From contig CAJOGK010000011.1 of the NCBI GenBank assembly GCA_905234145.1, positions 1 through 49,583 on the forward strand: DNA of 49,583 nt, in the 5' to 3' direction. Origin of the DNA: an uncultured Prevotella sp. (GTDB taxonomy: Bacteria; Bacteroidota; Bacteroidia; Bacteroidales; Bacteroidaceae). This document shows positions 1 to 49,583 of the stretch, piece after piece. The notes beneath the pieces were generated by a model. It was not told the origin of the DNA, ran no database searches, and saw only the letters and a program-made list of their open reading frames with translations. How positions within the stretch are numbered: position 1 is the stretch's first letter; every line of letters starts with the position of its first letter. The position numbers were made by a program, and so were the translations under genes.

Positions 1-2
1 AT

Positions 3-179
3 CATGTCCATCTGTTGATTGCCGAAAAGAGTTTGAAGGTGGGTGAGGTAGTGAAATCCATCGCTTCATGCTATGTGCCGTATTACAACAAGAAATATGC
101 CCGTATAGGTCATCTCCTTCAGGATCGTTTCAAGAGCGAGCCGTGTAATGACTCTGGCTATTTCCTGACACTTTTTTAG
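3..179 (+). pseudogene. REP-associated (IS200-like) transposase remnant, C-terminal piece
   Basis: An open frame enters from the left window edge and reads HVHLLIAEKS..., then a GHLLQDRFKSEP... stretch and YFLTLF before a stop. HVHLL is the HUH-type metal-binding motif region of Y1 transposases, and the QDRFKSEP/YFLTL region is typical of REP-associated tyrosine transposases (RAYT). In the family the chain normally continues after YFLTL with an RYIHQNP-like helix; here a run of six T is followed by TAG, so the C-terminus is missing. The 5' part lies outside the window. I infer a decayed element. An intact short variant is less likely. Confidence 0.7.
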
Positions 180-207
180 GTGATTGACGTGCCCTTGATC
201 GACTAAA

Positions 208-268
208 ACGAGCCTAACTCTCGCTTGCCCGTTGCCTTACTTTCAGGGCATCGAAGAGTTAGGCTCGT
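208..268. repeat. Long imperfect palindrome next to the transposase remnant
   Basis: A 14-bp arm at 208-221 (starting ACGAGCC) is exactly complementary to 255-268, and an inner arm TGCCC at 226-230 pairs with GGGCA at 246-250. The structure is a branched hairpin lying between the transposase remnant and a convergent minus-strand gene. It has no T-tract on either side, so it looks more like the REP/hairpin end that RAYT transposases act on than like an intrinsic terminator, though it could act as one for both convergent genes. Confidence 0.6.
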
Positions 269-280
269 CGTATTTAAGCC

Positions 281-982
281 TTAGAGGGCGAACTTGTAAC
301 CTATAGTCAGTGTAAATACACTATTTTTGCTGTTTTTCACGCCAGGATAGGTCTCTTTGTTCAGCCTTGTCAGACCAATCTGATAGCGAGCGTCAATCGT
401 AATAGGCGCCTTGAATTGATAAGAAATACCTACAGGAATAGAGAAATCAAACTTCTGGTACAGGTCTTTCATATCGACAGTACCCCAAATATCTACATCT
501 CTCGCAACGCCATCACCAAAGATATCCATCTTGGATTCTCCATGCGCAAAGAATTTAGAGGCAACCATGAAACCGAACTGAACACCGGCCTTGACAGCAA
601 AACCCTTGAAAATGTAGCAGTTAGCTACTACTGGAATCTTGAGGTAGCCCAGAATATCATTTTGGTTATCAATCTTAACTTTGATAGGTCCTTCATAATA
701 CGCATAGTCTTCCCATGCGCAGCCCTGAGTAGTGTAGTTAAGACCTGCGGCAATACTGAACCTATCAGCAAACTGATACTCAGCCTCACCACCGATGATA
801 AAACCTGCAGACATTTTCTTTTTCAGATCTCCATTGCCAACGTCTAACGGCTCAACGTTTGTTACTGATGATACAACACCGCCAGCGAATGGCTGTAAAG
901 ACCATGTGCCTTTCTCGAACTGTGCATTTGCACTTACTGTAGCCATGAAAGCGGCTACTGCCATCATAAAAATCTTTTTCAT
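281..982 (-). CDS. Outer-membrane beta-barrel protein (porin-family-like)
   Basis: A 233-residue protein. I chose the start at MKKIFMMAV because it gives a clean signal peptide ending ...SANA before QFEKG; a longer frame to 1018 would place 12 extra residues before it. The mature part has alternating hydrophobic strands (AGFIIGGEAEYQF, FSIAAGLNYTTQG, ITIDARYQIGLT) and ends with a C-terminal aromatic-rich strand ...LTIGYKFAL, typical of small Bacteroidetes outer-membrane barrels (OMP_b-brl type). It lies 55 bp downstream of the amidohydrolase gene on the same strand and may share its promoter. Substrate or role is unknown. Confidence 0.75.
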   Translation of the reverse strand: MKKIFMMAVAAFMATVSANAQFEKGTWSLQPFAGGVVSSVTNVEPLDVGNGDLKKKMSAGFIIGGEAEYQFADRFSIAAGLNYTTQGCAWEDYAYYEGPIKVKIDNQNDILGYLKIPVVANCYIFKGFAVKAGVQFGFMVASKFFAHGESKMDIFGDGVARDVDIWGTVDMKDLYQKFDFSIPVGISYQFKAPITIDARYQIGLTRLNKETYPGVKNSKNSVFTLTIGYKFAL

Positions 983-1037
983 AACAGTCTTAATAGTTGG
1001 TGAATAAATTATAGACAAGAAACTTTTTGCACTGCGC

Positions 1038-2654
1038 TTATGCCTTGAACACCTCTTCGCCGTCTATGATGGTGGCGATGAGATTGGCCTGTGCTACCTT
1101 CTCAATGTCGTCGTGCAGGAAATCGCAGTCGTACACGGTCATATTGGCAAGTTTGCCGAACTCAATAGAGCCCAAACGGTGTTCCTGATGGAACTGACGG
1201 GCAACGTTGATGGTCATGGCACGCAGCGACTGTTCGCGGGTGATAGCCTCCTTGAGATTGCGCGGGGCTGTTGCACCGCCAATCAACTCCTTTGGATAGT
1301 CGCGTTTCTCAGCCGCATAAATGCTGAGCTTGATATCCATCATCGGCGAAACGGGATAGTCGGAGTGGAACACCACGTTGGCACCTGCATCATAGAAAGA
1401 TTTGATGGGATAGGCCTCATCAGCCAGCTTCTGACCCATATAGGCCACTTCCTGCTCATAAAGGCCAGGAGCCTTAGCTGACCACAATGGTGCCACCGCA
1501 GGAATGGAGCCTGTTGCCCCCATACGACGTATATCCTCATCGGTCACGAAGTGTAGGTGTGCCAGCACGTTACGCTGATCCATATTGCCGGTAATCTTTT
1601 CGGCATCCTCGATACAGCCCAGCATGTAATGGGTAGCACCACCGCCCTCGGAATGGACGTGAACAGACATGCCCTCCTTGTTGGCATCGACAATCAGATC
1701 CACCATCTTGTCGTGGTCGTTGAAACGCTCATTACCGTGGTAGCCAGGCTGATCCAGATAGTCCTGGTTCTGCCAACCGGTATGTGCCTCAGTCACACCA
1801 TCAAGGAAAGCCTTGGGACCGATGATATGGAAATACTCACCACTCATCTCAGCACGCTGAGCAGCGATGCGGGCTATCTCTGTCTTTGCGTCGGCATTAT
1901 CAGTCACATACATCCATGCATAGGTGCGCAGCTTCAGCTTGCCTTCCTGCTGGGGAGCATCCTTGTGGAGAACATTTGCGCCGGCATCACCAACGGCAGT
2001 AAAACCGCTGCTGAGGGCCATCTCTTGCCAGGCGAGCAGATATTCTTTGATATCCTCTACGGTTTTGGGAAGCTTTGGAGCAATCTCGAACACGGGACCT
2101 TCACAGATGTAGCCGTCGGGCTCACCGTCCTTGTCCACATGTACGAGGTCGTAGCCCCATTTCTTAGCGTAGGCCGTATCAATGCCTGCCCATTCCATCG
2201 CCTTGGTGTTGAGCAGCATGGAATGTCCGCCACCTGTCTGCATGAGCAGCGGCTTGTCGGAACAGATCTCATCAAGATAGGCCTTGCTGACATATTCCTC
2301 ATTTTCCACCCATCCTGCAGCTACGTAGAAATCGCGCTGCGGATTCTTCTCAATGAATGCCTTGATGATGTTACGATACCTTGCATAGTCGGTAGTCATT
2401 CCTCCCTCCATCAGGTTCGCCTGTCCGATAGCGCGTTCTCCGGCAAAGCTACCGTGACAGTGGGACTCCATAAAGCCCGGATAGATGTAGTTGTTACCAT
2501 AGTCCAGCACCTGTGCATCGGCACAGGCGAGTTTCTTCGCTTCCTCTGCGCTGCCGATATAGGCAAATACGCCGTCCTTTACTAATGCTGCCTTGGCAAA
2601 AGGCCTTTTCGTATCGACTGTGATGATGTTGCCGAGAATGATTGTCTGTTTCAT
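1038..2654 (-). CDS. Amidohydrolase family 3 (YtcJ-like) metal-dependent hydrolase
   Basis: A 538-residue cytoplasmic enzyme without signal peptide. The family hydrolyses amide or related bonds using one or two active-site metals. Visible hallmarks are the N-terminal beta-sandwich start (MKQTIILGNIITVD), the HxH metal motif at H65/H67 in FMESHCHGSF, a later HVHSEGGGA motif, the HLHFVT histidines and a HSDYPVS motif near the C-terminus, in the order seen in Amidohydro_3/YtcJ proteins. The length of about 540 is normal for the family. The substrate cannot be read from the sequence. It is first in a probable two-gene operon with the barrel protein and has its own -7 box and upstream tandem operator. 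Confidence 0.85.
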   Translation of the reverse strand: MKQTIILGNIITVDTKRPFAKAALVKDGVFAYIGSAEEAKKLACADAQVLDYGNNYIYPGFMESHCHGSFAGERAIGQANLMEGGMTTDYARYRNIIKAFIEKNPQRDFYVAAGWVENEEYVSKAYLDEICSDKPLLMQTGGGHSMLLNTKAMEWAGIDTAYAKKWGYDLVHVDKDGEPDGYICEGPVFEIAPKLPKTVEDIKEYLLAWQEMALSSGFTAVGDAGANVLHKDAPQQEGKLKLRTYAWMYVTDNADAKTEIARIAAQRAEMSGEYFHIIGPKAFLDGVTEAHTGWQNQDYLDQPGYHGNERFNDHDKMVDLIVDANKEGMSVHVHSEGGGATHYMLGCIEDAEKITGNMDQRNVLAHLHFVTDEDIRRMGATGSIPAVAPLWSAKAPGLYEQEVAYMGQKLADEAYPIKSFYDAGANVVFHSDYPVSPMMDIKLSIYAAEKRDYPKELIGGATAPRNLKEAITREQSLRAMTINVARQFHQEHRLGSIEFGKLANMTVYDCDFLHDDIEKVAQANLIATIIDGEEVFKA

Positions 2655-2688
2655 ATTTTTACTAGTTTTTAGTGATATCGTTTGAGAG

Positions 2689-2696
2689 CAAAGATA
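2689..2696 (-). promoter_or_regulatory. -7 promoter box of the amidohydrolase gene
   Basis: On the minus strand this reads TATCTTTG, matching the Bacteroidetes -7 consensus TAnnTTTG, 35 bp upstream of the amidohydrolase ATG. No convincing -33 TTTG is seen, consistent with an activator-dependent promoter. Confidence 0.65.
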
Positions 2697-2742
2697 AGCA
2701 ATTATCGCTAAATAACCTAGTCCTGAATGCCTTGGGCATCAG

Positions 2743-2784
2743 GTTTTGAAGATTTTGAAAGAGTTTTTGATGATTTTGAAAGTG
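2743..2784 (-). promoter_or_regulatory. Tandem 21-bp direct repeat, predicted AraC-type operator (site A)
   Basis: Two consecutive 21-bp units (2743-2763 and 2764-2784) share TTTTGA-n2/3-ATTTTGAAAG when read on the plus strand. The first TTTTG base (2744) is 48 bp from the outer T of the amidohydrolase -7 box (2696). The same layout recurs at 5125-5166 and 10852-10893. Spacing of 21 bp (two helical turns) fits the two half-sites of an AraC-family dimer. The site begins right after the stop of a membrane AraC gene. Confidence 0.7.
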
Positions 2785-2794
2785 GGGGCTGCTG

Positions 2795-3892
2795 TTATTC
2801 GGCCAATTCGCTGATCCATGTTGTTACATTCTTACCCATGCGCTGCTTGAAAGCAAGTGTGAAGGTGCTGTAACTGCGGTAACCGCTGGCGGCAGCAAGT
2901 TGCTTAGTGGTAAAAGTACGTTGACTATCAACAGCCTCGCGATAGAGACGGATGAAATGATTAATGCGCAGATTGTTAATGTAGGCATTGTAAGTGGTGT
3001 CCTGACGGGAGAAATACTGACTGAGATAGGAACGGTTAGTACCAATAACTTTAGCAAGCTGGGAAGCGGTTAGGTCGTGCTGCAGGTAGAGCTGCGTGTC
3101 TATGCAATGCTGCTGTAACAAGGCACCAATCTCATCGTTAGCGGTTTGTTCCCCAGTAGAGATTGTTTCCTCATGGATAGAGAGAGGTTGAGGAATTTTC
3201 AGGTCGCTGAGCGTTTCTACACGCCACAGGAGATAGCAGACAAATACAATGTCGCACATCTGAACGACGTATTCGTAAGCCATCCCGAACCCGAGGCCAA
3301 ACGCATAAAAGCCTAACATCAGCAGGATAGCGGCCTGCACTAAGAAACTCTGCCATACCTCCTTGTGTTCCAAGTCGGCATAGTTGTCGCGCAGCCAACG
3401 TCCGTATTGTATTAATGCGCGTACCATATATATTACTAAGCCTATGCCCAATAAAAGCAAATAGCCAAGCACCAATGACAGAAAGGCATCGCTGTGGCTA
3501 ACGACGCACACCGCCATTCCTACAACAAGTGGAACTACTAACGCCCAGATTGGCCATAGCGCCCGTCTGCGGTCTTGCAGCATATAGAACATTATGAGGA
3601 TGGCCAAAGGGATAACCGTCATGCTGTCAATCAATCCACCAACAAGATTGCACAGTAGAATGTCATCATCGGAAGTGAGAAAAACACCAGGCAGATACGC
3701 CACGTGGCTCAGCGTCATGGCCGCAAAGAGGGCTGCTGTACATCGGCGCAAACGTTTTGGTGTCTTTATGTCGAAGGCAAAAGCGTTACCCCGACGCAAA
3801 AGCAGATAACAGCAGGCTATCAATGACAGCACAGCCGCTGTTGTATATAGCATATAAAATAGAAGCTCTTCCTGGCCTGGCAACTTATACAT
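2795..3892 (-). CDS. Membrane-anchored AraC-family transcriptional regulator (paralogue 1)
   Basis: A 365-residue protein. About 230 N-terminal residues form several hydrophobic segments (for example LYTTAAVLSLIACCYLLL, VIPLAILIMFYML, ALVVPLVVGMAVCVV, LVLGYLLLLGIGLVIYMV), followed by a C-terminal AraC/XylS double helix-turn-helix with ASQLAKVIGTNRSYLSQYF and the closing GYRSYSTFTLAFKQRMG. The membrane part presumably senses an envelope signal while the DNA-binding domain stays in the cytosol; this layout is known in Bacteroidetes but ligands are mostly unknown. It lies 12 bp after the GNAT-like gene, so it is likely transcribed from the promoter carrying site B, which implies autoregulation. 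It is strongly similar to the gene at 10938-12032. Confidence 0.85.
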   Translation of the reverse strand: MYKLPGQEELLFYMLYTTAAVLSLIACCYLLLRRGNAFAFDIKTPKRLRRCTAALFAAMTLSHVAYLPGVFLTSDDDILLCNLVGGLIDSMTVIPLAILIMFYMLQDRRRALWPIWALVVPLVVGMAVCVVSHSDAFLSLVLGYLLLLGIGLVIYMVRALIQYGRWLRDNYADLEHKEVWQSFLVQAAILLMLGFYAFGLGFGMAYEYVVQMCDIVFVCYLLWRVETLSDLKIPQPLSIHEETISTGEQTANDEIGALLQQHCIDTQLYLQHDLTASQLAKVIGTNRSYLSQYFSRQDTTYNAYINNLRINHFIRLYREAVDSQRTFTTKQLAAASGYRSYSTFTLAFKQRMGKNVTTWISELAE

Positions 3893-3904
3893 AATGGCAC
3901 GTCG

Positions 3905-5038
3905 TTAATGAATGTTCTTGACGTAGCATCTTCTGCGTTTGACGAACTCAGGGTGTAACGGCTTCCACTGCGACAATTCCCTCACATTGTCTTCCAGCTG
4001 GGGACCCGTTTCTGCCCTGTGAATGCAATATTTATGATATACAGGTATGAGGTCGTCAAAGAACATGGCATTCACGCCTAGTCCTTGGTAATCGGGGCGC
4101 ACGGCCACGAGCAGCATCTCTGCCATGTCGGAGCGCTTCCATTTCAATCCGCCCAACAGATGGAACCATCCTGTGGGCCACAACCTGCCTCCCGATTTCC
4201 TAAGGGCATCAGCCAAACTAGGCATGGTAACGGCAACGCCTACCACCTCACCTTCTTGGTTTTCTACCACTGGTACCATGTCGAGATTCAATACCGGCAA
4301 GTATTGATCCGCAAATTCGGCTACCTGTTGATCTGTCATCTCCGTGAAGCCAAAAATAGGACTGTAAGCGGTATTCAGCAGGTCGAATAATTTTTTCACA
4401 TACCCTTCCTTCATTTCTTTGAGGGATAGTTTCCTGACGCTTAATCCCATCTGTTCCCTGGCGTATTGTGACACACGACTGTAGCGGGCAGGTATCTCCT
4501 CAGGTATTTGAATACGAATCTGTAGCCAGTCTACCTCTTTTTCGAAACCTAATTGCTCCATGTGGCGGGGATAGTATTCATAGTTGTAGATGGACGACAT
4601 CGAGCCTTCCAGATCAAAATCCTCTACAAGCATGCCTTCCTTGTCGAAATCTGTAATACCCAAGGGACCTTGAATATGAGTCATACCATGTTCGTGCCCC
4701 CATGCGGAAACAGCTTCCAACAGCGCCTTAGAGACGGCCAAATCGTCGATAAACTCGATAAGGGCGAAACGCACATTCTTGGTATGCCACTTCTCGTTGG
4801 CATGGCTATTGATAATGCCGACAATCCTTCCTACGGGTACATCTTGGCTATAGGCGATGAAAGGCTGCAAGAGGGCGAACTCCGTAGCGGAATTCTTCCT
4901 CTTGTTGAACATATTGCGGATGTCGGCCTCCATGTCGGGTACATACTGGTTACAGCCAGCATAGTGCCGTCGCGTAAAGTGCACAAAATCATCGAGATGT
5001 CGCTTTTCTGTTACCTTTACAACTTCAACTTTAGTCAT
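3905..5038 (-). CDS. GNAT-fold N-acetyltransferase-like protein
   Basis: A 377-residue protein. I chose the start MTKVEVVKV because the -7 box at 5071-5078 lies inside the longer frame reaching 5176, so the longer version would not be transcribed intact. Features are FIAYSQDVPVGRIVGIINSHAN (a GNAT-like beta strand with GR-x-x-G), a HGMTHIQGPLGITDFDKEGMLVE segment and a late VAVRPDYQGLGVNAMFFDDL motif, resembling the acetyl-CoA-binding V-x-P-x-Q/R-G-x-G motif. This matches a family of about 375 residues in Bacteroidetes annotated as N-acetyltransferase or hypothetical. Acceptor substrate unknown. It is first gene of an operon with the membrane AraC regulator. Confidence 0.65.
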   Translation of the reverse strand: MTKVEVVKVTEKRHLDDFVHFTRRHYAGCNQYVPDMEADIRNMFNKRKNSATEFALLQPFIAYSQDVPVGRIVGIINSHANEKWHTKNVRFALIEFIDDLAVSKALLEAVSAWGHEHGMTHIQGPLGITDFDKEGMLVEDFDLEGSMSSIYNYEYYPRHMEQLGFEKEVDWLQIRIQIPEEIPARYSRVSQYAREQMGLSVRKLSLKEMKEGYVKKLFDLLNTAYSPIFGFTEMTDQQVAEFADQYLPVLNLDMVPVVENQEGEVVGVAVTMPSLADALRKSGGRLWPTGWFHLLGGLKWKRSDMAEMLLVAVRPDYQGLGVNAMFFDDLIPVYHKYCIHRAETGPQLEDNVRELSQWKPLHPEFVKRRRCYVKNIH

Positions 5039-5070
5039 TTTCTTGAACACGGCCTTACTGTTAGGCGATG

Positions 5071-5078
5071 CAAAATTA
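5071..5078 (-). promoter_or_regulatory. -7 promoter box of the GNAT-AraC operon
   Basis: The minus strand reads TAATTTTG, matching TAnnTTTG, 32 bp upstream of the chosen ATG at 5038. Its outer T (5078) is exactly 48 bp from the first base of the site B repeat (5126), as at the two sister promoters. Confidence 0.6.
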
Positions 5079-5124
5079 AGCAAAATAATCCTAATAGCTC
5101 TTTTCTGAGTATCTAAAGGTGAAC

Positions 5125-5166
5125 ATTTTGCAAATTTTGAAACAACTTTTGCATATTTTGAAAGTA
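5125..5166 (-). promoter_or_regulatory. Tandem 21-bp direct repeat, predicted AraC-type operator (site B)
   Basis: Two 21-bp units read ATTTTGCAAATTTTGAAACA(A) and CTTTTGCATATTTTGAAAGT(A) on the plus strand (5125-5145, 5146-5166). They are near-identical to site C and recognisably like site A. The element lies upstream of the minus-strand GNAT-AraC operon and also about 40 bp upstream of the plus-strand -7 box at 5206, so it could influence both divergent promoters. Confidence 0.7.
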
Positions 5167-5205
5167 ATCCTGCCAAAATTGAGATGTAATATCGAAAAAA
5201 AGCAG

Positions 5206-5213
5206 TATCTTTG
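5206..5213 (+). promoter_or_regulatory. -7 promoter box of the SpoIIE-type lipoprotein gene
   Basis: TATCTTTG matches the Bacteroidetes -7 consensus and lies 26 bp upstream of the ATG at 5240. A TTG at 5179-5181 is a possible but badly spaced -33 element. Confidence 0.65.
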
Positions 5214-5239
5214 CGGCCAAAAACTAGTTCTATTTAAAA

Positions 5240-7306
5240 ATGAGAATCAAACGTATCACTTCATTTTCGATTGTCGGCATGCTATTGCTGGCAACAATAG
5301 GATGTAAAAACAACAGTACCGCCACAAAAGTGCAGCAACAAAAGGCCGACAGTCTGATTAATGTAGCCTATCGGGATAATAACTACAATCGCCTGGAGAT
5401 TCTTGCCGACAGCTTGAGAAATGCCGGACTCATCAGCGACATGAAATCAAGCTACTGGTTGGGATATGCAAACGACAAGTTGATGCGCAAGCGCATTGCT
5501 GAGTTCTTTTGGAATATGGGCATGGCTGCATTTAATCCCGGGGAAGACAAGGAAGACACCGAAGTATATGCCGAGATGGCCAGCCGACTGGCGGGACTGA
5601 AGTGTACGCTGGGTGAATATGAGGCGGCACTGAAGATAGCACAGACAGCTATGAGTCAGTTGCAGCAACTGGGCTGCGACACGACCAGTAACTATACCAA
5701 CCTGATTATCTACATCGGCTACTGTCAGAGTCGTTTCGGGCTGAACAAAAGTACGGCTGCAGAGACATTGGAGCAGGCTTATCAGCAGCACTTAGGCTAT
5801 ATACGCCAACAACCATCGAGCGACACGTATCGCCTAGCCATCGTTGGCCTCACCAATATCTGCTACAATTACTCCGACATCTGCGACTTCAAGAATCTGC
5901 TGTTCTGGGCCACACGCTACGACAGTCTGGTAACTAGCTACGACAAAACGGGGCTGGCTAACGACACTTACATAGACAAACAGTATGGCCGTTCTTGTGT
6001 ATTCCGTGCCAAGGCTCTTGAAGGTTTAGGAAAGTCGAACGAGGCTGACAGTGCTTTCGCTGCTTTCCGCCAGACGCAGTACGGCCAAACACCCGATGGC
6101 GCCATTCTTGCTGCCGACTATCAGATGTTTGCAAAAAAATGGAAGGATGCTGCTGACAGCTGGAGCTATCTGGATGAATTCAGGAAACAGTTTGCCAGCG
6201 ATTACTCGATGGAGAACATTCAGTTGACCTTTCTGAAGAAATACGAATCGAACTTGATGGCAGGGCGTAAAGATTCAGCTATGGCCGTAGCTAAGAATAT
6301 CCTTTCACACCTCGATTCGACCATCACAGCATCGCGTCGCACAGAAGCCATCGAGCAGGAGACCGTACGCAAGAAGGAAGCGGAAATGATGGCAGAAAAG
6401 GAACGCTTGGAGAGACAGCAGTGGTGGACTCGCCTGGCTGGTATGGCAGTGCTCATCATTGCCCTTATCATCTACATCTTTATACACAACCGCATGTCGG
6501 CAAGACTGAAAAAAGCCCACGAGAAACTGAAGGTGGCTTACGACCAGCTGGAAGAGACCACCGCAGTGAAGGAGCGTATGGAGAGCGAGCTGCGCATTGC
6601 CCGCAATATTCAGATGTCGATGGTGCCCAGTGTTTTCCCTGACATGAAGGGACTCGACATGTACGCCTCGATGACGCCTGCCAAGGAGGTAGGTGGCGAC
6701 CTCTATAACTATCTGCTGCTGGATAATAAACTCTATTTCTGCGTAGGTGACGTCAGCGGTAAGGGCGTACCTGCCTCACTCTTTATGGCTCAGGCCACAC
6801 GCTTGTTTATCACGCTGGCCAAACAGGCGATGCCACCTGCAGAAATCTGTACCCGCATGAACGATGCCTTATCGGGCAGCGACAATAAAAACAGCATGTT
6901 CGTAACCTTCTGGCTCGGACTCGTAGACCTCACTACCGGACATCTCTCGTTCTGTAATGCAGGCCATAATCCGCCCGTTATAGGAGGTGGTGAGGATCAT
7001 GGAACGTTCTTGGAAATGCTCCCCAATTTCCCAATCGGTGTTTTACCGGGCTTTGAATACGAAGGTGAAGAGCTGGAAACTATCAAAGGCCGGCCACTCT
7101 TCATCTATACCGATGGACTGAATGAGGCTGAAAATGTGGAAAAGGTAGAGTTTGGCGACGATCGTCTGCTTGAAATTCTGCGCAACACACATTTCGATTC
7201 AGCGCAGCAAGTCATAGAAGCACTCAGTGCTGAGGTAGAGGCTCATCGTGAGGGGGCAGAGCCCAATGATGACCTCACGATGATGTGCCTCCACATTAGC
7301 GCTTAG
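5240..7306 (+). CDS. Lipoprotein with TPR region, transmembrane helix and SpoIIE/RsbU-type PP2C phosphatase domain
   Basis: A 688-residue protein. A lipobox LATIGC puts the acylated Cys at residue 22. Residues 30-380 are alpha-helical and tetratricopeptide-like, ending in a charged coiled coil (TVRKKEAEMMAEKERLERQ). One transmembrane helix follows at about 397-415, then a linker coiled coil and a PP2C-type domain from about 455 with EVGGDLYNY, DVSGKGVPA, NAGHNPP, YTDGLNEA and NDDLTMM, the metal-binding motifs of SpoIIE/RsbU phosphatases. These dephosphorylate STAS-domain anti-anti-sigma factors. The layout suggests a sensor with outside TPRs and a cytosolic phosphatase. No STAS gene is adjacent; one lies at 46045. 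It converges with the next gene, overlapping 4 bp. Confidence 0.85.
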   Translation: MRIKRITSFSIVGMLLLATIGCKNNSTATKVQQQKADSLINVAYRDNNYNRLEILADSLRNAGLISDMKSSYWLGYANDKLMRKRIAEFFWNMGMAAFNPGEDKEDTEVYAEMASRLAGLKCTLGEYEAALKIAQTAMSQLQQLGCDTTSNYTNLIIYIGYCQSRFGLNKSTAAETLEQAYQQHLGYIRQQPSSDTYRLAIVGLTNICYNYSDICDFKNLLFWATRYDSLVTSYDKTGLANDTYIDKQYGRSCVFRAKALEGLGKSNEADSAFAAFRQTQYGQTPDGAILAADYQMFAKKWKDAADSWSYLDEFRKQFASDYSMENIQLTFLKKYESNLMAGRKDSAMAVAKNILSHLDSTITASRRTEAIEQETVRKKEAEMMAEKERLERQQWWTRLAGMAVLIIALIIYIFIHNRMSARLKKAHEKLKVAYDQLEETTAVKERMESELRIARNIQMSMVPSVFPDMKGLDMYASMTPAKEVGGDLYNYLLLDNKLYFCVGDVSGKGVPASLFMAQATRLFITLAKQAMPPAEICTRMNDALSGSDNKNSMFVTFWLGLVDLTTGHLSFCNAGHNPPVIGGGEDHGTFLEMLPNFPIGVLPGFEYEGEELETIKGRPLFIYTDGLNEAENVEKVEFGDDRLLEILRNTHFDSAQQVIEALSAEVEAHREGAEPNDDLTMMCLHISA

Positions 7307-8142
7307 AAGATTTTGTAGGCTACTCGTATCTCGAGGTTAGGCCATGCTTTCAACCATGACAGCACGCTGCCGACACCTGAATTCTTGCCCGATGAACTAA
7401 CCTCAACACCGTTGTTCAGCACAAATTTCGGTGAACCCCAGAACAGAAGACCTAAATCAACAGCCAGGCTGACACGATGGGTCTTAGCAAGGTGCTGTCC
7501 AAAGCCGATGCCGAGATAAGGCTTCACGGCATTGGTCTTCAAGCGCACGTCGATGTTACCATTCTCATCAGCTGTGAACACGTAGTCACCGAACTGCACG
7601 CCAACGGGCGGATAGTTGGTATTGAAAAGACGGTTGTAATCCTGCACTTTCTCATTGGCATCGTAGAGGAATCCTAGGGCACCATCGTTGGTGTTGCGGA
7701 AGTGGAAGAAGTTCTGGCTGCCAAAGAACAGACCAGCAGAGAAGTAGAAAGGCTGATTCCTGAAGGGATGTACTTCACCAAGTACATAGAAGTTCCAGAA
7801 GTTGGGCTTAAGAGCCAGCTCTATCTTATCTACCATTTGCGCTTGTTTAATGGCATCTTCTTCTACCATCTGCATCTCAGTGATTTCCGAAGCAGTATTG
7901 ATGGCCTTAAACTTGATGTCGCCCCAACCCATGCCACCATAACCTGCCCTTACCGTTACGAGCTTGTGTACAGGCATAGCCACATCGATATTAGTACCTG
8001 TCAGTCCTGTGGAGATACCTACAGAGAGGTGGTTGAACAGGCCGTCTTGGGCATGTAACTTATCGGCATTCTGAGCCTGAGCCCCTGTTGCCGCAAACAT
8101 TATCGCGAAGAGAATGATGAGTCTATGAATATTGTGTTTCAT
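7303..8142 (-). CDS. Outer-membrane beta-barrel protein, homologous to the barrel in the T6SS run
   Basis: A 279-residue protein. Signal peptide ...FAATGAQA before QNADKL; the MKHNIHRL start was chosen, with an alternative four codons upstream at 8154. The barrel ends WPNLEIRVAYKIF with a C-terminal Phe. It shares a recognisable pattern with the protein at 30679-31527: NA(V/L)KPYLG(I/F)G(F/Y)G, then a strand with L/M-FWG, and the closing L-x-(I/V)-R-(V/I) strand. It is last in the antiporter/PI-PLC operon, its start region overlapping the end of the PI-PLC gene. Function unknown. Confidence 0.75.
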   Translation of the reverse strand: MKHNIHRLIILFAIMFAATGAQAQNADKLHAQDGLFNHLSVGISTGLTGTNIDVAMPVHKLVTVRAGYGGMGWGDIKFKAINTASEITEMQMVEEDAIKQAQMVDKIELALKPNFWNFYVLGEVHPFRNQPFYFSAGLFFGSQNFFHFRNTNDGALGFLYDANEKVQDYNRLFNTNYPPVGVQFGDYVFTADENGNIDVRLKTNAVKPYLGIGFGQHLAKTHRVSLAVDLGLLFWGSPKFVLNNGVEVSSSGKNSGVGSVLSWLKAWPNLEIRVAYKIF

Positions 8143-9371
8143 AACTGTTGCCATGATTTATTATTTAAAGTATTTTTTGTTCGACTTGACTGGCTCAAGG
8201 GATAGAAACCGTATAGGTAGTCGCTGGTGTAAGGCGTACCGCCATTGATAACGCAGTGTATGTAATCGTGGCAGGACATATCCATCGGGGTGATACCTAC
8301 AGTACCCTCATATTTCTGCAGATCTTCTATCACATTCGGGTGCAGGTTAGAGGCATTGGTAAGGTATCCGCGTGGCGATACCTCAGTATAGGCTGAGCAG
8401 TGGTTAACAACCCAGATGTTATCATCTTCCTTGATCTCACGTGCACTGTGCATCATGTCGATAACGGTCTTAATCTTGTTCTGCATTCGCTTCGCATTGG
8501 TGGTCTTGTAGTAGTCCTGCTTGTAGAGCCTAGCCTTAATTGATTCATCGTTCATGTTATACATGGCACAATTGCGCTGAGCCTCAGGATCGAGATCTTC
8601 TTTGACGTCGGGATCCTCGTCGGGCCAGTCACAGTAGACGATGGGGAAATTGTAGAGGGTATTTAATGGACGGAGGTCGTAGCGGCTCAGCCACAGGATC
8701 TTGCCACGCATCTCACCCACGGTGATATCAGGGCGCCAGTTCTCAAAGAACAACCCTTTGTACTTCGACATGTGAAATACATCGCTGAGCAGGGGGAACA
8801 AGTCTTTCTGATCTTCAAAACCGTTGTCGAACTGCAACTTGGCAATGAAGAACTCTGACGGGTGGGCTTTCAGGTAGGCCTGCAGCCAGTCGATCGTCTG
8901 CTCTAAAGTAACGTTGAGCTCGCTGATACCGTGTGTCAGTCGCAAGATCTTCTTCTTAGCAATGGTGTCGGTACTTACTACAGGACGGATGTCGAAGAAG
9001 CGAATACCACAGTTCAACTGCTCTTCAAGCGTTGACACGTGGCTGATAGCTGTCATATCGAATACATACTTCAGACCCGGCTGGTAGAATCCCATACCTG
9101 TCATGGTGTCGTGGGTACCGGGGATACTCAACTTGCACACCTTTGTTTCGTCTTTCACCATGCCTAACCAGTCTGTGGGGGGTGTAGAAAGGTCGTAGGG
9201 AACCATAATAGAGTCTTTGTAGCCCTCGGAAAAGAGATACGGCACGTCGACGTAGGTCTTTTCATCGTAGGCCTTCTCAAAGGTCTCGTCGTCACAACTG
9301 TTCAGTGCTGTCATGGCCGCAATAGCCATGATGGCATACATTAGTTTTCTTTTCATAATCTTTTTGTTCAT
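8139..9371 (-). CDS. Lipoprotein with phosphatidylinositol-specific phospholipase C (PI-PLC X) domain
   Basis: A 410-residue protein. A lipoprotein signal ends ALNSC (Cys26). Both PI-PLC catalytic histidines are visible: H87 in LSIPGTHDTMTG and H147 in LRLTHGISELN, with the CGIRFFDIRP strand (D of the IRxxD pattern) between them, as in bacterial PI-PLCs that cleave phosphatidylinositol or related lipids. Later parts include WLSRYDLRP and VVNHCSAYTE. The ATG at 9371 gives MNKKIMKRKLM; ATGs at residues 6 and 11 are alternatives. It sits 18 bp after the antiporter gene. The target may be host inositol phospholipids or bacterial phosphoinositol lipids; the sequence cannot tell. Confidence 0.85.
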   Translation of the reverse strand: MNKKIMKRKLMYAIMAIAAMTALNSCDDETFEKAYDEKTYVDVPYLFSEGYKDSIMVPYDLSTPPTDWLGMVKDETKVCKLSIPGTHDTMTGMGFYQPGLKYVFDMTAISHVSTLEEQLNCGIRFFDIRPVVSTDTIAKKKILRLTHGISELNVTLEQTIDWLQAYLKAHPSEFFIAKLQFDNGFEDQKDLFPLLSDVFHMSKYKGLFFENWRPDITVGEMRGKILWLSRYDLRPLNTLYNFPIVYCDWPDEDPDVKEDLDPEAQRNCAMYNMNDESIKARLYKQDYYKTTNAKRMQNKIKTVIDMMHSAREIKEDDNIWVVNHCSAYTEVSPRGYLTNASNLHPNVIEDLQKYEGTVGITPMDMSCHDYIHCVINGGTPYTSDYLYGFYPLSQSSRTKNTLNNKSWQQL

Positions 9372-9389
9372 TATTGTTTGTATTTGAAT

Positions 9390-10736
9390 TTACTTCGCGT
9401 TTTCGTCATGAGCACTCATGTTCTTGATAAACAGGTTGATCAGACGCTTCAAGAAGAAGGTATGTCTGACTGCATGGCGCGCCTTGTCGGCTATCGAACT
9501 ATCGCCGGAAGTAGTGGCGGCGTTCTCTGCTTCTGCCACCTGCTGCTCACGCTGATTTATCTTGGCACGCAAGCTCTCTGAAGCGTGATTATAAAGGAAC
9601 GTATAGCAGGGCACAGCAGCCTTCATGATATAAGGTGTGAGGAAGGTGGTCAACACACTGGATGCCACGATGATAGGATAGATTATAGGATTGAGGACTC
9701 CCAAACTGGTACCCAGTGAGGCGATGATGAATGAAAACTCACCTATCTGCACAAACGAGAAACTAGTCAGCATCGAATCACGCATCGTCTGACCGCCCCA
9801 CCAGCAACCCAAAGTGCCAAAAAGAATCATTCCGATGATAATCACCAGGCTGACCCAGAGGATGCTATTCCAATATTCTCCCAATGAAGACGGGTCGATC
9901 AGCATGCCCACGGAAATGAAGAAGATGGCAGCAAATACATTCTTCAGCGGTGACATCAACTTTTCTATACGATGCGACTCCACAGTCTCGGCAAGGATTG
10001 AACCCATCACGAAAGCACCGAGAGCGCTGCTGAAACCAGCTTCTTCCGCCGTCAGCACCATACCCAAGCACAGACCCAAGGCAAGGATGATAAGCGTCTC
10101 GTCATTCAAATGTTTTTCTAATTTGCGTATCAGCGTCGGGATAATCAGAATACCACAGACAAACCATGCTGCAAGCGTAATGGCTAGATCGATGACCTTG
10201 CTTACCAGTTCACCACCTTCAAACTGATGACGGATGGCGATACTGGAGAGCAATACCATCAGCACGACCGCAACCACATCTTCAACGATAAGGATGCTGG
10301 TAGCTCCCTTGACGAAACGCTCCTTGCTCATGCCAGCCTCGTCAATTGCCTTCATAACTATAGTGGTACTCGACATGCAGAGCATACCTGCCAAGAACAG
10401 CGAGTTGATCATATCTAGGTTAGCATCCATTCCCACCAGGTAGCCGAACACCATCATGCCCACAATGATTGTCAGTGCGCCTATGGCTGCCACTTTGCCA
10501 CTGCTGATGAGATTCTTGAGGCGGAACTCCAGACCAATACAAAACAACACAAACAGTACGCCGATGTCGCCCCATGCCTTAACGTTATTACCATTCACAA
10601 GGGTCTCGCCAAACAGATTGGGGCCTACTAGCACACCAGCCACGATATATCCAAGCACCACCGGTTGCTTCAATAGCTTGAACACGATACTGACCACAGC
10701 TGCTGTAATCATCAAAATGTATAAATCTTGTACCAT
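9390..10736 (-). CDS. Monovalent cation:proton antiporter, CPA2/KefB type
   Basis: A 448-residue protein with about 12 hydrophobic helices over residues 5-390 and a charged cytosolic tail. Family marks are VLGYIVAGVLVGPNLFG in helices 2-3, VLFVLFCIGLEFRLKNL, LCMSSTTIVMKAIDE, an acidic GATSILIVEDVVAVVLMVLL (VEDV is the ion-binding acidic region) and FSSALGAFVMGSILAET. This is the Na+/H+ or K+/H+ exchanger family; the ion cannot be decided. There is no TrkA-N domain, unlike full KefB/KefC. It is first gene of the operon driven by the -7 box at 10798 and site C. Confidence 0.88.
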   Translation of the reverse strand: MVQDLYILMITAAVVSIVFKLLKQPVVLGYIVAGVLVGPNLFGETLVNGNNVKAWGDIGVLFVLFCIGLEFRLKNLISSGKVAAIGALTIIVGMMVFGYLVGMDANLDMINSLFLAGMLCMSSTTIVMKAIDEAGMSKERFVKGATSILIVEDVVAVVLMVLLSSIAIRHQFEGGELVSKVIDLAITLAAWFVCGILIIPTLIRKLEKHLNDETLIILALGLCLGMVLTAEEAGFSSALGAFVMGSILAETVESHRIEKLMSPLKNVFAAIFFISVGMLIDPSSLGEYWNSILWVSLVIIIGMILFGTLGCWWGGQTMRDSMLTSFSFVQIGEFSFIIASLGTSLGVLNPIIYPIIVASSVLTTFLTPYIMKAAVPCYTFLYNHASESLRAKINQREQQVAEAENAATTSGDSSIADKARHAVRHTFFLKRLINLFIKNMSAHDENAK

Positions 10737-10797
10737 ATTGAAAAATTAATTATATTGTTTTTGATTATTTCGTAGTTATAAAGTGAAGCTTTGCATG

Positions 10798-10805
10798 CAA
10801 AGATA
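10798..10805 (-). promoter_or_regulatory. -7 promoter box of the antiporter operon
   Basis: The minus strand reads TATCTTTG (TAnnTTTG consensus), 61 bp upstream of the antiporter ATG. Its outer T (10805) is 48 bp from the first base of site C (10853). Confidence 0.65.
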
Positions 10806-10851
10806 TACAAATTCCCCCAAACAACTTTGCATTAATTACCTATTAAAGCAT

Positions 10852-10893
10852 ATTTTGCATATTTTGAAACAACTTTTGCATATTTTGAAAGTC
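10852..10893 (-). promoter_or_regulatory. Tandem 21-bp direct repeat, predicted AraC-type operator (site C)
   Basis: Units at 10852-10872 and 10873-10893 both contain TTTTGCATATTTTGAAA, the best-conserved copy of the element. It lies between the stop of AraC paralogue 2 and the antiporter promoter, with the same repeat-to-promoter distance as sites A and B. Confidence 0.72.
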
Positions 10894-10937
10894 GGCAAGT
10901 TAAAATAATACAAAAAACGCTAAGGATGTCTTTCGGT

Positions 10938-12032
10938 TTACTCGGCTGAGTGGCGCATCCAAGCTGTTACTGACTGACCCATGCGCTGCTTGAAGGCGAG
11001 ACTGAAGGTACTGTAACTCCGATAGCCGCTGTCGTGAGCCAGTTGCTGAGCGGTGAAGGCACGCTGGGCTGCGATGGTCTCGCGATAGAGACTAACGAAA
11101 TGATTGATACGAAGATTGTTAATATAGGCATTGTAAGTAGTGTCCTGACGAGAGAAATACTGGCCGAGATAGAAGCGATTGGTACCAATAGCCTGGGCAA
11201 GCTGGGTAACGGTCAGGTCGTGCTGTAGGTAAAGCTGCGTATCAATGCAATGCTGCTGTAACAATAGCCCGATGTCATCGCGAGCGGCTTGCTCCTCTGT
11301 GGTGACCATTTCCTCATTGACAGACTGAGGCTGACGAATGCTCAGGTCGCTTAACATCTCTACGCGCCACAGAAGATAACATATAAGCAAAATGCCACCC
11401 ACCTGAACGATATATTCGTAAACCAGCCCTCCGACACCACTCACGTAAATGCCAAACACCAACAAGATAGTGGCCAGCACTAAGAAACTCTGCCACACCT
11501 CCTTGTGCTCCAGATCGGCATAGTTGTCGCGCAACCAGCGTCCATAACGCCTAACCTCGCGAACCATATATATTATTAAGCCGATGCCCAGCAGCAGAAG
11601 ATAGATGCGTAGCATCGGCATAAAGGCATCGCTACGGCTAACAATGCACACCACCATTCCAACAACGAGGGGGGCTGTTATCACGGCAACAGGCCACAGC
11701 GGTCGCTGGCGGTCTTGCAGCATACAAAACAATATGATGATGGCCAATGGGATAACCAACAAACAGTCGAGCAGACCACCTACAAGCATACTCAGCAAGA
11801 TAGCATCGCTCGACGTGAAAACGACAGCCGGCATATACCACAAGTGCCCCATAGCCAGTGCAGCAAAGAAAGCTGCCGTCCAACGGCGCAATCGTACAGG
11901 CGACACGACGTCAGGGGCAAAGGCGTTGCCCCGACGCAGCAACAAGTAGAGGCATGCAATGGCAGCCGTCGTAGCCCCTGTAGCGTAGAGCATGAACAAT
12001 AGTAAAATATCGAGAGATATTTGTCCGAACAT
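10938..12032 (-). CDS. Membrane-anchored AraC-family transcriptional regulator (paralogue 2)
   Basis: A 364-residue protein, the close paralogue of 2795-3892. It has the same multi-span N-terminal region (LFMLYATGATTAAIACLYLLL, VIPLAIIILFCML, LLLLGIGLIIYMV) and a nearly identical C-terminal AraC domain, with the shared stretches QQHCIDTQLYLQHDLT, SRQDTTYNAYINNLRINHF and SGYRSYSTF. The recognition helices are almost the same, so both probably bind the same 21-bp repeats. It has its own promoter (12070) without an upstream repeat. Its stop lies 44 bp from site C, upstream of the antiporter operon. The signal sensed by the membrane part is unknown. Confidence 0.85.
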   Translation of the reverse strand: MFGQISLDILLLFMLYATGATTAAIACLYLLLRRGNAFAPDVVSPVRLRRWTAAFFAALAMGHLWYMPAVVFTSSDAILLSMLVGGLLDCLLVIPLAIIILFCMLQDRQRPLWPVAVITAPLVVGMVVCIVSRSDAFMPMLRIYLLLLGIGLIIYMVREVRRYGRWLRDNYADLEHKEVWQSFLVLATILLVFGIYVSGVGGLVYEYIVQVGGILLICYLLWRVEMLSDLSIRQPQSVNEEMVTTEEQAARDDIGLLLQQHCIDTQLYLQHDLTVTQLAQAIGTNRFYLGQYFSRQDTTYNAYINNLRINHFVSLYRETIAAQRAFTAQQLAHDSGYRSYSTFSLAFKQRMGQSVTAWMRHSAE

Positions 12033-12069
12033 CTGTAATACTCAATTATATTTTGCAATAAAAGCTATG

Positions 12070-12077
12070 CAAAGGTA
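12070..12077 (-). promoter_or_regulatory. -7 promoter box of AraC paralogue 2
   Basis: The minus strand reads TACCTTTG, 37 bp upstream of the ATG at 12032. No TTTTGCATATTTTGAAA repeat is found at the expected upstream position, so this regulator is probably not controlled by the tandem-repeat element. Confidence 0.6.
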
Positions 12078-12220
12078 GCCAAATTCTTCTAATCATATTA
12101 CATTACTTATATTATTTTCTGTTTTTTTAAGAATCAGAGGTTTTCCTCAATATTTATACAAAAAAAGAGAAAATATGCAAATTTTTCTCTCTTAACTTTT
12201 CAATTTTCAGTTTTTTATTG

Positions 12221-12228
12221 TATCTTTG
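12221..12228 (+). promoter_or_regulatory. -7 promoter box of the sppA-lpxK-PNP-thiL run
   Basis: TATCTTTG followed by CAGG, 41 bp upstream of the sppA ATG. A TTTTC at 12204-12208 is a weak -33 candidate. This promoter probably drives the four-gene block to 17062. Confidence 0.65.
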
Positions 12229-12269
12229 CAGGCAATATTATAAAATATGTAATAACAACCATCTATAGT

Positions 12270-14066
12270 ATGCGACAGTTTTTTAAAATGACGTTTGCCA
12301 CCATCTGTGGTATTATTATTTTTCTAGTTATAGCAAGCTTGTTCTTTGCCATCTCTCTCGCAGGCATGCTTGCCAGCGATTCTGCAACAACAAAAGTGCA
12401 GGAGAATTCAGTGTTTGTAATCAAAATGGACGGTTCGATAAATGAGCGTTCAGAAGAAGGTAGTCCGCTTAGCACTCTACTCGGACAGGCTGACATGGAA
12501 ATCATGGGCCTGGATGACCTGATTGCCAGCATCCGTAAGGCCAAGGACAACGAAGACATTAAAGGTATTTACCTGGAAGGTGGACTTACCGACTTTGATG
12601 CGCCTGCTACTGCCCAGCAGTTACGCGATGAGTTGAGCGCCTTCAAAAAGAGCGGAAAATGGATTGTTGCCTATGCCGATAACTATATGCAGGGTGCTTA
12701 CTATGTGGCTTCAGTGGCCGATAAGATCTATATGAACAAGACTGGTATGCTAGAGCTGAGAGGCTTTGGCGGTCTAGGTACTTACTGGAAAGGATTCTTA
12801 GATAAAGTAGGCGTAGAATATCAGGCTGTTCGTGTTGGCAAATATAAGAGTTATGTAGAAAGAATGACCCGCACGGATATGAGCGATAACGACCGTGAGC
12901 AGCGTTTGGCTTATTCACAGGGCATTTGGAACTATTGGCTGAAGGAGATTGGCGAGAGTCGCAAGGTAAGTGCTGAGAGTATCAACCAATGGCTTAACGA
13001 CAGTATTCCAGCTTTTGCCGATGGCAACGACTACGTAAAATGCAAGTTGATAGACAAACTGATGTACCCTGACGAAATAAAGGCTGAGATGAAAAATCGC
13101 CTGAAGCTTGGGAAGGATGACGAGATTAAGCAGCTGACACTCTCAGATATGCTCAACGTGAAATCGAATGAGAATAATGATGGCGACGAGATTGCCGTCT
13201 ATTATGCCATCGGCGAGATTATCGACAATCCAGCACAAGATATGATGTCAGACGGTTCTAGCATTATCGGCAAAGAAACAGTAGAAGCCCTAAATAAATT
13301 GGCAGATGATGACGACGTAAAAGCCGTAGTACTGCGTGTAAACTCTCCTGGAGGCTCTGCTGCCGCATCTGAACAGATATGGCATGCCATCAAACAATTG
13401 AAGACCAAGAAGCCTTTCGTGGTATCGATGGGAGGTGTGGCTGCCTCTGGTGGCTATATGATTAGTGCTGCCGCCAACTACATCTTTGCAGAACCAACTA
13501 CCATAACAGGTAGTATTGGAATTTTTGGCATGGTTCCTAACTTCAAGGGACTTGTGACCGATAAACTTGGCTTTACCTTCGACGGTATTAAGACAAATAA
13601 GTATACTCACTTTGAGGATGAACTTGTGCTGACCAAGGGTGAAGGTAATGAAGAAGTGATTAAGTATATGCAAGGCTATGTGGACCGTGGCTATATCAAC
13701 TTCCTGGACATAGTAGCTGACGGACGCAAGATGAAACGCGAGGAGGTAGACGCTATCGCACAGGGACGTGTGTGGCTGGCTTCTGATGCTCTGAAGATTA
13801 AACTTGTAGACAAACTTGGAAATCTTGACGATGCAGTAAAGAAGGCAGCGGAACTGGCCAAAGTGAAGGAATACCACAAAAAGGTATATCCTGCCAAAGG
13901 CAGTTGGTTGGATCAGCTTATGCCTAAGGAGAATAAAGGTACATATCTGGATAGCGAACTGCGTGCACTGTTCGGGGAGTATTACGAGCCATTCATAGAG
14001 CTGCGCCGCAATCAACTGCGTAACCGCATGCAAGCCCGATTACCATATAGTGTAAGAGTAAAGTGA
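12270..14066 (+). CDS. sppA: Signal peptide peptidase SppA (67K type)
   Basis: A 598-residue inner-membrane serine protease that degrades cleaved signal peptides. One N-terminal membrane helix (about residues 8-31) precedes a tandem duplicated crotonase-like fold. The Ser/Lys dyad is visible: K193 in GKYKSYVERMTRTDMS and S363 in VNSPGGSAAASEQ; a second-half motif MGGVAASGGYMISAAAN follows. Length matches the 67K SppA type. The gene ends in a GTGA overlap with lpxK, indicating coupled translation. Confidence 0.93.
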   Translation: MRQFFKMTFATICGIIIFLVIASLFFAISLAGMLASDSATTKVQENSVFVIKMDGSINERSEEGSPLSTLLGQADMEIMGLDDLIASIRKAKDNEDIKGIYLEGGLTDFDAPATAQQLRDELSAFKKSGKWIVAYADNYMQGAYYVASVADKIYMNKTGMLELRGFGGLGTYWKGFLDKVGVEYQAVRVGKYKSYVERMTRTDMSDNDREQRLAYSQGIWNYWLKEIGESRKVSAESINQWLNDSIPAFADGNDYVKCKLIDKLMYPDEIKAEMKNRLKLGKDDEIKQLTLSDMLNVKSNENNDGDEIAVYYAIGEIIDNPAQDMMSDGSSIIGKETVEALNKLADDDDVKAVVLRVNSPGGSAAASEQIWHAIKQLKTKKPFVVSMGGVAASGGYMISAAANYIFAEPTTITGSIGIFGMVPNFKGLVTDKLGFTFDGIKTNKYTHFEDELVLTKGEGNEEVIKYMQGYVDRGYINFLDIVADGRKMKREEVDAIAQGRVWLASDALKIKLVDKLGNLDDAVKKAAELAKVKEYHKKVYPAKGSWLDQLMPKENKGTYLDSELRALFGEYYEPFIELRRNQLRNRMQARLPYSVRVK

Positions 14067-15250
14067 GGACAGAAGGCGATTTTATATCTATCAATAAGAA
14101 ACTGCTACCGCTGAGTTGGTGTTATGGCTTAGGGGTGGGACTTAGAAACGCACTCTTTGAAATGGGAGTGCTGAGAAGTAAGTCGTATGATGTCCCCGTC
14201 ATTTCTGTCGGCAACATTACAGTTGGTGGCACAGGCAAGACACCTCATGTAGAATATCTTATCGAGCTATTAAAAGACGATATAAATGTAGCCGTTCTCA
14301 GTCGTGGGTACAAAAGGAAAAGCAAGGGATTTGTGTTAGCTGACAAAGACACACCAATGGAACAAATTGGTGATGAGCCTTTCCAGATGAAGCAAAAATA
14401 CCCTGATATTACAGTGGCAGTAGATGCCAATCGCCGACGTGGGATTGAAAAACTAATAGAAGGAAAAGCAGGAAAAAACATTGGTGTGATCTTACTTGAT
14501 GATGCTTTTCAGCATCGATACGTAAAGCCAGGCATCAATATTTTGCTCGTAGATTATCATCGATTGGTAATTTATGATGAATTACTACCTGCTGGTAGAC
14601 TTCGTGAGCCTGTGAAGAGTAAGGACAGGGCAGATATCGTAATTGTTACAAAATGCCCTCAAGATCTGAATCCGATGGAGTTTCGTGTCATCACCAAAGC
14701 TATGAAACTCTATCCCTATCAGCAGCTCTTTTTCTCAACTCACGAATACGATATACCACATCTTGCTTTCCCTGAAATGGCTGATGGAGAACAAATCCGA
14801 TCGCTCGATGATTTAAAAGACAAACATATTCTCTTGCTCACTGGCATTGCATCGCCAAAGCAGATGGAACACGACTTGTTACCTTATGCCAAAGAGCTAA
14901 CACCTCTGACATTTGGTGATCATCATGCATTTAAGCAAAAGGATGTGGAGCGAATCAATGAAATGTTTGCTTCGCTACCAGCTCCCAAGCTGATTATTAC
15001 CACAGAGAAAGATGCCACCAGACTTACTACAGACAGGCTGAGTGATGAGGTAAGAAAACACTTATATGTTTTGCCTATCCATATCAGTCTGATGCAAAAT
15101 CAAGCAGATGATTTTTATAAAAAAATAACTAAATATGTACAAAAGAATTCAAGAAACGGCATCCTGGTTAAAGGAAAGGATGACCACAAGTCCAAAGACA
15201 GCGATAGTACTGGGGACAGGCCTCGGACAATTAGCTTCAGAAATATCTGA
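14063..15250 (+). CDS. lpxK: Tetraacyldisaccharide 4'-kinase LpxK
   Basis: LpxK phosphorylates the 4' position of the lipid A disaccharide at the inner membrane. Visible are an N-terminal hydrophobic/amphipathic segment (LLPLSWCYGLGVGLRNALF), VISVGNITVGGTGKTPHVEYL with the Walker A P-loop GGTGKT, VLSRGYKRKSKGF and the LLDDAFQHRYVKPGINILLVDY motif with Walker-B-like aspartates. It starts at a GTG overlapping the sppA stop. The frame runs 116 bp into the next gene; the last 30 or so residues (after YVQKNSRN) look like out-of-frame reading of that gene rather than conserved LpxK, so the natural end may be a long overlap or a shifted stop. Confidence 0.92.
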   Translation: MRTEGDFISINKKLLPLSWCYGLGVGLRNALFEMGVLRSKSYDVPVISVGNITVGGTGKTPHVEYLIELLKDDINVAVLSRGYKRKSKGFVLADKDTPMEQIGDEPFQMKQKYPDITVAVDANRRRGIEKLIEGKAGKNIGVILLDDAFQHRYVKPGINILLVDYHRLVIYDELLPAGRLREPVKSKDRADIVIVTKCPQDLNPMEFRVITKAMKLYPYQQLFFSTHEYDIPHLAFPEMADGEQIRSLDDLKDKHILLLTGIASPKQMEHDLLPYAKELTPLTFGDHHAFKQKDVERINEMFASLPAPKLIITTEKDATRLTTDRLSDEVRKHLYVLPIHISLMQNQADDFYKKITKYVQKNSRNGILVKGKDDHKSKDSDSTGDRPRTISFRNI

Positions 15251-16007
15251 TGCACAAGAAATTCCCTATAGTGAGATACCTAACTTCCCTGTTTCGACGG
15301 TAGAAGGCCATAGCGGCAAACTCATCTTTGGTAAACTTGGTGGTGTGGACATCATGGCTATGAAGGGTCGTTTCCACTACTACGAAGGTTACTCGATGAA
15401 GGAAGTTACTTTCCCTGTACGCGTGATGTACGAACTGGGTATCAAGACACTCTTTGTTTCTAATGCGGCCGGTGGCATGAACCCTGGCTTCAAGATTGGT
15501 GACCTGATGGTGATTACCGACCATATCAATTTCTTCCCTGAGCACCCACTGCGCGGAAAGAATTTCCCCACTGGTCCCCGTTTCCCAGATATGCACGAAA
15601 CCTATGATCAATCGCTCATCAAATTGGCCAGTCAGATTGCTCGCGAAAAGAAAATCCGCTTGCAGTATGGTGTCTATATGGGTGTTCAGGGGCCGACCTT
15701 TGAAACTCCCGCAGAATATAAGATGTACCGCACACTGGGTGGCGACACTGTAGGTATGAGTACCGTTCCAGAGGTCATCGTGGCTCACCACTGTGGCATT
15801 CGCACCTTTGGTATCTCTGTTGTCACTGATCTGGGTGGCTTCGACAACCCCGTTGAGGTTTCTCATGAGGAAGTACAGGAGGCTGCCGACAAGGCTCAGC
15901 CTATTATGACCGAAATTATGCGTGAGATGATTGTACGTTCTGAGAAACTGGAACACAAGATGGAGGAGCAGTTCAATACAGATCACCCAACAGACAAATG
16001 GAAATAG
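15135..16007 (+). CDS. Purine nucleoside phosphorylase I (inosine/guanosine type)
   Basis: A 290-residue cytosolic enzyme that phosphorolyses inosine and guanosine to the base and ribose-1-phosphate in purine salvage. It has the trimeric PNP motifs: VLGTGLGQLASEI near the N-terminus, MKGRFHYYEGYSMKEVTFP, FVSNAAGGMNPGFKIGDLMVITDHINF, GVYMGVQGPTFETPAEYKM and the MSTVPEVIVAHHCG segment. The ATG at 15135 (MYKRIQETASWLKERM) was chosen because the helix before the first strand is normal for the family; a later ATG at 15180 would delete it. It overlaps lpxK by 116 bp and thiL by 10 bp. Confidence 0.93.
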   Translation: MYKRIQETASWLKERMTTSPKTAIVLGTGLGQLASEISDAQEIPYSEIPNFPVSTVEGHSGKLIFGKLGGVDIMAMKGRFHYYEGYSMKEVTFPVRVMYELGIKTLFVSNAAGGMNPGFKIGDLMVITDHINFFPEHPLRGKNFPTGPRFPDMHETYDQSLIKLASQIAREKKIRLQYGVYMGVQGPTFETPAEYKMYRTLGGDTVGMSTVPEVIVAHHCGIRTFGISVVTDLGGFDNPVEVSHEEVQEAADKAQPIMTEIMREMIVRSEKLEHKMEEQFNTDHPTDKWK

Positions 16008-17062
16008 CAAAACTCGGTGAATTTGGACTTATTGACCGCCTCACCAAAGATTTAGAGATAAAAAACGAAAGCACTAAGAAAGGTGTGGGTGATGATTGTG
16101 CTGTACTAAGTTATCCAGACAAAGAAGTACTTATCACCACCGATTTGCTAATGGAGGGCGTACATTTCGACCTCACATATATAGATTTGAAGCATCTGGG
16201 TTACAAATCTGCGATGGTAAATATCAGTGATGTGTTTGCCATGAATGGTACACCGCGCCAAGTAACTGTATCACTTGCCATCAGCAAGCGCTTTTCTGTA
16301 GAAGATATCGAAGCCTTCTATGAAGGACTTCGTTTAGCATGCGACAAATGGAATGTTGATATCGTTGGCGGTGATACGACCTCGAGTTATACAGGTCTTG
16401 CCATCAGCATTACCTGTATTGGAGAAGCAGCAAAAGAAGATATCGTTTATCGGAATGGTGCAAAGAATACCGATTTGATTTGCGTCAGCGGTGATCTTGG
16501 TGCAGCATACATGGGACTCCAGTTACTTGAACGTGAAAAGAGCGTTTATTACCAGCAAGTAGAAGAAGCCCAAAAGAAGAACGACAAGAAAGCACTCGAG
16601 ATGCTAGCTCATTTCCAACCAGACTTTACGGGAAAAGAATATCTATTGCAACGCCAGCTTCAGACCGAGGCTCGTGGTGATATTATCAAGAAACTCCGTG
16701 AGGCAGGTATCCACCCCACAGCAATGATGGATATTTCAGACGGTCTCTCTTCTGAACTCATGCACATTTGCAAGCAGTCTGGTGTCGGTTGTCGTATTTA
16801 TGAGAAGAATATTCCCATCGATTATCAGACAGCTGTGATGGCAGAGGAGATGAATATGAATGTGACAACATGTGCCCTTAATGGCGGTGAGGATTATGAA
16901 CTGCTATTCACAGTTCCTATTGGAGATCATGAGAAAATAGAGCAAATTGAGGGAATTAAACTAATTGGCCATATCACGGAACAAAAATACGGGAATATGC
17001 TCGTAACACGTGATAATCAAGAGTTTACACTCAAAGCACAAGGGTGGAACCCACTGCAATAG
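15998..17062 (+). CDS. thiL: Thiamine-monophosphate kinase ThiL
   Basis: A 354-residue enzyme that phosphorylates thiamine monophosphate to thiamine diphosphate with ATP, the last step of the pathway. It has the N-terminal LGEFGLIDRLTK start, the GVGDDCAVLSY and TTDLLMEGVHFDL metal/nucleotide motifs, NISDVFAMNGTPRQVTVSL, VGGDTTSS and a MMDISDGLSSELMHI motif in the C-terminal PurM-like domain; NGGEDYELLFT follows. The length is normal to slightly long. It overlaps the PNP gene by 10 bp and ends the block driven from 12221. Confidence 0.92.
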   Translation: MEIAKLGEFGLIDRLTKDLEIKNESTKKGVGDDCAVLSYPDKEVLITTDLLMEGVHFDLTYIDLKHLGYKSAMVNISDVFAMNGTPRQVTVSLAISKRFSVEDIEAFYEGLRLACDKWNVDIVGGDTTSSYTGLAISITCIGEAAKEDIVYRNGAKNTDLICVSGDLGAAYMGLQLLEREKSVYYQQVEEAQKKNDKKALEMLAHFQPDFTGKEYLLQRQLQTEARGDIIKKLREAGIHPTAMMDISDGLSSELMHICKQSGVGCRIYEKNIPIDYQTAVMAEEMNMNVTTCALNGGEDYELLFTVPIGDHEKIEQIEGIKLIGHITEQKYGNMLVTRDNQEFTLKAQGWNPLQ

Positions 17063-17115
17063 TTTAGAGCTAAAAGTTGAAAGTTGAGAGTTTTTGAAAA
17101 AAAGTTGGGTAAAAA

Positions 17116-17147
17116 TTTGGTGGGTTCAAAAAAAAGCAGTACCTTTG
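17116..17147 (+). promoter_or_regulatory. Promoter of tRNA-Phe
   Basis: TTTG at 17116-17119 (-33) and TACCTTTG at 17140-17147 (-7) with 20 bp between, a good Bacteroidetes vegetative promoter ending 32 bp before the tRNA. Confidence 0.7.
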
Positions 17148-17179
17148 CACCCGCAAACGAAAGGATTGCAACCGAAATT

Positions 17180-17252
17180 GGTGCCTTAGCTCAGTTGGTA
17201 GAGCATCGGACTGAAAATCCGTGTGTCCCCGGTTCGATTCCTGGAGGTACCA
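17180..17252 (+). tRNA. tRNA-Phe (GAA)
   Basis: A 73-nt cloverleaf: acceptor arms GGTGCCT (17180-17186) and AGGTACC (17245-17251) pair with one G-U; the D arm is GCTC...GAGC; the anticodon loop CTGAAAA at 17211-17217 holds anticodon GAA; the T arm CCCGG-TTCGATT-CCTGG is canonical. The CCA end is not encoded, as usual in Bacteroidetes. One T-T mismatch closes the anticodon stem. Confidence 0.95.
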
Positions 17253-17268
17253 CTCCTCCTTTCATTAG

Positions 17269-17287
17269 CCCGGTTTCCGGGTTTTTT
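17269..17287 (+). terminator. Intrinsic terminator after tRNA-Phe
   Basis: CCCGG-TTT-CCGGG hairpin followed directly by TTTTTT. Confidence 0.85.
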
Positions 17288-17324
17288 AATTAACATAAAT
17301 CATTAAATTTAAAACATTGAAGTC

Positions 17325-18149
17325 ATGGGAATAGTTATTGGCATCGATGTAGGCATCTCTACAACAAAAATCGTAGGAATAAAGAATGGAAAAATATCAG
17401 CACCTATCCGCATAACGGCTGCTGACCCAATTACATCCTTATATGGTGCGTTTGGTAAATACCTGCACGATAACGAAATCGACTTGAAAGATGTAGAGCA
17501 AGTTATGCTGACTGGTGTAGGCGCTGCCTATATAGACATACCTATCTATGGTTTACCTACTGCAAAATCAGAAGAGTTTGTTGCCGATGGTCTCGGTGCT
17601 AAATTTGAGTCCAAACTCGACCATGCCATTGTTGTTTCGATGGGAACTGGTACAACTTTCATCCGCTGTATTGGCGACGAAATGACTCACATAGGTGGAA
17701 TCGGTGTTGGAGGTGGCACACTTCAGGGATTATCACGCCTTTTGCTCAACACTAACGATATTAAGCAAGTGGTAGCTATGGCCAAACATGGCAATGTACG
17801 CAATATTGACCTTGCAATTGGTGATATTAGCGCACATCCACTACCAGGACTGCCGATGGATACAACAGCATCAAACTTCGCCAAGGCACAAAGTGATGCA
17901 TCAAAAGAGGATATCGCTGCCGGCCTCATCAAGATGGTACTCCAGTCTATTGGTTCTGCTGCATGGCTGGCTTCACTGGGCAGTAACATCAGAGATTTCG
18001 TCTTAATCGGCAACCTCTCTCTCCTACCCCAATGTAAAGAGGTCTTTCCTGGACTAGAAAACCTATACGATATCAGATTCCACGTGCCCAAGCACTCTCA
18101 GTATTGTACTGCTATCGGTGCAGCATTGGATTATATCTCTAAAAAATAA
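17325..18149 (+). CDS. coaW: Type II pantothenate kinase
   Basis: A 274-residue cytosolic enzyme of the ASKHA fold that phosphorylates pantothenate, the first step of coenzyme A synthesis. It begins MGIVIGIDVGISTTKIVGI (phosphate-1 loop), has VSMGTGTTFIRC (phosphate-2) and GGIGVGGGTLQGLSRLLL, and ends with VLIGNLSLLPQ and YCTAIGAALDY. This matches the fumble-like type II family (Staphylococcus CoaW and the eukaryotic PanK), which Bacteroidetes often carry. The gene stands alone between tRNA-Phe and a bidirectional terminator. Confidence 0.85.
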   Translation: MGIVIGIDVGISTTKIVGIKNGKISAPIRITAADPITSLYGAFGKYLHDNEIDLKDVEQVMLTGVGAAYIDIPIYGLPTAKSEEFVADGLGAKFESKLDHAIVVSMGTGTTFIRCIGDEMTHIGGIGVGGGTLQGLSRLLLNTNDIKQVVAMAKHGNVRNIDLAIGDISAHPLPGLPMDTTASNFAKAQSDASKEDIAAGLIKMVLQSIGSAAWLASLGSNIRDFVLIGNLSLLPQCKEVFPGLENLYDIRFHVPKHSQYCTAIGAALDYISKK

Positions 18150-18171
18150 ATCCCGCCAAATGGTGGGATTT
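18148..18171. terminator. Bidirectional terminator between convergent genes
   Basis: Arms AAATCCCGCC (18148-18157) and GGTGGGATTT (18162-18171) pair with one G-T and a 4-nt AAAT loop. It separates the plus-strand pantothenate kinase from the minus-strand T6SS run, whose last stop codon is 6 bp away, so it likely ends both transcripts. Confidence 0.75.
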
Positions 18172-18176
18172 ACTAT

Positions 18177-20585
18177 TTAGATATCCTTTTCTATATAAGT
18201 AAAGGTTGTATTACCGATGGTAAAACTCTTACCATGATATAGCCATTCTTCCTTTCCTACAGGCAACGGCTTATCACCAATCAATACCCCGTCCTCAATA
18301 GCACAAATGCGCAAACTGCCACGATACTGACGGATTTCAGCATGCAAAGGTGCCACTTTGCCGTTAACATCCCATGACAATTGAATATTACAATCAACAG
18401 ATTTACCAATCGTAACACTATGTATCGATGATACTCTCAACCATTTATAAAGCGCAATATCCATCTCCTTTATGGCACCTTCGACATGCAAGAAATAGCG
18501 CTCTGACTTAGGAGCTAATCGAGCGATACACAAAGCTATACCTACACAATATATTTTAAAGCTTAATAGGAGTGATACACGATAATCCATGAAGGAATCA
18601 GAATAAAAGAATACCCAAATATACATGGATATAAGACCTACTGCCACAGCAATCAAAAGGAACCACTTACGTATCTTTATATTAGTAAAAGCTGTTACTG
18701 CAAGCATGATTATCCAGCTCATCAAAGCCCATGGAACGCAATCGAGTATCAGTGTATTAGTATCCAAGCGAAGTACAATAGAGATGATACAGCCCAATAA
18801 GAAGCATAAGTAACCTAACAAACCTGCCACAATCGACCTTATGAAGATTTCCTGATAACGATACATCCACTCTCGTTGACATACAGTTAGTGCACACAAG
18901 AACAATGTTAACCAGAAACTAATGTCAAAACCAAAATCTGGTAAATTTAATAAGTGGGAGCCATATTCATTAAAGAATTGCTCCGTAGCTGATGAGCCAG
19001 GTTCCAGACCATTAACCGCCATTACAACCTTACGGATAATGTGTTCTGAATAGTGGTGTGCACGGATCGTAAAGGAAACCCAAGACACCAATCCCGCCAC
19101 TATCGCTACAAGAATCCACTTCATATAGAATGAAGCGTTATGAAAATCCCATAGGTTATTATAATTATAATAATGTGAACCTTCGGGGCAGTGGCGACCA
19201 TGTTCTGGACATTGATAATTATTCTCATCCCAGCAATCTTTATGCATAGCATGCTTGCATTTCACAACAATCTCATCGCCAGCAACAAAGGGACCCTTAC
19301 ACATATAGCATGATTCCGACAACAATTGACCATTGAAGCTCATCTGCCTGCCTTCATAAGTAATTACATAGTTACGCTTAAAAAGCTTGTATTGAATGTA
19401 TGGAATGAGGAACTGGAAAATGAGATAGATGACAAATACAAAGAATATCGTCAATAAGATTCCCTCTAGTACTACCTCGGTCGTAGAATCACCATCGACA
19501 ATGACCGGATCATACATACTACCTAAATAGAAAAGCAACTCTCCTGACACAACAGGCTTTGGCTGTCCTTTTACAATAGTTGCTTTATCATAGAAAAGTA
19601 CATCCAAATGATGACGGTTTCCACGAAAGACCTTCTTTGATGGTAACTCAAATACCATGCGATAGTCAGCATAGTCGATATTAAAGGCACTCATCATATC
19701 TTCAGCAATGGAACGCCACTTGAATTTCGACTGATAAATTCCATCTGACCCTTTACAGAGGTATCTGACAACATTCGTTTCATCCTCGTTCATCACAGCC
19801 AATGAATCAGAATAATTTGCATAATATATCGGTAAGGTCATTCCTGACTTCTGAACCATATTCGTGAGATCCTTCTGCAATTCGAAGTGCTGAGGATCGA
19901 CAGGGATATCATTAATATAAGTCTTACCACCAGATAGAATGACTAAGGCTTTATAGCGGGCATCTTTAAATACGCTGCTACTATCCGTCATCTCGTTCAT
20001 TTTCGTCTTAATCGAACGATACAAATAGGTATATGGCTCTTCAAAACGCTTGAAGTAGGTATTCAGCACATAATCGGAGGCCTCATACGACTCAGAGACA
20101 TTATTACCATACATAAAGGACACATAGAGATTCTTGCGATCAAAAAGGGTTTTGATTTCTTCAACGGCAAAACGCTCGTCATCAATTATTTCCTGAGGCA
20201 AAGAAAGATCGACTAACACTAAAAGTTTCAGACCAAGTTCTGCAACCTCATCCTTGCCAACATTTTTTATTTCTCTAAGAACAGGATGAGAGCCATCAAC
20301 AAAAAGATTGGACAACAACCCTGCACTTAGCATGGCAGCATGCCCGACTTTTGCAGAATCAGCAAGATCATAAGCACCTATGTCATTCGTTAATTTTCCA
20401 GAAACGGTCATGTATTTATAGTCGTCTGAAAATTGAAGATTACTCATCTTCAAACCATCCCCCCGCATCATTGATGTCGAGTCTGTGGGATTCAAATAGT
20501 CACTGACATTGATTTGTTGCTCATCACAGGCCACAAAACAAGCCACTAACACGAATGACGCCAACCATCTTAATATATTCTTCAT
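18177..20585 (-). CDS. Lipoprotein/membrane protein with vWA-like, RING-H2-like and FHA-like regions
   Basis: An 802-residue protein, last gene of the T6SS run. A lipoprotein-type signal ends VACFVAC (Cys16 or Cys20). Residues 115-345 look like a von Willebrand A fold with a partial MIDAS DLSLP at 126-130 and KALVILSGG as a later strand. A helix at 370-398 precedes a RING-H2-like cluster: C426-x2-C429-x13-C443-x-H445-x2-H448-x2-C451-x7-C459, closed by H462 or C466. Six more helices follow (about 488-690), then an FHA-like domain (IGKS at 726-729, H748). Seven helices place the vWA outside and both RING and FHA in the cytosol. The FHA lacks the usual Arg and Ser. I infer an E3-like, trans-envelope component replacing TssLM or TssN/R; it could also be a structural zinc module only. 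Confidence 0.7.
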   Translation of the reverse strand: MKNILRWLASFVLVACFVACDEQQINVSDYLNPTDSTSMMRGDGLKMSNLQFSDDYKYMTVSGKLTNDIGAYDLADSAKVGHAAMLSAGLLSNLFVDGSHPVLREIKNVGKDEVAELGLKLLVLVDLSLPQEIIDDERFAVEEIKTLFDRKNLYVSFMYGNNVSESYEASDYVLNTYFKRFEEPYTYLYRSIKTKMNEMTDSSSVFKDARYKALVILSGGKTYINDIPVDPQHFELQKDLTNMVQKSGMTLPIYYANYSDSLAVMNEDETNVVRYLCKGSDGIYQSKFKWRSIAEDMMSAFNIDYADYRMVFELPSKKVFRGNRHHLDVLFYDKATIVKGQPKPVVSGELLFYLGSMYDPVIVDGDSTTEVVLEGILLTIFFVFVIYLIFQFLIPYIQYKLFKRNYVITYEGRQMSFNGQLLSESCYMCKGPFVAGDEIVVKCKHAMHKDCWDENNYQCPEHGRHCPEGSHYYNYNNLWDFHNASFYMKWILVAIVAGLVSWVSFTIRAHHYSEHIIRKVVMAVNGLEPGSSATEQFFNEYGSHLLNLPDFGFDISFWLTLFLCALTVCQREWMYRYQEIFIRSIVAGLLGYLCFLLGCIISIVLRLDTNTLILDCVPWALMSWIIMLAVTAFTNIKIRKWFLLIAVAVGLISMYIWVFFYSDSFMDYRVSLLLSFKIYCVGIALCIARLAPKSERYFLHVEGAIKEMDIALYKWLRVSSIHSVTIGKSVDCNIQLSWDVNGKVAPLHAEIRQYRGSLRICAIEDGVLIGDKPLPVGKEEWLYHGKSFTIGNTTFTYIEKDI

Positions 20586-20616
20586 CTTTTATATATTTTC
20601 TCAGTTCAATCAAATA

Positions 20617-21486
20617 TTATATCGTAGGATAATCTCTTTGTCCATTTAAGGAGTCACGTAATTTCTTAGCCTGTGCACGCGCTTGTTTAAATGATTTTAT
20701 GCGTGCCGCAGCAAGATTGATAAACATCAGCAAGATAGCTACAGCAGCAAAACCCATCAAATAGTCTTTTACACGCTGTATGAAAGGCTTATAGGCCATC
20801 TCCTGTATCTTGGCCGAAATACTTTTAAGCTGAATGTACCTGACTTCGATTTTTTCCATCCTCTTGCTTAATGCCGGGAATGCTGTAACAGCTTCCTTAG
20901 CTTTGTCGTAATTAGACTGGATATCTGCAAATCTCAACTGTTCTTTTGACTTGAGATTCTCCAAACGAGGCGCTAATTTTGCCACTAGTGACAATTTCAT
21001 CGCTTCTTCATACATCTGTTTATAAATAGAATCCTGACTAAACAGGAGTTTCTCTGCATTGTTAAATCCAACGATTTGATCAAATTGCTGTTTCTTGGAA
21101 TCCAACGAATCAGTCAATGCCTGCTGCATCATCTGCATCTCATCCGACCAACTCAGCAGGCTATCATTATCTGCAATGTAAACTTGCTGTGCTTGTGAAT
21201 ACGTATTCCATCGGGCGTTAAATGATTGCAGTGCCAAATTCAGACGCTTAAAGCGGTCTTCATACATATTTTGTTGAGCAGATGTCATAGAACTTTGCGC
21301 ATCTATATCAAGATACACCATTGCACGCTCGTACAAATCCGACAATTCTGACTTGAATAAAAGCATCTTAGCCTTTATTTCCATCGTCTCAGAATCCTGC
21401 AGTGCCTCTACCTCATCTGTTTGAGCTAGAAGGGGTATCGGCAACAGAGCCATACATAGGATAATGATGTATCTAAGATGCGACAT
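20617..21486 (-). CDS. Exported coiled-coil protein with C-terminal membrane anchor
   Basis: A 289-residue protein. I chose the ATG at 21486 (MSHLRYIIIL) because it overlaps the upstream stop as TAATG and starts the signal peptide directly; an ATG four codons earlier is possible. After the signal sequence (ending near LLAQ), residues about 20-240 are strongly helical with heptad character. A membrane helix (LMGFAAVAILLMFINLAAA) is followed by a Lys/Arg-rich tail, placing the bulk in the periplasm and the end in the cytosol. I do not recognise the family. By position it should be part of the T6SS envelope complex, possibly the counterpart of TssO/TssP of the Bacteroidetes system. Confidence 0.6.
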   Translation of the reverse strand: MSHLRYIIILCMALLPIPLLAQTDEVEALQDSETMEIKAKMLLFKSELSDLYERAMVYLDIDAQSSMTSAQQNMYEDRFKRLNLALQSFNARWNTYSQAQQVYIADNDSLLSWSDEMQMMQQALTDSLDSKKQQFDQIVGFNNAEKLLFSQDSIYKQMYEEAMKLSLVAKLAPRLENLKSKEQLRFADIQSNYDKAKEAVTAFPALSKRMEKIEVRYIQLKSISAKIQEMAYKPFIQRVKDYLMGFAAVAILLMFINLAAARIKSFKQARAQAKKLRDSLNGQRDYPTI

Positions 21487-22646
21487 TATTTCCTGCATTT
21501 AATTTTAAAATATCTCTCCGCCTCACGGAATACCTCCAGAGCACGTTGCTGTTCTGGTGTGCGAGCACCACCTTGTTTAGAAAGCATATCGTTCACACCT
21601 TGTATAATAATATCTACCTGTTTGATGATATCGCGACGTTCGATGGGGTCATTGGAAACCAGCCAACGGGTTACTGAGGCATCAATCTGACGTGCCCTGC
21701 TATGTAATATTCTGGGATTAACACCCTCCTGACCTAAAGCGATGGTATTCTTCTTGGCTGCTTCGGCCACAACACAACTCATGGAGGAAATGGAATCGAC
21801 ATAACCATTATAGGTATCCCAAACCTGCTGCATATCGGGACAATCACTCTTCAACTCCTTGGCAGGATATTGAGTAAGAAGCATCTTCTGCATCTCTTTA
21901 AAGGTTGAAAGAAGATCTTCGGAATCCACTTCTCCCTTTCCAAACTTGCTCTTAATCGAAGCATAAGCCTTTTTCACTGTTTCGACAGCTTCTTGTGCAG
22001 AAGTGAGGTCTTTATCCATACCGAAGCAAGGATTCCGCTGAATCTGTATATTATATTCACGGAACAAGTCTCGCCCATAAGAGATTTCATAACGTTTCTT
22101 ATTAGGATGCTTACTCACATCATCCAGCAACATGACATCACGTAATGTTATTTTCACCTGATTACGCTTACCAAGAATATCAAAGGTTTGAGAAATGTAG
22201 TCATTAACCATCTTATATTCTTGAGGAGCAGGTTGCAGTCCCTCGTAATCGGCCCAACGTTTAAAAACATACTTCTTACGAGGCATAGGCACCGTTTTCT
22301 TGAACAGCGATGTAATCCTATATTGTTCCGAGGGATCGAAAGTCACAACATAGGGGAGCTGATCAGGACGGAGCTTCCTTCCTTTGAAGGTAGGTTTGAA
22401 ACGCACATCTTCACGAAAAACAAACAAAGAGCGATAGGATATCAAATTCACGGTTAAAGTATTCGCTGCTTCATCGAACACGAACTTTACCATGACATCC
22501 TTATCACGGGAATCTTCTTCTAAGCTAATATGGTCCGTATAAGCAGTATCCTGACTAACCGTAATATTCCTGACGGTTTGAGCACTAAGGCCTTGAACAA
22601 CAAGAAAACTTAGTAAGAGAACATATATTCTATTCTTTCTTATCAT
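21486..22646 (-). CDS. Exported periplasmic protein of the T6SS run, family not recognised
   Basis: A 386-residue protein with a signal peptide (LLLSFLVVQGLSAQ). The first half is beta-rich (NITVSQDTAYTDHISLEED, VKFVFDEAANTLTVNLISY, PYVVTFDPSEQYRIT); the second half is helical with conserved-looking cysteines (NPCFGMDKD, KSDCPDMQQVW, SMSCVV). There is no second membrane segment, so it is periplasmic or bound to a partner. It overlaps the E2-like gene by ATGA and the coiled-coil gene by TAATG, so it is translated with them. I infer a structural partner of the trans-envelope complex. Confidence 0.6.
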   Translation of the reverse strand: MIRKNRIYVLLLSFLVVQGLSAQTVRNITVSQDTAYTDHISLEEDSRDKDVMVKFVFDEAANTLTVNLISYRSLFVFREDVRFKPTFKGRKLRPDQLPYVVTFDPSEQYRITSLFKKTVPMPRKKYVFKRWADYEGLQPAPQEYKMVNDYISQTFDILGKRNQVKITLRDVMLLDDVSKHPNKKRYEISYGRDLFREYNIQIQRNPCFGMDKDLTSAQEAVETVKKAYASIKSKFGKGEVDSEDLLSTFKEMQKMLLTQYPAKELKSDCPDMQQVWDTYNGYVDSISSMSCVVAEAAKKNTIALGQEGVNPRILHSRARQIDASVTRWLVSNDPIERRDIIKQVDIIIQGVNDMLSKQGGARTPEQQRALEVFREAERYFKIKCRK

Positions 22647-23242
22647 GATTCTATATCTTGCTTCTGATCAAAATAAATCCATTCATTCGGTTCTCCCTGA
22701 CGTATAACCCAAGAGGCAACTTTCAGGTCCTCAGGATAAGGCGGTTCTGATATTGCATGATATACATTATAGCGCAAGTAATCGGCAATACGTTCCACGC
22801 CCCATACCAAATCTGTATAACTATCATTCATATTCAAACAAACACGTCCTGCAAAATCTCCGAAAAAACGAATATTGGGATGCCAAGGATGCGGTATCGA
22901 CTGCCCCCTCTCATCACAAGTCACAAAACGAAACTCTGCCTGAGCATCAATCGATGGATAACCATCTGGCAAATCAATCCTCATTAGGAAAGAATTAGCG
23001 AAGATCGGCATATTTGCGACGCCTGCCTCCCCGAAATGTTCAAGTTGCTCTACACCACAGATACTACGGATGTGATAACTGATGACATAGGCAGTTGGTA
23101 AACCTTCTGCATTACGCTTTGCCACACGACACAAAATATCATGCCTTCCCTCGAGACGCTCTTCCAAGAGTCTCCATTCGTATAACAGACGTCGATTACG
23201 TCCTTTGTACTTCTTGTCTGAATATCGCTCACTCTCTCTCAT
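22643..23242 (-). CDS. E2-like ubiquitin-conjugating enzyme fold protein
   Basis: A 199-residue cytosolic protein. It has the E2 signature order: a strand pair ending LPDGYPS (residues 91-97), then WHPNIRFFG with the diagnostic HPN at 121-123, then AGRVCLN with the predicted catalytic Cys135, then W147 and the helix VERIADYLRYNVYHAISEPPYPEDLKVASWVI, matching the canonical W-x(n)-L-x-x-I-L and P-x-N-x-x-A region. In E2 enzymes this Cys carries the Ubl as a thioester and passes it to a lysine. It overlaps the Ubl gene by ATGA and the following envelope gene by ATGA. All key residues are intact, arguing for an active enzyme. The substrate is unknown; neighbours suggest T6SS parts. Confidence 0.8.
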   Translation of the reverse strand: MRESERYSDKKYKGRNRRLLYEWRLLEERLEGRHDILCRVAKRNAEGLPTAYVISYHIRSICGVEQLEHFGEAGVANMPIFANSFLMRIDLPDGYPSIDAQAEFRFVTCDERGQSIPHPWHPNIRFFGDFAGRVCLNMNDSYTDLVWGVERIADYLRYNVYHAISEPPYPEDLKVASWVIRQGEPNEWIYFDQKQDIES

Positions 23243-23556
23243 CCAGGGAACGGATCTGGCATTAAAAACACTTTATCTCCATTTTCCACATGATAATCTG
23301 CAAGTGTCTGGTCTGTGCGACCAATACGTGGACGCATCACACGAATCTCATGCACATCAGGGTCCTCTTTACCAAAGAAATAATCAAGTGGTGCTCCCGA
23401 CTCATCAATCGACGGAAAATCAAATATCAACTTGCCATCAGAACCTACTGCATGACGCAAGTTGGTCATCAACGTACTTAACGGGGCTTCTGGATTGACC
23501 ACCCTGAAACGAACCGTTTTGTTTTTATATACTATATCCAAAAAGAAATCTTCCAT
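23239..23556 (-). CDS. Ubiquitin-like (beta-grasp) modifier protein
   Basis: A 105-residue protein. Its C-terminal 22 residues align without gaps to the end of ubiquitin: TLADY-HVENGDKVFL... against TLSDY-NIQKESTLHL..., ending FPG where ubiquitin ends RGG, so the last residue is Gly, followed directly by the stop. The beginning (FFLDIVYKNKTVRFRVVNPEAPLSTLM) fits strands 1-2 and the helix start of a beta-grasp fold; the extra 29 residues lie in the middle. A free C-terminal Gly means no protease would be needed for activation, and indeed no JAB or other deconjugating protease is visible. It sits between tssF and the E2-like gene. An EsaB/YukD-like non-conjugated Ubl is an alternative, but adjacent E1 and E2 argue for conjugation. 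Confidence 0.75.
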   Translation of the reverse strand: MEDFFLDIVYKNKTVRFRVVNPEAPLSTLMTNLRHAVGSDGKLIFDFPSIDESGAPLDYFFGKEDPDVHEIRVMRPRIGRTDQTLADYHVENGDKVFLMPDPFPG

Positions 23557-23567
23557 ATGTCATTATT

Positions 23568-25280
23568 TTATTTTGAGGTTGCAATTTGTATATTTACTAT
23601 GATTGGATAGATATTGGTACTTCGAACTTCTATCATCTTCTGTAGGAGAATCTCTATCTGAGGTATCTTATCTGCAAAACTACGTTTTACAAACATATTG
23701 CCTTCTAGCTCTATATTAACTATTATCTCATAGCCACATTGACGTAAGTCTTCATTCTGACGTCGTCCTATCGAGATATTTTTCACCATATTTCTAACAA
23801 TACCATATCGAGAGAGAAGCTCATTATAACAGAACAACTTAATGTCAGCAGATGTCACAATTCTGTCACAAGTTGCAATGTAATAACGTGAAAGACTAGC
23901 CATTGCTTTTTTGTCCTTTATCTCATCACAACCCATTACAGGGTTAGCTATCATCTGTGTTGCAGTTGCGTTCATACCTGAAGGTACCACAAACGAGCTG
24001 CTTGTACTCAACGATGAGTTGATATTTGCACCAGCTGTAGTTAAATATTGTATTTCAACACTACCACTTCCTGTCCTGATGGAGTTAGGTTCACGCAAGA
24101 AGATATAGACACCAGACACTTGACGCAACTTGTCTTTCTGCGCAGCCTCCATCAATCTACTTAATATCTCTTGTAGTGCCTGCATAGTCTTATCGCCAGA
24201 AATTCCTTGTAGATTCTGGAAGGCATAATAGTCTGAATGATATCTCGCGATCAAAGCATTTAGCAGTCTAACCAAAGTACCTTGATTGAAGCGATCAGCG
24301 GCAACACGCCGTATTTCAATCATACTATTACCATAAATCTGCTCTTCTGACGGTCGGACTGCATGCATAAATTGCGAAGCAGTCTGCCCCTCGGTGGCAT
24401 CATAACCTGCCACGCGAACCACAGGTGTCGCAGCAGAAAGTGTTATATGGTTTATCTGGGCATTAACAAGTAAAATCGGGTTTAACGAGAAATTGCTTTT
24501 ATCGAATACAAACTTGTCAGAGAGACCTTGGAATTCGAAAATCAGATCCAACGTATCCGTTTCTGACTCAATAAACTTTTTTGCATCATGCTTTTTAACC
24601 ACAAAGATGCGCACATTTTGACGAGCAAATAAGTCTAAACAAGCCGTAGACGCCTCGTATGTCTGTGAACGGTTATATAAAATCGTATCAATACCAAAGC
24701 AGTCCATTAGCGGCAACTCAGAATAATCCCAAGGTCTGGCTATTGGCACACGCTGTCCTTTAAGCGTAACCTTAATATCTTGGAAGAACTCGTTTTTGAT
24801 AGCAAACGCGAATCCGGACAGGTCGGAGATTGGAGATACAAAATTCAAAGATATCTTCCAACGTCGGCCATCAATTCTTGTCACAGATTTAACCGTAGCA
24901 TTTAACAATCGCGTCTTCAGCAGGGGCAAGAAAACGAAATCAGAACCAGCTAACGTAAATGTACTCTGACTAGAAATCTCCAACTCTGGAATATCATCTT
25001 GCAAGACACCTTCAACAACAGCAGTAGCAGGCGTTGCATGACCAATCTCATAGGGTGTCAGTAACTGAGCATATTCTTCAAGCACTTCTGCCTTCATATG
25101 CTCATATTCACTAACTGTTTCATTCATTTGATAAGCAAGGGCCGTCATTATAAGTGACATCACAGGATCGTCCTCCAATCCCTCGAGGAAATCACTCTGG
25201 GCACTCTGACGCCAAATATTGATGGCCTCGCGCATCAGTTCATCAGCTCTCTGCCTTGTTTCAAATATTGTTTGTTTCAT
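23568..25280 (-). CDS. tssF: T6SS baseplate protein TssF
   Basis: A 570-residue protein. The N-terminus (DELMREAINIWRQSAQSDFLEGLEDDPVMSLIMTALAYQ, then LLTPYEIGHATPATAVVEG) follows the TssF plan: a helical start, a (H/R)P-x-P-A-like segment and the beta domains. The C-terminal LRQCGYEIIVNIE, FAD-K-IPQIEILLQKM region is the VgrG-proximal wing. TssF forms, with TssG and TssE, the baseplate wedge that joins sheath and spike. It is larger than TssE/G as expected and directly follows tssE (12 bp). Confidence 0.75.
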   Translation of the reverse strand: MKQTIFETRQRADELMREAINIWRQSAQSDFLEGLEDDPVMSLIMTALAYQMNETVSEYEHMKAEVLEEYAQLLTPYEIGHATPATAVVEGVLQDDIPELEISSQSTFTLAGSDFVFLPLLKTRLLNATVKSVTRIDGRRWKISLNFVSPISDLSGFAFAIKNEFFQDIKVTLKGQRVPIARPWDYSELPLMDCFGIDTILYNRSQTYEASTACLDLFARQNVRIFVVKKHDAKKFIESETDTLDLIFEFQGLSDKFVFDKSNFSLNPILLVNAQINHITLSAATPVVRVAGYDATEGQTASQFMHAVRPSEEQIYGNSMIEIRRVAADRFNQGTLVRLLNALIARYHSDYYAFQNLQGISGDKTMQALQEILSRLMEAAQKDKLRQVSGVYIFLREPNSIRTGSGSVEIQYLTTAGANINSSLSTSSSFVVPSGMNATATQMIANPVMGCDEIKDKKAMASLSRYYIATCDRIVTSADIKLFCYNELLSRYGIVRNMVKNISIGRRQNEDLRQCGYEIIVNIELEGNMFVKRSFADKIPQIEILLQKMIEVRSTNIYPIIVNIQIATSK

Positions 25281-25292
25281 CTTCTCTGCTCA

Positions 25293-25748
25293 TTAATTCC
25301 ATACTCTGAATTTCGTCTGATAAGTATAATCTTCTTTCGTTTTGATGATTACCCCTTTCACAGTCACATAAATGAGACGCTCTTCACGTATATATGTCAT
25401 AGAAACGCTGACATTATCCAGCCTTTGCTCATACTTTATCACTGCATCTTTCAATTCTGCTGCAAACGTATTGATACTTTTCGACGAACCACTGATTTTC
25501 TTCTCATATAGACCCTGTATACCATCCATTGTATCAGTATCACCTGAATTAAAGACAACACCCTCATTTTCATTAAACATTTCAAATCTCAGGTTATTGA
25601 ACACAAACCCGAATTGAGGGTCAATAGGCGTACTAAAACGCGCAGTTGTCATGATGAGGTGAATAGCAGAATCAATAGAATTCTTGAGCCGCTCCTCACG
25701 TTTCATTCCTTTCGGAACAATCTGCAACGGTAAATCAATACTTGTCAT
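25293..25748 (-). CDS. tssE: T6SS baseplate protein TssE (gp25-like)
   Basis: A 151-residue protein of the phage T4 gp25/GPW family. The helical REERLKNSIDSAIHLIMTTARFSTPIDPQFG segment is followed by strands and the C-terminal helix ELKDAVIKYEQRLDNVSVSM, matching the conserved I-x-x-(Y/F)-E-x-R-L motif that anchors the sheath to the baseplate. Length is typical (130-160). It lies 6 bp after tssK. Confidence 0.85.
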   Translation of the reverse strand: MTSIDLPLQIVPKGMKREERLKNSIDSAIHLIMTTARFSTPIDPQFGFVFNNLRFEMFNENEGVVFNSGDTDTMDGIQGLYEKKISGSSKSINTFAAELKDAVIKYEQRLDNVSVSMTYIREERLIYVTVKGVIIKTKEDYTYQTKFRVWN

Positions 25749-25754
25749 AATTCA

Positions 25755-26957
25755 TCAGATTTGTGGCATGAAATCTTTCTCCTCTGGTTCAGGAACATAG
25801 AGGGCATTAAACAGATTCTCAAACAACTCAAAGTAGAGTTTCTCATACAATGTGTTATGAAGCTGCTTGCCCAACTCGTCAAACTTCTCTTTTAGCATTT
25901 CATTCATGCGATCTGTTCTACTATCCATTTCGGTAGTCAGCAGATTCAACAACTCTGGTTTTACCGTTCCATTAATATATTCTGTTATTGTCTCTGTTTG
26001 CTGTTTAATCTCAGCCTTTAATTCCTCGCGCATATCCGCCAAGAGTTTCTCGATCAACTCGGGATGGAGTCTTTCATACAACTCTTTTTTAGCCTGTGCC
26101 AGCAAGGCCTCATAGTCGATGGTCGTACCATCGAGCACAACACCATCAAGAATAACAGCGGCACCAGCCAGATAATCATCAAGCCACTGCAACCAAAACT
26201 GAATGTCTGCCTGCGATGGCATTGGAATCGTAAGAGGCTGCTCTCTATTTGGCGTAACAATATAATAATCGATAGCCTGAGCTATTTCTTGTGTCAATAG
26301 GATAAAATCTTGCATGCTATTCTGCAAATTATAGTTCTTTAGCATGAAGACATAACGCAGAATAGCACGTTTACCTTCTCCATCAGCCAAACTCTTATGG
26401 GCAGAAAGAGCCATCAACTTCTCAACATATCTCTCAATGTACTCCTTAAATCGAGGATTGGAGGCGAGTAACAAACAAGGTATGATAAAATCACTATCGA
26501 CACTGAATACGCCTTCATTAACTTTGAATCGTACCAATGGAAACAGATCACCATTCTCTATCTCTTCAATGGTATTGATGGCATAAACATAGTGAGGTCT
26601 GACAAAAGCTACACCATCCTTCTCAAATTCCGTCTGGTCATCGCTGAAACCTATTGTTAAATAGTACCTGTCTCCAAACAGCATGGGGATTGTAACGAGC
26701 AAATCCTCATCGGCATTCACAATCCTTCCTGATGGTAACAGTGCCATACATTGGAAATGGTCTGCCTCAAAACGATTCTTTACAAAAAGTCCCCTACAGT
26801 TAAAAGGAGCACCTGGAACTAAGCCCATTCGATTACTGCCAAGAGCTGCACGCATGGCCAACCTCTGTCTTACTTCCCAATGGTCTGTCATACCAGCAAA
26901 TGCTTCTGCTGTCAGTTCCATTCCTGGCGTCCAGTTGATTTTTGAATTTACATCCAT
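25755..26957 (-). CDS. tssK: T6SS baseplate protein TssK
   Basis: A 400-residue protein. It begins with the typical TssK start INWTPGMELTAEAFAGMTDHWEVRQR, has the N-terminal beta shell (RYYLTIGFSDD, DLFPLVRFKVNEG, DFIIPCLLLASNPRFKEYIERYVEKL) and a long helical C-terminal part (LLADMREELKAEIKQQTETITEYI). Known TssK trimers link the TssFG wedge to TssL and TssM; neither partner gene is seen here, so the C-terminal part must dock on something else, plausibly the 802-residue membrane protein. It is slightly shorter than proteobacterial TssK (about 440) but normal for the Bacteroidetes type. Confidence 0.8.
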   Translation of the reverse strand: MDVNSKINWTPGMELTAEAFAGMTDHWEVRQRLAMRAALGSNRMGLVPGAPFNCRGLFVKNRFEADHFQCMALLPSGRIVNADEDLLVTIPMLFGDRYYLTIGFSDDQTEFEKDGVAFVRPHYVYAINTIEEIENGDLFPLVRFKVNEGVFSVDSDFIIPCLLLASNPRFKEYIERYVEKLMALSAHKSLADGEGKRAILRYVFMLKNYNLQNSMQDFILLTQEIAQAIDYYIVTPNREQPLTIPMPSQADIQFWLQWLDDYLAGAAVILDGVVLDGTTIDYEALLAQAKKELYERLHPELIEKLLADMREELKAEIKQQTETITEYINGTVKPELLNLLTTEMDSRTDRMNEMLKEKFDELGKQLHNTLYEKLYFELFENLFNALYVPEPEEKDFMPQI

Positions 26958-26974
26958 ATATCTCGACCTTTTCT

Positions 26975-27763
26975 TTATTTTTTCAATTCTGTATTATAGT
27001 CCAATACCAACTTGGCATTCGGTTTTCGCATATCATGGTGTTCCTTAATAACAATACTACAATGCATCTCAAAAGGTATAAACCACTCTTTGATGAAATC
27101 ACGTAGAGGCTCCAACTCTTCGTCCAGCTGTCTATATTCATCTGGCGTGAGTCCTGGTATCAGAAGTTCAAACCTAACAGATGGCAGCCATCTGCGTGTT
27201 GTGTCCGTCTCACTATAACGACCTGTTTTCTTTCTTACTTCACAATGCAATAATGAGCCAAGAACAGAAGCCACCTCACCAAAGTTCCCTCGCATCCTGC
27301 TGACATAAGGTAAGAGGAGAGCAGCTTCTCTCACAAATCTATTCGGTTCATTTTCAATATCTACACCAAAATAAGTCTTCAGAACATACGGTAACTTTGC
27401 CTGAAGAAGCTCTGAGGTTTGATCCTCAATTTTCAGGCTCTGTTGGAAATGGAAAGTATCAATAGGCAAGAATGCCTCTTTTAACAATCGCATCCTTCGT
27501 TGTGTCCTATTAAACTTCTCAATAGGCGTATCACCTTTAATAGTAGTTTGTTCTGTCAGGACCCCCTGCGGAAGTAACTTAAGGAAACCATCACGAGACA
27601 ATAATATTTCATGGGTCTCGTCATCAATTTCAAATAAGTCACTATTATAGTTTCTATAGAATACACCTTCGCCACGGACAATCCAATCCTTCGCTTTCTC
27701 CGGATAGAGATAGTTCAACAGCACTTCTGAACGAATATCAGGTATATTATTCTTTTTAATCAT
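26975..27763 (-). CDS. tssG: T6SS baseplate protein TssG
   Basis: A 262-residue protein. Assigned by position between TssK and other baseplate genes, size and motifs: RFVREAALLLPYVSRMRGNFGEVASVLGSLL resembles the TssG helical bundle that precedes the last beta domain, and FELLIPGLTPDEYRQLDEELEPLRDFIKEWFIPF is a typical TssG C-terminal part. TssG is the second wedge component next to TssF. It overlaps the E1-like gene by ATGA, so the two are translationally coupled, which is unusual and ties the conjugation enzyme to the baseplate. Confidence 0.65.
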   Translation of the reverse strand: MIKKNNIPDIRSEVLLNYLYPEKAKDWIVRGEGVFYRNYNSDLFEIDDETHEILLSRDGFLKLLPQGVLTEQTTIKGDTPIEKFNRTQRRMRLLKEAFLPIDTFHFQQSLKIEDQTSELLQAKLPYVLKTYFGVDIENEPNRFVREAALLLPYVSRMRGNFGEVASVLGSLLHCEVRKKTGRYSETDTTRRWLPSVRFELLIPGLTPDEYRQLDEELEPLRDFIKEWFIPFEMHCSIVIKEHHDMRKPNAKLVLDYNTELKK

Positions 27764-28893
27764 ACTTTACTCATTTCAAAATAATAATCTCGACCATCTG
27801 CTAAAACATGAAGAATATCCCATACAGGAATGCCAAGTTCGCCTAAAGAAAGCGACTGATACGGGAACGTTTTATCAACGCGATGATATTCATGTTGATA
27901 GAACTCACTCATTAGTATGCCACGCAAATGCGGATGCTGTTCTACAAAAGCCTCCACCTTTCTTGCAGGTAACATCACTTCTGTACGTCGATCATTTGAA
28001 CGTTCGGAAACGTAATCTACATAACTATCGCCAGATAAGCAAATGGCCACATCGTTTGCATTCAACGTGTATGACAGGATAGCCAATGCTTCTTCAACTG
28101 TTACAGACAATGTCATATCGCATAATTGAACTGGCTCCCAACATGTATGTTCGGCACATTCATCATCAAATGCCTGATAGTCAGCCATTTTCATGGTTAG
28201 ATGTTCACCTTCGTAATAAAACATCTTCCCACAAAGTGAGGTCAGTTCACCAGCTTTCAATGTATCTTGATGAATCAGTTTCAAAGCCTCCTGTACTTGT
28301 ACTGCGCCAATGATTGATGCAACAATGGAGGTTGTTGGAGCAGAGCCCACCATCTCATGCCGATGGATAATTCCTGAACAAGGTAGACGACGTGCTAAAT
28401 CTTTCCTTCCTTCTGGTCCCAAGTTACAGGCATAACAGTTTATTCCTGGCACAAAAACACGTGCCGTACCTTCCAGATCACTGATACCACCATCGACCCA
28501 TGGTTTATTGGCCCTCATGCATAAACGGTTGATACAATAGCGTGCCCAACGGCTATCAACACAACCAATCACAACATCCATGCGTCGAACAAGTCCTAAC
28601 CCAACATCATAAGCAACATCACCACAAATGGTCTTTACCTCAATAGCAGAATTTATTTCTGCCAGTCGCTCTGCCACAACATCCACCTTCAGTCTTTGAG
28701 CTTCAGCATCTTCTTTTCTGAAAAGGACAGAGCGCGTCAGGTTACCCATCTCTACAATATCGAAATCTACAACCACGAGATGTTCTACCCCCATCAGCAC
28801 CAAGTTCTTCAGCACTTCATTTCCTAAAGCGCCACAACCAACCACCATCACGTGGGCTGTCTTTACTTGATTCTGAAGAAAGTTACGACTCAT
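27760..28893 (-). CDS. E1-like (ThiF/UBA family) Ubl-activating enzyme
   Basis: A 377-residue protein. The Rossmann adenylation domain has VVGCGALGNEVL (residues 18-28), VVDFDIVEMGNLTR with N51 and R54, and CVDSRWAR (111-118) as the E1 D-x(4)-R region. CYAC (153-156) with C246/C251 may bind zinc, and C172 in RLPCSG is a candidate Ubl-thioester cysteine. These E1s adenylate the C-terminal Gly of a Ubl, then hand it to E2. An extra C-terminal part (about 255-377) ends SLSLGELGIPVWDILHV, reminiscent of a beta-grasp C-terminal strand. It sits 1 bp after the PEGA gene and overlaps tssG by ATGA. A MoeB/ThiF sulfur-carrier role is possible but the neighbouring E2 and RING favour conjugation. Confidence 0.82.
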   Translation of the reverse strand: MSRNFLQNQVKTAHVMVVGCGALGNEVLKNLVLMGVEHLVVVDFDIVEMGNLTRSVLFRKEDAEAQRLKVDVVAERLAEINSAIEVKTICGDVAYDVGLGLVRRMDVVIGCVDSRWARYCINRLCMRANKPWVDGGISDLEGTARVFVPGINCYACNLGPEGRKDLARRLPCSGIIHRHEMVGSAPTTSIVASIIGAVQVQEALKLIHQDTLKAGELTSLCGKMFYYEGEHLTMKMADYQAFDDECAEHTCWEPVQLCDMTLSVTVEEALAILSYTLNANDVAICLSGDSYVDYVSERSNDRRTEVMLPARKVEAFVEQHPHLRGILMSEFYQHEYHRVDKTFPYQSLSLGELGIPVWDILHVLADGRDYYFEMSKV

Positions 28894-28894
28894 T

Positions 28895-30262
28895 CTATTT
28901 CTTTTTCTTTAATTTCATCTCAACATTTACCATGTCGTTTCCGATGACTAGTACTTCTTTCTCGGCATCCCAAAAACCTCTCTTATGCAGTTTTATTTGG
29001 CATCTTAAGCCTGCGGGGAGTTTCTCAACGATGCAAGGAGTTACGCCAACTAATGTGTTGTTGACATAAATCTCTGCACCCACCTCATTACAATGCACAT
29101 TCAAAAAGCCGTAATTTGACATCGGAGCCAACAGGTCTATTTCCTTAGGCGTCTCATCATCTATCCAAAAATAGGTCGTTTTCGACTCAAGATTATCTTT
29201 TTCTGTACTAATGGCATGAAAACCTATCGCGAGTTGTCCATTCCAAGTTCCCATTCCTACATATTCGCGGTCAACCCAAATCTTCGTGCTGTCATCAGCC
29301 GACCTGACAATCACTGGGGCAGTCTTCACCGGCATCTCTTGTTCGATGGCCAATACTGGTGGATTAGGATTGGCTTGTAACTTTGCTTTTGACTTGTTAC
29401 GATTCTTTGAACTGACAGGTTGATGAATTCTAGACACCACTTCTCTTGGATAGAGATCGCTGGATGTCAATTCCAAGAACTTCTTTTCTGCCCTACCTAT
29501 TTCTATAGTAGCATCATAATAGCACTGATCACCTAACATCACAACCAAACGGTGCTTGCCTTCTAATAAGTGTCCACTGGTTGCCTGGGTTTCTCCAATC
29601 ATCTTCCCATCTACAGAAATCAAACCACCTTTCAAGGGTGTTTTCACCGTTAAATAAGAATAAAATGGCTGCAAGGCTATAGGAACGGTTATTCTACCCG
29701 TATCCTCTACCTCAATTGTGCCCTCTTCTGGTTCATGAAAAGGTGATTCTATACGATAGTTATGACTACCTAATGGCAAATTTAGTTGAAGAATTCCTGT
29801 ACGCGTCATCGTTGTTGTGCTATCCACCATTACAATCGCTTCCCTAGGCTGAATATCAAATACCACCCATTGTTTCTGGATTTTATATTCTTTATCAGGA
29901 CTAAATGTCAGCAAATTAGCCAAATAGCGTTTCTTTTTCCTCAGACTCTTGCCTGGAACTTTCCATGTTAACTGACCATACTCAGCATGTTTCACGGTAA
30001 TAAATGTGGTTTTATGCGGCACCTTAAGCGACAACATTTCATCACCCTCCTCTGCCTGTACTTCGGTCTTACCGTTGGCTAGGAAAGTAAAGCCCTTCTC
30101 GCCCGTCTTCAAATCTATAATTGCTTCCTTCTTATCGGTCACAAGATGGCGAAAATTAAAAAGACCTTTGTTCTGTTTCTTAAAGTCTTCAATACGCATT
30201 TCCTGTGCACTTACTCTAAGAGCAAGCAACAACAATATTATAATGTTCAACCACTTTCTCAC
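28895..30262 (-). CDS. Exported PEGA-domain protein of the T6SS run
   Basis: A 455-residue protein. Signal peptide ...LLALRVSAQ, then an all-beta body with repeated PEGA-like elements: SVDGKMIGETQATSGHLLEGKHRLVV, IWVDREYVGMGTWNGQLAIGFHAI and IYVNNTLVGVTPCIVEKLPAGLRCQIKLHKRGF; the last is a textbook PEGA repeat. A low-complexity basic linker (SSKNRNKSKAKL) splits the halves. PEGA domains are surface or peptidoglycan-facing beta modules. It lies between the PAAR-like and E1-like genes; I infer a periplasmic or outer-membrane-associated part of the injection machine, possibly doing the job of TssQ/TssR. Confidence 0.65.
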   Translation of the reverse strand: MRKWLNIIILLLLALRVSAQEMRIEDFKKQNKGLFNFRHLVTDKKEAIIDLKTGEKGFTFLANGKTEVQAEEGDEMLSLKVPHKTTFITVKHAEYGQLTWKVPGKSLRKKKRYLANLLTFSPDKEYKIQKQWVVFDIQPREAIVMVDSTTTMTRTGILQLNLPLGSHNYRIESPFHEPEEGTIEVEDTGRITVPIALQPFYSYLTVKTPLKGGLISVDGKMIGETQATSGHLLEGKHRLVVMLGDQCYYDATIEIGRAEKKFLELTSSDLYPREVVSRIHQPVSSKNRNKSKAKLQANPNPPVLAIEQEMPVKTAPVIVRSADDSTKIWVDREYVGMGTWNGQLAIGFHAISTEKDNLESKTTYFWIDDETPKEIDLLAPMSNYGFLNVHCNEVGAEIYVNNTLVGVTPCIVEKLPAGLRCQIKLHKRGFWDAEKEVLVIGNDMVNVEMKLKKKK

Positions 30263-30278
30263 CTTTTTTCAGGAACTT

Positions 30279-30668
30279 TTATTTCCCCTGTGTCGACATG
30301 CTGCCACTAGGATTAGTCACTGATATCTGCCCACCATAGGAGCACATACATTTGGCATTGTTAATCAGCGCAGGTGATCCCCCCACCTTAACTTGACCGC
30401 CTGGACTCCATGGCGCAGAAACCACAGGAATACATGGCATAGGTGTAAGAACACCCATTGCCGCTGAGGTTGCCGCAGATACTGTTGGGTTAGACAACGA
30501 CTGACACATACCAAAAGTCATGATATTTACTAATGGCACATAATCAGTAATGTTAGCCATCAAACAGCCTCCACATTTTGGACGTGTTGGAATAATCACA
30601 GTCAATGTAGAAGGTGCCATTCCAAAAGTGCATTGGAGCATAGCTCCCATACATACAAAATTACCCAT
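30279..30668 (-). CDS. PAAR-like spike-tip protein (DUF4280 type)
   Basis: A 129-residue protein starting MGNFVCMGAMLQCTFGMAPSTLTV, with GGCLMANITDYVPLVNI, FGMCQSLSNP, MPCIPVVSAPWSPGGQVKVGGSPALINNAKCMCSYGGQI. This is the DUF4280 pattern, a PAAR-like fold with Pro-Ala-Ala-Arg-type motifs replaced by cysteines (about nine visible), expected to bind zinc at the spike tip. The family is frequent in Bacteroidetes T6SS loci. It sits 11 bp downstream of the barrel gene and has no effector extension, so it is a structural tip or an adaptor for a toxin encoded elsewhere. Confidence 0.8.
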   Translation of the reverse strand: MGNFVCMGAMLQCTFGMAPSTLTVIIPTRPKCGGCLMANITDYVPLVNIMTFGMCQSLSNPTVSAATSAAMGVLTPMPCIPVVSAPWSPGGQVKVGGSPALINNAKCMCSYGGQISVTNPSGSMSTQGK

Positions 30669-30678
30669 AAACTAATTT

Positions 30679-31527
30679 TTAAAATAACATCTTTGAAATT
30701 CTAACACTCAATACAGGATATACCAGAAGATAGTTACACCATTTTATATAGGTATCGATATTACTTGGATAATCATCAACATCTTTACACAGGTTAATAC
30801 CATCATGAACATTCTGGGATGGTTTTCCACCCCAAAACATTGCACCACACTCAACAGACACCTTCCAATCATAACGACTGGGAAAGAGTCGACCTCCATA
30901 CCCAAAGCCTAGATAAGGTTTCAGTGCATTTGTGCATGTCTTGATTAAAATAGACCCATCATCGGCTGGTTTCATATGATAATCATCTCCCTTAGAATAT
31001 GACACTCCATTCAGGTCAATATCATGTGTAAACTTTCCTAATTGGACGTAGCCGACCTCACCTGCATAAGTATTTGCCGACTCTGAACTGCTTTCAAGCT
31101 TTGCCACTTGAGAAGGTCCATAGTAAAACCCTACGGTAATATGCCAACTTTTGTTATATTTGAAGGGATAAATATCAGCCAATAATTTAGCATTGCCCAT
31201 CGTCAATTTAGCTGTCATGTCGTAGTAAGCCTCTAAAGATGATTCTTCATTTTGCAAAAGCAAATGAAACTTTTTCTGAAAAGGAAACATGTAGTCATAT
31301 CCAGCTCTTACTTGCAGAAACTCACAAAGAGGAGCAGCTAAGTCAATACCTATTCCTGTGGAGCCAAGCGTTAGCCCCAGCTCCATATGCTTGAACAGAT
31401 TTTTCTTGTGCCAATACTGTTCATAAGAATGCTTATTTATAGGCAAATCCGGTTGAACAGCAGGCACATACTGCGCATTTGCGATATCAGCGACACATGC
31501 TAAAAACCAAATTACAATCCACTTCAT
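30679..31527 (-). CDS. Outer-membrane beta-barrel protein inside the T6SS run
   Basis: A 282-residue protein with a signal peptide (FLACVADIANAQ) and a beta-rich mature chain ending in an aromatic Phe after VLSVRISKMLF. It is a paralogue of the barrel at 7303-8142 (shared NALKPYLGFGYG and FWGGKP regions). Outer-membrane barrels are not part of the classical proteobacterial T6SS, so its location between Hcp and PAAR genes suggests an outer-membrane pore or docking component specific to this system. It lies downstream of a hairpin that may reduce its expression relative to Hcp. Confidence 0.7.
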   Translation of the reverse strand: MKWIVIWFLACVADIANAQYVPAVQPDLPINKHSYEQYWHKKNLFKHMELGLTLGSTGIGIDLAAPLCEFLQVRAGYDYMFPFQKKFHLLLQNEESSLEAYYDMTAKLTMGNAKLLADIYPFKYNKSWHITVGFYYGPSQVAKLESSSESANTYAGEVGYVQLGKFTHDIDLNGVSYSKGDDYHMKPADDGSILIKTCTNALKPYLGFGYGGRLFPSRYDWKVSVECGAMFWGGKPSQNVHDGINLCKDVDDYPSNIDTYIKWCNYLLVYPVLSVRISKMLF

Positions 31528-31538
31528 ATTAACATATC

Positions 31539-31581
31539 AAATCAATTGACCCAGCCTACTATAGGCTGAACCAATTGATTT
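31539..31581 (-). terminator. Hairpin between hcp2 and the barrel gene (attenuator or RNA-processing stem)
   Basis: Outer arms AAATCAATTG (31539-31548) and CAATTGATTT (31572-31581) are fully complementary, with inner arms CAGCCT/AGGCTG. Read on the minus strand it lies 18 bp after the hcp2 stop. The outer stem is A/T-rich so the 3' T-tract is part of the arm. It could partly end transcription after the abundant tube proteins or protect their mRNA 3' end, allowing high Hcp and low downstream expression. Confidence 0.6.
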
Positions 31582-31598
31582 ATATAGAAATAGAGAAA

Positions 31599-31997
31599 TT
31601 ACTTCCAAGGATTCTCAAATGCTACAGGACCGTTTTCGAGCTTCTGACATACGATCTCGATGTCCTCGTAATGCTCCTCACCATCGGCCCAGTACTCCTT
31701 GTACTTCACGCAGTAGCAACCTGTTCCCTTCAACTGCTTCATGTTTTTACCATCAATGGTGTTCTGGAACTTAACAGTGAAGTCGCGTGGATCTGTTGGA
31801 GCCAGCATCCAACCCAGCAACTCAGTATTACCATCGTTCAGAGCCTTTACGCGAATGTTCACTCTACCGCCACGGGGAATACCTGAAATCTGACCTTCAC
31901 GATCGGTAGTCTGACTGAACTTGTAATCAACTAAGATTACCTCACGTGCTACGAAATCCTTAACCTCAAGGGTTACCGGTGTTACATTTTCTGCCAT
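31599..31997 (-). CDS. tssD: T6SS tube protein Hcp/TssD (copy 2)
   Basis: A 132-residue tube subunit of the Bacteroidetes TssD type. It shares with copy 1 the pattern F-x-x-REV-x-x-V-x-Y-x-F-x-Q-x-TD-x-EGQ-(I/M)-SGIPRGG and the closing I-x-I-x-C-x-x-(L/I)-E-x-G-x-V-x-FEN-x-W. Hcp stacks as hexameric rings inside the sheath. The middle differs strongly from copy 1 (ELLGWMLAPTDPRDFTVKFQNTID), so the copies may be specialised, for example one for cargo. Confidence 0.85.
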   Translation of the reverse strand: MAENVTPVTLEVKDFVAREVILVDYKFSQTTDREGQISGIPRGGRVNIRVKALNDGNTELLGWMLAPTDPRDFTVKFQNTIDGKNMKQLKGTGCYCVKYKEYWADGEEHYEDIEIVCQKLENGPVAFENPWK

Positions 31998-32045
31998 AAT
32001 TATTTCTTTTTAATTTTATTCTTAATACTAAATTATTAACGGAGC

Positions 32046-32438
32046 TTATGCCCACTCGTTCTCAAACTTGACAGAACCAACTTCGATGTTCTTGCAGGTG
32101 ATGACGATCTCCTCGAAGTGACCTTTCTTGTCTTCCCACTTCTCTTCGAATTCTACACAGTAGGCGGTCTCAAACTTGATAGATTTCATTGCCTTGCCTG
32201 TCTTGGTCTCCAAGAATTCAATGCTGCCATTCTTTCCAAGATTGCGCTCTATCATCCAACGCAGCAGGCCGGGTAAACCATCGTTCCGAGCCTTTACACG
32301 AACTCTGATCTTACCGCCACGGGGGATACCGCTCATCTGACCTTCAACATCGGTTTCCTGCTCGAAATCGTAGGTAACCATCATCACTTCACGGTCCTTG
32401 AAACCGTCAATCTTCATTGTAACTGGAGTCTTTGCCAT
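32046..32438 (-). CDS. tssD: T6SS tube protein Hcp/TssD (copy 1)
   Basis: A 130-residue paralogue of the next gene, with MAKTPVTMKIDGFKDREVMMVTYDFEQETDVEGQMSGIPRGG-type start (split here: IDGFKDREVM, SGIPRGGKIRVRVKARND) and the C-terminal VITCKNIEVGSVKFENEW strand. Size and fold are those of Hcp hexamer subunits. It follows tssC (50 bp gap), so sheath and tube genes are adjacent as in other T6SS loci. Confidence 0.87.
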   Translation of the reverse strand: MAKTPVTMKIDGFKDREVMMVTYDFEQETDVEGQMSGIPRGGKIRVRVKARNDGLPGLLRWMIERNLGKNGSIEFLETKTGKAMKSIKFETAYCVEFEEKWEDKKGHFEEIVITCKNIEVGSVKFENEWA

Positions 32439-32488
32439 GTCTTTAAATTTTTAGATTGTTAATACTTATGTTTTGAGTCTCGTAAAGT

Positions 32489-33859
32489 TTATGCACTAGC
32501 AAGAGCAGCTTCCTTGTCCTTCTTGTCTGCAGCAACCTTAATAATAAAATTCTTTGCAGCATAGAATGGGGTCAGCGTGATTTCACATGTAATCTGCTTG
32601 GTAACGGGATCCTGACGAGGTTCACCAATCTCATAGTTCTGGAACAAATTTCCATAACCTTTATACATATTTAGGAACTCCTGAATCTTTGACTTCAGGT
32701 TCTTCGGACTGTTGTATGGATCCCAGTTTTCGAGAGCCACCTCATGCACGAAGTTCATCAGTACCTTCTTTACCCAGTCGAATACGCGAACAATAGGATA
32801 CTCTTTCATGGCATCGAGGTCACCATTATAGAGCGTGGTGTTGTTAAATGCCATTACACGACCATCTGAGTAAACCATAGGAATCACCTGGTTATCCATC
32901 AGGGCAGCAATCTCCGACTTTAGCAAGTCGCTCTTTACACCCTTCACACCATCAAGTGTACCATACTTCTTACCACCAGCACCCTGAGCCATGTTGGCTG
33001 TTTCGTCATATAACTTACCGCAGAGTGCAGCCGCAGGTGCTATATAGAAAGCCTTCTGATCTTCCTCGTCTGAAGACATCTTCTCAGACTCACGACCTAC
33101 AATCCAGTTAGCTGTCATAACGACATTCATCAAGCACTGGTCGCTGTCGCGATAGCCTTCAGTGTTAGCCTGCAAGTCATCGAATGAATACTCATCAGCA
33201 TGGTCGGTAAGCAACATTACCTTATATTTAAAGGCCATCTTAGCCCACTGCAGCAGGTCAACTTTATCTGTAAACACAGCACCAGGAACGCAAACCAAAC
33301 TATAAGCATCCTTCAGGCTCAGACGATCGAAACCATTACGGAGGATATTCTCAACCTCACCTGCAAAGCCGGAATCTGCATCTGCAATATCCTCTTTCAA
33401 AACATTGATAATACGCAGGTTCTTTACCTTATCGGTACCACAAGTTTTAAAGAAAGAATCGAGCTGACGATAACTGCGCTCCAAATTCTGAGTGGTATAA
33501 AGTGCATCAGTAATACCTTGCTTCAGCACGTTTGTATATTTCTCTTCAGCTTGTTTACAAGCATCTGCGAAACCTGTAGCTGTATCAATACTATCATCAC
33601 TGAGCAGTTCAAGCCAACGTGAAATTTCCTTTTTCAGACTCTCACGCTTATCTTTAAAGCGCTTATCTTTCAAGAACACGTCCTTAGCTGCCTTTCTAGC
33701 AGGGTTCATGTTATCTGCATCGGGCATAAAACCACGAATAGCGTTAAAGCCACCAAAAGATGACAACAATTTGCTGACATCTTTCTGGCCTTCTTTCTCT
33801 TGAAGTTGAGCACCAGCCTGACCAGCTGCCTGTGCTTTCTGCATTTCTGTATCTGCCAT
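32489..33859 (-). CDS. tssC: T6SS contractile sheath large subunit TssC (VipB)
   Basis: A 456-residue protein of the Bacteroidetes TssC type. It has ISRWLELLSDDSIDTATGF near the N-terminus, LERSYRQLDSFFKTCG, the long central domain with DRLSLKDAYSLVCVPGAVFTDKVDLLQWAKMAFKYKVMLL and the C-terminal CEITLTPFYAAKNFIIKVAADK strand, where the handshake of sheath subunits occurs. With TssB it forms the contracting sheath around Hcp. Position between tssB and hcp confirms the call. Confidence 0.88.
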   Translation of the reverse strand: MADTEMQKAQAAGQAGAQLQEKEGQKDVSKLLSSFGGFNAIRGFMPDADNMNPARKAAKDVFLKDKRFKDKRESLKKEISRWLELLSDDSIDTATGFADACKQAEEKYTNVLKQGITDALYTTQNLERSYRQLDSFFKTCGTDKVKNLRIINVLKEDIADADSGFAGEVENILRNGFDRLSLKDAYSLVCVPGAVFTDKVDLLQWAKMAFKYKVMLLTDHADEYSFDDLQANTEGYRDSDQCLMNVVMTANWIVGRESEKMSSDEEDQKAFYIAPAAALCGKLYDETANMAQGAGGKKYGTLDGVKGVKSDLLKSEIAALMDNQVIPMVYSDGRVMAFNNTTLYNGDLDAMKEYPIVRVFDWVKKVLMNFVHEVALENWDPYNSPKNLKSKIQEFLNMYKGYGNLFQNYEIGEPRQDPVTKQITCEITLTPFYAAKNFIIKVAADKKDKEAALASA

Positions 33860-33872
33860 AATATTATTTACC

Positions 33873-33914
33873 TTTCACTTTTAACTTTTAATTTCCAGTT
33901 TTAACTTTTCACTC
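33873..33914. repeat. A/T-rich near-repeats in the tssB-tssC gap
   Basis: TTTCACTTTTAACTTTTAA and a second TTTTAACTTTTCACT copy flank ATTTCCAG. Similar AAAGTTGAAAGTTGAGAG wording occurs at about 17072-17090. This looks like a dispersed low-complexity intergenic motif of the genome; function not evident. Confidence 0.4.
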
Positions 33915-33918
33915 CTAA

Positions 33919-34383
33919 TCATTCTGCACCCTCCAATTCGCTGAGCATAGACTGAAGCATCTCCTTCAACTCTTCACGGCTTCCTGCTTCTTTCAGAATG
34001 TCACGGAGTTTACGGTTCTGCTCAATACTCTTACGAATTTTAGTATTGGTATCAATCTGCTCCTTTGTACCTGAGAGGAATGGACTGTTTTGTACAAGAC
34101 GGCCCTTACCACCCTGTGCCTCAAAGTCACGAATCTCACCAAAATGCAGCGTCTCTTCTACTGCGCCACCTTCTGCATCAGTAAAAGTAACATTAACTTT
34201 TGGCTTGAAGCGCTCAAAGGCATCATTAATGTTCTGGATATCATCCACAAACTCAGGATTACCTGCCTCAACATCACTTGTGTACTGGTCGATCATCAAC
34301 GTTTTGTTTTGGTCGATCAAACTGACTTTCGCACTGCTCTCCTCATCGGGAGCCATTGAGATAAAATTCTCTTTCATTGCCAT
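33919..34383 (-). CDS. tssB: T6SS contractile sheath small subunit TssB (VipA)
   Basis: A 154-residue protein upstream of tssC. It has the TssB layout: central FVDDIQNINDAFERFKPKVNVTF, then ETLHFGEIRDFEAQGG (TssB F-x-(D/E)-(D/E)-F-like segment) and a C-terminal helix IRKSIEQNRKLRDILKEAGSREELKEML matching the conserved helical tail. It pairs with TssC. The codon start at MAMKENFISM follows a 42-bp gap after clpV. Confidence 0.82.
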   Translation of the reverse strand: MAMKENFISMAPDEESSAKVSLIDQNKTLMIDQYTSDVEAGNPEFVDDIQNINDAFERFKPKVNVTFTDAEGGAVEETLHFGEIRDFEAQGGKGRLVQNSPFLSGTKEQIDTNTKIRKSIEQNRKLRDILKEAGSREELKEMLQSMLSELEGAE

Positions 34384-34425
34384 AGCTATAAATGGTTTTT
34401 AAAATGAATAAATATAGTTTACTAA

Positions 34426-36906
34426 TTATTTTTCTTTCTTACCGTTAATCACGAATACAGCATTACCCTCCTTGTCTACCTGTACCTCTATCTTATCGCC
34501 AGCTTTTACTTTTCCAGCAATCATCATCTTAGAGATAGGATGACGAAGCTCCTTACGGATAACACCTAATACAGGACGGGCACCATACTGTTGGTTATAA
34601 CCACGCAGGGCGATGGCCTGACGCGCATCGGGTGTCAGAGTCAACTCTATATTCTGCTCCTCCAGCAACTTTAACAGACCCTTCATGTGAATATCGAAAA
34701 TCTGAGCTACAGTTTTGTCTGTAATTGGTGAGAACGGAACAATCTCTGTCAGACGAGCCAGGAACTCTGGACGGAAGTAGCCCTGCATGATATCCATCAA
34801 CTCATTATTCTCAGGTATCACACCACTATTGAACTTCTCCACAATCGTCTGTGCACCGATGTTTGATGTAAAGAGGATCAATGCGTTTGAGAAATCACCT
34901 ACACGACCCAGACGGTCATGCAACTTACCTTCGTCGAGAATCTGCAGGAACAAGTCGAATACGGACTTATGCGCCTTCTCGATTTCATCAAACAAAACAA
35001 CCGCATAAGGATTCTGTCGGATCTTGTTAACCAACAGGCCACCTTCTTCATAGCCCACATATCCCGGAGGTGCACCATAAAGCAGGGCAACAGAATGTTC
35101 CTCCTTAAACTCAGACATATCGAAACGTATCAAAGCGCTCTCATCACCAAAGAGGAATGTAGCGAGGGCCTTAGCCAACTCCGTCTTACCAGTTCCAGTG
35201 GGACCCAGGAAGAAGAACGAGCCCATAGGCTGTCCCTTCTTGCTAAGACCAGAGCGCGCTTCATATACAGCATCAAGTACTTTCTTCACAGCATGATCCT
35301 GCCCTACTACACGTTTCTTCAAGGTATCTTCTGCACCCATCAAGCGATCGCGCTCCTTGGTTTGTACCTTACCCAAAGGAATACCTGTCTGCTTAGCTAC
35401 CACGGCACTCAGATCATCGCTCTTCAGCTCCACTCGTTGCTCTGCGCTGAGTTCCGAGAGCTTATCAAGAGTGCTTGTCAGGAAATCAACACGCTCCTGA
35501 ATGCTAGCAATCTTACTGAAATCAGTATCTGAATCAACACCGGCCAACAGGATACAACTTACCTTATTAAACAATTCATAGTTCAACCAATCAAGTTCCT
35601 TCATCAACTGTTCGTCGGCTTTATCCTTACCTTCTGCACCAGCCTTGATTGCATCTAACTCTTCACGAAGGCCCTGAATGATATTTCCTGTCAGGTCATT
35701 CATCGTCTTAACCTGCGACATGGTGCGGTCAATCAGGTCAAAAGCAGAATCTGGCAATGACTTTTCCGTCAGATAGCGCTTTGCCAAACGAATGGCATCA
35801 CTCATCACAATCTCATCTACTTTTAGTCCGTGATACTCCTCATAAGCGGGCAGTGCACCTTTTAGAATACGGAGTGTCAAGTCAGCAGTAGGTTCTTCAA
35901 CAGTAATCTTCTCCAACTTAGATGTCATCTCCTTATCCGTCTCAATATTCTTCGTGAAGCCGTCAATGCTTGAAGTAGCCAACAATTGCAGACGGCCCTT
36001 ACTCAACTCGTTCTTTAAGATAGAAGAGGCACCGAACAAAGAGCCCTGCTTATCAAACAGCTTATCAATGGCCTCGATAATGAGCACGGCATTGGGCATA
36101 CCCTCAATTTCAGTGATAACATTTTTAAATCTGTCTTCTACCTCTCCTTTATATTGAGCATCACCGCCAAGTGCAGCTGTATCCAACTCATAAGCGACAG
36201 CACCACTCAAGAAACCTGGCACATGATCAGCAGCCAACTCACGAACGAAGCCATTCACAAGTGACGTTTTACCAACACCAGCCTCACCAGTAATCAGAAG
36301 ATTCGCTTTGGTCTTTCTACCAAGAATCTCATAAATTATAGAAATTTCTTTTTCGAAGCCAATCACATTATCCAAGTTGCCTGCACGAGCGATGGCTGTT
36401 TTGTCAACACAATATTTAGCAACACTGCCTTTACCCCCAGTAGTACCCGTCTTCTTGGTCAATTCAGCACCTTCCATATAAGGTGCCTCTACATTTACAC
36501 CACCACCCATCTTAGCACTGATGTCAGATGGTGTCAGTGGCAAAGTCTTCAACTGATCGAAAGAAAAACCAACACCAGGTGTTACCAGGGCTGCAAGCAC
36601 ACATACATCCGTGCACTCATCCAAGCCAAACTTTACTTGATAGTTCTCAGCCTCATCCAGCACAGCTTGAGACTCTTCCGAATAAGAAAGGTCTCGCATC
36701 GGACGAACGGCACGAGGTGAAAGCTGCATCTGCACATCAGCCCAGTCCTGAAGATAATAATAGTCCTTATCTAATTCACTCTCGATAAAATGTACTAAGC
36801 CGATCTCCTTATGAAGAATAGCCTTAAACAGATGCGCAGGATAGATGGCATCGCTGCAGTACTCTTCCGCAAAGGAATTTGCAATAGATCTCAGAGTTTC
36901 ATTCAT
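34426..36906 (-). CDS. tssH: T6SS sheath-recycling ATPase ClpV (TssH) with a degenerate first ATPase ring
   Basis: An 826-residue AAA+ disaggregase that unfolds contracted TssBC sheath. Start chosen at MNETLRSI because a -7 box at 36936-36943 lies inside the longer frame. An N-domain (1-150) precedes D1 with Walker A GEAGVGKT (207-214), a middle coiled coil (about 410-500), and D2 with GPTGTGKT (568-575), VVLFDE (636-641) and GYVGYEEGG pore-loop motif. In D1 the usual FIDEAH Walker B is IIEAID (276-281), losing the catalytic Glu, and the Arg-finger segment (L-T-R-R-F) reads MTSKLE (327-332). D1 thus likely binds but does not hydrolyse ATP. It is first gene of the long T6SS run. Confidence 0.88.
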   Translation of the reverse strand: MNETLRSIANSFAEEYCSDAIYPAHLFKAILHKEIGLVHFIESELDKDYYYLQDWADVQMQLSPRAVRPMRDLSYSEESQAVLDEAENYQVKFGLDECTDVCVLAALVTPGVGFSFDQLKTLPLTPSDISAKMGGGVNVEAPYMEGAELTKKTGTTGGKGSVAKYCVDKTAIARAGNLDNVIGFEKEISIIYEILGRKTKANLLITGEAGVGKTSLVNGFVRELAADHVPGFLSGAVAYELDTAALGGDAQYKGEVEDRFKNVITEIEGMPNAVLIIEAIDKLFDKQGSLFGASSILKNELSKGRLQLLATSSIDGFTKNIETDKEMTSKLEKITVEEPTADLTLRILKGALPAYEEYHGLKVDEIVMSDAIRLAKRYLTEKSLPDSAFDLIDRTMSQVKTMNDLTGNIIQGLREELDAIKAGAEGKDKADEQLMKELDWLNYELFNKVSCILLAGVDSDTDFSKIASIQERVDFLTSTLDKLSELSAEQRVELKSDDLSAVVAKQTGIPLGKVQTKERDRLMGAEDTLKKRVVGQDHAVKKVLDAVYEARSGLSKKGQPMGSFFFLGPTGTGKTELAKALATFLFGDESALIRFDMSEFKEEHSVALLYGAPPGYVGYEEGGLLVNKIRQNPYAVVLFDEIEKAHKSVFDLFLQILDEGKLHDRLGRVGDFSNALILFTSNIGAQTIVEKFNSGVIPENNELMDIMQGYFRPEFLARLTEIVPFSPITDKTVAQIFDIHMKGLLKLLEEQNIELTLTPDARQAIALRGYNQQYGARPVLGVIRKELRHPISKMMIAGKVKAGDKIEVQVDKEGNAVFVINGKKEK

Positions 36907-36935
36907 AATTACGGTTATTATAAGTTTATTGCCCA

Positions 36936-36943
36936 CAAAATTA
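36936..36943 (-). promoter_or_regulatory. -7 promoter box of the T6SS run
   Basis: The minus strand reads TAATTTTG, 29 bp upstream of the clpV ATG at 36906, with a TTG near 36966-36968 (minus) as a possible -33. It supports the shorter ClpV start and marks a promoter divergent from 37042. Confidence 0.55.
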
Positions 36944-37018
36944 AGTATTTTTTCTAAAATAAACACAAGTAATTATGAGTATCAATTTAAGTTTTTACAA
37001 TCTTTAACTTTAAATAGC

Positions 37019-37049
37019 TTGGAAATGTCGATTTTTCCGAGTAATTTTG
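37019..37049 (+). promoter_or_regulatory. Promoter of the signalling operon
   Basis: TTGG at 37019-37022 and TAATTTTG at 37042-37049 with 19 bp between, 27 bp upstream of the ATG at 37077. The box overlaps the alternative start at 37047, which supports the later one. The whole divergent gap to the T6SS promoter is about 170 bp. Confidence 0.6.
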
Positions 37050-37076
37050 CAAAATCAAACAATAAACTATATAAAA

Positions 37077-38246
37077 ATGACTCCAGTAAAGATTCTCAGT
37101 GTAGACGATGAGATGGATCTTGAGCTATTGCTCACCCAATATTTCAGAAGGAAGATCAGGAAGGGGGAATATGAGTTCTCATTTGCCCACAATGGTCTTG
37201 AAGCACTTACTATGCTTCTAAAAAACAAAGACTATGATATCATCCTTTCCGATATCAACATGCCCGAAATGGATGGTCTCACGTTGCTGACCAAAATCAA
37301 CGAGATGCAGAATCCTGCTCTCAAGTGTATTATGGTTTCAGCCTATGGTGATATGGGGAATATCCGTCAGGCCATGAACAATGGCGCATTTGATTTTGCG
37401 ACAAAGCCTATCGACCTCGATGATTTGAGTGTAACCATTGAAAAGGCTATTGAACAAATCAAATATATTAAAGAAATGCAGCAAGAGCATACGCAGTTGG
37501 AATCACTTAAAGGCGACCTGGCGATAGCCCGCGAAATCCAACACGCTATTCTCCCACGCATATTCCCGCCATTCCCAGATATTGCCGACAAAATAGAGCT
37601 GGCAGCATCCATGACAGCTGCGAAAGATGTAGGCGGCGATTTTTACGATTTTTTCCGCATCGACGATAATCACATCGGTATTGTTATGGCCGATGTCAGT
37701 GGCAAGGGTATCCCTGCTGCCATCTTCATGGCTGTAAGCCGTACACTGCTTAGAGCGACTGCACTTCGAGGTGAAAGTCCATCAACATGTCTGACTTATA
37801 CAAACAAGCTGCTTACAAAAGAGTCTGTCAATAGTATGTTTGTCACTATTTTTTATGGTATATTCGACATCAACACAGGCGAATTGACTTATTGTAATGC
37901 TGGTCACAATCCACCATATATAATAAGGAATAATGGAAAGACGGAAATAATCCCTGTTTCTGGTAATCCGATTGTAGGTTATTTCGAGGATTTAGAGTTT
38001 ACAGAAGATAAGATTTTTATTAACAAAAACGAAACTATCGTACTCTTCACAGATGGTGTGAATGAAGCCATGAACGCCTCGTTTGAGGAATTTGGTGACG
38101 AGCGATTTACTGCCATTCTCGAAAAGTCTGCATCAGACAATTGCCAACAGATTATAGAAAATGTTCTGAGCGGAGTGTCTGATTTTGTGGGGGAAGCAGA
38201 ACAAAGTGATGATATCACGCTGTTAGTCCTGAAGAAACTTGCATAA
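37077..38246 (+). CDS. Response regulator with SpoIIE-type PP2C phosphatase output
   Basis: A 389-residue protein. Start MTPVKILSVDDEMD chosen from the promoter position. The N-terminal receiver domain has the acidic pair DD at 10-11, phosphoacceptor D59 in DIILSDINMPEMDG and the Lys in FATKPIDL. A short coiled coil follows, then PP2C motifs DVGGDFYDF, DVSGKGIPA, NAGHNPP, FTDGVNEA and SDDITLL, all intact. Such RsbU/SpoIIE phosphatases dephosphorylate STAS proteins when their receiver is phosphorylated; the STAS gene lies seven genes downstream in the same operon and kinases lie between. It is first gene of this operon. Confidence 0.9.
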   Translation: MTPVKILSVDDEMDLELLLTQYFRRKIRKGEYEFSFAHNGLEALTMLLKNKDYDIILSDINMPEMDGLTLLTKINEMQNPALKCIMVSAYGDMGNIRQAMNNGAFDFATKPIDLDDLSVTIEKAIEQIKYIKEMQQEHTQLESLKGDLAIAREIQHAILPRIFPPFPDIADKIELAASMTAAKDVGGDFYDFFRIDDNHIGIVMADVSGKGIPAAIFMAVSRTLLRATALRGESPSTCLTYTNKLLTKESVNSMFVTIFYGIFDINTGELTYCNAGHNPPYIIRNNGKTEIIPVSGNPIVGYFEDLEFTEDKIFINKNETIVLFTDGVNEAMNASFEEFGDERFTAILEKSASDNCQQIIENVLSGVSDFVGEAEQSDDITLLVLKKLA

Positions 38247-38257
38247 CAATAAATAAT

Positions 38258-39823
38258 GTGAATAGGAAAGTTCCTGTCATTGGTATAATCGGACTCTTCT
38301 TGACAGTCACTTCTGCCATCGGGTTCTTAGGTTGGTACGCTGCGTCTCAGCGCATCGACAATCTGGAATCGCAGATTTCTGAGCTTGAGCGCAAGGAGAA
38401 ACACGCCACGGTACTTCGTAGCGTCAGTGCCCAGATGGAGGAAATTGCCTACGAACAGAAAGCCATCTCTGACGAGAAGCGTGAGGAGGCATTTCAACAA
38501 ACCCGATTAGCGAACGAGATGCGAGAACGTTCTGAAATAGAGCGCCAGCATGCTATCACTGCCCAAAATAGCGCCCTCGTTTCAGAGCGCAAGGCATTGG
38601 AAGCCTACGGACAGGCAGAAAGTCAGCGACAGATAGCTGAGCATCAGCGTATACAGGCCGAATTTTCAAAAAGTGTAGCCGATACGCTCAGTTATGTAGC
38701 GCTCTCGCGTTCTCTTGGTTCACTGGCCATCGCACAAAGCATGTCTGGTAATCAGGAAATAGCCGATTTGCTGTGCTATGCCTCCTACCTTTACACCATG
38801 CGCTATAAGGCCGACGTTAACAATCCTGTGGTTTTCCAGGCACTTACCCTTTGCAGTGAGAGCAAAAAGGAATGGCCAGAACACGATGCCCCTATCTCCT
38901 GTATCAGTACCTATACCAAAAGTAACAGTTGGGTTACCGTTAGCACATACGGTGAAATCCTACAGCATGAGATGAAAGGTAATTCTTTAAAATCAAAATT
39001 GATTTTCAAAGATAGCCGGTTCGATTTCCGTCATGTTTACACAGATTCTGATTGTAAAAATATTTACGCAGTCAGCCGGCATGGTTATCTCTTCACAAAG
39101 ACGCCAAAAGGCGAGAATATTATTCCTGTGCCGAACATGTCGCACCCCTTCAGCATCCAGACCTTTACAGATGGTACTCTATTGATAGTTGGCGAAGATG
39201 CGATTGCAGAATTCAACATGGCCTCTAATACCATCACAGCGACTAAGAAACTTGATTTCAAGGCGGTTACTGCTGGTCGGTTCGATTATTCTCCGTTACT
39301 ATTCGACAATAATGGAAAGATGTATATCATCCGTACGCTCGACAAGATTGTCACAAAGAAAGTACCCGTTTCCGGTCATGTTACGGCATTTGCCAGTTCA
39401 AAGAACCAAAATTACGAGATCTATGGCATGGATAATGGCCTCATCTATATCATCGACAAACATCAGAAGTTACATCGTTTAGTAGGTCATCAGTCACGTA
39501 TCTCCAAGCTAAAAGCCAACGGTTATCAACTTTACTCATCAAGCTATGACGGTACATTGAATTTATGGATGACGAATAGCGAGAAGATTGAACCGATGAC
39601 CCTATTCTCCACAAATTGCTGGATTATGGACTTCACTTTCGATAATGCCAAACAGTATCTTTGGACGGGCAATCAGAGAGGTAACCTCACCCAGATGCTG
39701 ATAGCCACGAATATCATGGCCGACAAACTTCAGAAGAAGCTGGTACGTGATTTGACAGAAGAAGAATGGAACTATTATATAGGTAAGAATGTACCACGCG
39801 AGAGTTTCATAAAACAACAATAA
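38258..39823 (+). CDS. Membrane coiled-coil protein with beta-propeller (WD40-like) domain
   Basis: A 521-residue protein starting at a GTG (no ATG in frame). Helix IGIIGLFLTVTSAIGFLGWYA (about 8-28) is followed by a long Glu/Arg/Gln-rich coiled coil (about 30-150) and a helical patch, then a beta-propeller with WD-like repeats (GHQSRISKLKANGYQLYSSSYDGTLNLW is the clearest). It lacks a lipobox, so it is anchored by the N-terminal helix; the inside/outside side is uncertain. Similar N-terminal helix plus propeller proteins occur next to signalling genes in Bacteroidetes. Possible scaffold for the phosphatase/kinase set. It lies 11 bp after the RR-PP2C gene. Confidence 0.65.
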   Translation: MNRKVPVIGIIGLFLTVTSAIGFLGWYAASQRIDNLESQISELERKEKHATVLRSVSAQMEEIAYEQKAISDEKREEAFQQTRLANEMRERSEIERQHAITAQNSALVSERKALEAYGQAESQRQIAEHQRIQAEFSKSVADTLSYVALSRSLGSLAIAQSMSGNQEIADLLCYASYLYTMRYKADVNNPVVFQALTLCSESKKEWPEHDAPISCISTYTKSNSWVTVSTYGEILQHEMKGNSLKSKLIFKDSRFDFRHVYTDSDCKNIYAVSRHGYLFTKTPKGENIIPVPNMSHPFSIQTFTDGTLLIVGEDAIAEFNMASNTITATKKLDFKAVTAGRFDYSPLLFDNNGKMYIIRTLDKIVTKKVPVSGHVTAFASSKNQNYEIYGMDNGLIYIIDKHQKLHRLVGHQSRISKLKANGYQLYSSSYDGTLNLWMTNSEKIEPMTLFSTNCWIMDFTFDNAKQYLWTGNQRGNLTQMLIATNIMADKLQKKLVRDLTEEEWNYYIGKNVPRESFIKQQ

Positions 39824-39844
39824 ACGTTCAAAACAGGAAGTAAG

Positions 39845-42670
39845 ATGCGATTTGCGACACTGATCATATATTTATTGCTGACCTTGCCCACATGGGCACA
39901 GGGTATACCTTACTTCCTGAATATTACGGCTCAGGAATATAATGCGCACAATTTCAATTTCGATATCATTTCTGCACCTAACGGCTTTACATTTGTAGCC
40001 AACTTCGAGGGTCTGCTTTACTACGACAATGCTACATGGCGTATCATACACACGCCCAATTTGTCGCGAGTAACCGTTGTTTACCTCGACCATAACAACA
40101 CCGTATGGCTGGGTGGTTATAATTTCATTGGCAGCGTACAACCAAAACCTAATGGCGAGCCCTACCTTCAGAGGATAGGTAAACCCAATGTGTTCCAAGG
40201 CGAAGTACAGGAGATCTGGGAAGAAAACGATATTCTCTACTTCGTTGTAGATGATGGTTATATATACAAGATGAAAGACGATAAGATAGTTCAACATCTG
40301 AAATATAGCAATAAAGCCAAGACAATAGGTTTATCAGATATTGTGGATATTGATGCCATCAAAAATGGAAGCCAGGACATCATTTATACAGATACTACAC
40401 AAATTCTTGATTTGGTTACCGGACAACAAGTCATTGTCAGAAAAGGCAAAGGCTTGACGATTACGAGCCAAACTCACAAAGAGCTCTATACCTTATCCGA
40501 GGACAATGGTTTAACCACCAACTCCATCAACTGGGTAAGCGACGATGGACATGGAAGAGTCTGGTCTGCTAGCGAGAATGGTATAAACACCCTGAGTATT
40601 CCTTCCTCCTATTCTCATTTTACAGAAAACGAAGGCTTAAAGGGTGAGGTTTATTCCATGACTGAATATGCCGGTAGAATATATGTCGGTACCACCAATG
40701 GTCTGTACAAACTTAACAACATGACCTTCCAACCCATAGGTGAGATTGGAAAAACCTGTTGGGCACTTGTCAAGTCCGACAAAGGCCTGTATGCAGCTAC
40801 CGCCGATGGTATTTATCTGGTATCCCCTGACGACAGCTATAGGCTCATTTCTTCTGCAAGTTCTCTCGGCTTATTCGTCGATGGGCAACGCTTTTATAGT
40901 GGTGAGATGGATGGTGTTTACCTTTATGATAATAACACCCGCCAGAAAGTATGTAAGTTGGAAAAGGTCAGCAAGATTATAAAGGGGCACGATGGCACGA
41001 TGTGGCTACTGAATATTTATGGAGAAATATGGATGAAGCGCCCCACCGATAAAAATTTCTATCGTTATAAGAAGTCCTCCAACAATGAAGAGGTCATCTA
41101 CTCTATCGTCGACATAGGCAACAAGATTGAGGTTGTCACCTCCGATTCTGATAAGCCATTCCCATTCCCGCTATTCTCTTATCTCGACCAAAAGGGCGTC
41201 CTCTGGCTCTCTAATGCTGAAGGCAAATCGCTGTATAGATGGAAGGATGGCTCTCAGTTGAATGATATGACAAAATTGCTTTATCCTCTCAAGAACACGA
41301 CAGTGCGCGCCATGATTATTCGCGATGAGAACATCTGGATAGGCGGTGATGATGGTGTCACCATCATCAATACCCACGTTGACGACCCGCATATAGCAAT
41401 CATGCCCAAAATGATGATACGTTCGGTTGAGCTCAATGGCGACAGCATTCTTTGGGGAGGTTATGGTGAGATGCCTACACAATTGCCCGATCTTGACAGC
41501 GATGACAACAATCTGATCTTTAAGTTCTCACTTGATTATCTTCCGCTTGTTGGTGAGACGCTCTATCGCTATCGCCTGAACAATGACCAGTGGAGTGCAT
41601 GGTCTAACGAAAACGAAGCCCGATTCATCAGTCTGCCTTATGGCTCCTATACCTTCAAGGTGGAAGCTCTTGACGCTTTCGGGCGCCAAATCAGGCAGGC
41701 ATCCATCAATTTCAGTATCGACTATCCTATTTATATGAGGTGGTACATGTATCTGGTATATCTCCTGATAACAGCTTTCTTCGTTTATCTGCTCTTCCAG
41801 TGGCGCTTACACAGATTGGAGATAGATAAGCTCCGTTTGGAAAAAATAGTCGAGGAGCGCACAGCTGAGGTAAAAAAAGCCCAGAATCAGCTTATTAAAC
41901 AAGAAAAGATGGTTACGGTGGGTAAACTGACACAAGGTTTGATCGACCGTATTCTCAACCCACTGAACTACATCAACAACTTCGCCAAGCTCTCAGAGGG
42001 ACTGGTGAAGGATATCGAAGCCAATATCGATGATGAGAAAGATCAGATGAGCCAAGACAATTACGAGGACACACTCGATGTACTGGGCATGCTACGAGGC
42101 AATCTACAGAAGGTTGGCGAACACGGCCAAAACACCACGCGCACTCTGAAAGCTATGGAGGAGATGCTTAAAGACCGCACTACTGGTGTGGTGATTTCCG
42201 ACATTATCAATATCTTGAAGCAAGACGAAGAAATGGTAAACACCTATTATGCCCAACAGATCAAGGATTACGTCATACAGGTTACTTTTGATTACCCATC
42301 TGACCAGATTATGGTAGCGTGTAACCCAGATTTATTGAGTAAGGTGATCATGAGCATGCTCAACAACAGCATTTATGCCATTGAGAAGAAATTCTTGCGC
42401 CAGAACTATCAGCCCGAACTTTCACTCAAAACCATCCGTTTTGAAGACAAAGTTTTCATTAAAGTGCGCGACACGGGTATTGGCATTGAGAAAACCATTC
42501 TCGATAAAATCTTCGACCCATTCTTCACCACAAAGACCACGGGTGAGGCATCAGGAATAGGACTCTATTTGAGCAACGATATCATACAGAACTACGGAGG
42601 CATTATCACCGTCAACTCTGTCAAAGACGAATTCACCGAGTTTACAATCACATTGCCTACCACTAATTAA
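39845..42670 (+). CDS. Two-component sensor with periplasmic propeller, Y_Y_Y domain and a histidine-kinase-like domain lacking the phosphoacceptor His
   Basis: A 941-residue protein. A signal peptide (LLLTLPTWAQG) precedes about 500 residues of Reg_prop-like propeller (EDNGLTTNSINWVSDDGHGRVW), a Y_Y_Y-type beta domain (about 545-625, ending SYTFKVEALDAFGRQ), a membrane helix (about 632-652), a coiled coil, and a kinase core with ATP-site motifs NNSIYAIEKK, DTGIGIEKTI and EASGIGLYLS. The H-box of the family, G-I-A-H-E-I-x-NPLN, is G698-L-I-D701-R-I-L-NPLN, so His is Asp. I infer a pseudokinase that senses outside and acts through the intact kinase encoded 2 bp downstream. It may also be catalytic on other sites. 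Confidence 0.85.
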   Translation: MRFATLIIYLLLTLPTWAQGIPYFLNITAQEYNAHNFNFDIISAPNGFTFVANFEGLLYYDNATWRIIHTPNLSRVTVVYLDHNNTVWLGGYNFIGSVQPKPNGEPYLQRIGKPNVFQGEVQEIWEENDILYFVVDDGYIYKMKDDKIVQHLKYSNKAKTIGLSDIVDIDAIKNGSQDIIYTDTTQILDLVTGQQVIVRKGKGLTITSQTHKELYTLSEDNGLTTNSINWVSDDGHGRVWSASENGINTLSIPSSYSHFTENEGLKGEVYSMTEYAGRIYVGTTNGLYKLNNMTFQPIGEIGKTCWALVKSDKGLYAATADGIYLVSPDDSYRLISSASSLGLFVDGQRFYSGEMDGVYLYDNNTRQKVCKLEKVSKIIKGHDGTMWLLNIYGEIWMKRPTDKNFYRYKKSSNNEEVIYSIVDIGNKIEVVTSDSDKPFPFPLFSYLDQKGVLWLSNAEGKSLYRWKDGSQLNDMTKLLYPLKNTTVRAMIIRDENIWIGGDDGVTIINTHVDDPHIAIMPKMMIRSVELNGDSILWGGYGEMPTQLPDLDSDDNNLIFKFSLDYLPLVGETLYRYRLNNDQWSAWSNENEARFISLPYGSYTFKVEALDAFGRQIRQASINFSIDYPIYMRWYMYLVYLLITAFFVYLLFQWRLHRLEIDKLRLEKIVEERTAEVKKAQNQLIKQEKMVTVGKLTQGLIDRILNPLNYINNFAKLSEGLVKDIEANIDDEKDQMSQDNYEDTLDVLGMLRGNLQKVGEHGQNTTRTLKAMEEMLKDRTTGVVISDIINILKQDEEMVNTYYAQQIKDYVIQVTFDYPSDQIMVACNPDLLSKVIMSMLNNSIYAIEKKFLRQNYQPELSLKTIRFEDKVFIKVRDTGIGIEKTILDKIFDPFFTTKTTGEASGIGLYLSNDIIQNYGGIITVNSVKDEFTEFTITLPTTN

Positions 42671-42672
42671 AC

Positions 42673-43500
42673 ATGCCAATGGAACAACAGATCGAACAGC
42701 TCAAGCAGCAACTCAGTAGTCAGGAAAAGTTGGCCTCATTAGGTCTGCTCAGTGCAGGTATTGCTCACGAGATACAGAATCCACTGAATTTCGTGATTAA
42801 TTTCAGTAAGATGTCTGGCAAATTGTTAGAAGACCTGGAGGAGATTGTTGGCGACTTCGAAGATAAGATTCCCGAGGAAGATCGCGAGGATCTTAGTGAC
42901 ATCATGGCCGATTTGAAAGAGAATCTCTCCAAGATAGCTGAACATGGCGAAAGAGCCATCAGCATCATTCGGGGCATCCTGCTCGTATCGCGAGGCAAGG
43001 AAAATGAGTTCATTCCTTCAGATGTCTGCAAGATTACAAAGGAATACGTATGGCTTTCTTATCATGCCATGCGTGCCAACTACAAAGGTTTCAATGTCGC
43101 CATCCATGAGCAATACCAAGAAGGCATGTCTTTAATCAAGGTCATTCCTCAAGATTTGAGCCGTGCCGTCCTTAATATAATGAACAATGCCTTCTATGCC
43201 GTTTGGAGCAAGGCAGAAACCAATCCTGAAGGCTATCAGCCCGAAATCAATGTCAGCGTCAGCACCGAAGGCGACCAGTTCATCATCACCATTGCTGATA
43301 ATGGTGTGGGCATGAACGATGAGGTTAAGCAGAAGCTGTACGACAACTTCTTCACTACCAAGCCTGTTGGCCAGGGCACAGGTCTCGGCATGAACATCGT
43401 TCGTGATATCGTGGAGGTGAAGCATGGTGGCCGTATCACCTTCGAATCTGTCGAGGGCGAAGGTACTCAGTTTACATTCACCATACCTATAAAAAAATGA
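42673..43500 (+). CDS. Soluble histidine kinase
   Basis: A 275-residue cytosolic kinase. The H-box is intact: SAGIAHEIQNPLNFV with H32, followed by a helical dimerisation part and the ATP-binding domain with LNIMNNAFYAVWSK (N-box), ADNGVGMNDEVKQK (G1), TTKPVGQGTGLGMNI (G2). There is no membrane or sensor domain, so input probably comes from the pseudokinase above, whose HisKA region is closely related; a mixed dimer is a natural idea. Its receiver partner is probably the RR-PP2C protein. It starts 2 bp after its neighbour and overlaps the TonB receptor gene by ATGA. Confidence 0.88.
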   Translation: MPMEQQIEQLKQQLSSQEKLASLGLLSAGIAHEIQNPLNFVINFSKMSGKLLEDLEEIVGDFEDKIPEEDREDLSDIMADLKENLSKIAEHGERAISIIRGILLVSRGKENEFIPSDVCKITKEYVWLSYHAMRANYKGFNVAIHEQYQEGMSLIKVIPQDLSRAVLNIMNNAFYAVWSKAETNPEGYQPEINVSVSTEGDQFIITIADNGVGMNDEVKQKLYDNFFTTKPVGQGTGLGMNIVRDIVEVKHGGRITFESVEGEGTQFTFTIPIKK

Positions 43501-46022
43501 AGAAAAGGATTACACTGATAATAGGACTGATGGCTATGCTGCTTACGACAGTAAGTGCGCAGGAAATCAATATGCGCCAACTGTATGAGCAGGCAGAGAA
43601 CGATTATAAGATAGGTAGAATTGAGCGAGCCAAGACTACGCTGGCAAACAACATCGTTCAATTCCCAACTCAGCTTAAAACGAGTGGCTATCGCTTATTG
43701 TCGCTCTGCAGCCTGGCCCTCGACGAACCTGAGCAGGCAGAGCAATATGCTGCTCAACTTCTGGAGCTCGATCCCTATTACAGTGTAACGTCCCAGGACC
43801 CATTGAGATTTGCCGACATGGTCAATAATATCAAGTCGGGTAAATCTGCAACTATTACCACAGCCTCCAGCCAGGCAGAAACACTTGCTGAGGTACCAGT
43901 GCCTACCACCCTCATTACAGAGGAGATGATACGCAACTGTGGCGCACAGAACCTGCAGGGGATTCTGGCTGCATACGTCCCTGGCATGCATATCGTCGAC
44001 TGTAACGATGATATCAACATCGCCATGCGTGGTATCTATAGTAATGGACAGGAGAAAATCCTCTTCATGATCAACGGTCATCGCATGAACAGCTACTGTA
44101 CTAACATTGCTGCCCCTGATTTCAGCATCAGTCTTGAGAAAATTCGCCAAATAGAAGTTTTGCGTGGTCCGGCATCCTCTCTTTATGGAGGCGTGGCCCT
44201 CACTGCTGTGGTGAATATCATAACCAAACAGGGAGGCGATATCGACGGTGTGCTGCTAAAAGCCGGTGTAGGTAACTATGGACAACTGCGTGGCGACATG
44301 ATTTACGGCAAACGATATTTCGACCTCGACCTGCTTATCTGGGGAGGAATGTATATGAGCAAGGGTGAGAAGCGCCATGTAGAGCCAAGCGATATCATTT
44401 ATGATAATCCTGTCGATGAAGTGACAATCGGCCACATCGGCGACAAGCCTTCCTACGACTTTGGCTTGCAGATGAAGTGGAAAAACCTGCAGTTCCTTTA
44501 TGAAACCAACTTCTCTCAGGTAGTAGCCCCCTTTGGTATGACCACACTGGCCAAGCCCTATCAAATAGAAAAGTATCGCACGTTTAACGGTATATCGCCC
44601 AGTTTCGCGACCAATTCGCACCATGCTGACATCAGTTACCAGCACACCTTTGGAAAAGTAAACCTCAAAGGCACCGTCACATACGACAACAGCGATCTGA
44701 CGCATTATCAGGTCATATACGACTACCCGATACTAGAATTTGCAGAAGTAATGGGATTCTCCCCAGAATTGGCTGCAATATTCAGCAAAGGAGGAGTCTC
44801 CCGCTATATCAATGGCCAAGAATACACCTACGGTGCCCAAATCAAGGGTGACTACAGTTATATCAACAAAGGGTCACACAAAGGTTTTCTTAGCTTCGGC
44901 GTAGAATACTCTCACTTCCAGCTCACTGACGTGCGCTATCAGTTAGGCTATGATTTCAAGACAACCACACCTGAGAACTCATTGCTACAGGAGACTGGTA
45001 AAGGTCATGAAGATTGTTACAATGCGTTCATCCAGTTAAAGCATCAGTGGAAGTCTCTCATCTTCAATGCCGGCTTACGTTATGACCATAAGCGCCGTTA
45101 CGACGAGTCATTGGTTAATGAATTTTCGCCTCGTGTAGCACTTATCCTGCTCCGACCTAAGTGGGACTTAAAGCTAAGCTACTCTAAATCGTTTGTTGAT
45201 GCACCCTATCTTTATCGCAAAACCAACGATTTCCTACCTTATATAGTAGGAGATGAATCAGAACCGACAAAACTTAATTCCGAAACTGTACATTCACTAC
45301 AACTCACATTTGCCGCGCATGAATGGTTCAAAGGATTTAATTTTGAGGTAAACGCTTTCTACAATCGTGCCAACGACCTGATTATCACCCATATTCTCAA
45401 CTATAAGAATGGTGGACTCAACAAAAGTGCCGGTCTGGAGATGATGGCCAATTACCGACACCCCAAATTTACAGTCGACTTCAACCTGTCATTGATCAAG
45501 ACCTTCGAGTCAAAACTCTTCGATGCAAACGTTGGATTGGGGGATATTTTTCCTGAAGATTATGAGATCCCCTATGTTACCACAGGTGTCGACGATAATA
45601 ACAATACGCCATATGTTATGTCGAATGCTGTGCTCTCATGGCAAGCCACTAAACATCTCAAGCTCCATACCCATCTTCAATTCACTGGCAGGCAAACCAC
45701 CTACAACACCGATATCATAAATCTCATAAGTTTAATGAAATGGGAGGAACTCGCTGTTGATGCTTTAGAAAAAGAAGATTGGCAGACGGCTCAGTTCTAT
45801 CTTGAGCAAGCTCTCGAATCATGCAATCACCTCATCTATCATAAGGAGATGACATCTCGCTTCATAGTCAATCTGGGAGCGGAATACCAGATAGGAAAGT
45901 TCACCCTGGGTCTGAACATTCATAACCTGCTCAATCATCACTATTTCCAGAGTGGCATGAACACCAAACTGGTCCCTCAAAAAGGCAGATGGTTCATGGC
46001 ATCAGTCGCATACAATTTTTAA
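43497..46022 (+). CDS. TonB-dependent outer-membrane receptor with N-terminal TPR-like extension
   Basis: An 841-residue protein. Signal peptide ...LLTTVSAQ, then about 90 helical residues (MRQLYEQAENDYKIGRIERAKTTL) resembling a tetratricopeptide domain, then a plug (EEMIRNCGAQNLQGILAAYVPGMHI, IEVLRGPASSLYGGVALTAVVNIITK) and a 22-strand-type barrel ending RWFMASVAYNF with C-terminal Phe. The TonB box region is not clear. The ligand is unknown; there is no SusD partner, so it is not a classical polysaccharide utilisation receptor. Its place in a signalling operon suggests a role in sensing or in uptake of a signal molecule. It overlaps the kinase gene by ATGA. Confidence 0.85.
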   Translation: MKKRITLIIGLMAMLLTTVSAQEINMRQLYEQAENDYKIGRIERAKTTLANNIVQFPTQLKTSGYRLLSLCSLALDEPEQAEQYAAQLLELDPYYSVTSQDPLRFADMVNNIKSGKSATITTASSQAETLAEVPVPTTLITEEMIRNCGAQNLQGILAAYVPGMHIVDCNDDINIAMRGIYSNGQEKILFMINGHRMNSYCTNIAAPDFSISLEKIRQIEVLRGPASSLYGGVALTAVVNIITKQGGDIDGVLLKAGVGNYGQLRGDMIYGKRYFDLDLLIWGGMYMSKGEKRHVEPSDIIYDNPVDEVTIGHIGDKPSYDFGLQMKWKNLQFLYETNFSQVVAPFGMTTLAKPYQIEKYRTFNGISPSFATNSHHADISYQHTFGKVNLKGTVTYDNSDLTHYQVIYDYPILEFAEVMGFSPELAAIFSKGGVSRYINGQEYTYGAQIKGDYSYINKGSHKGFLSFGVEYSHFQLTDVRYQLGYDFKTTTPENSLLQETGKGHEDCYNAFIQLKHQWKSLIFNAGLRYDHKRRYDESLVNEFSPRVALILLRPKWDLKLSYSKSFVDAPYLYRKTNDFLPYIVGDESEPTKLNSETVHSLQLTFAAHEWFKGFNFEVNAFYNRANDLIITHILNYKNGGLNKSAGLEMMANYRHPKFTVDFNLSLIKTFESKLFDANVGLGDIFPEDYEIPYVTTGVDDNNNTPYVMSNAVLSWQATKHLKLHTHLQFTGRQTTYNTDIINLISLMKWEELAVDALEKEDWQTAQFYLEQALESCNHLIYHKEMTSRFIVNLGAEYQIGKFTLGLNIHNLLNHHYFQSGMNTKLVPQKGRWFMASVAYNF

Positions 46023-46044
46023 ACAACTAATAAAAAATACAATT

Positions 46045-46347
46045 ATGAAGACTACATTCAGAGAAGAAGACAACAATTTCGTTATGGAATTCGAAGGCCG
46101 TCTCGACACGGTGGCCAGTCTTAAAACAGCCGAAGAAATGGAAGTGCTCTACAACAGCAAGGGCCACGACATCATTCTCGATCTTTCCAAGCTCGAGTAC
46201 ATTTCATCTTCAGGCCTACGCTTGTTCCTCAATCTGGTAAAAGAGACCCGTCCTAACGGATCCCACATCTTTGTTACTGGCGCCAGCGAGCATATCCGCC
46301 AGGTATTTGCCATGACAGGCTTTATGCGAATCTTCGAGTTCAAATAA
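46045..46347 (+). CDS. STAS-domain anti-sigma factor antagonist-like protein
   Basis: A 100-residue protein with the SpoIIAA/RsbV fold: FEGRLDTVASLKTAEEM, DIILDLSKLEYISSSGLRLFLNLVKE (S56 before G57 is the usual phosphorylated serine region) and a C-terminal helix FAMTGFMRIFEF. In partner switching the unphosphorylated form binds an anti-sigma kinase; the PP2C phosphatase at 37077 is its natural activator. No RsbW/SpoIIAB kinase gene is visible in the window. 22 bp after the receptor gene. Confidence 0.88.
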   Translation: MKTTFREEDNNFVMEFEGRLDTVASLKTAEEMEVLYNSKGHDIILDLSKLEYISSSGLRLFLNLVKETRPNGSHIFVTGASEHIRQVFAMTGFMRIFEFK

Positions 46348-46358
46348 ATCACCTATTC

Positions 46359-46925
46359 ATGACAAAAGACGAAAAAGAGGAACTTGAGCAACTCCGCCAA
46401 GAAGTGGAACAGCTCAGAGATGTCAACAAGCGCCTTGTCGACGGTAGCGAACAGCTGATAGCCCGTAATATGATGTTGACTGAAAAGCTCGACATCTATT
46501 ACGAGGTACGTCGGCGTATTGACTGGCTGAAGGATCTGGTTCGTCGCCATAAGGAATTTATGGCTCAAGCCGACCTTCGCAACGACGAGGAGCTGCTGGC
46601 CGTTATAGAAACCCGTTTGGAGAACGAGAATGTTGTCCTGACACCGGAATTCGGCATTGCCGATGTGGCCCAACTGGTGGGCACCACACAAACACGCATT
46701 GCTGAACTCTACAAACAGAAGACCATCTACCACTCGGTCGACAAGTACCTCGATTTCTTGCGTCTCATGCGAGCCTTAAACATCATCAAAGACAAACCAG
46801 GCTACAGCATCGAGGCCATCGCCATTGAGGCTGGTTTCAATAGCGTTCGAACCATGCAGCGAAAAATCCAAGAGGCCATCGGTCTAACACCAGGCCAGTA
46901 TCGCGAACTGGTCAATCCTACTTAA
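46359..46925 (+). CDS. AraC-type HTH regulator with N-terminal coiled coil
   Basis: A 188-residue protein. Residues 3-50 form a charged coiled coil (KEELEQLRQEVEQLRDVNKRL); the C-terminal 90 residues are an AraC-like HTH domain (FGIADVAQLVGTTQTRIAELYKQK, then SIEAIAIEAGFNSVRTMQRKIQEAIGLTPGQYREL). The second HTH is the canonical one. No membrane or ligand domain, so it presumably gets its input by protein interaction, such as with STAS or the phosphatase, or simply dimerises. Last gene of the signalling operon; possible regulator of the divergent T6SS promoter. Confidence 0.8.
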   Translation: MTKDEKEELEQLRQEVEQLRDVNKRLVDGSEQLIARNMMLTEKLDIYYEVRRRIDWLKDLVRRHKEFMAQADLRNDEELLAVIETRLENENVVLTPEFGIADVAQLVGTTQTRIAELYKQKTIYHSVDKYLDFLRLMRALNIIKDKPGYSIEAIAIEAGFNSVRTMQRKIQEAIGLTPGQYRELVNPT

Positions 46926-46978
46926 AAGTATTTTTAAACTATCATTACTATTTACAAACTTATTAAACAATTATTAAA

Positions 46979-48475
46979 ATGAAAAATGTACCTGTAATTA
47001 AAATCGGTATTGTGGCTGTTAGCCGCGACTGTTTCCCCGAGTCATTGGCAGTTAATCGTCGTAAGGCCGTTATCGCTGAGTATGAGAAGAAATTTGGTAA
47101 GGAGGGCATCTACGAGTGTCCTATCACCATTGTTGAAAGTGAGATCCACGCTCAGCAGGCTCTTGAGGACGTGAAGAAGGCTGGCTGTAACGCACTCTGC
47201 GTTTATCTGGGCAACTTCGGTCCTGAGATCTCTGAGACCATGATCGCTGACTGGTTCCAGGGTCCCACCATGTTCTGCGCTGCTGCTGAGGAGACTCAGA
47301 AGGACCTGATCGACGGTCGTGGCGATGCTTACTGCGGTATGCTGAATGCCAGCCAGGCTCTGAGCCTGCGCAAGACGCGCGCCTATATTCCTGAGGAGCC
47401 CGTTGGCAACGCAGGCCAGTGCGCTGAGATGATTCACGAGTTCCTGCCCATCGCTCGCGCTATCGTTGGTCTGCAGAACCTGAAGATCATCAGCTTCGGT
47501 CCTCGTCCAAACAACTTCCTGGCTTGTAACGCTCCTATCCGTGCCCTCTATGATCTCGACGTGGAGATTGAGGAGAACTCAGAGCTTGACCTGCTCGAGG
47601 CTTTCCAGAAGCACCAGGGCGATCCTCGCATCGACGATGTAGTGAAGGATATGGTTGCTGAGCTCGGCACAGGTAATAAGATTCCTTCAGTGCTGCCTAA
47701 GCTCGCTCAGTATGAGTTGACACTGACAGACTGGATTGAGGCTCATAAGGGTTCTCGTCAGTTCGTGGCTATGGCTAACAAGTGCTGGCCTGCTTTCCAG
47801 ACCATGTTCGGCTTCGTGCCTTGCTACGTGAACAGCCGTCTGACTGGTCGCGGCATCCCCGTAGCTTGTGAGGTTGATATCTATGGCGCTCTGTCAGAGT
47901 ACATCGGCACCTGCATCAGCCAGGATGCTGTTACCCTGCTCGACATCAACAACACCGTTCCTCAGGATATGTTCGAGGAGAGCATCAAGGGCAAGAAGTT
48001 TGCTTGCGACAGCTACACCGAGAAGGAGATCTTCATGGGCTTCCACTGCGGAAACACCGCTTCAAGCAAGGTTTGCAACTGCCAGATGTGCTTCCAGCGC
48101 ATTATGGCCCGCGCTCTGCCTGTAGAGGTAACCAACGGTACACTGGAGGGTGATATTCAGCCAGGTCTGGCTACAGTATATCGTCTGCAGTCAACAGCCG
48201 ACACCCGTCTGCGCGCTTACGTTGCACAGGGTGAGGTGCTTCCTGTAGCTACACGCTCATTCGGTTCTATCGGTATCTTCGGTATCAAGAACATGAGCCG
48301 TTTCTACCGTCACGTTCTCATCGAGAAGCACTACCCACACCACTGCGCTGTGATGTTCGGCCATCAGGGCAAGTATCTGTGGGAGGTTCTCAAGTACATG
48401 GGTATTCCTGTTGACGAGATCGACTACAACTTCCCGAAGGGTAACTTCTATCCCACAGAGAATCCATTCGCATAA
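46979..48475 (+). CDS. L-fucose/L-arabinose isomerase family protein
   Basis: A 498-residue cytosolic protein. It has the FucI/AraA-like three-domain layout: N-terminal substrate-recognition part (PVIKIGIVAVSRDCFPESLAVNRR, then NALCVYLGNFGPEISE), a middle part with FGPRPNNFLACNAPI and a C-terminal domain with GFHCGNTASSK, EGDIQPGLATVYRLQ and FGIKNMSRFYRHVLIEKHYPHHCAVMFGHQG. This group interconverts aldoses and ketoses with a divalent metal; true substrate may be fucose, arabinose or another sugar. Codon use is strongly biased (CTG, GAG, AAG, CGT/CGC), unlike the neighbouring signalling genes, indicating high expression. It is separated from the regulator gene by 53 bp and ends in a good terminator. 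Confidence 0.85.
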   Translation: MKNVPVIKIGIVAVSRDCFPESLAVNRRKAVIAEYEKKFGKEGIYECPITIVESEIHAQQALEDVKKAGCNALCVYLGNFGPEISETMIADWFQGPTMFCAAAEETQKDLIDGRGDAYCGMLNASQALSLRKTRAYIPEEPVGNAGQCAEMIHEFLPIARAIVGLQNLKIISFGPRPNNFLACNAPIRALYDLDVEIEENSELDLLEAFQKHQGDPRIDDVVKDMVAELGTGNKIPSVLPKLAQYELTLTDWIEAHKGSRQFVAMANKCWPAFQTMFGFVPCYVNSRLTGRGIPVACEVDIYGALSEYIGTCISQDAVTLLDINNTVPQDMFEESIKGKKFACDSYTEKEIFMGFHCGNTASSKVCNCQMCFQRIMARALPVEVTNGTLEGDIQPGLATVYRLQSTADTRLRAYVAQGEVLPVATRSFGSIGIFGIKNMSRFYRHVLIEKHYPHHCAVMFGHQGKYLWEVLKYMGIPVDEIDYNFPKGNFYPTENPFA

Positions 48476-48483
48476 AAAAACTC

Positions 48484-48513
48484 AACCCCCGCTCAATTTG
48501 GCGGGGGTTTTCT
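48484..48513 (+). terminator. Intrinsic terminator after the isomerase-like gene
   Basis: AACCCCCGC (48484-48492) pairs perfectly with GCGGGGGTT (48501-48509), loop of 8 nt, followed by TTTCTTT. Confidence 0.88.
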
Positions 48514-48543
48514 TTGCTTTCTTATTTTTTTTGCTTATCTTTG
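48513..48543 (+). promoter_or_regulatory. Promoter of the membrane histidine kinase gene
   Basis: TTTG at 48513-48516 and TATCTTTG at 48536-48543, 19 bp apart, a near-perfect Bacteroidetes vegetative promoter. It lies upstream of the ATG at 48562 and inside the longer TTG-start frame, supporting the later start. Confidence 0.75.
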
Positions 48544-48561
48544 CACACAAATCAATCATCT

Positions 48562-49401
48562 ATGGACTGGAAACTAATCATTGTCTTCGCACTTTTCGTG
48601 CTGTTTTGCATCGGACTTTACTTTATTCGTCGTGGCTATCTTAAAAGACTGAGCCGTGAGGTAAAGCGTGCTCAGAATAGTGAGCGCATCAAGAGTATCT
48701 TCCTGGCAAATGTCAGTCATGCCCTTCGCACGCCACTGAATGCCATTATCGGATTCAGTGATGTTATCCTGAAAGAACAGGAAAAAGGCGATATCGATCC
48801 AGAACAACTAAAAGAAGCTGCAACCCATATCAATAAGAACGGCCATCAATTGCTTTTCTTCATCCAGCAATTGCTAGAGCTGTCGAACTTCGAAAGCAGC
48901 GTGCTCACCTTTTCTTTAATAGAGGTGAATCTCGCAGAGCTGATGGCTTCTTATCGTCGCGAGGCTTTGCACGAAACCAAGCCTGGCGTATCTGTGCTTG
49001 TACGTTCCAGTCTATCGCCCCATTGTAAAGGTACACTCGACACAAACCTGATGCACCAGCTGATGATGCACCTTTTGCGCAATGCCGCCCATTACACCAA
49101 GGAGGGCACTATCACCATCAATTACGAATACGAGCGCAAGGGCATGCGAGTAACCATTACCGATACGGGTGATGGTATACCGAAGGAGTATTTGGAGAAT
49201 ATCTTCTCTTTGCTGCATCTTGAAGATGCCCTCACCTTGGATAATCGTGCCACAGAGCTCGGCCTTTCTATCTGCAAGGCCATCGTCGATAGCCTAGGAG
49301 GCGAAATTTCGCTTAACTCCGAGCTTGGTAAGGGTACCACCGCTACCGTTTGGTTCCCCTGCCGCATGCGCGACATGACAAAAGATGTAGTGCTCGACTA
49401 A
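48562..49401 (+). CDS. Membrane-bound histidine kinase
   Basis: A 279-residue protein. Start MDWKLIIVFA chosen by promoter position. One N-terminal membrane helix (about 3-23) is followed by a linker, then an H-box NVSHALRTPLNAIIGFSDVIL with H53, an N-box in MMHLLRNAAHYTKEG, G1 in TDTGDGIPKEY and a C-terminal G-rich part (ATELGLSICKAIVDSLGGEISLNSELGKGTTATVWFP). It has no extracellular sensor domain beyond the anchor and no receiver, so its signal and partner regulator are unknown. It is a single-gene unit with its own promoter and a palindrome downstream. Confidence 0.88.
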   Translation: MDWKLIIVFALFVLFCIGLYFIRRGYLKRLSREVKRAQNSERIKSIFLANVSHALRTPLNAIIGFSDVILKEQEKGDIDPEQLKEAATHINKNGHQLLFFIQQLLELSNFESSVLTFSLIEVNLAELMASYRREALHETKPGVSVLVRSSLSPHCKGTLDTNLMHQLMMHLLRNAAHYTKEGTITINYEYERKGMRVTITDTGDGIPKEYLENIFSLLHLEDALTLDNRATELGLSICKAIVDSLGGEISLNSELGKGTTATVWFPCRMRDMTKDVVLD

Positions 49402-49433
49402 GGGCGCAAAGGGGTCAGGAACCTCTGCGCCCT
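49401..49433. repeat. Palindrome downstream of the histidine kinase gene
   Basis: AGGGCGCA (49401-49408) pairs exactly with TGCGCCCT (49426-49433), with partial inner pairing (GGGGT / ACCTC). It starts in the stop codon of the kinase gene, so it may act as a terminator, but has no T-tract; a REP-like element is also possible. Confidence 0.55.
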
Positions 49434-49583
49434 TCGATCACTCTCAAAGTCAAAACTCTAGTCGCTCAGGGCCTTAACCAGTTTAACCCAAATCGGTCGT
49501 TAGGTCCAATTAGTTCGTGTGATGTCAAAGTTTTCAGTTGTTCTCCAGAGTCCAAGGAATGCCTGCCGCTGATTCATGGTCCT
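49434..49583. other. Window end with no supported gene
   Basis: No frame with recognisable coding motif is seen on either strand. On the minus strand a frame open from the window edge runs 27 codons to a stop at about 49500 and could be the tail of a gene outside the window, but nothing supports it. Confidence 0.4.

Follow-up and report, generated by a model that had tools for sequence, protein, structure and literature searches.

E1, E2, a ubiquitin-like protein and a candidate membrane RING-FHA protein encoded among the baseplate genes of a type VI secretion system in a separate Bacteroidota branch

Described systems and the secretion genes of the window

Prokaryotic cassettes that encode a RING protein together with an E1, an HPN-type E2, a YukD-like ubiquitin-like protein (Ubl) and a JAB protease were reportedly described by Burroughs, Iyer and Aravind in 2011. 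In Bil (BilABCD), Ubl, E1 and E2 are likewise encoded together, with a tandem-domain, ISG15-like BilA and the JAB protein BilC (PMC11354881). In type II CBASS (Cap2/Cap3), E1/E2 chemistry acts on a C-terminal glycine, and Cap2 unites both enzyme functions and conjugates cGAS itself (PMC10097602). For the Bacteroidota type VI secretion system (T6SS) of subtype iii (Bapteste-type T6SSiii, Bacteroides fragilis), a published survey gives tssN between tssG and tssK as a systematic finding and reports that TssN resembles EccD, with a modelled EccD-like ubiquitin-like domain that binds TssK (PMC10781749). No T6SS with an E1/E2/Ubl/RING cassette was found described in the largely open-access literature searched.

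The window, i.e., the whole stretch of 49,583 nucleotides analysed here, was confirmed to hold a T6SS, from a separate branch of the Bacteroidota, that has its own E1, E2, Ubl and membrane RING-FHA protein among the baseplate genes. Sequence and predicted structure together establish the parts, the invariance of the catalytic residues, their constant position among the baseplate genes and that these loci lack TssN. As in the B. fragilis type, the core of subtype iii was found, consisting of the TssB/C sheath, Hcp (TssD), ClpV and TssE/F/G/K, and all genes named in the following lie on the reverse strand. Among the baseplate genes, TssG (26975..27763) matched canonical TssG at a profile probability of 88.7 and TssK (25755..26957) its canonical counterpart at 97.8, the TIGR03353 match of the latter (1.7e-6) being below cut-off; TssE, a gp25-like baseplate wedge (25293..25748), was identified by Pfam gp25 (6e-8) and TssF (23568..25280) by tblastn to canonical TssF (2.7e-13). 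The sheath genes adjoin each other, with TssC (32489..33859) over the Pfam TssC cut-off at 9.4e-100 and TssB (33919..34383) recognized from its identity, in tblastn, with the TssB of canonical loci, PF05591 being below cut-off at 0.083. The ClpV/TssH ATPase (34426..36966) displays Pfam AAA_2, AAA_lid_9 and ClpB_D2-small, and two copies of Hcp/TssD are present (32046..32438, Pfam TssD 9e-29; 31599..31997, 8.7e-20). The run further encodes a PEGA-domain protein (28895..30262, Pfam PEGA 5.3e-20) and a DUF4280 protein (30279..30668, Pfam DUF4280 1.2e-28), which we take to be PAAR-like. In contrast to T6SSiii with its TssNQOPR complex, the locus lacks TssN, has an empty TssG-TssK gap, showed no VgrG gene in Pfam scans (VgrG genes occur in 47 of 80 related loci), and gains the E1, the E2, the Ubl and the RING-FHA protein.

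The ubiquitin-like cassette and its placement

The gene immediately followed by TssG in all 80 related loci encodes a 377-residue E1-like activating enzyme of the ThiF family (27760..28893), whose identity, as proposed in the initial annotation, is upheld by its Pfam ThiF match (6.1e-51) and by profile matches to the adenylation domains of UBA7, UBA1 and SAE2 (about 1e-29). Cys172, the presumed catalytic cysteine, is present in 79/79 aligned rows (of 80 rows); C153, C156, C246 and H249 probably form a zinc site. As the E1 is a ThiF-family protein whose NCBIfam hits are to ThiF/MoeB models, each of them below cut-off, cofactor or sulfur-carrier chemistry of the ThiF/MoeB type, which would not involve protein conjugation, was considered; this is extremely improbable, since the E1 has an HPN-type E2 and a RING protein as companions in the locus and, among relatives, a JAB protein as well, and biosynthesis genes were not found in the run by Pfam scans.

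The E2-like conjugating enzyme (199 aa, 22643..23242) carries the HPN motif at 121-123 and Cys135, both invariant in 72/72 relatives, and the single-domain Ubl (105 aa, 23239..23556) ends in PFPG and thus in a C-terminal glycine. Predicted structures bear out the expected folds of both proteins: an E2 fold in the former and, in the AlphaFold model of the latter (pLDDT 88.2), a beta-grasp matching the EccD5 and ubiquitin folds. The Ubl terminus is kept in all 73 complete relatives as PFPG (60) or PIPG (13), and 119/120 homologues among the matches listed end in PG. The Ubl is also closer to its homologues than the E1 (73/73 loci), the E2 (72/72) or the RING protein (70/70) are to theirs, and only the sheath and ClpV are conserved above it. 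Pfam matches to UQ_con, ubiquitin and RING were all below cut-off. The set differs from Bil by its single-domain Ubl, the lack of a JAB protein and the accompanying T6SS genes, and from type II CBASS, with which it would share the C-terminal glycine chemistry, by its E1, E2 and Ubl being separate reading frames and by the absence of a CD-NTase from the run in Pfam scans.

The candidate membrane E3 (802 aa, 18177..20585) was recognized by Pfam FHA and hydropathy. The latter points to a signal peptide, a periplasmic vWA-like part, one transmembrane segment, a candidate cytosolic RING, six further transmembrane segments and a cytosolic FHA domain (724-791). The RING residues C426, C429, C443, H445, H448, C451, C459 and C466 are all invariant (69/69); Pfam RING models reach 4e-4, below cut-off, and the last cysteine pair is C-x6-C, not C-x2-C. 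The vWA-like part, assigned by alignment to relatives with a Pfam VWA match, has lost the MIDAS. Both this part and the FHA domain went beyond what the initial annotation could see. Two presumed partners lie between the RING protein and the E2. The 293-residue protein (20617..21498) is predicted from hydropathy to have a signal peptide, a C-terminal transmembrane segment (247-265) and a short cytosolic tail, and presumably a long helical periplasmic part; its gene occurs in 70/80 loci, the other 10 being interrupted by contig ends. The 386-residue protein (21486..22646), of no known family and without Pfam match at E 1, has a signal peptide by hydropathy and is presumed to be periplasmic; its gene adjoins that of the E2 in all 71 loci reaching that far. 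The catalytic domains of the cassette are predicted from hydropathy to be cytosolic.

The cassette shares its enzyme set with the prokaryotic RING-type cassettes, and its relatives include YukD-like Ubls and membrane vWA-RING-FHA and JAB proteins; in contrast to those cassettes, the set of the window is split by, and fixed inside, the baseplate operon of a T6SS. The order is conserved in 80/80 loci, and the full ten genes are present in 70, the remaining 10 ending at contig edges before all ten are reached. This agrees with the earlier claim that Ubl, E2, E1 and a RING-type membrane protein reside within a T6SS operon, and speaks against a random placement of these genes in homologous loci. 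The E1 family was found in 6/393 genomes of an order-level and 4/394 of a phylum-level sample, together nine genomes as the own genome is in both, and lies inside a T6SS in five of the nine. The T6SS with the Ubl cassette occurs in one branch of bacteria from gut and rumen. Trees of the E1 (13 of the 80 loci) and of the RING protein (10), hand-picked for spread, are concordant, with G474 splitting first, then G790/G816, then G593 with the clade of the window, and the TssC tree has the same splits among these rows; of the nine loci selected for the latter, L077, L080 and L100 were omitted for their insufficient length. All trees were midpoint-rooted for drawing.

A publication that treats the work of Hor et al. 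2024 reports that such a system attaches Ubl covalently to the central tail fiber of phages (PMC11364771), and a Bil-like antiviral cassette that puts its Ubl on the tails of infecting phages, housed in a T6SS by chance, was weighed. We regard this as highly unlikely given the strict interleaving with the baseplate genes in 80/80 loci and the congruence with the TssC tree. In addition, PADLOC returned only generic E1-E2 models for the E1 and none for the other five proteins scanned (Ubl, E2, RING, 386-aa and 293-aa proteins), and assignment to a known defence system was rejected. By tblastn, the E2 had no homologue in 50,697 phage records and the Ubl none in 72,556 plasmid records, which disfavours a mobile defence module and led us to reject a mobile-element or phage origin.

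TssN, the membrane complex and the JAB protease

The interval between TssG and TssK offers no space for a gene in 79/79 loci (longest gap 106 bases), and presence of the cassette goes along with absence of TssN from the same locus. No TssN match was found in the own genome, nor in G000, G018, G593 and G474; as the own genome is 85% complete, this and other absences from it carry little weight. TssN was over cut-off in 6 of 14 genomes. An apparent counter-example, a 222-bit match in Bacteroides mediterraneensis (G822), was rejected, as it belongs to a further T6SS of this genome, of canonical type and on a separate contig, where it sits between that system's TssK and a TssG-like match. Two matches below cut-off were set aside, one in G020 (19.6 bits), on a different contig, and one in G820 (19.3 bits), where the 11 kb read hold no T6SS gene. 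A genome without TssN need not carry the cassette, since G410 and G653 possess TssC and lack TssN, and the cassette is missing too from the stretch of about 39 kb that was read.

Neither the Ubl nor the RING-FHA protein could be linked to TssN by descent, and such homology was rejected (profile probabilities 0.1 and 0.8). Families of the TssO, TssP, TssQ or TssR type had no Pfam match among the locus proteins scanned, and these showed no profile similarity to TssR or to the 296-, 168- and 164-residue proteins of canonical loci, so that a link of the 386- and 293-residue proteins to TssO/Q/R-like proteins was also rejected. Since the profile comparisons show no similarity, a replacement of TssNQOPR is argued from exclusion, topology and place.

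A JAB gene is present in 4/4 deeper T6SS relatives; the window locus has no JAB gene, and none of the relatives' type was found in the three genomes of its clade searched (0/3). Scanning for JAMM motifs gave no real motif in 80 loci; the sole hit, in L072, was rejected as its reading frame has stops. JAB seems to have been lost in this clade, so that the Ubl step would be one-way or undone by an unrelated enzyme. The earlier guess of a one-way modification is half right, as it fits the window locus and the clade genomes searched, but not the four deeper relatives. The 386- and 293-residue proteins were rejected as JAB proteins minus their JAB domain (profile probabilities 0.1 to 0.3), and therefore only occupation of the same slot can be claimed.

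The Ubl may instead be a structural or docking part, loaded by E1 and E2 non-covalently or in a chaperone-like cycle and giving no isopeptide product. EccD5 is its top Foldseek match, TssN too is reported to resemble EccD, the conservation of the Ubl approaches that of the sheath, and in type VII secretion EccD-type Ubl domains act as scaffolds, TssN being modelled with an EccD-like TssK-binding domain (PMC10781749). We consider this unlikely: the E1 and E2 cysteines and the HPN motif are invariant, the Ubl has a free glycine end and four relatives encode JAB, all of which would be needless without a covalent bond. In contrast to the domains of TssN, EccD and YukD, the Ubl of the window is a free protein with a terminal glycine and its own conjugation enzymes, and lacks profile similarity to TssN.

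Proposed role of the cassette in assembly

We favour, at a probability of roughly 60%, that the locus's own set covalently joins the Ubl to one of the machine's components, as an assembly step at the inner membrane; both the conjugation and its target are proposed here from sequence and structural models. The E1 (Cys172) would adenylate the C-terminal glycine of the Ubl and pass the Ubl to Cys135 of the E2, and the RING, predicted to lie on the cytosolic face between the first and second transmembrane segments of the seven-segment protein, would accept E2~Ubl. Fha proteins of other T6SSs gate on a phospho-threonine, and the FHA domain may gate the transfer likewise. The Ubl would finally be joined to a conserved protein of the tail, the baseplate or the anchor. 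The RING protein and its two periplasmic partners may form a membrane platform in the role filled elsewhere by TssNQOPR. The JAB protease of the four deeper relatives, tethered to the membrane on the cytosolic side, would undo the Ubl step.

Alternatively, the cascade may serve loading rather than act on the assembly machinery, with effectors or the Hcp/VgrG/PAAR spike as the tagged proteins. Genes for Hcp, a PAAR-like protein and, in the 47 loci mentioned, VgrG share the run of the cassette, and distant cassette copies near extracellular contractile injection systems (eCIS) adjoin eCIS_core (cargo-type) and PAAR genes. However, it is TssG-K-E-F of the baseplate that constantly adjoin the cassette, the genes for spike and cargo differing from locus to locus, and we give such tagging a low probability. 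Distant cassettes in G051 and G239 occur without a T6SS, indicating that the chemistry can serve other ends.

Beyond attachment as an assembly step, we advance as a doubtful extension that the free Ubl, put on the membrane platform by E1, E2 and RING, licenses baseplate docking, that the B. fragilis type has its docking ubiquitin-like domain hard-wired in TssN, both solving the same docking step, and that eukaryote-like ubiquitin signalling has an original home in contractile injection machines (T6SS, eCIS).

If borne out, the findings would revise the view that every Bacteroidota T6SS has the TssNQOPR membrane complex or at least part of it, and would make testable by which route a T6SS baseplate reaches its membrane anchor without TssN. 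If the proposed attachment is true, a cascade of separate E1, HPN-type E2 and RING protein, with JAB in relatives, would belong to the working components of a bacterial weapon rather than to antiviral defence, and bacterial ubiquitin-like systems would gain a new role. The named strains Xylanibacter ruminicola D31d and Bacteroides mediterraneensis An793 would then provide a tractable setting for asking which roles such systems had before eukaryotes.

The T6SS gene run and its conserved cassette

A single minus-strand run, starting at 36966 and ending at 18177, holds the T6SS genes together with the cassette. It encodes, in this order, ClpV, TssB, TssC, two Hcp proteins, a 282-aa protein, a PAAR-like DUF4280 protein, a PEGA protein, the E1 (27760..28893), TssG, TssK, TssE, TssF, the Ubl (23239..23556), the E2 (22643..23242), two signal-peptide proteins of 386 and 293 aa and a putative RING-FHA membrane protein of 802 aa (18177..20585). 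The E1/TssG, Ubl/E2 and E2/386-aa genes each overlap by 4 bases in the window, which suggests translational coupling. A divergent run on the plus strand (37047-48475) adjoins ClpV and encodes a response regulator-SpoIIE phosphatase, a WD40 protein, two histidine-kinase-type proteins, a TonB-dependent receptor plug protein and STAS and AraC proteins. As a SpoIIE-type relative also occurs near ClpV in two related loci (L059, L087), the T6SS of the window may be regulated by partner-switching.

A profile search of genome contigs with the E1 alignment yielded 532 relatives, and the best 80 were used for comparison. In all 80 loci the order E1-TssG-TssK-TssE-TssF-Ubl-E2-386aa-293aa-RING was held for the genes present; 70 contained the full ten-gene set and the other ten reach a contig end. 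Hosts among these 80 include Prevotella, Xylanibacter ruminicola D31d, Bacteroides mediterraneensis An793, Mediterranea massiliensis, Millionella massiliensis, Parabacteroides distasonis An863, and uncultured Alistipes and Paludibacteraceae. Pfam scans matched no VgrG gene in the window run; 47 of the 80 loci have one. Many loci carry variable genes between Hcp and PAAR/PEGA, among them 781-aa-type and VgrG genes (L025 11952-19319 of genome G593; L040-L049), which probably represent cargo and immunity.

Within the same best 80 loci, the candidate catalytic positions are strongly constrained. E1 Cys172 is conserved in 79/79 aligned rows, the remaining row having a gap, as are C153, C156, C246 and H249, which probably form a zinc site; Arg54 is conserved in 77/80. 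The E2 residues H121, P122, N123 and C135 are conserved in 72/72, the RING residues C426, C429, C443, H445, H448, C451, C459 and C466 in 69/69, and the Ubl ends in PFPG (60) or PIPG (13) in 73/73. Among the matches listed in a wider protein search, 119/120 Ubl homologues end in PG and 120/120 E2 homologues have HPN. The metal site in the vWA part of the RING-FHA protein is degenerate. Beyond its ThiF domain, E1 has a C-terminal region of ~130 residues with invariant positions, which may be an E2-recruiting ubiquitin-fold domain.

TssN and the cassette

According to a 2024 survey (443 T6SSiii, 1,253 genomes), every such system has the membrane complex TssNQOPR, whole or partial; tssN systematically occupies the slot flanked by tssK and tssG, and TssN binds TssK via a modelled EccD-like ubiquitin-like domain (PMC10781749). 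Among 14 genomes having T6SS genes, TssN was over the cut-off in six; no match was obtained in the window's own genome (G000), G018, G593, G474, G410, G653 or G669, and G020 gave a single sub-cut-off match on a different contig. Five of these eight genomes contain the cassette. Two of the other three were read over about 39 kb, and the T6SS loci of these, G410 (L027/L028) and G653 (L031/L032), showed neither TssN nor cassette. Three genomes with TssN (G523, G054, G705) hold no cassette gene around their T6SS genes, and TssG and TssK are adjacent in 79/79 related loci, with a gap of at most 106 bases.

Of eight named genomes searched, one, Bacteroides mediterraneensis G822, had TssN over the cut-off, located in a second, canonical T6SS; thus, exclusion between TssN and the cassette is per locus, not per genome. 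G822 carries a ubiquitin-type (L085) and a canonical TssN-type T6SS (L138) on separate contigs and represents a natural internal control.

RING-type bacterial ubiquitin-like cassettes were reportedly predicted by Burroughs in 2011. A published account of such a cassette fixed within a TssN-lacking T6SS was not found in the literature searched. Related enzymes serve defence in Bil (PMC11354881), Bub and CBASS (PMC10097602).

Deeper relatives and history

At E 1e-45, the E1 family occurred in 6/393 order genomes and 4/394 phylum genomes, nine distinct genomes as the window's own belongs to both samples. In five of the nine it lies within a T6SS (own genome, G474, G593, G790, G816). The latter four encode a membrane-tethered JAB, a deconjugating-type peptidase, with the motif HSHPG...SxxD; this type was not found in G018 and G020, two genomes from the relatives search that match the window at full length. 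The RING protein of G474 has a Pfam VWA match, and the G790 Ubl is known from a partial raw translation only.

In G123 (L015, L134) and G217 (L136, L016), cassette and JAB adjoin genes for PAAR, nSTAND and eCIS_core that belong to an extracellular contractile injection system. A sheath gene lies 21 kb from the cassette in G123 and 45 kb in G217; the eCIS genes of G123 include sheath, tube, gp25 and spike. The G051 cassette (L013 1548-18543, L014), with vWA-RING and JAB proteins, adjoins SrfB and SrfC, and the sole sheath match of this genome sits on a different contig. The YukD-like Ubl of this cassette has four residues past the Gly and would need JAB trimming; L014 also holds additional Ubl-like and JAB-like ORFs. 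In G239, only E1 and Ubl of the cassette occur within the 30 kb read.

The E1 and RING trees, midpoint-rooted for drawing, agree: G474 splits off first and the G790/G816 pair second, leaving G593 grouped with the window and its close relatives. The TssC tree, drawn likewise, is compatible with both and places the TssN systems beside G474; G410, without TssN and cassette in the stretch read, groups with the cassette-bearing G790 and G816. Combined with the JAB carried by each of the four deeper T6SS relatives, these orders suggest that the cassette was recruited once and that JAB was lost in the window clade, with either a loss or a gain on the branch of the TssN systems.

A possible role in T6SS assembly

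Hydropathy places the RING between TM1 and TM2 and the FHA past TM7 of the RING-FHA protein; given a periplasmic N-terminal part, both would face the cytosol, the side on which the baseplate docks. Ubl conservation exceeds that of E1 (73/73), E2 (72/72), RING (70/70) and every baseplate protein (73/73 each), and is below that of TssB and TssC (Ubl ahead in 0/12 each) and ClpV (0/5). As a Ubl seen only by its own fast-evolving enzymes would need no such conservation, we infer that one of its partners is a conserved tail protein. This likely partner and the predicted cytosolic placement of RING and FHA lead us to favour a model in which the Ubl would be covalently attached to a protein of the tail, baseplate or anchor, with the RING-FHA protein as membrane platform and phosphorylation as a gate, so that conjugation would constitute a step in T6SS assembly.
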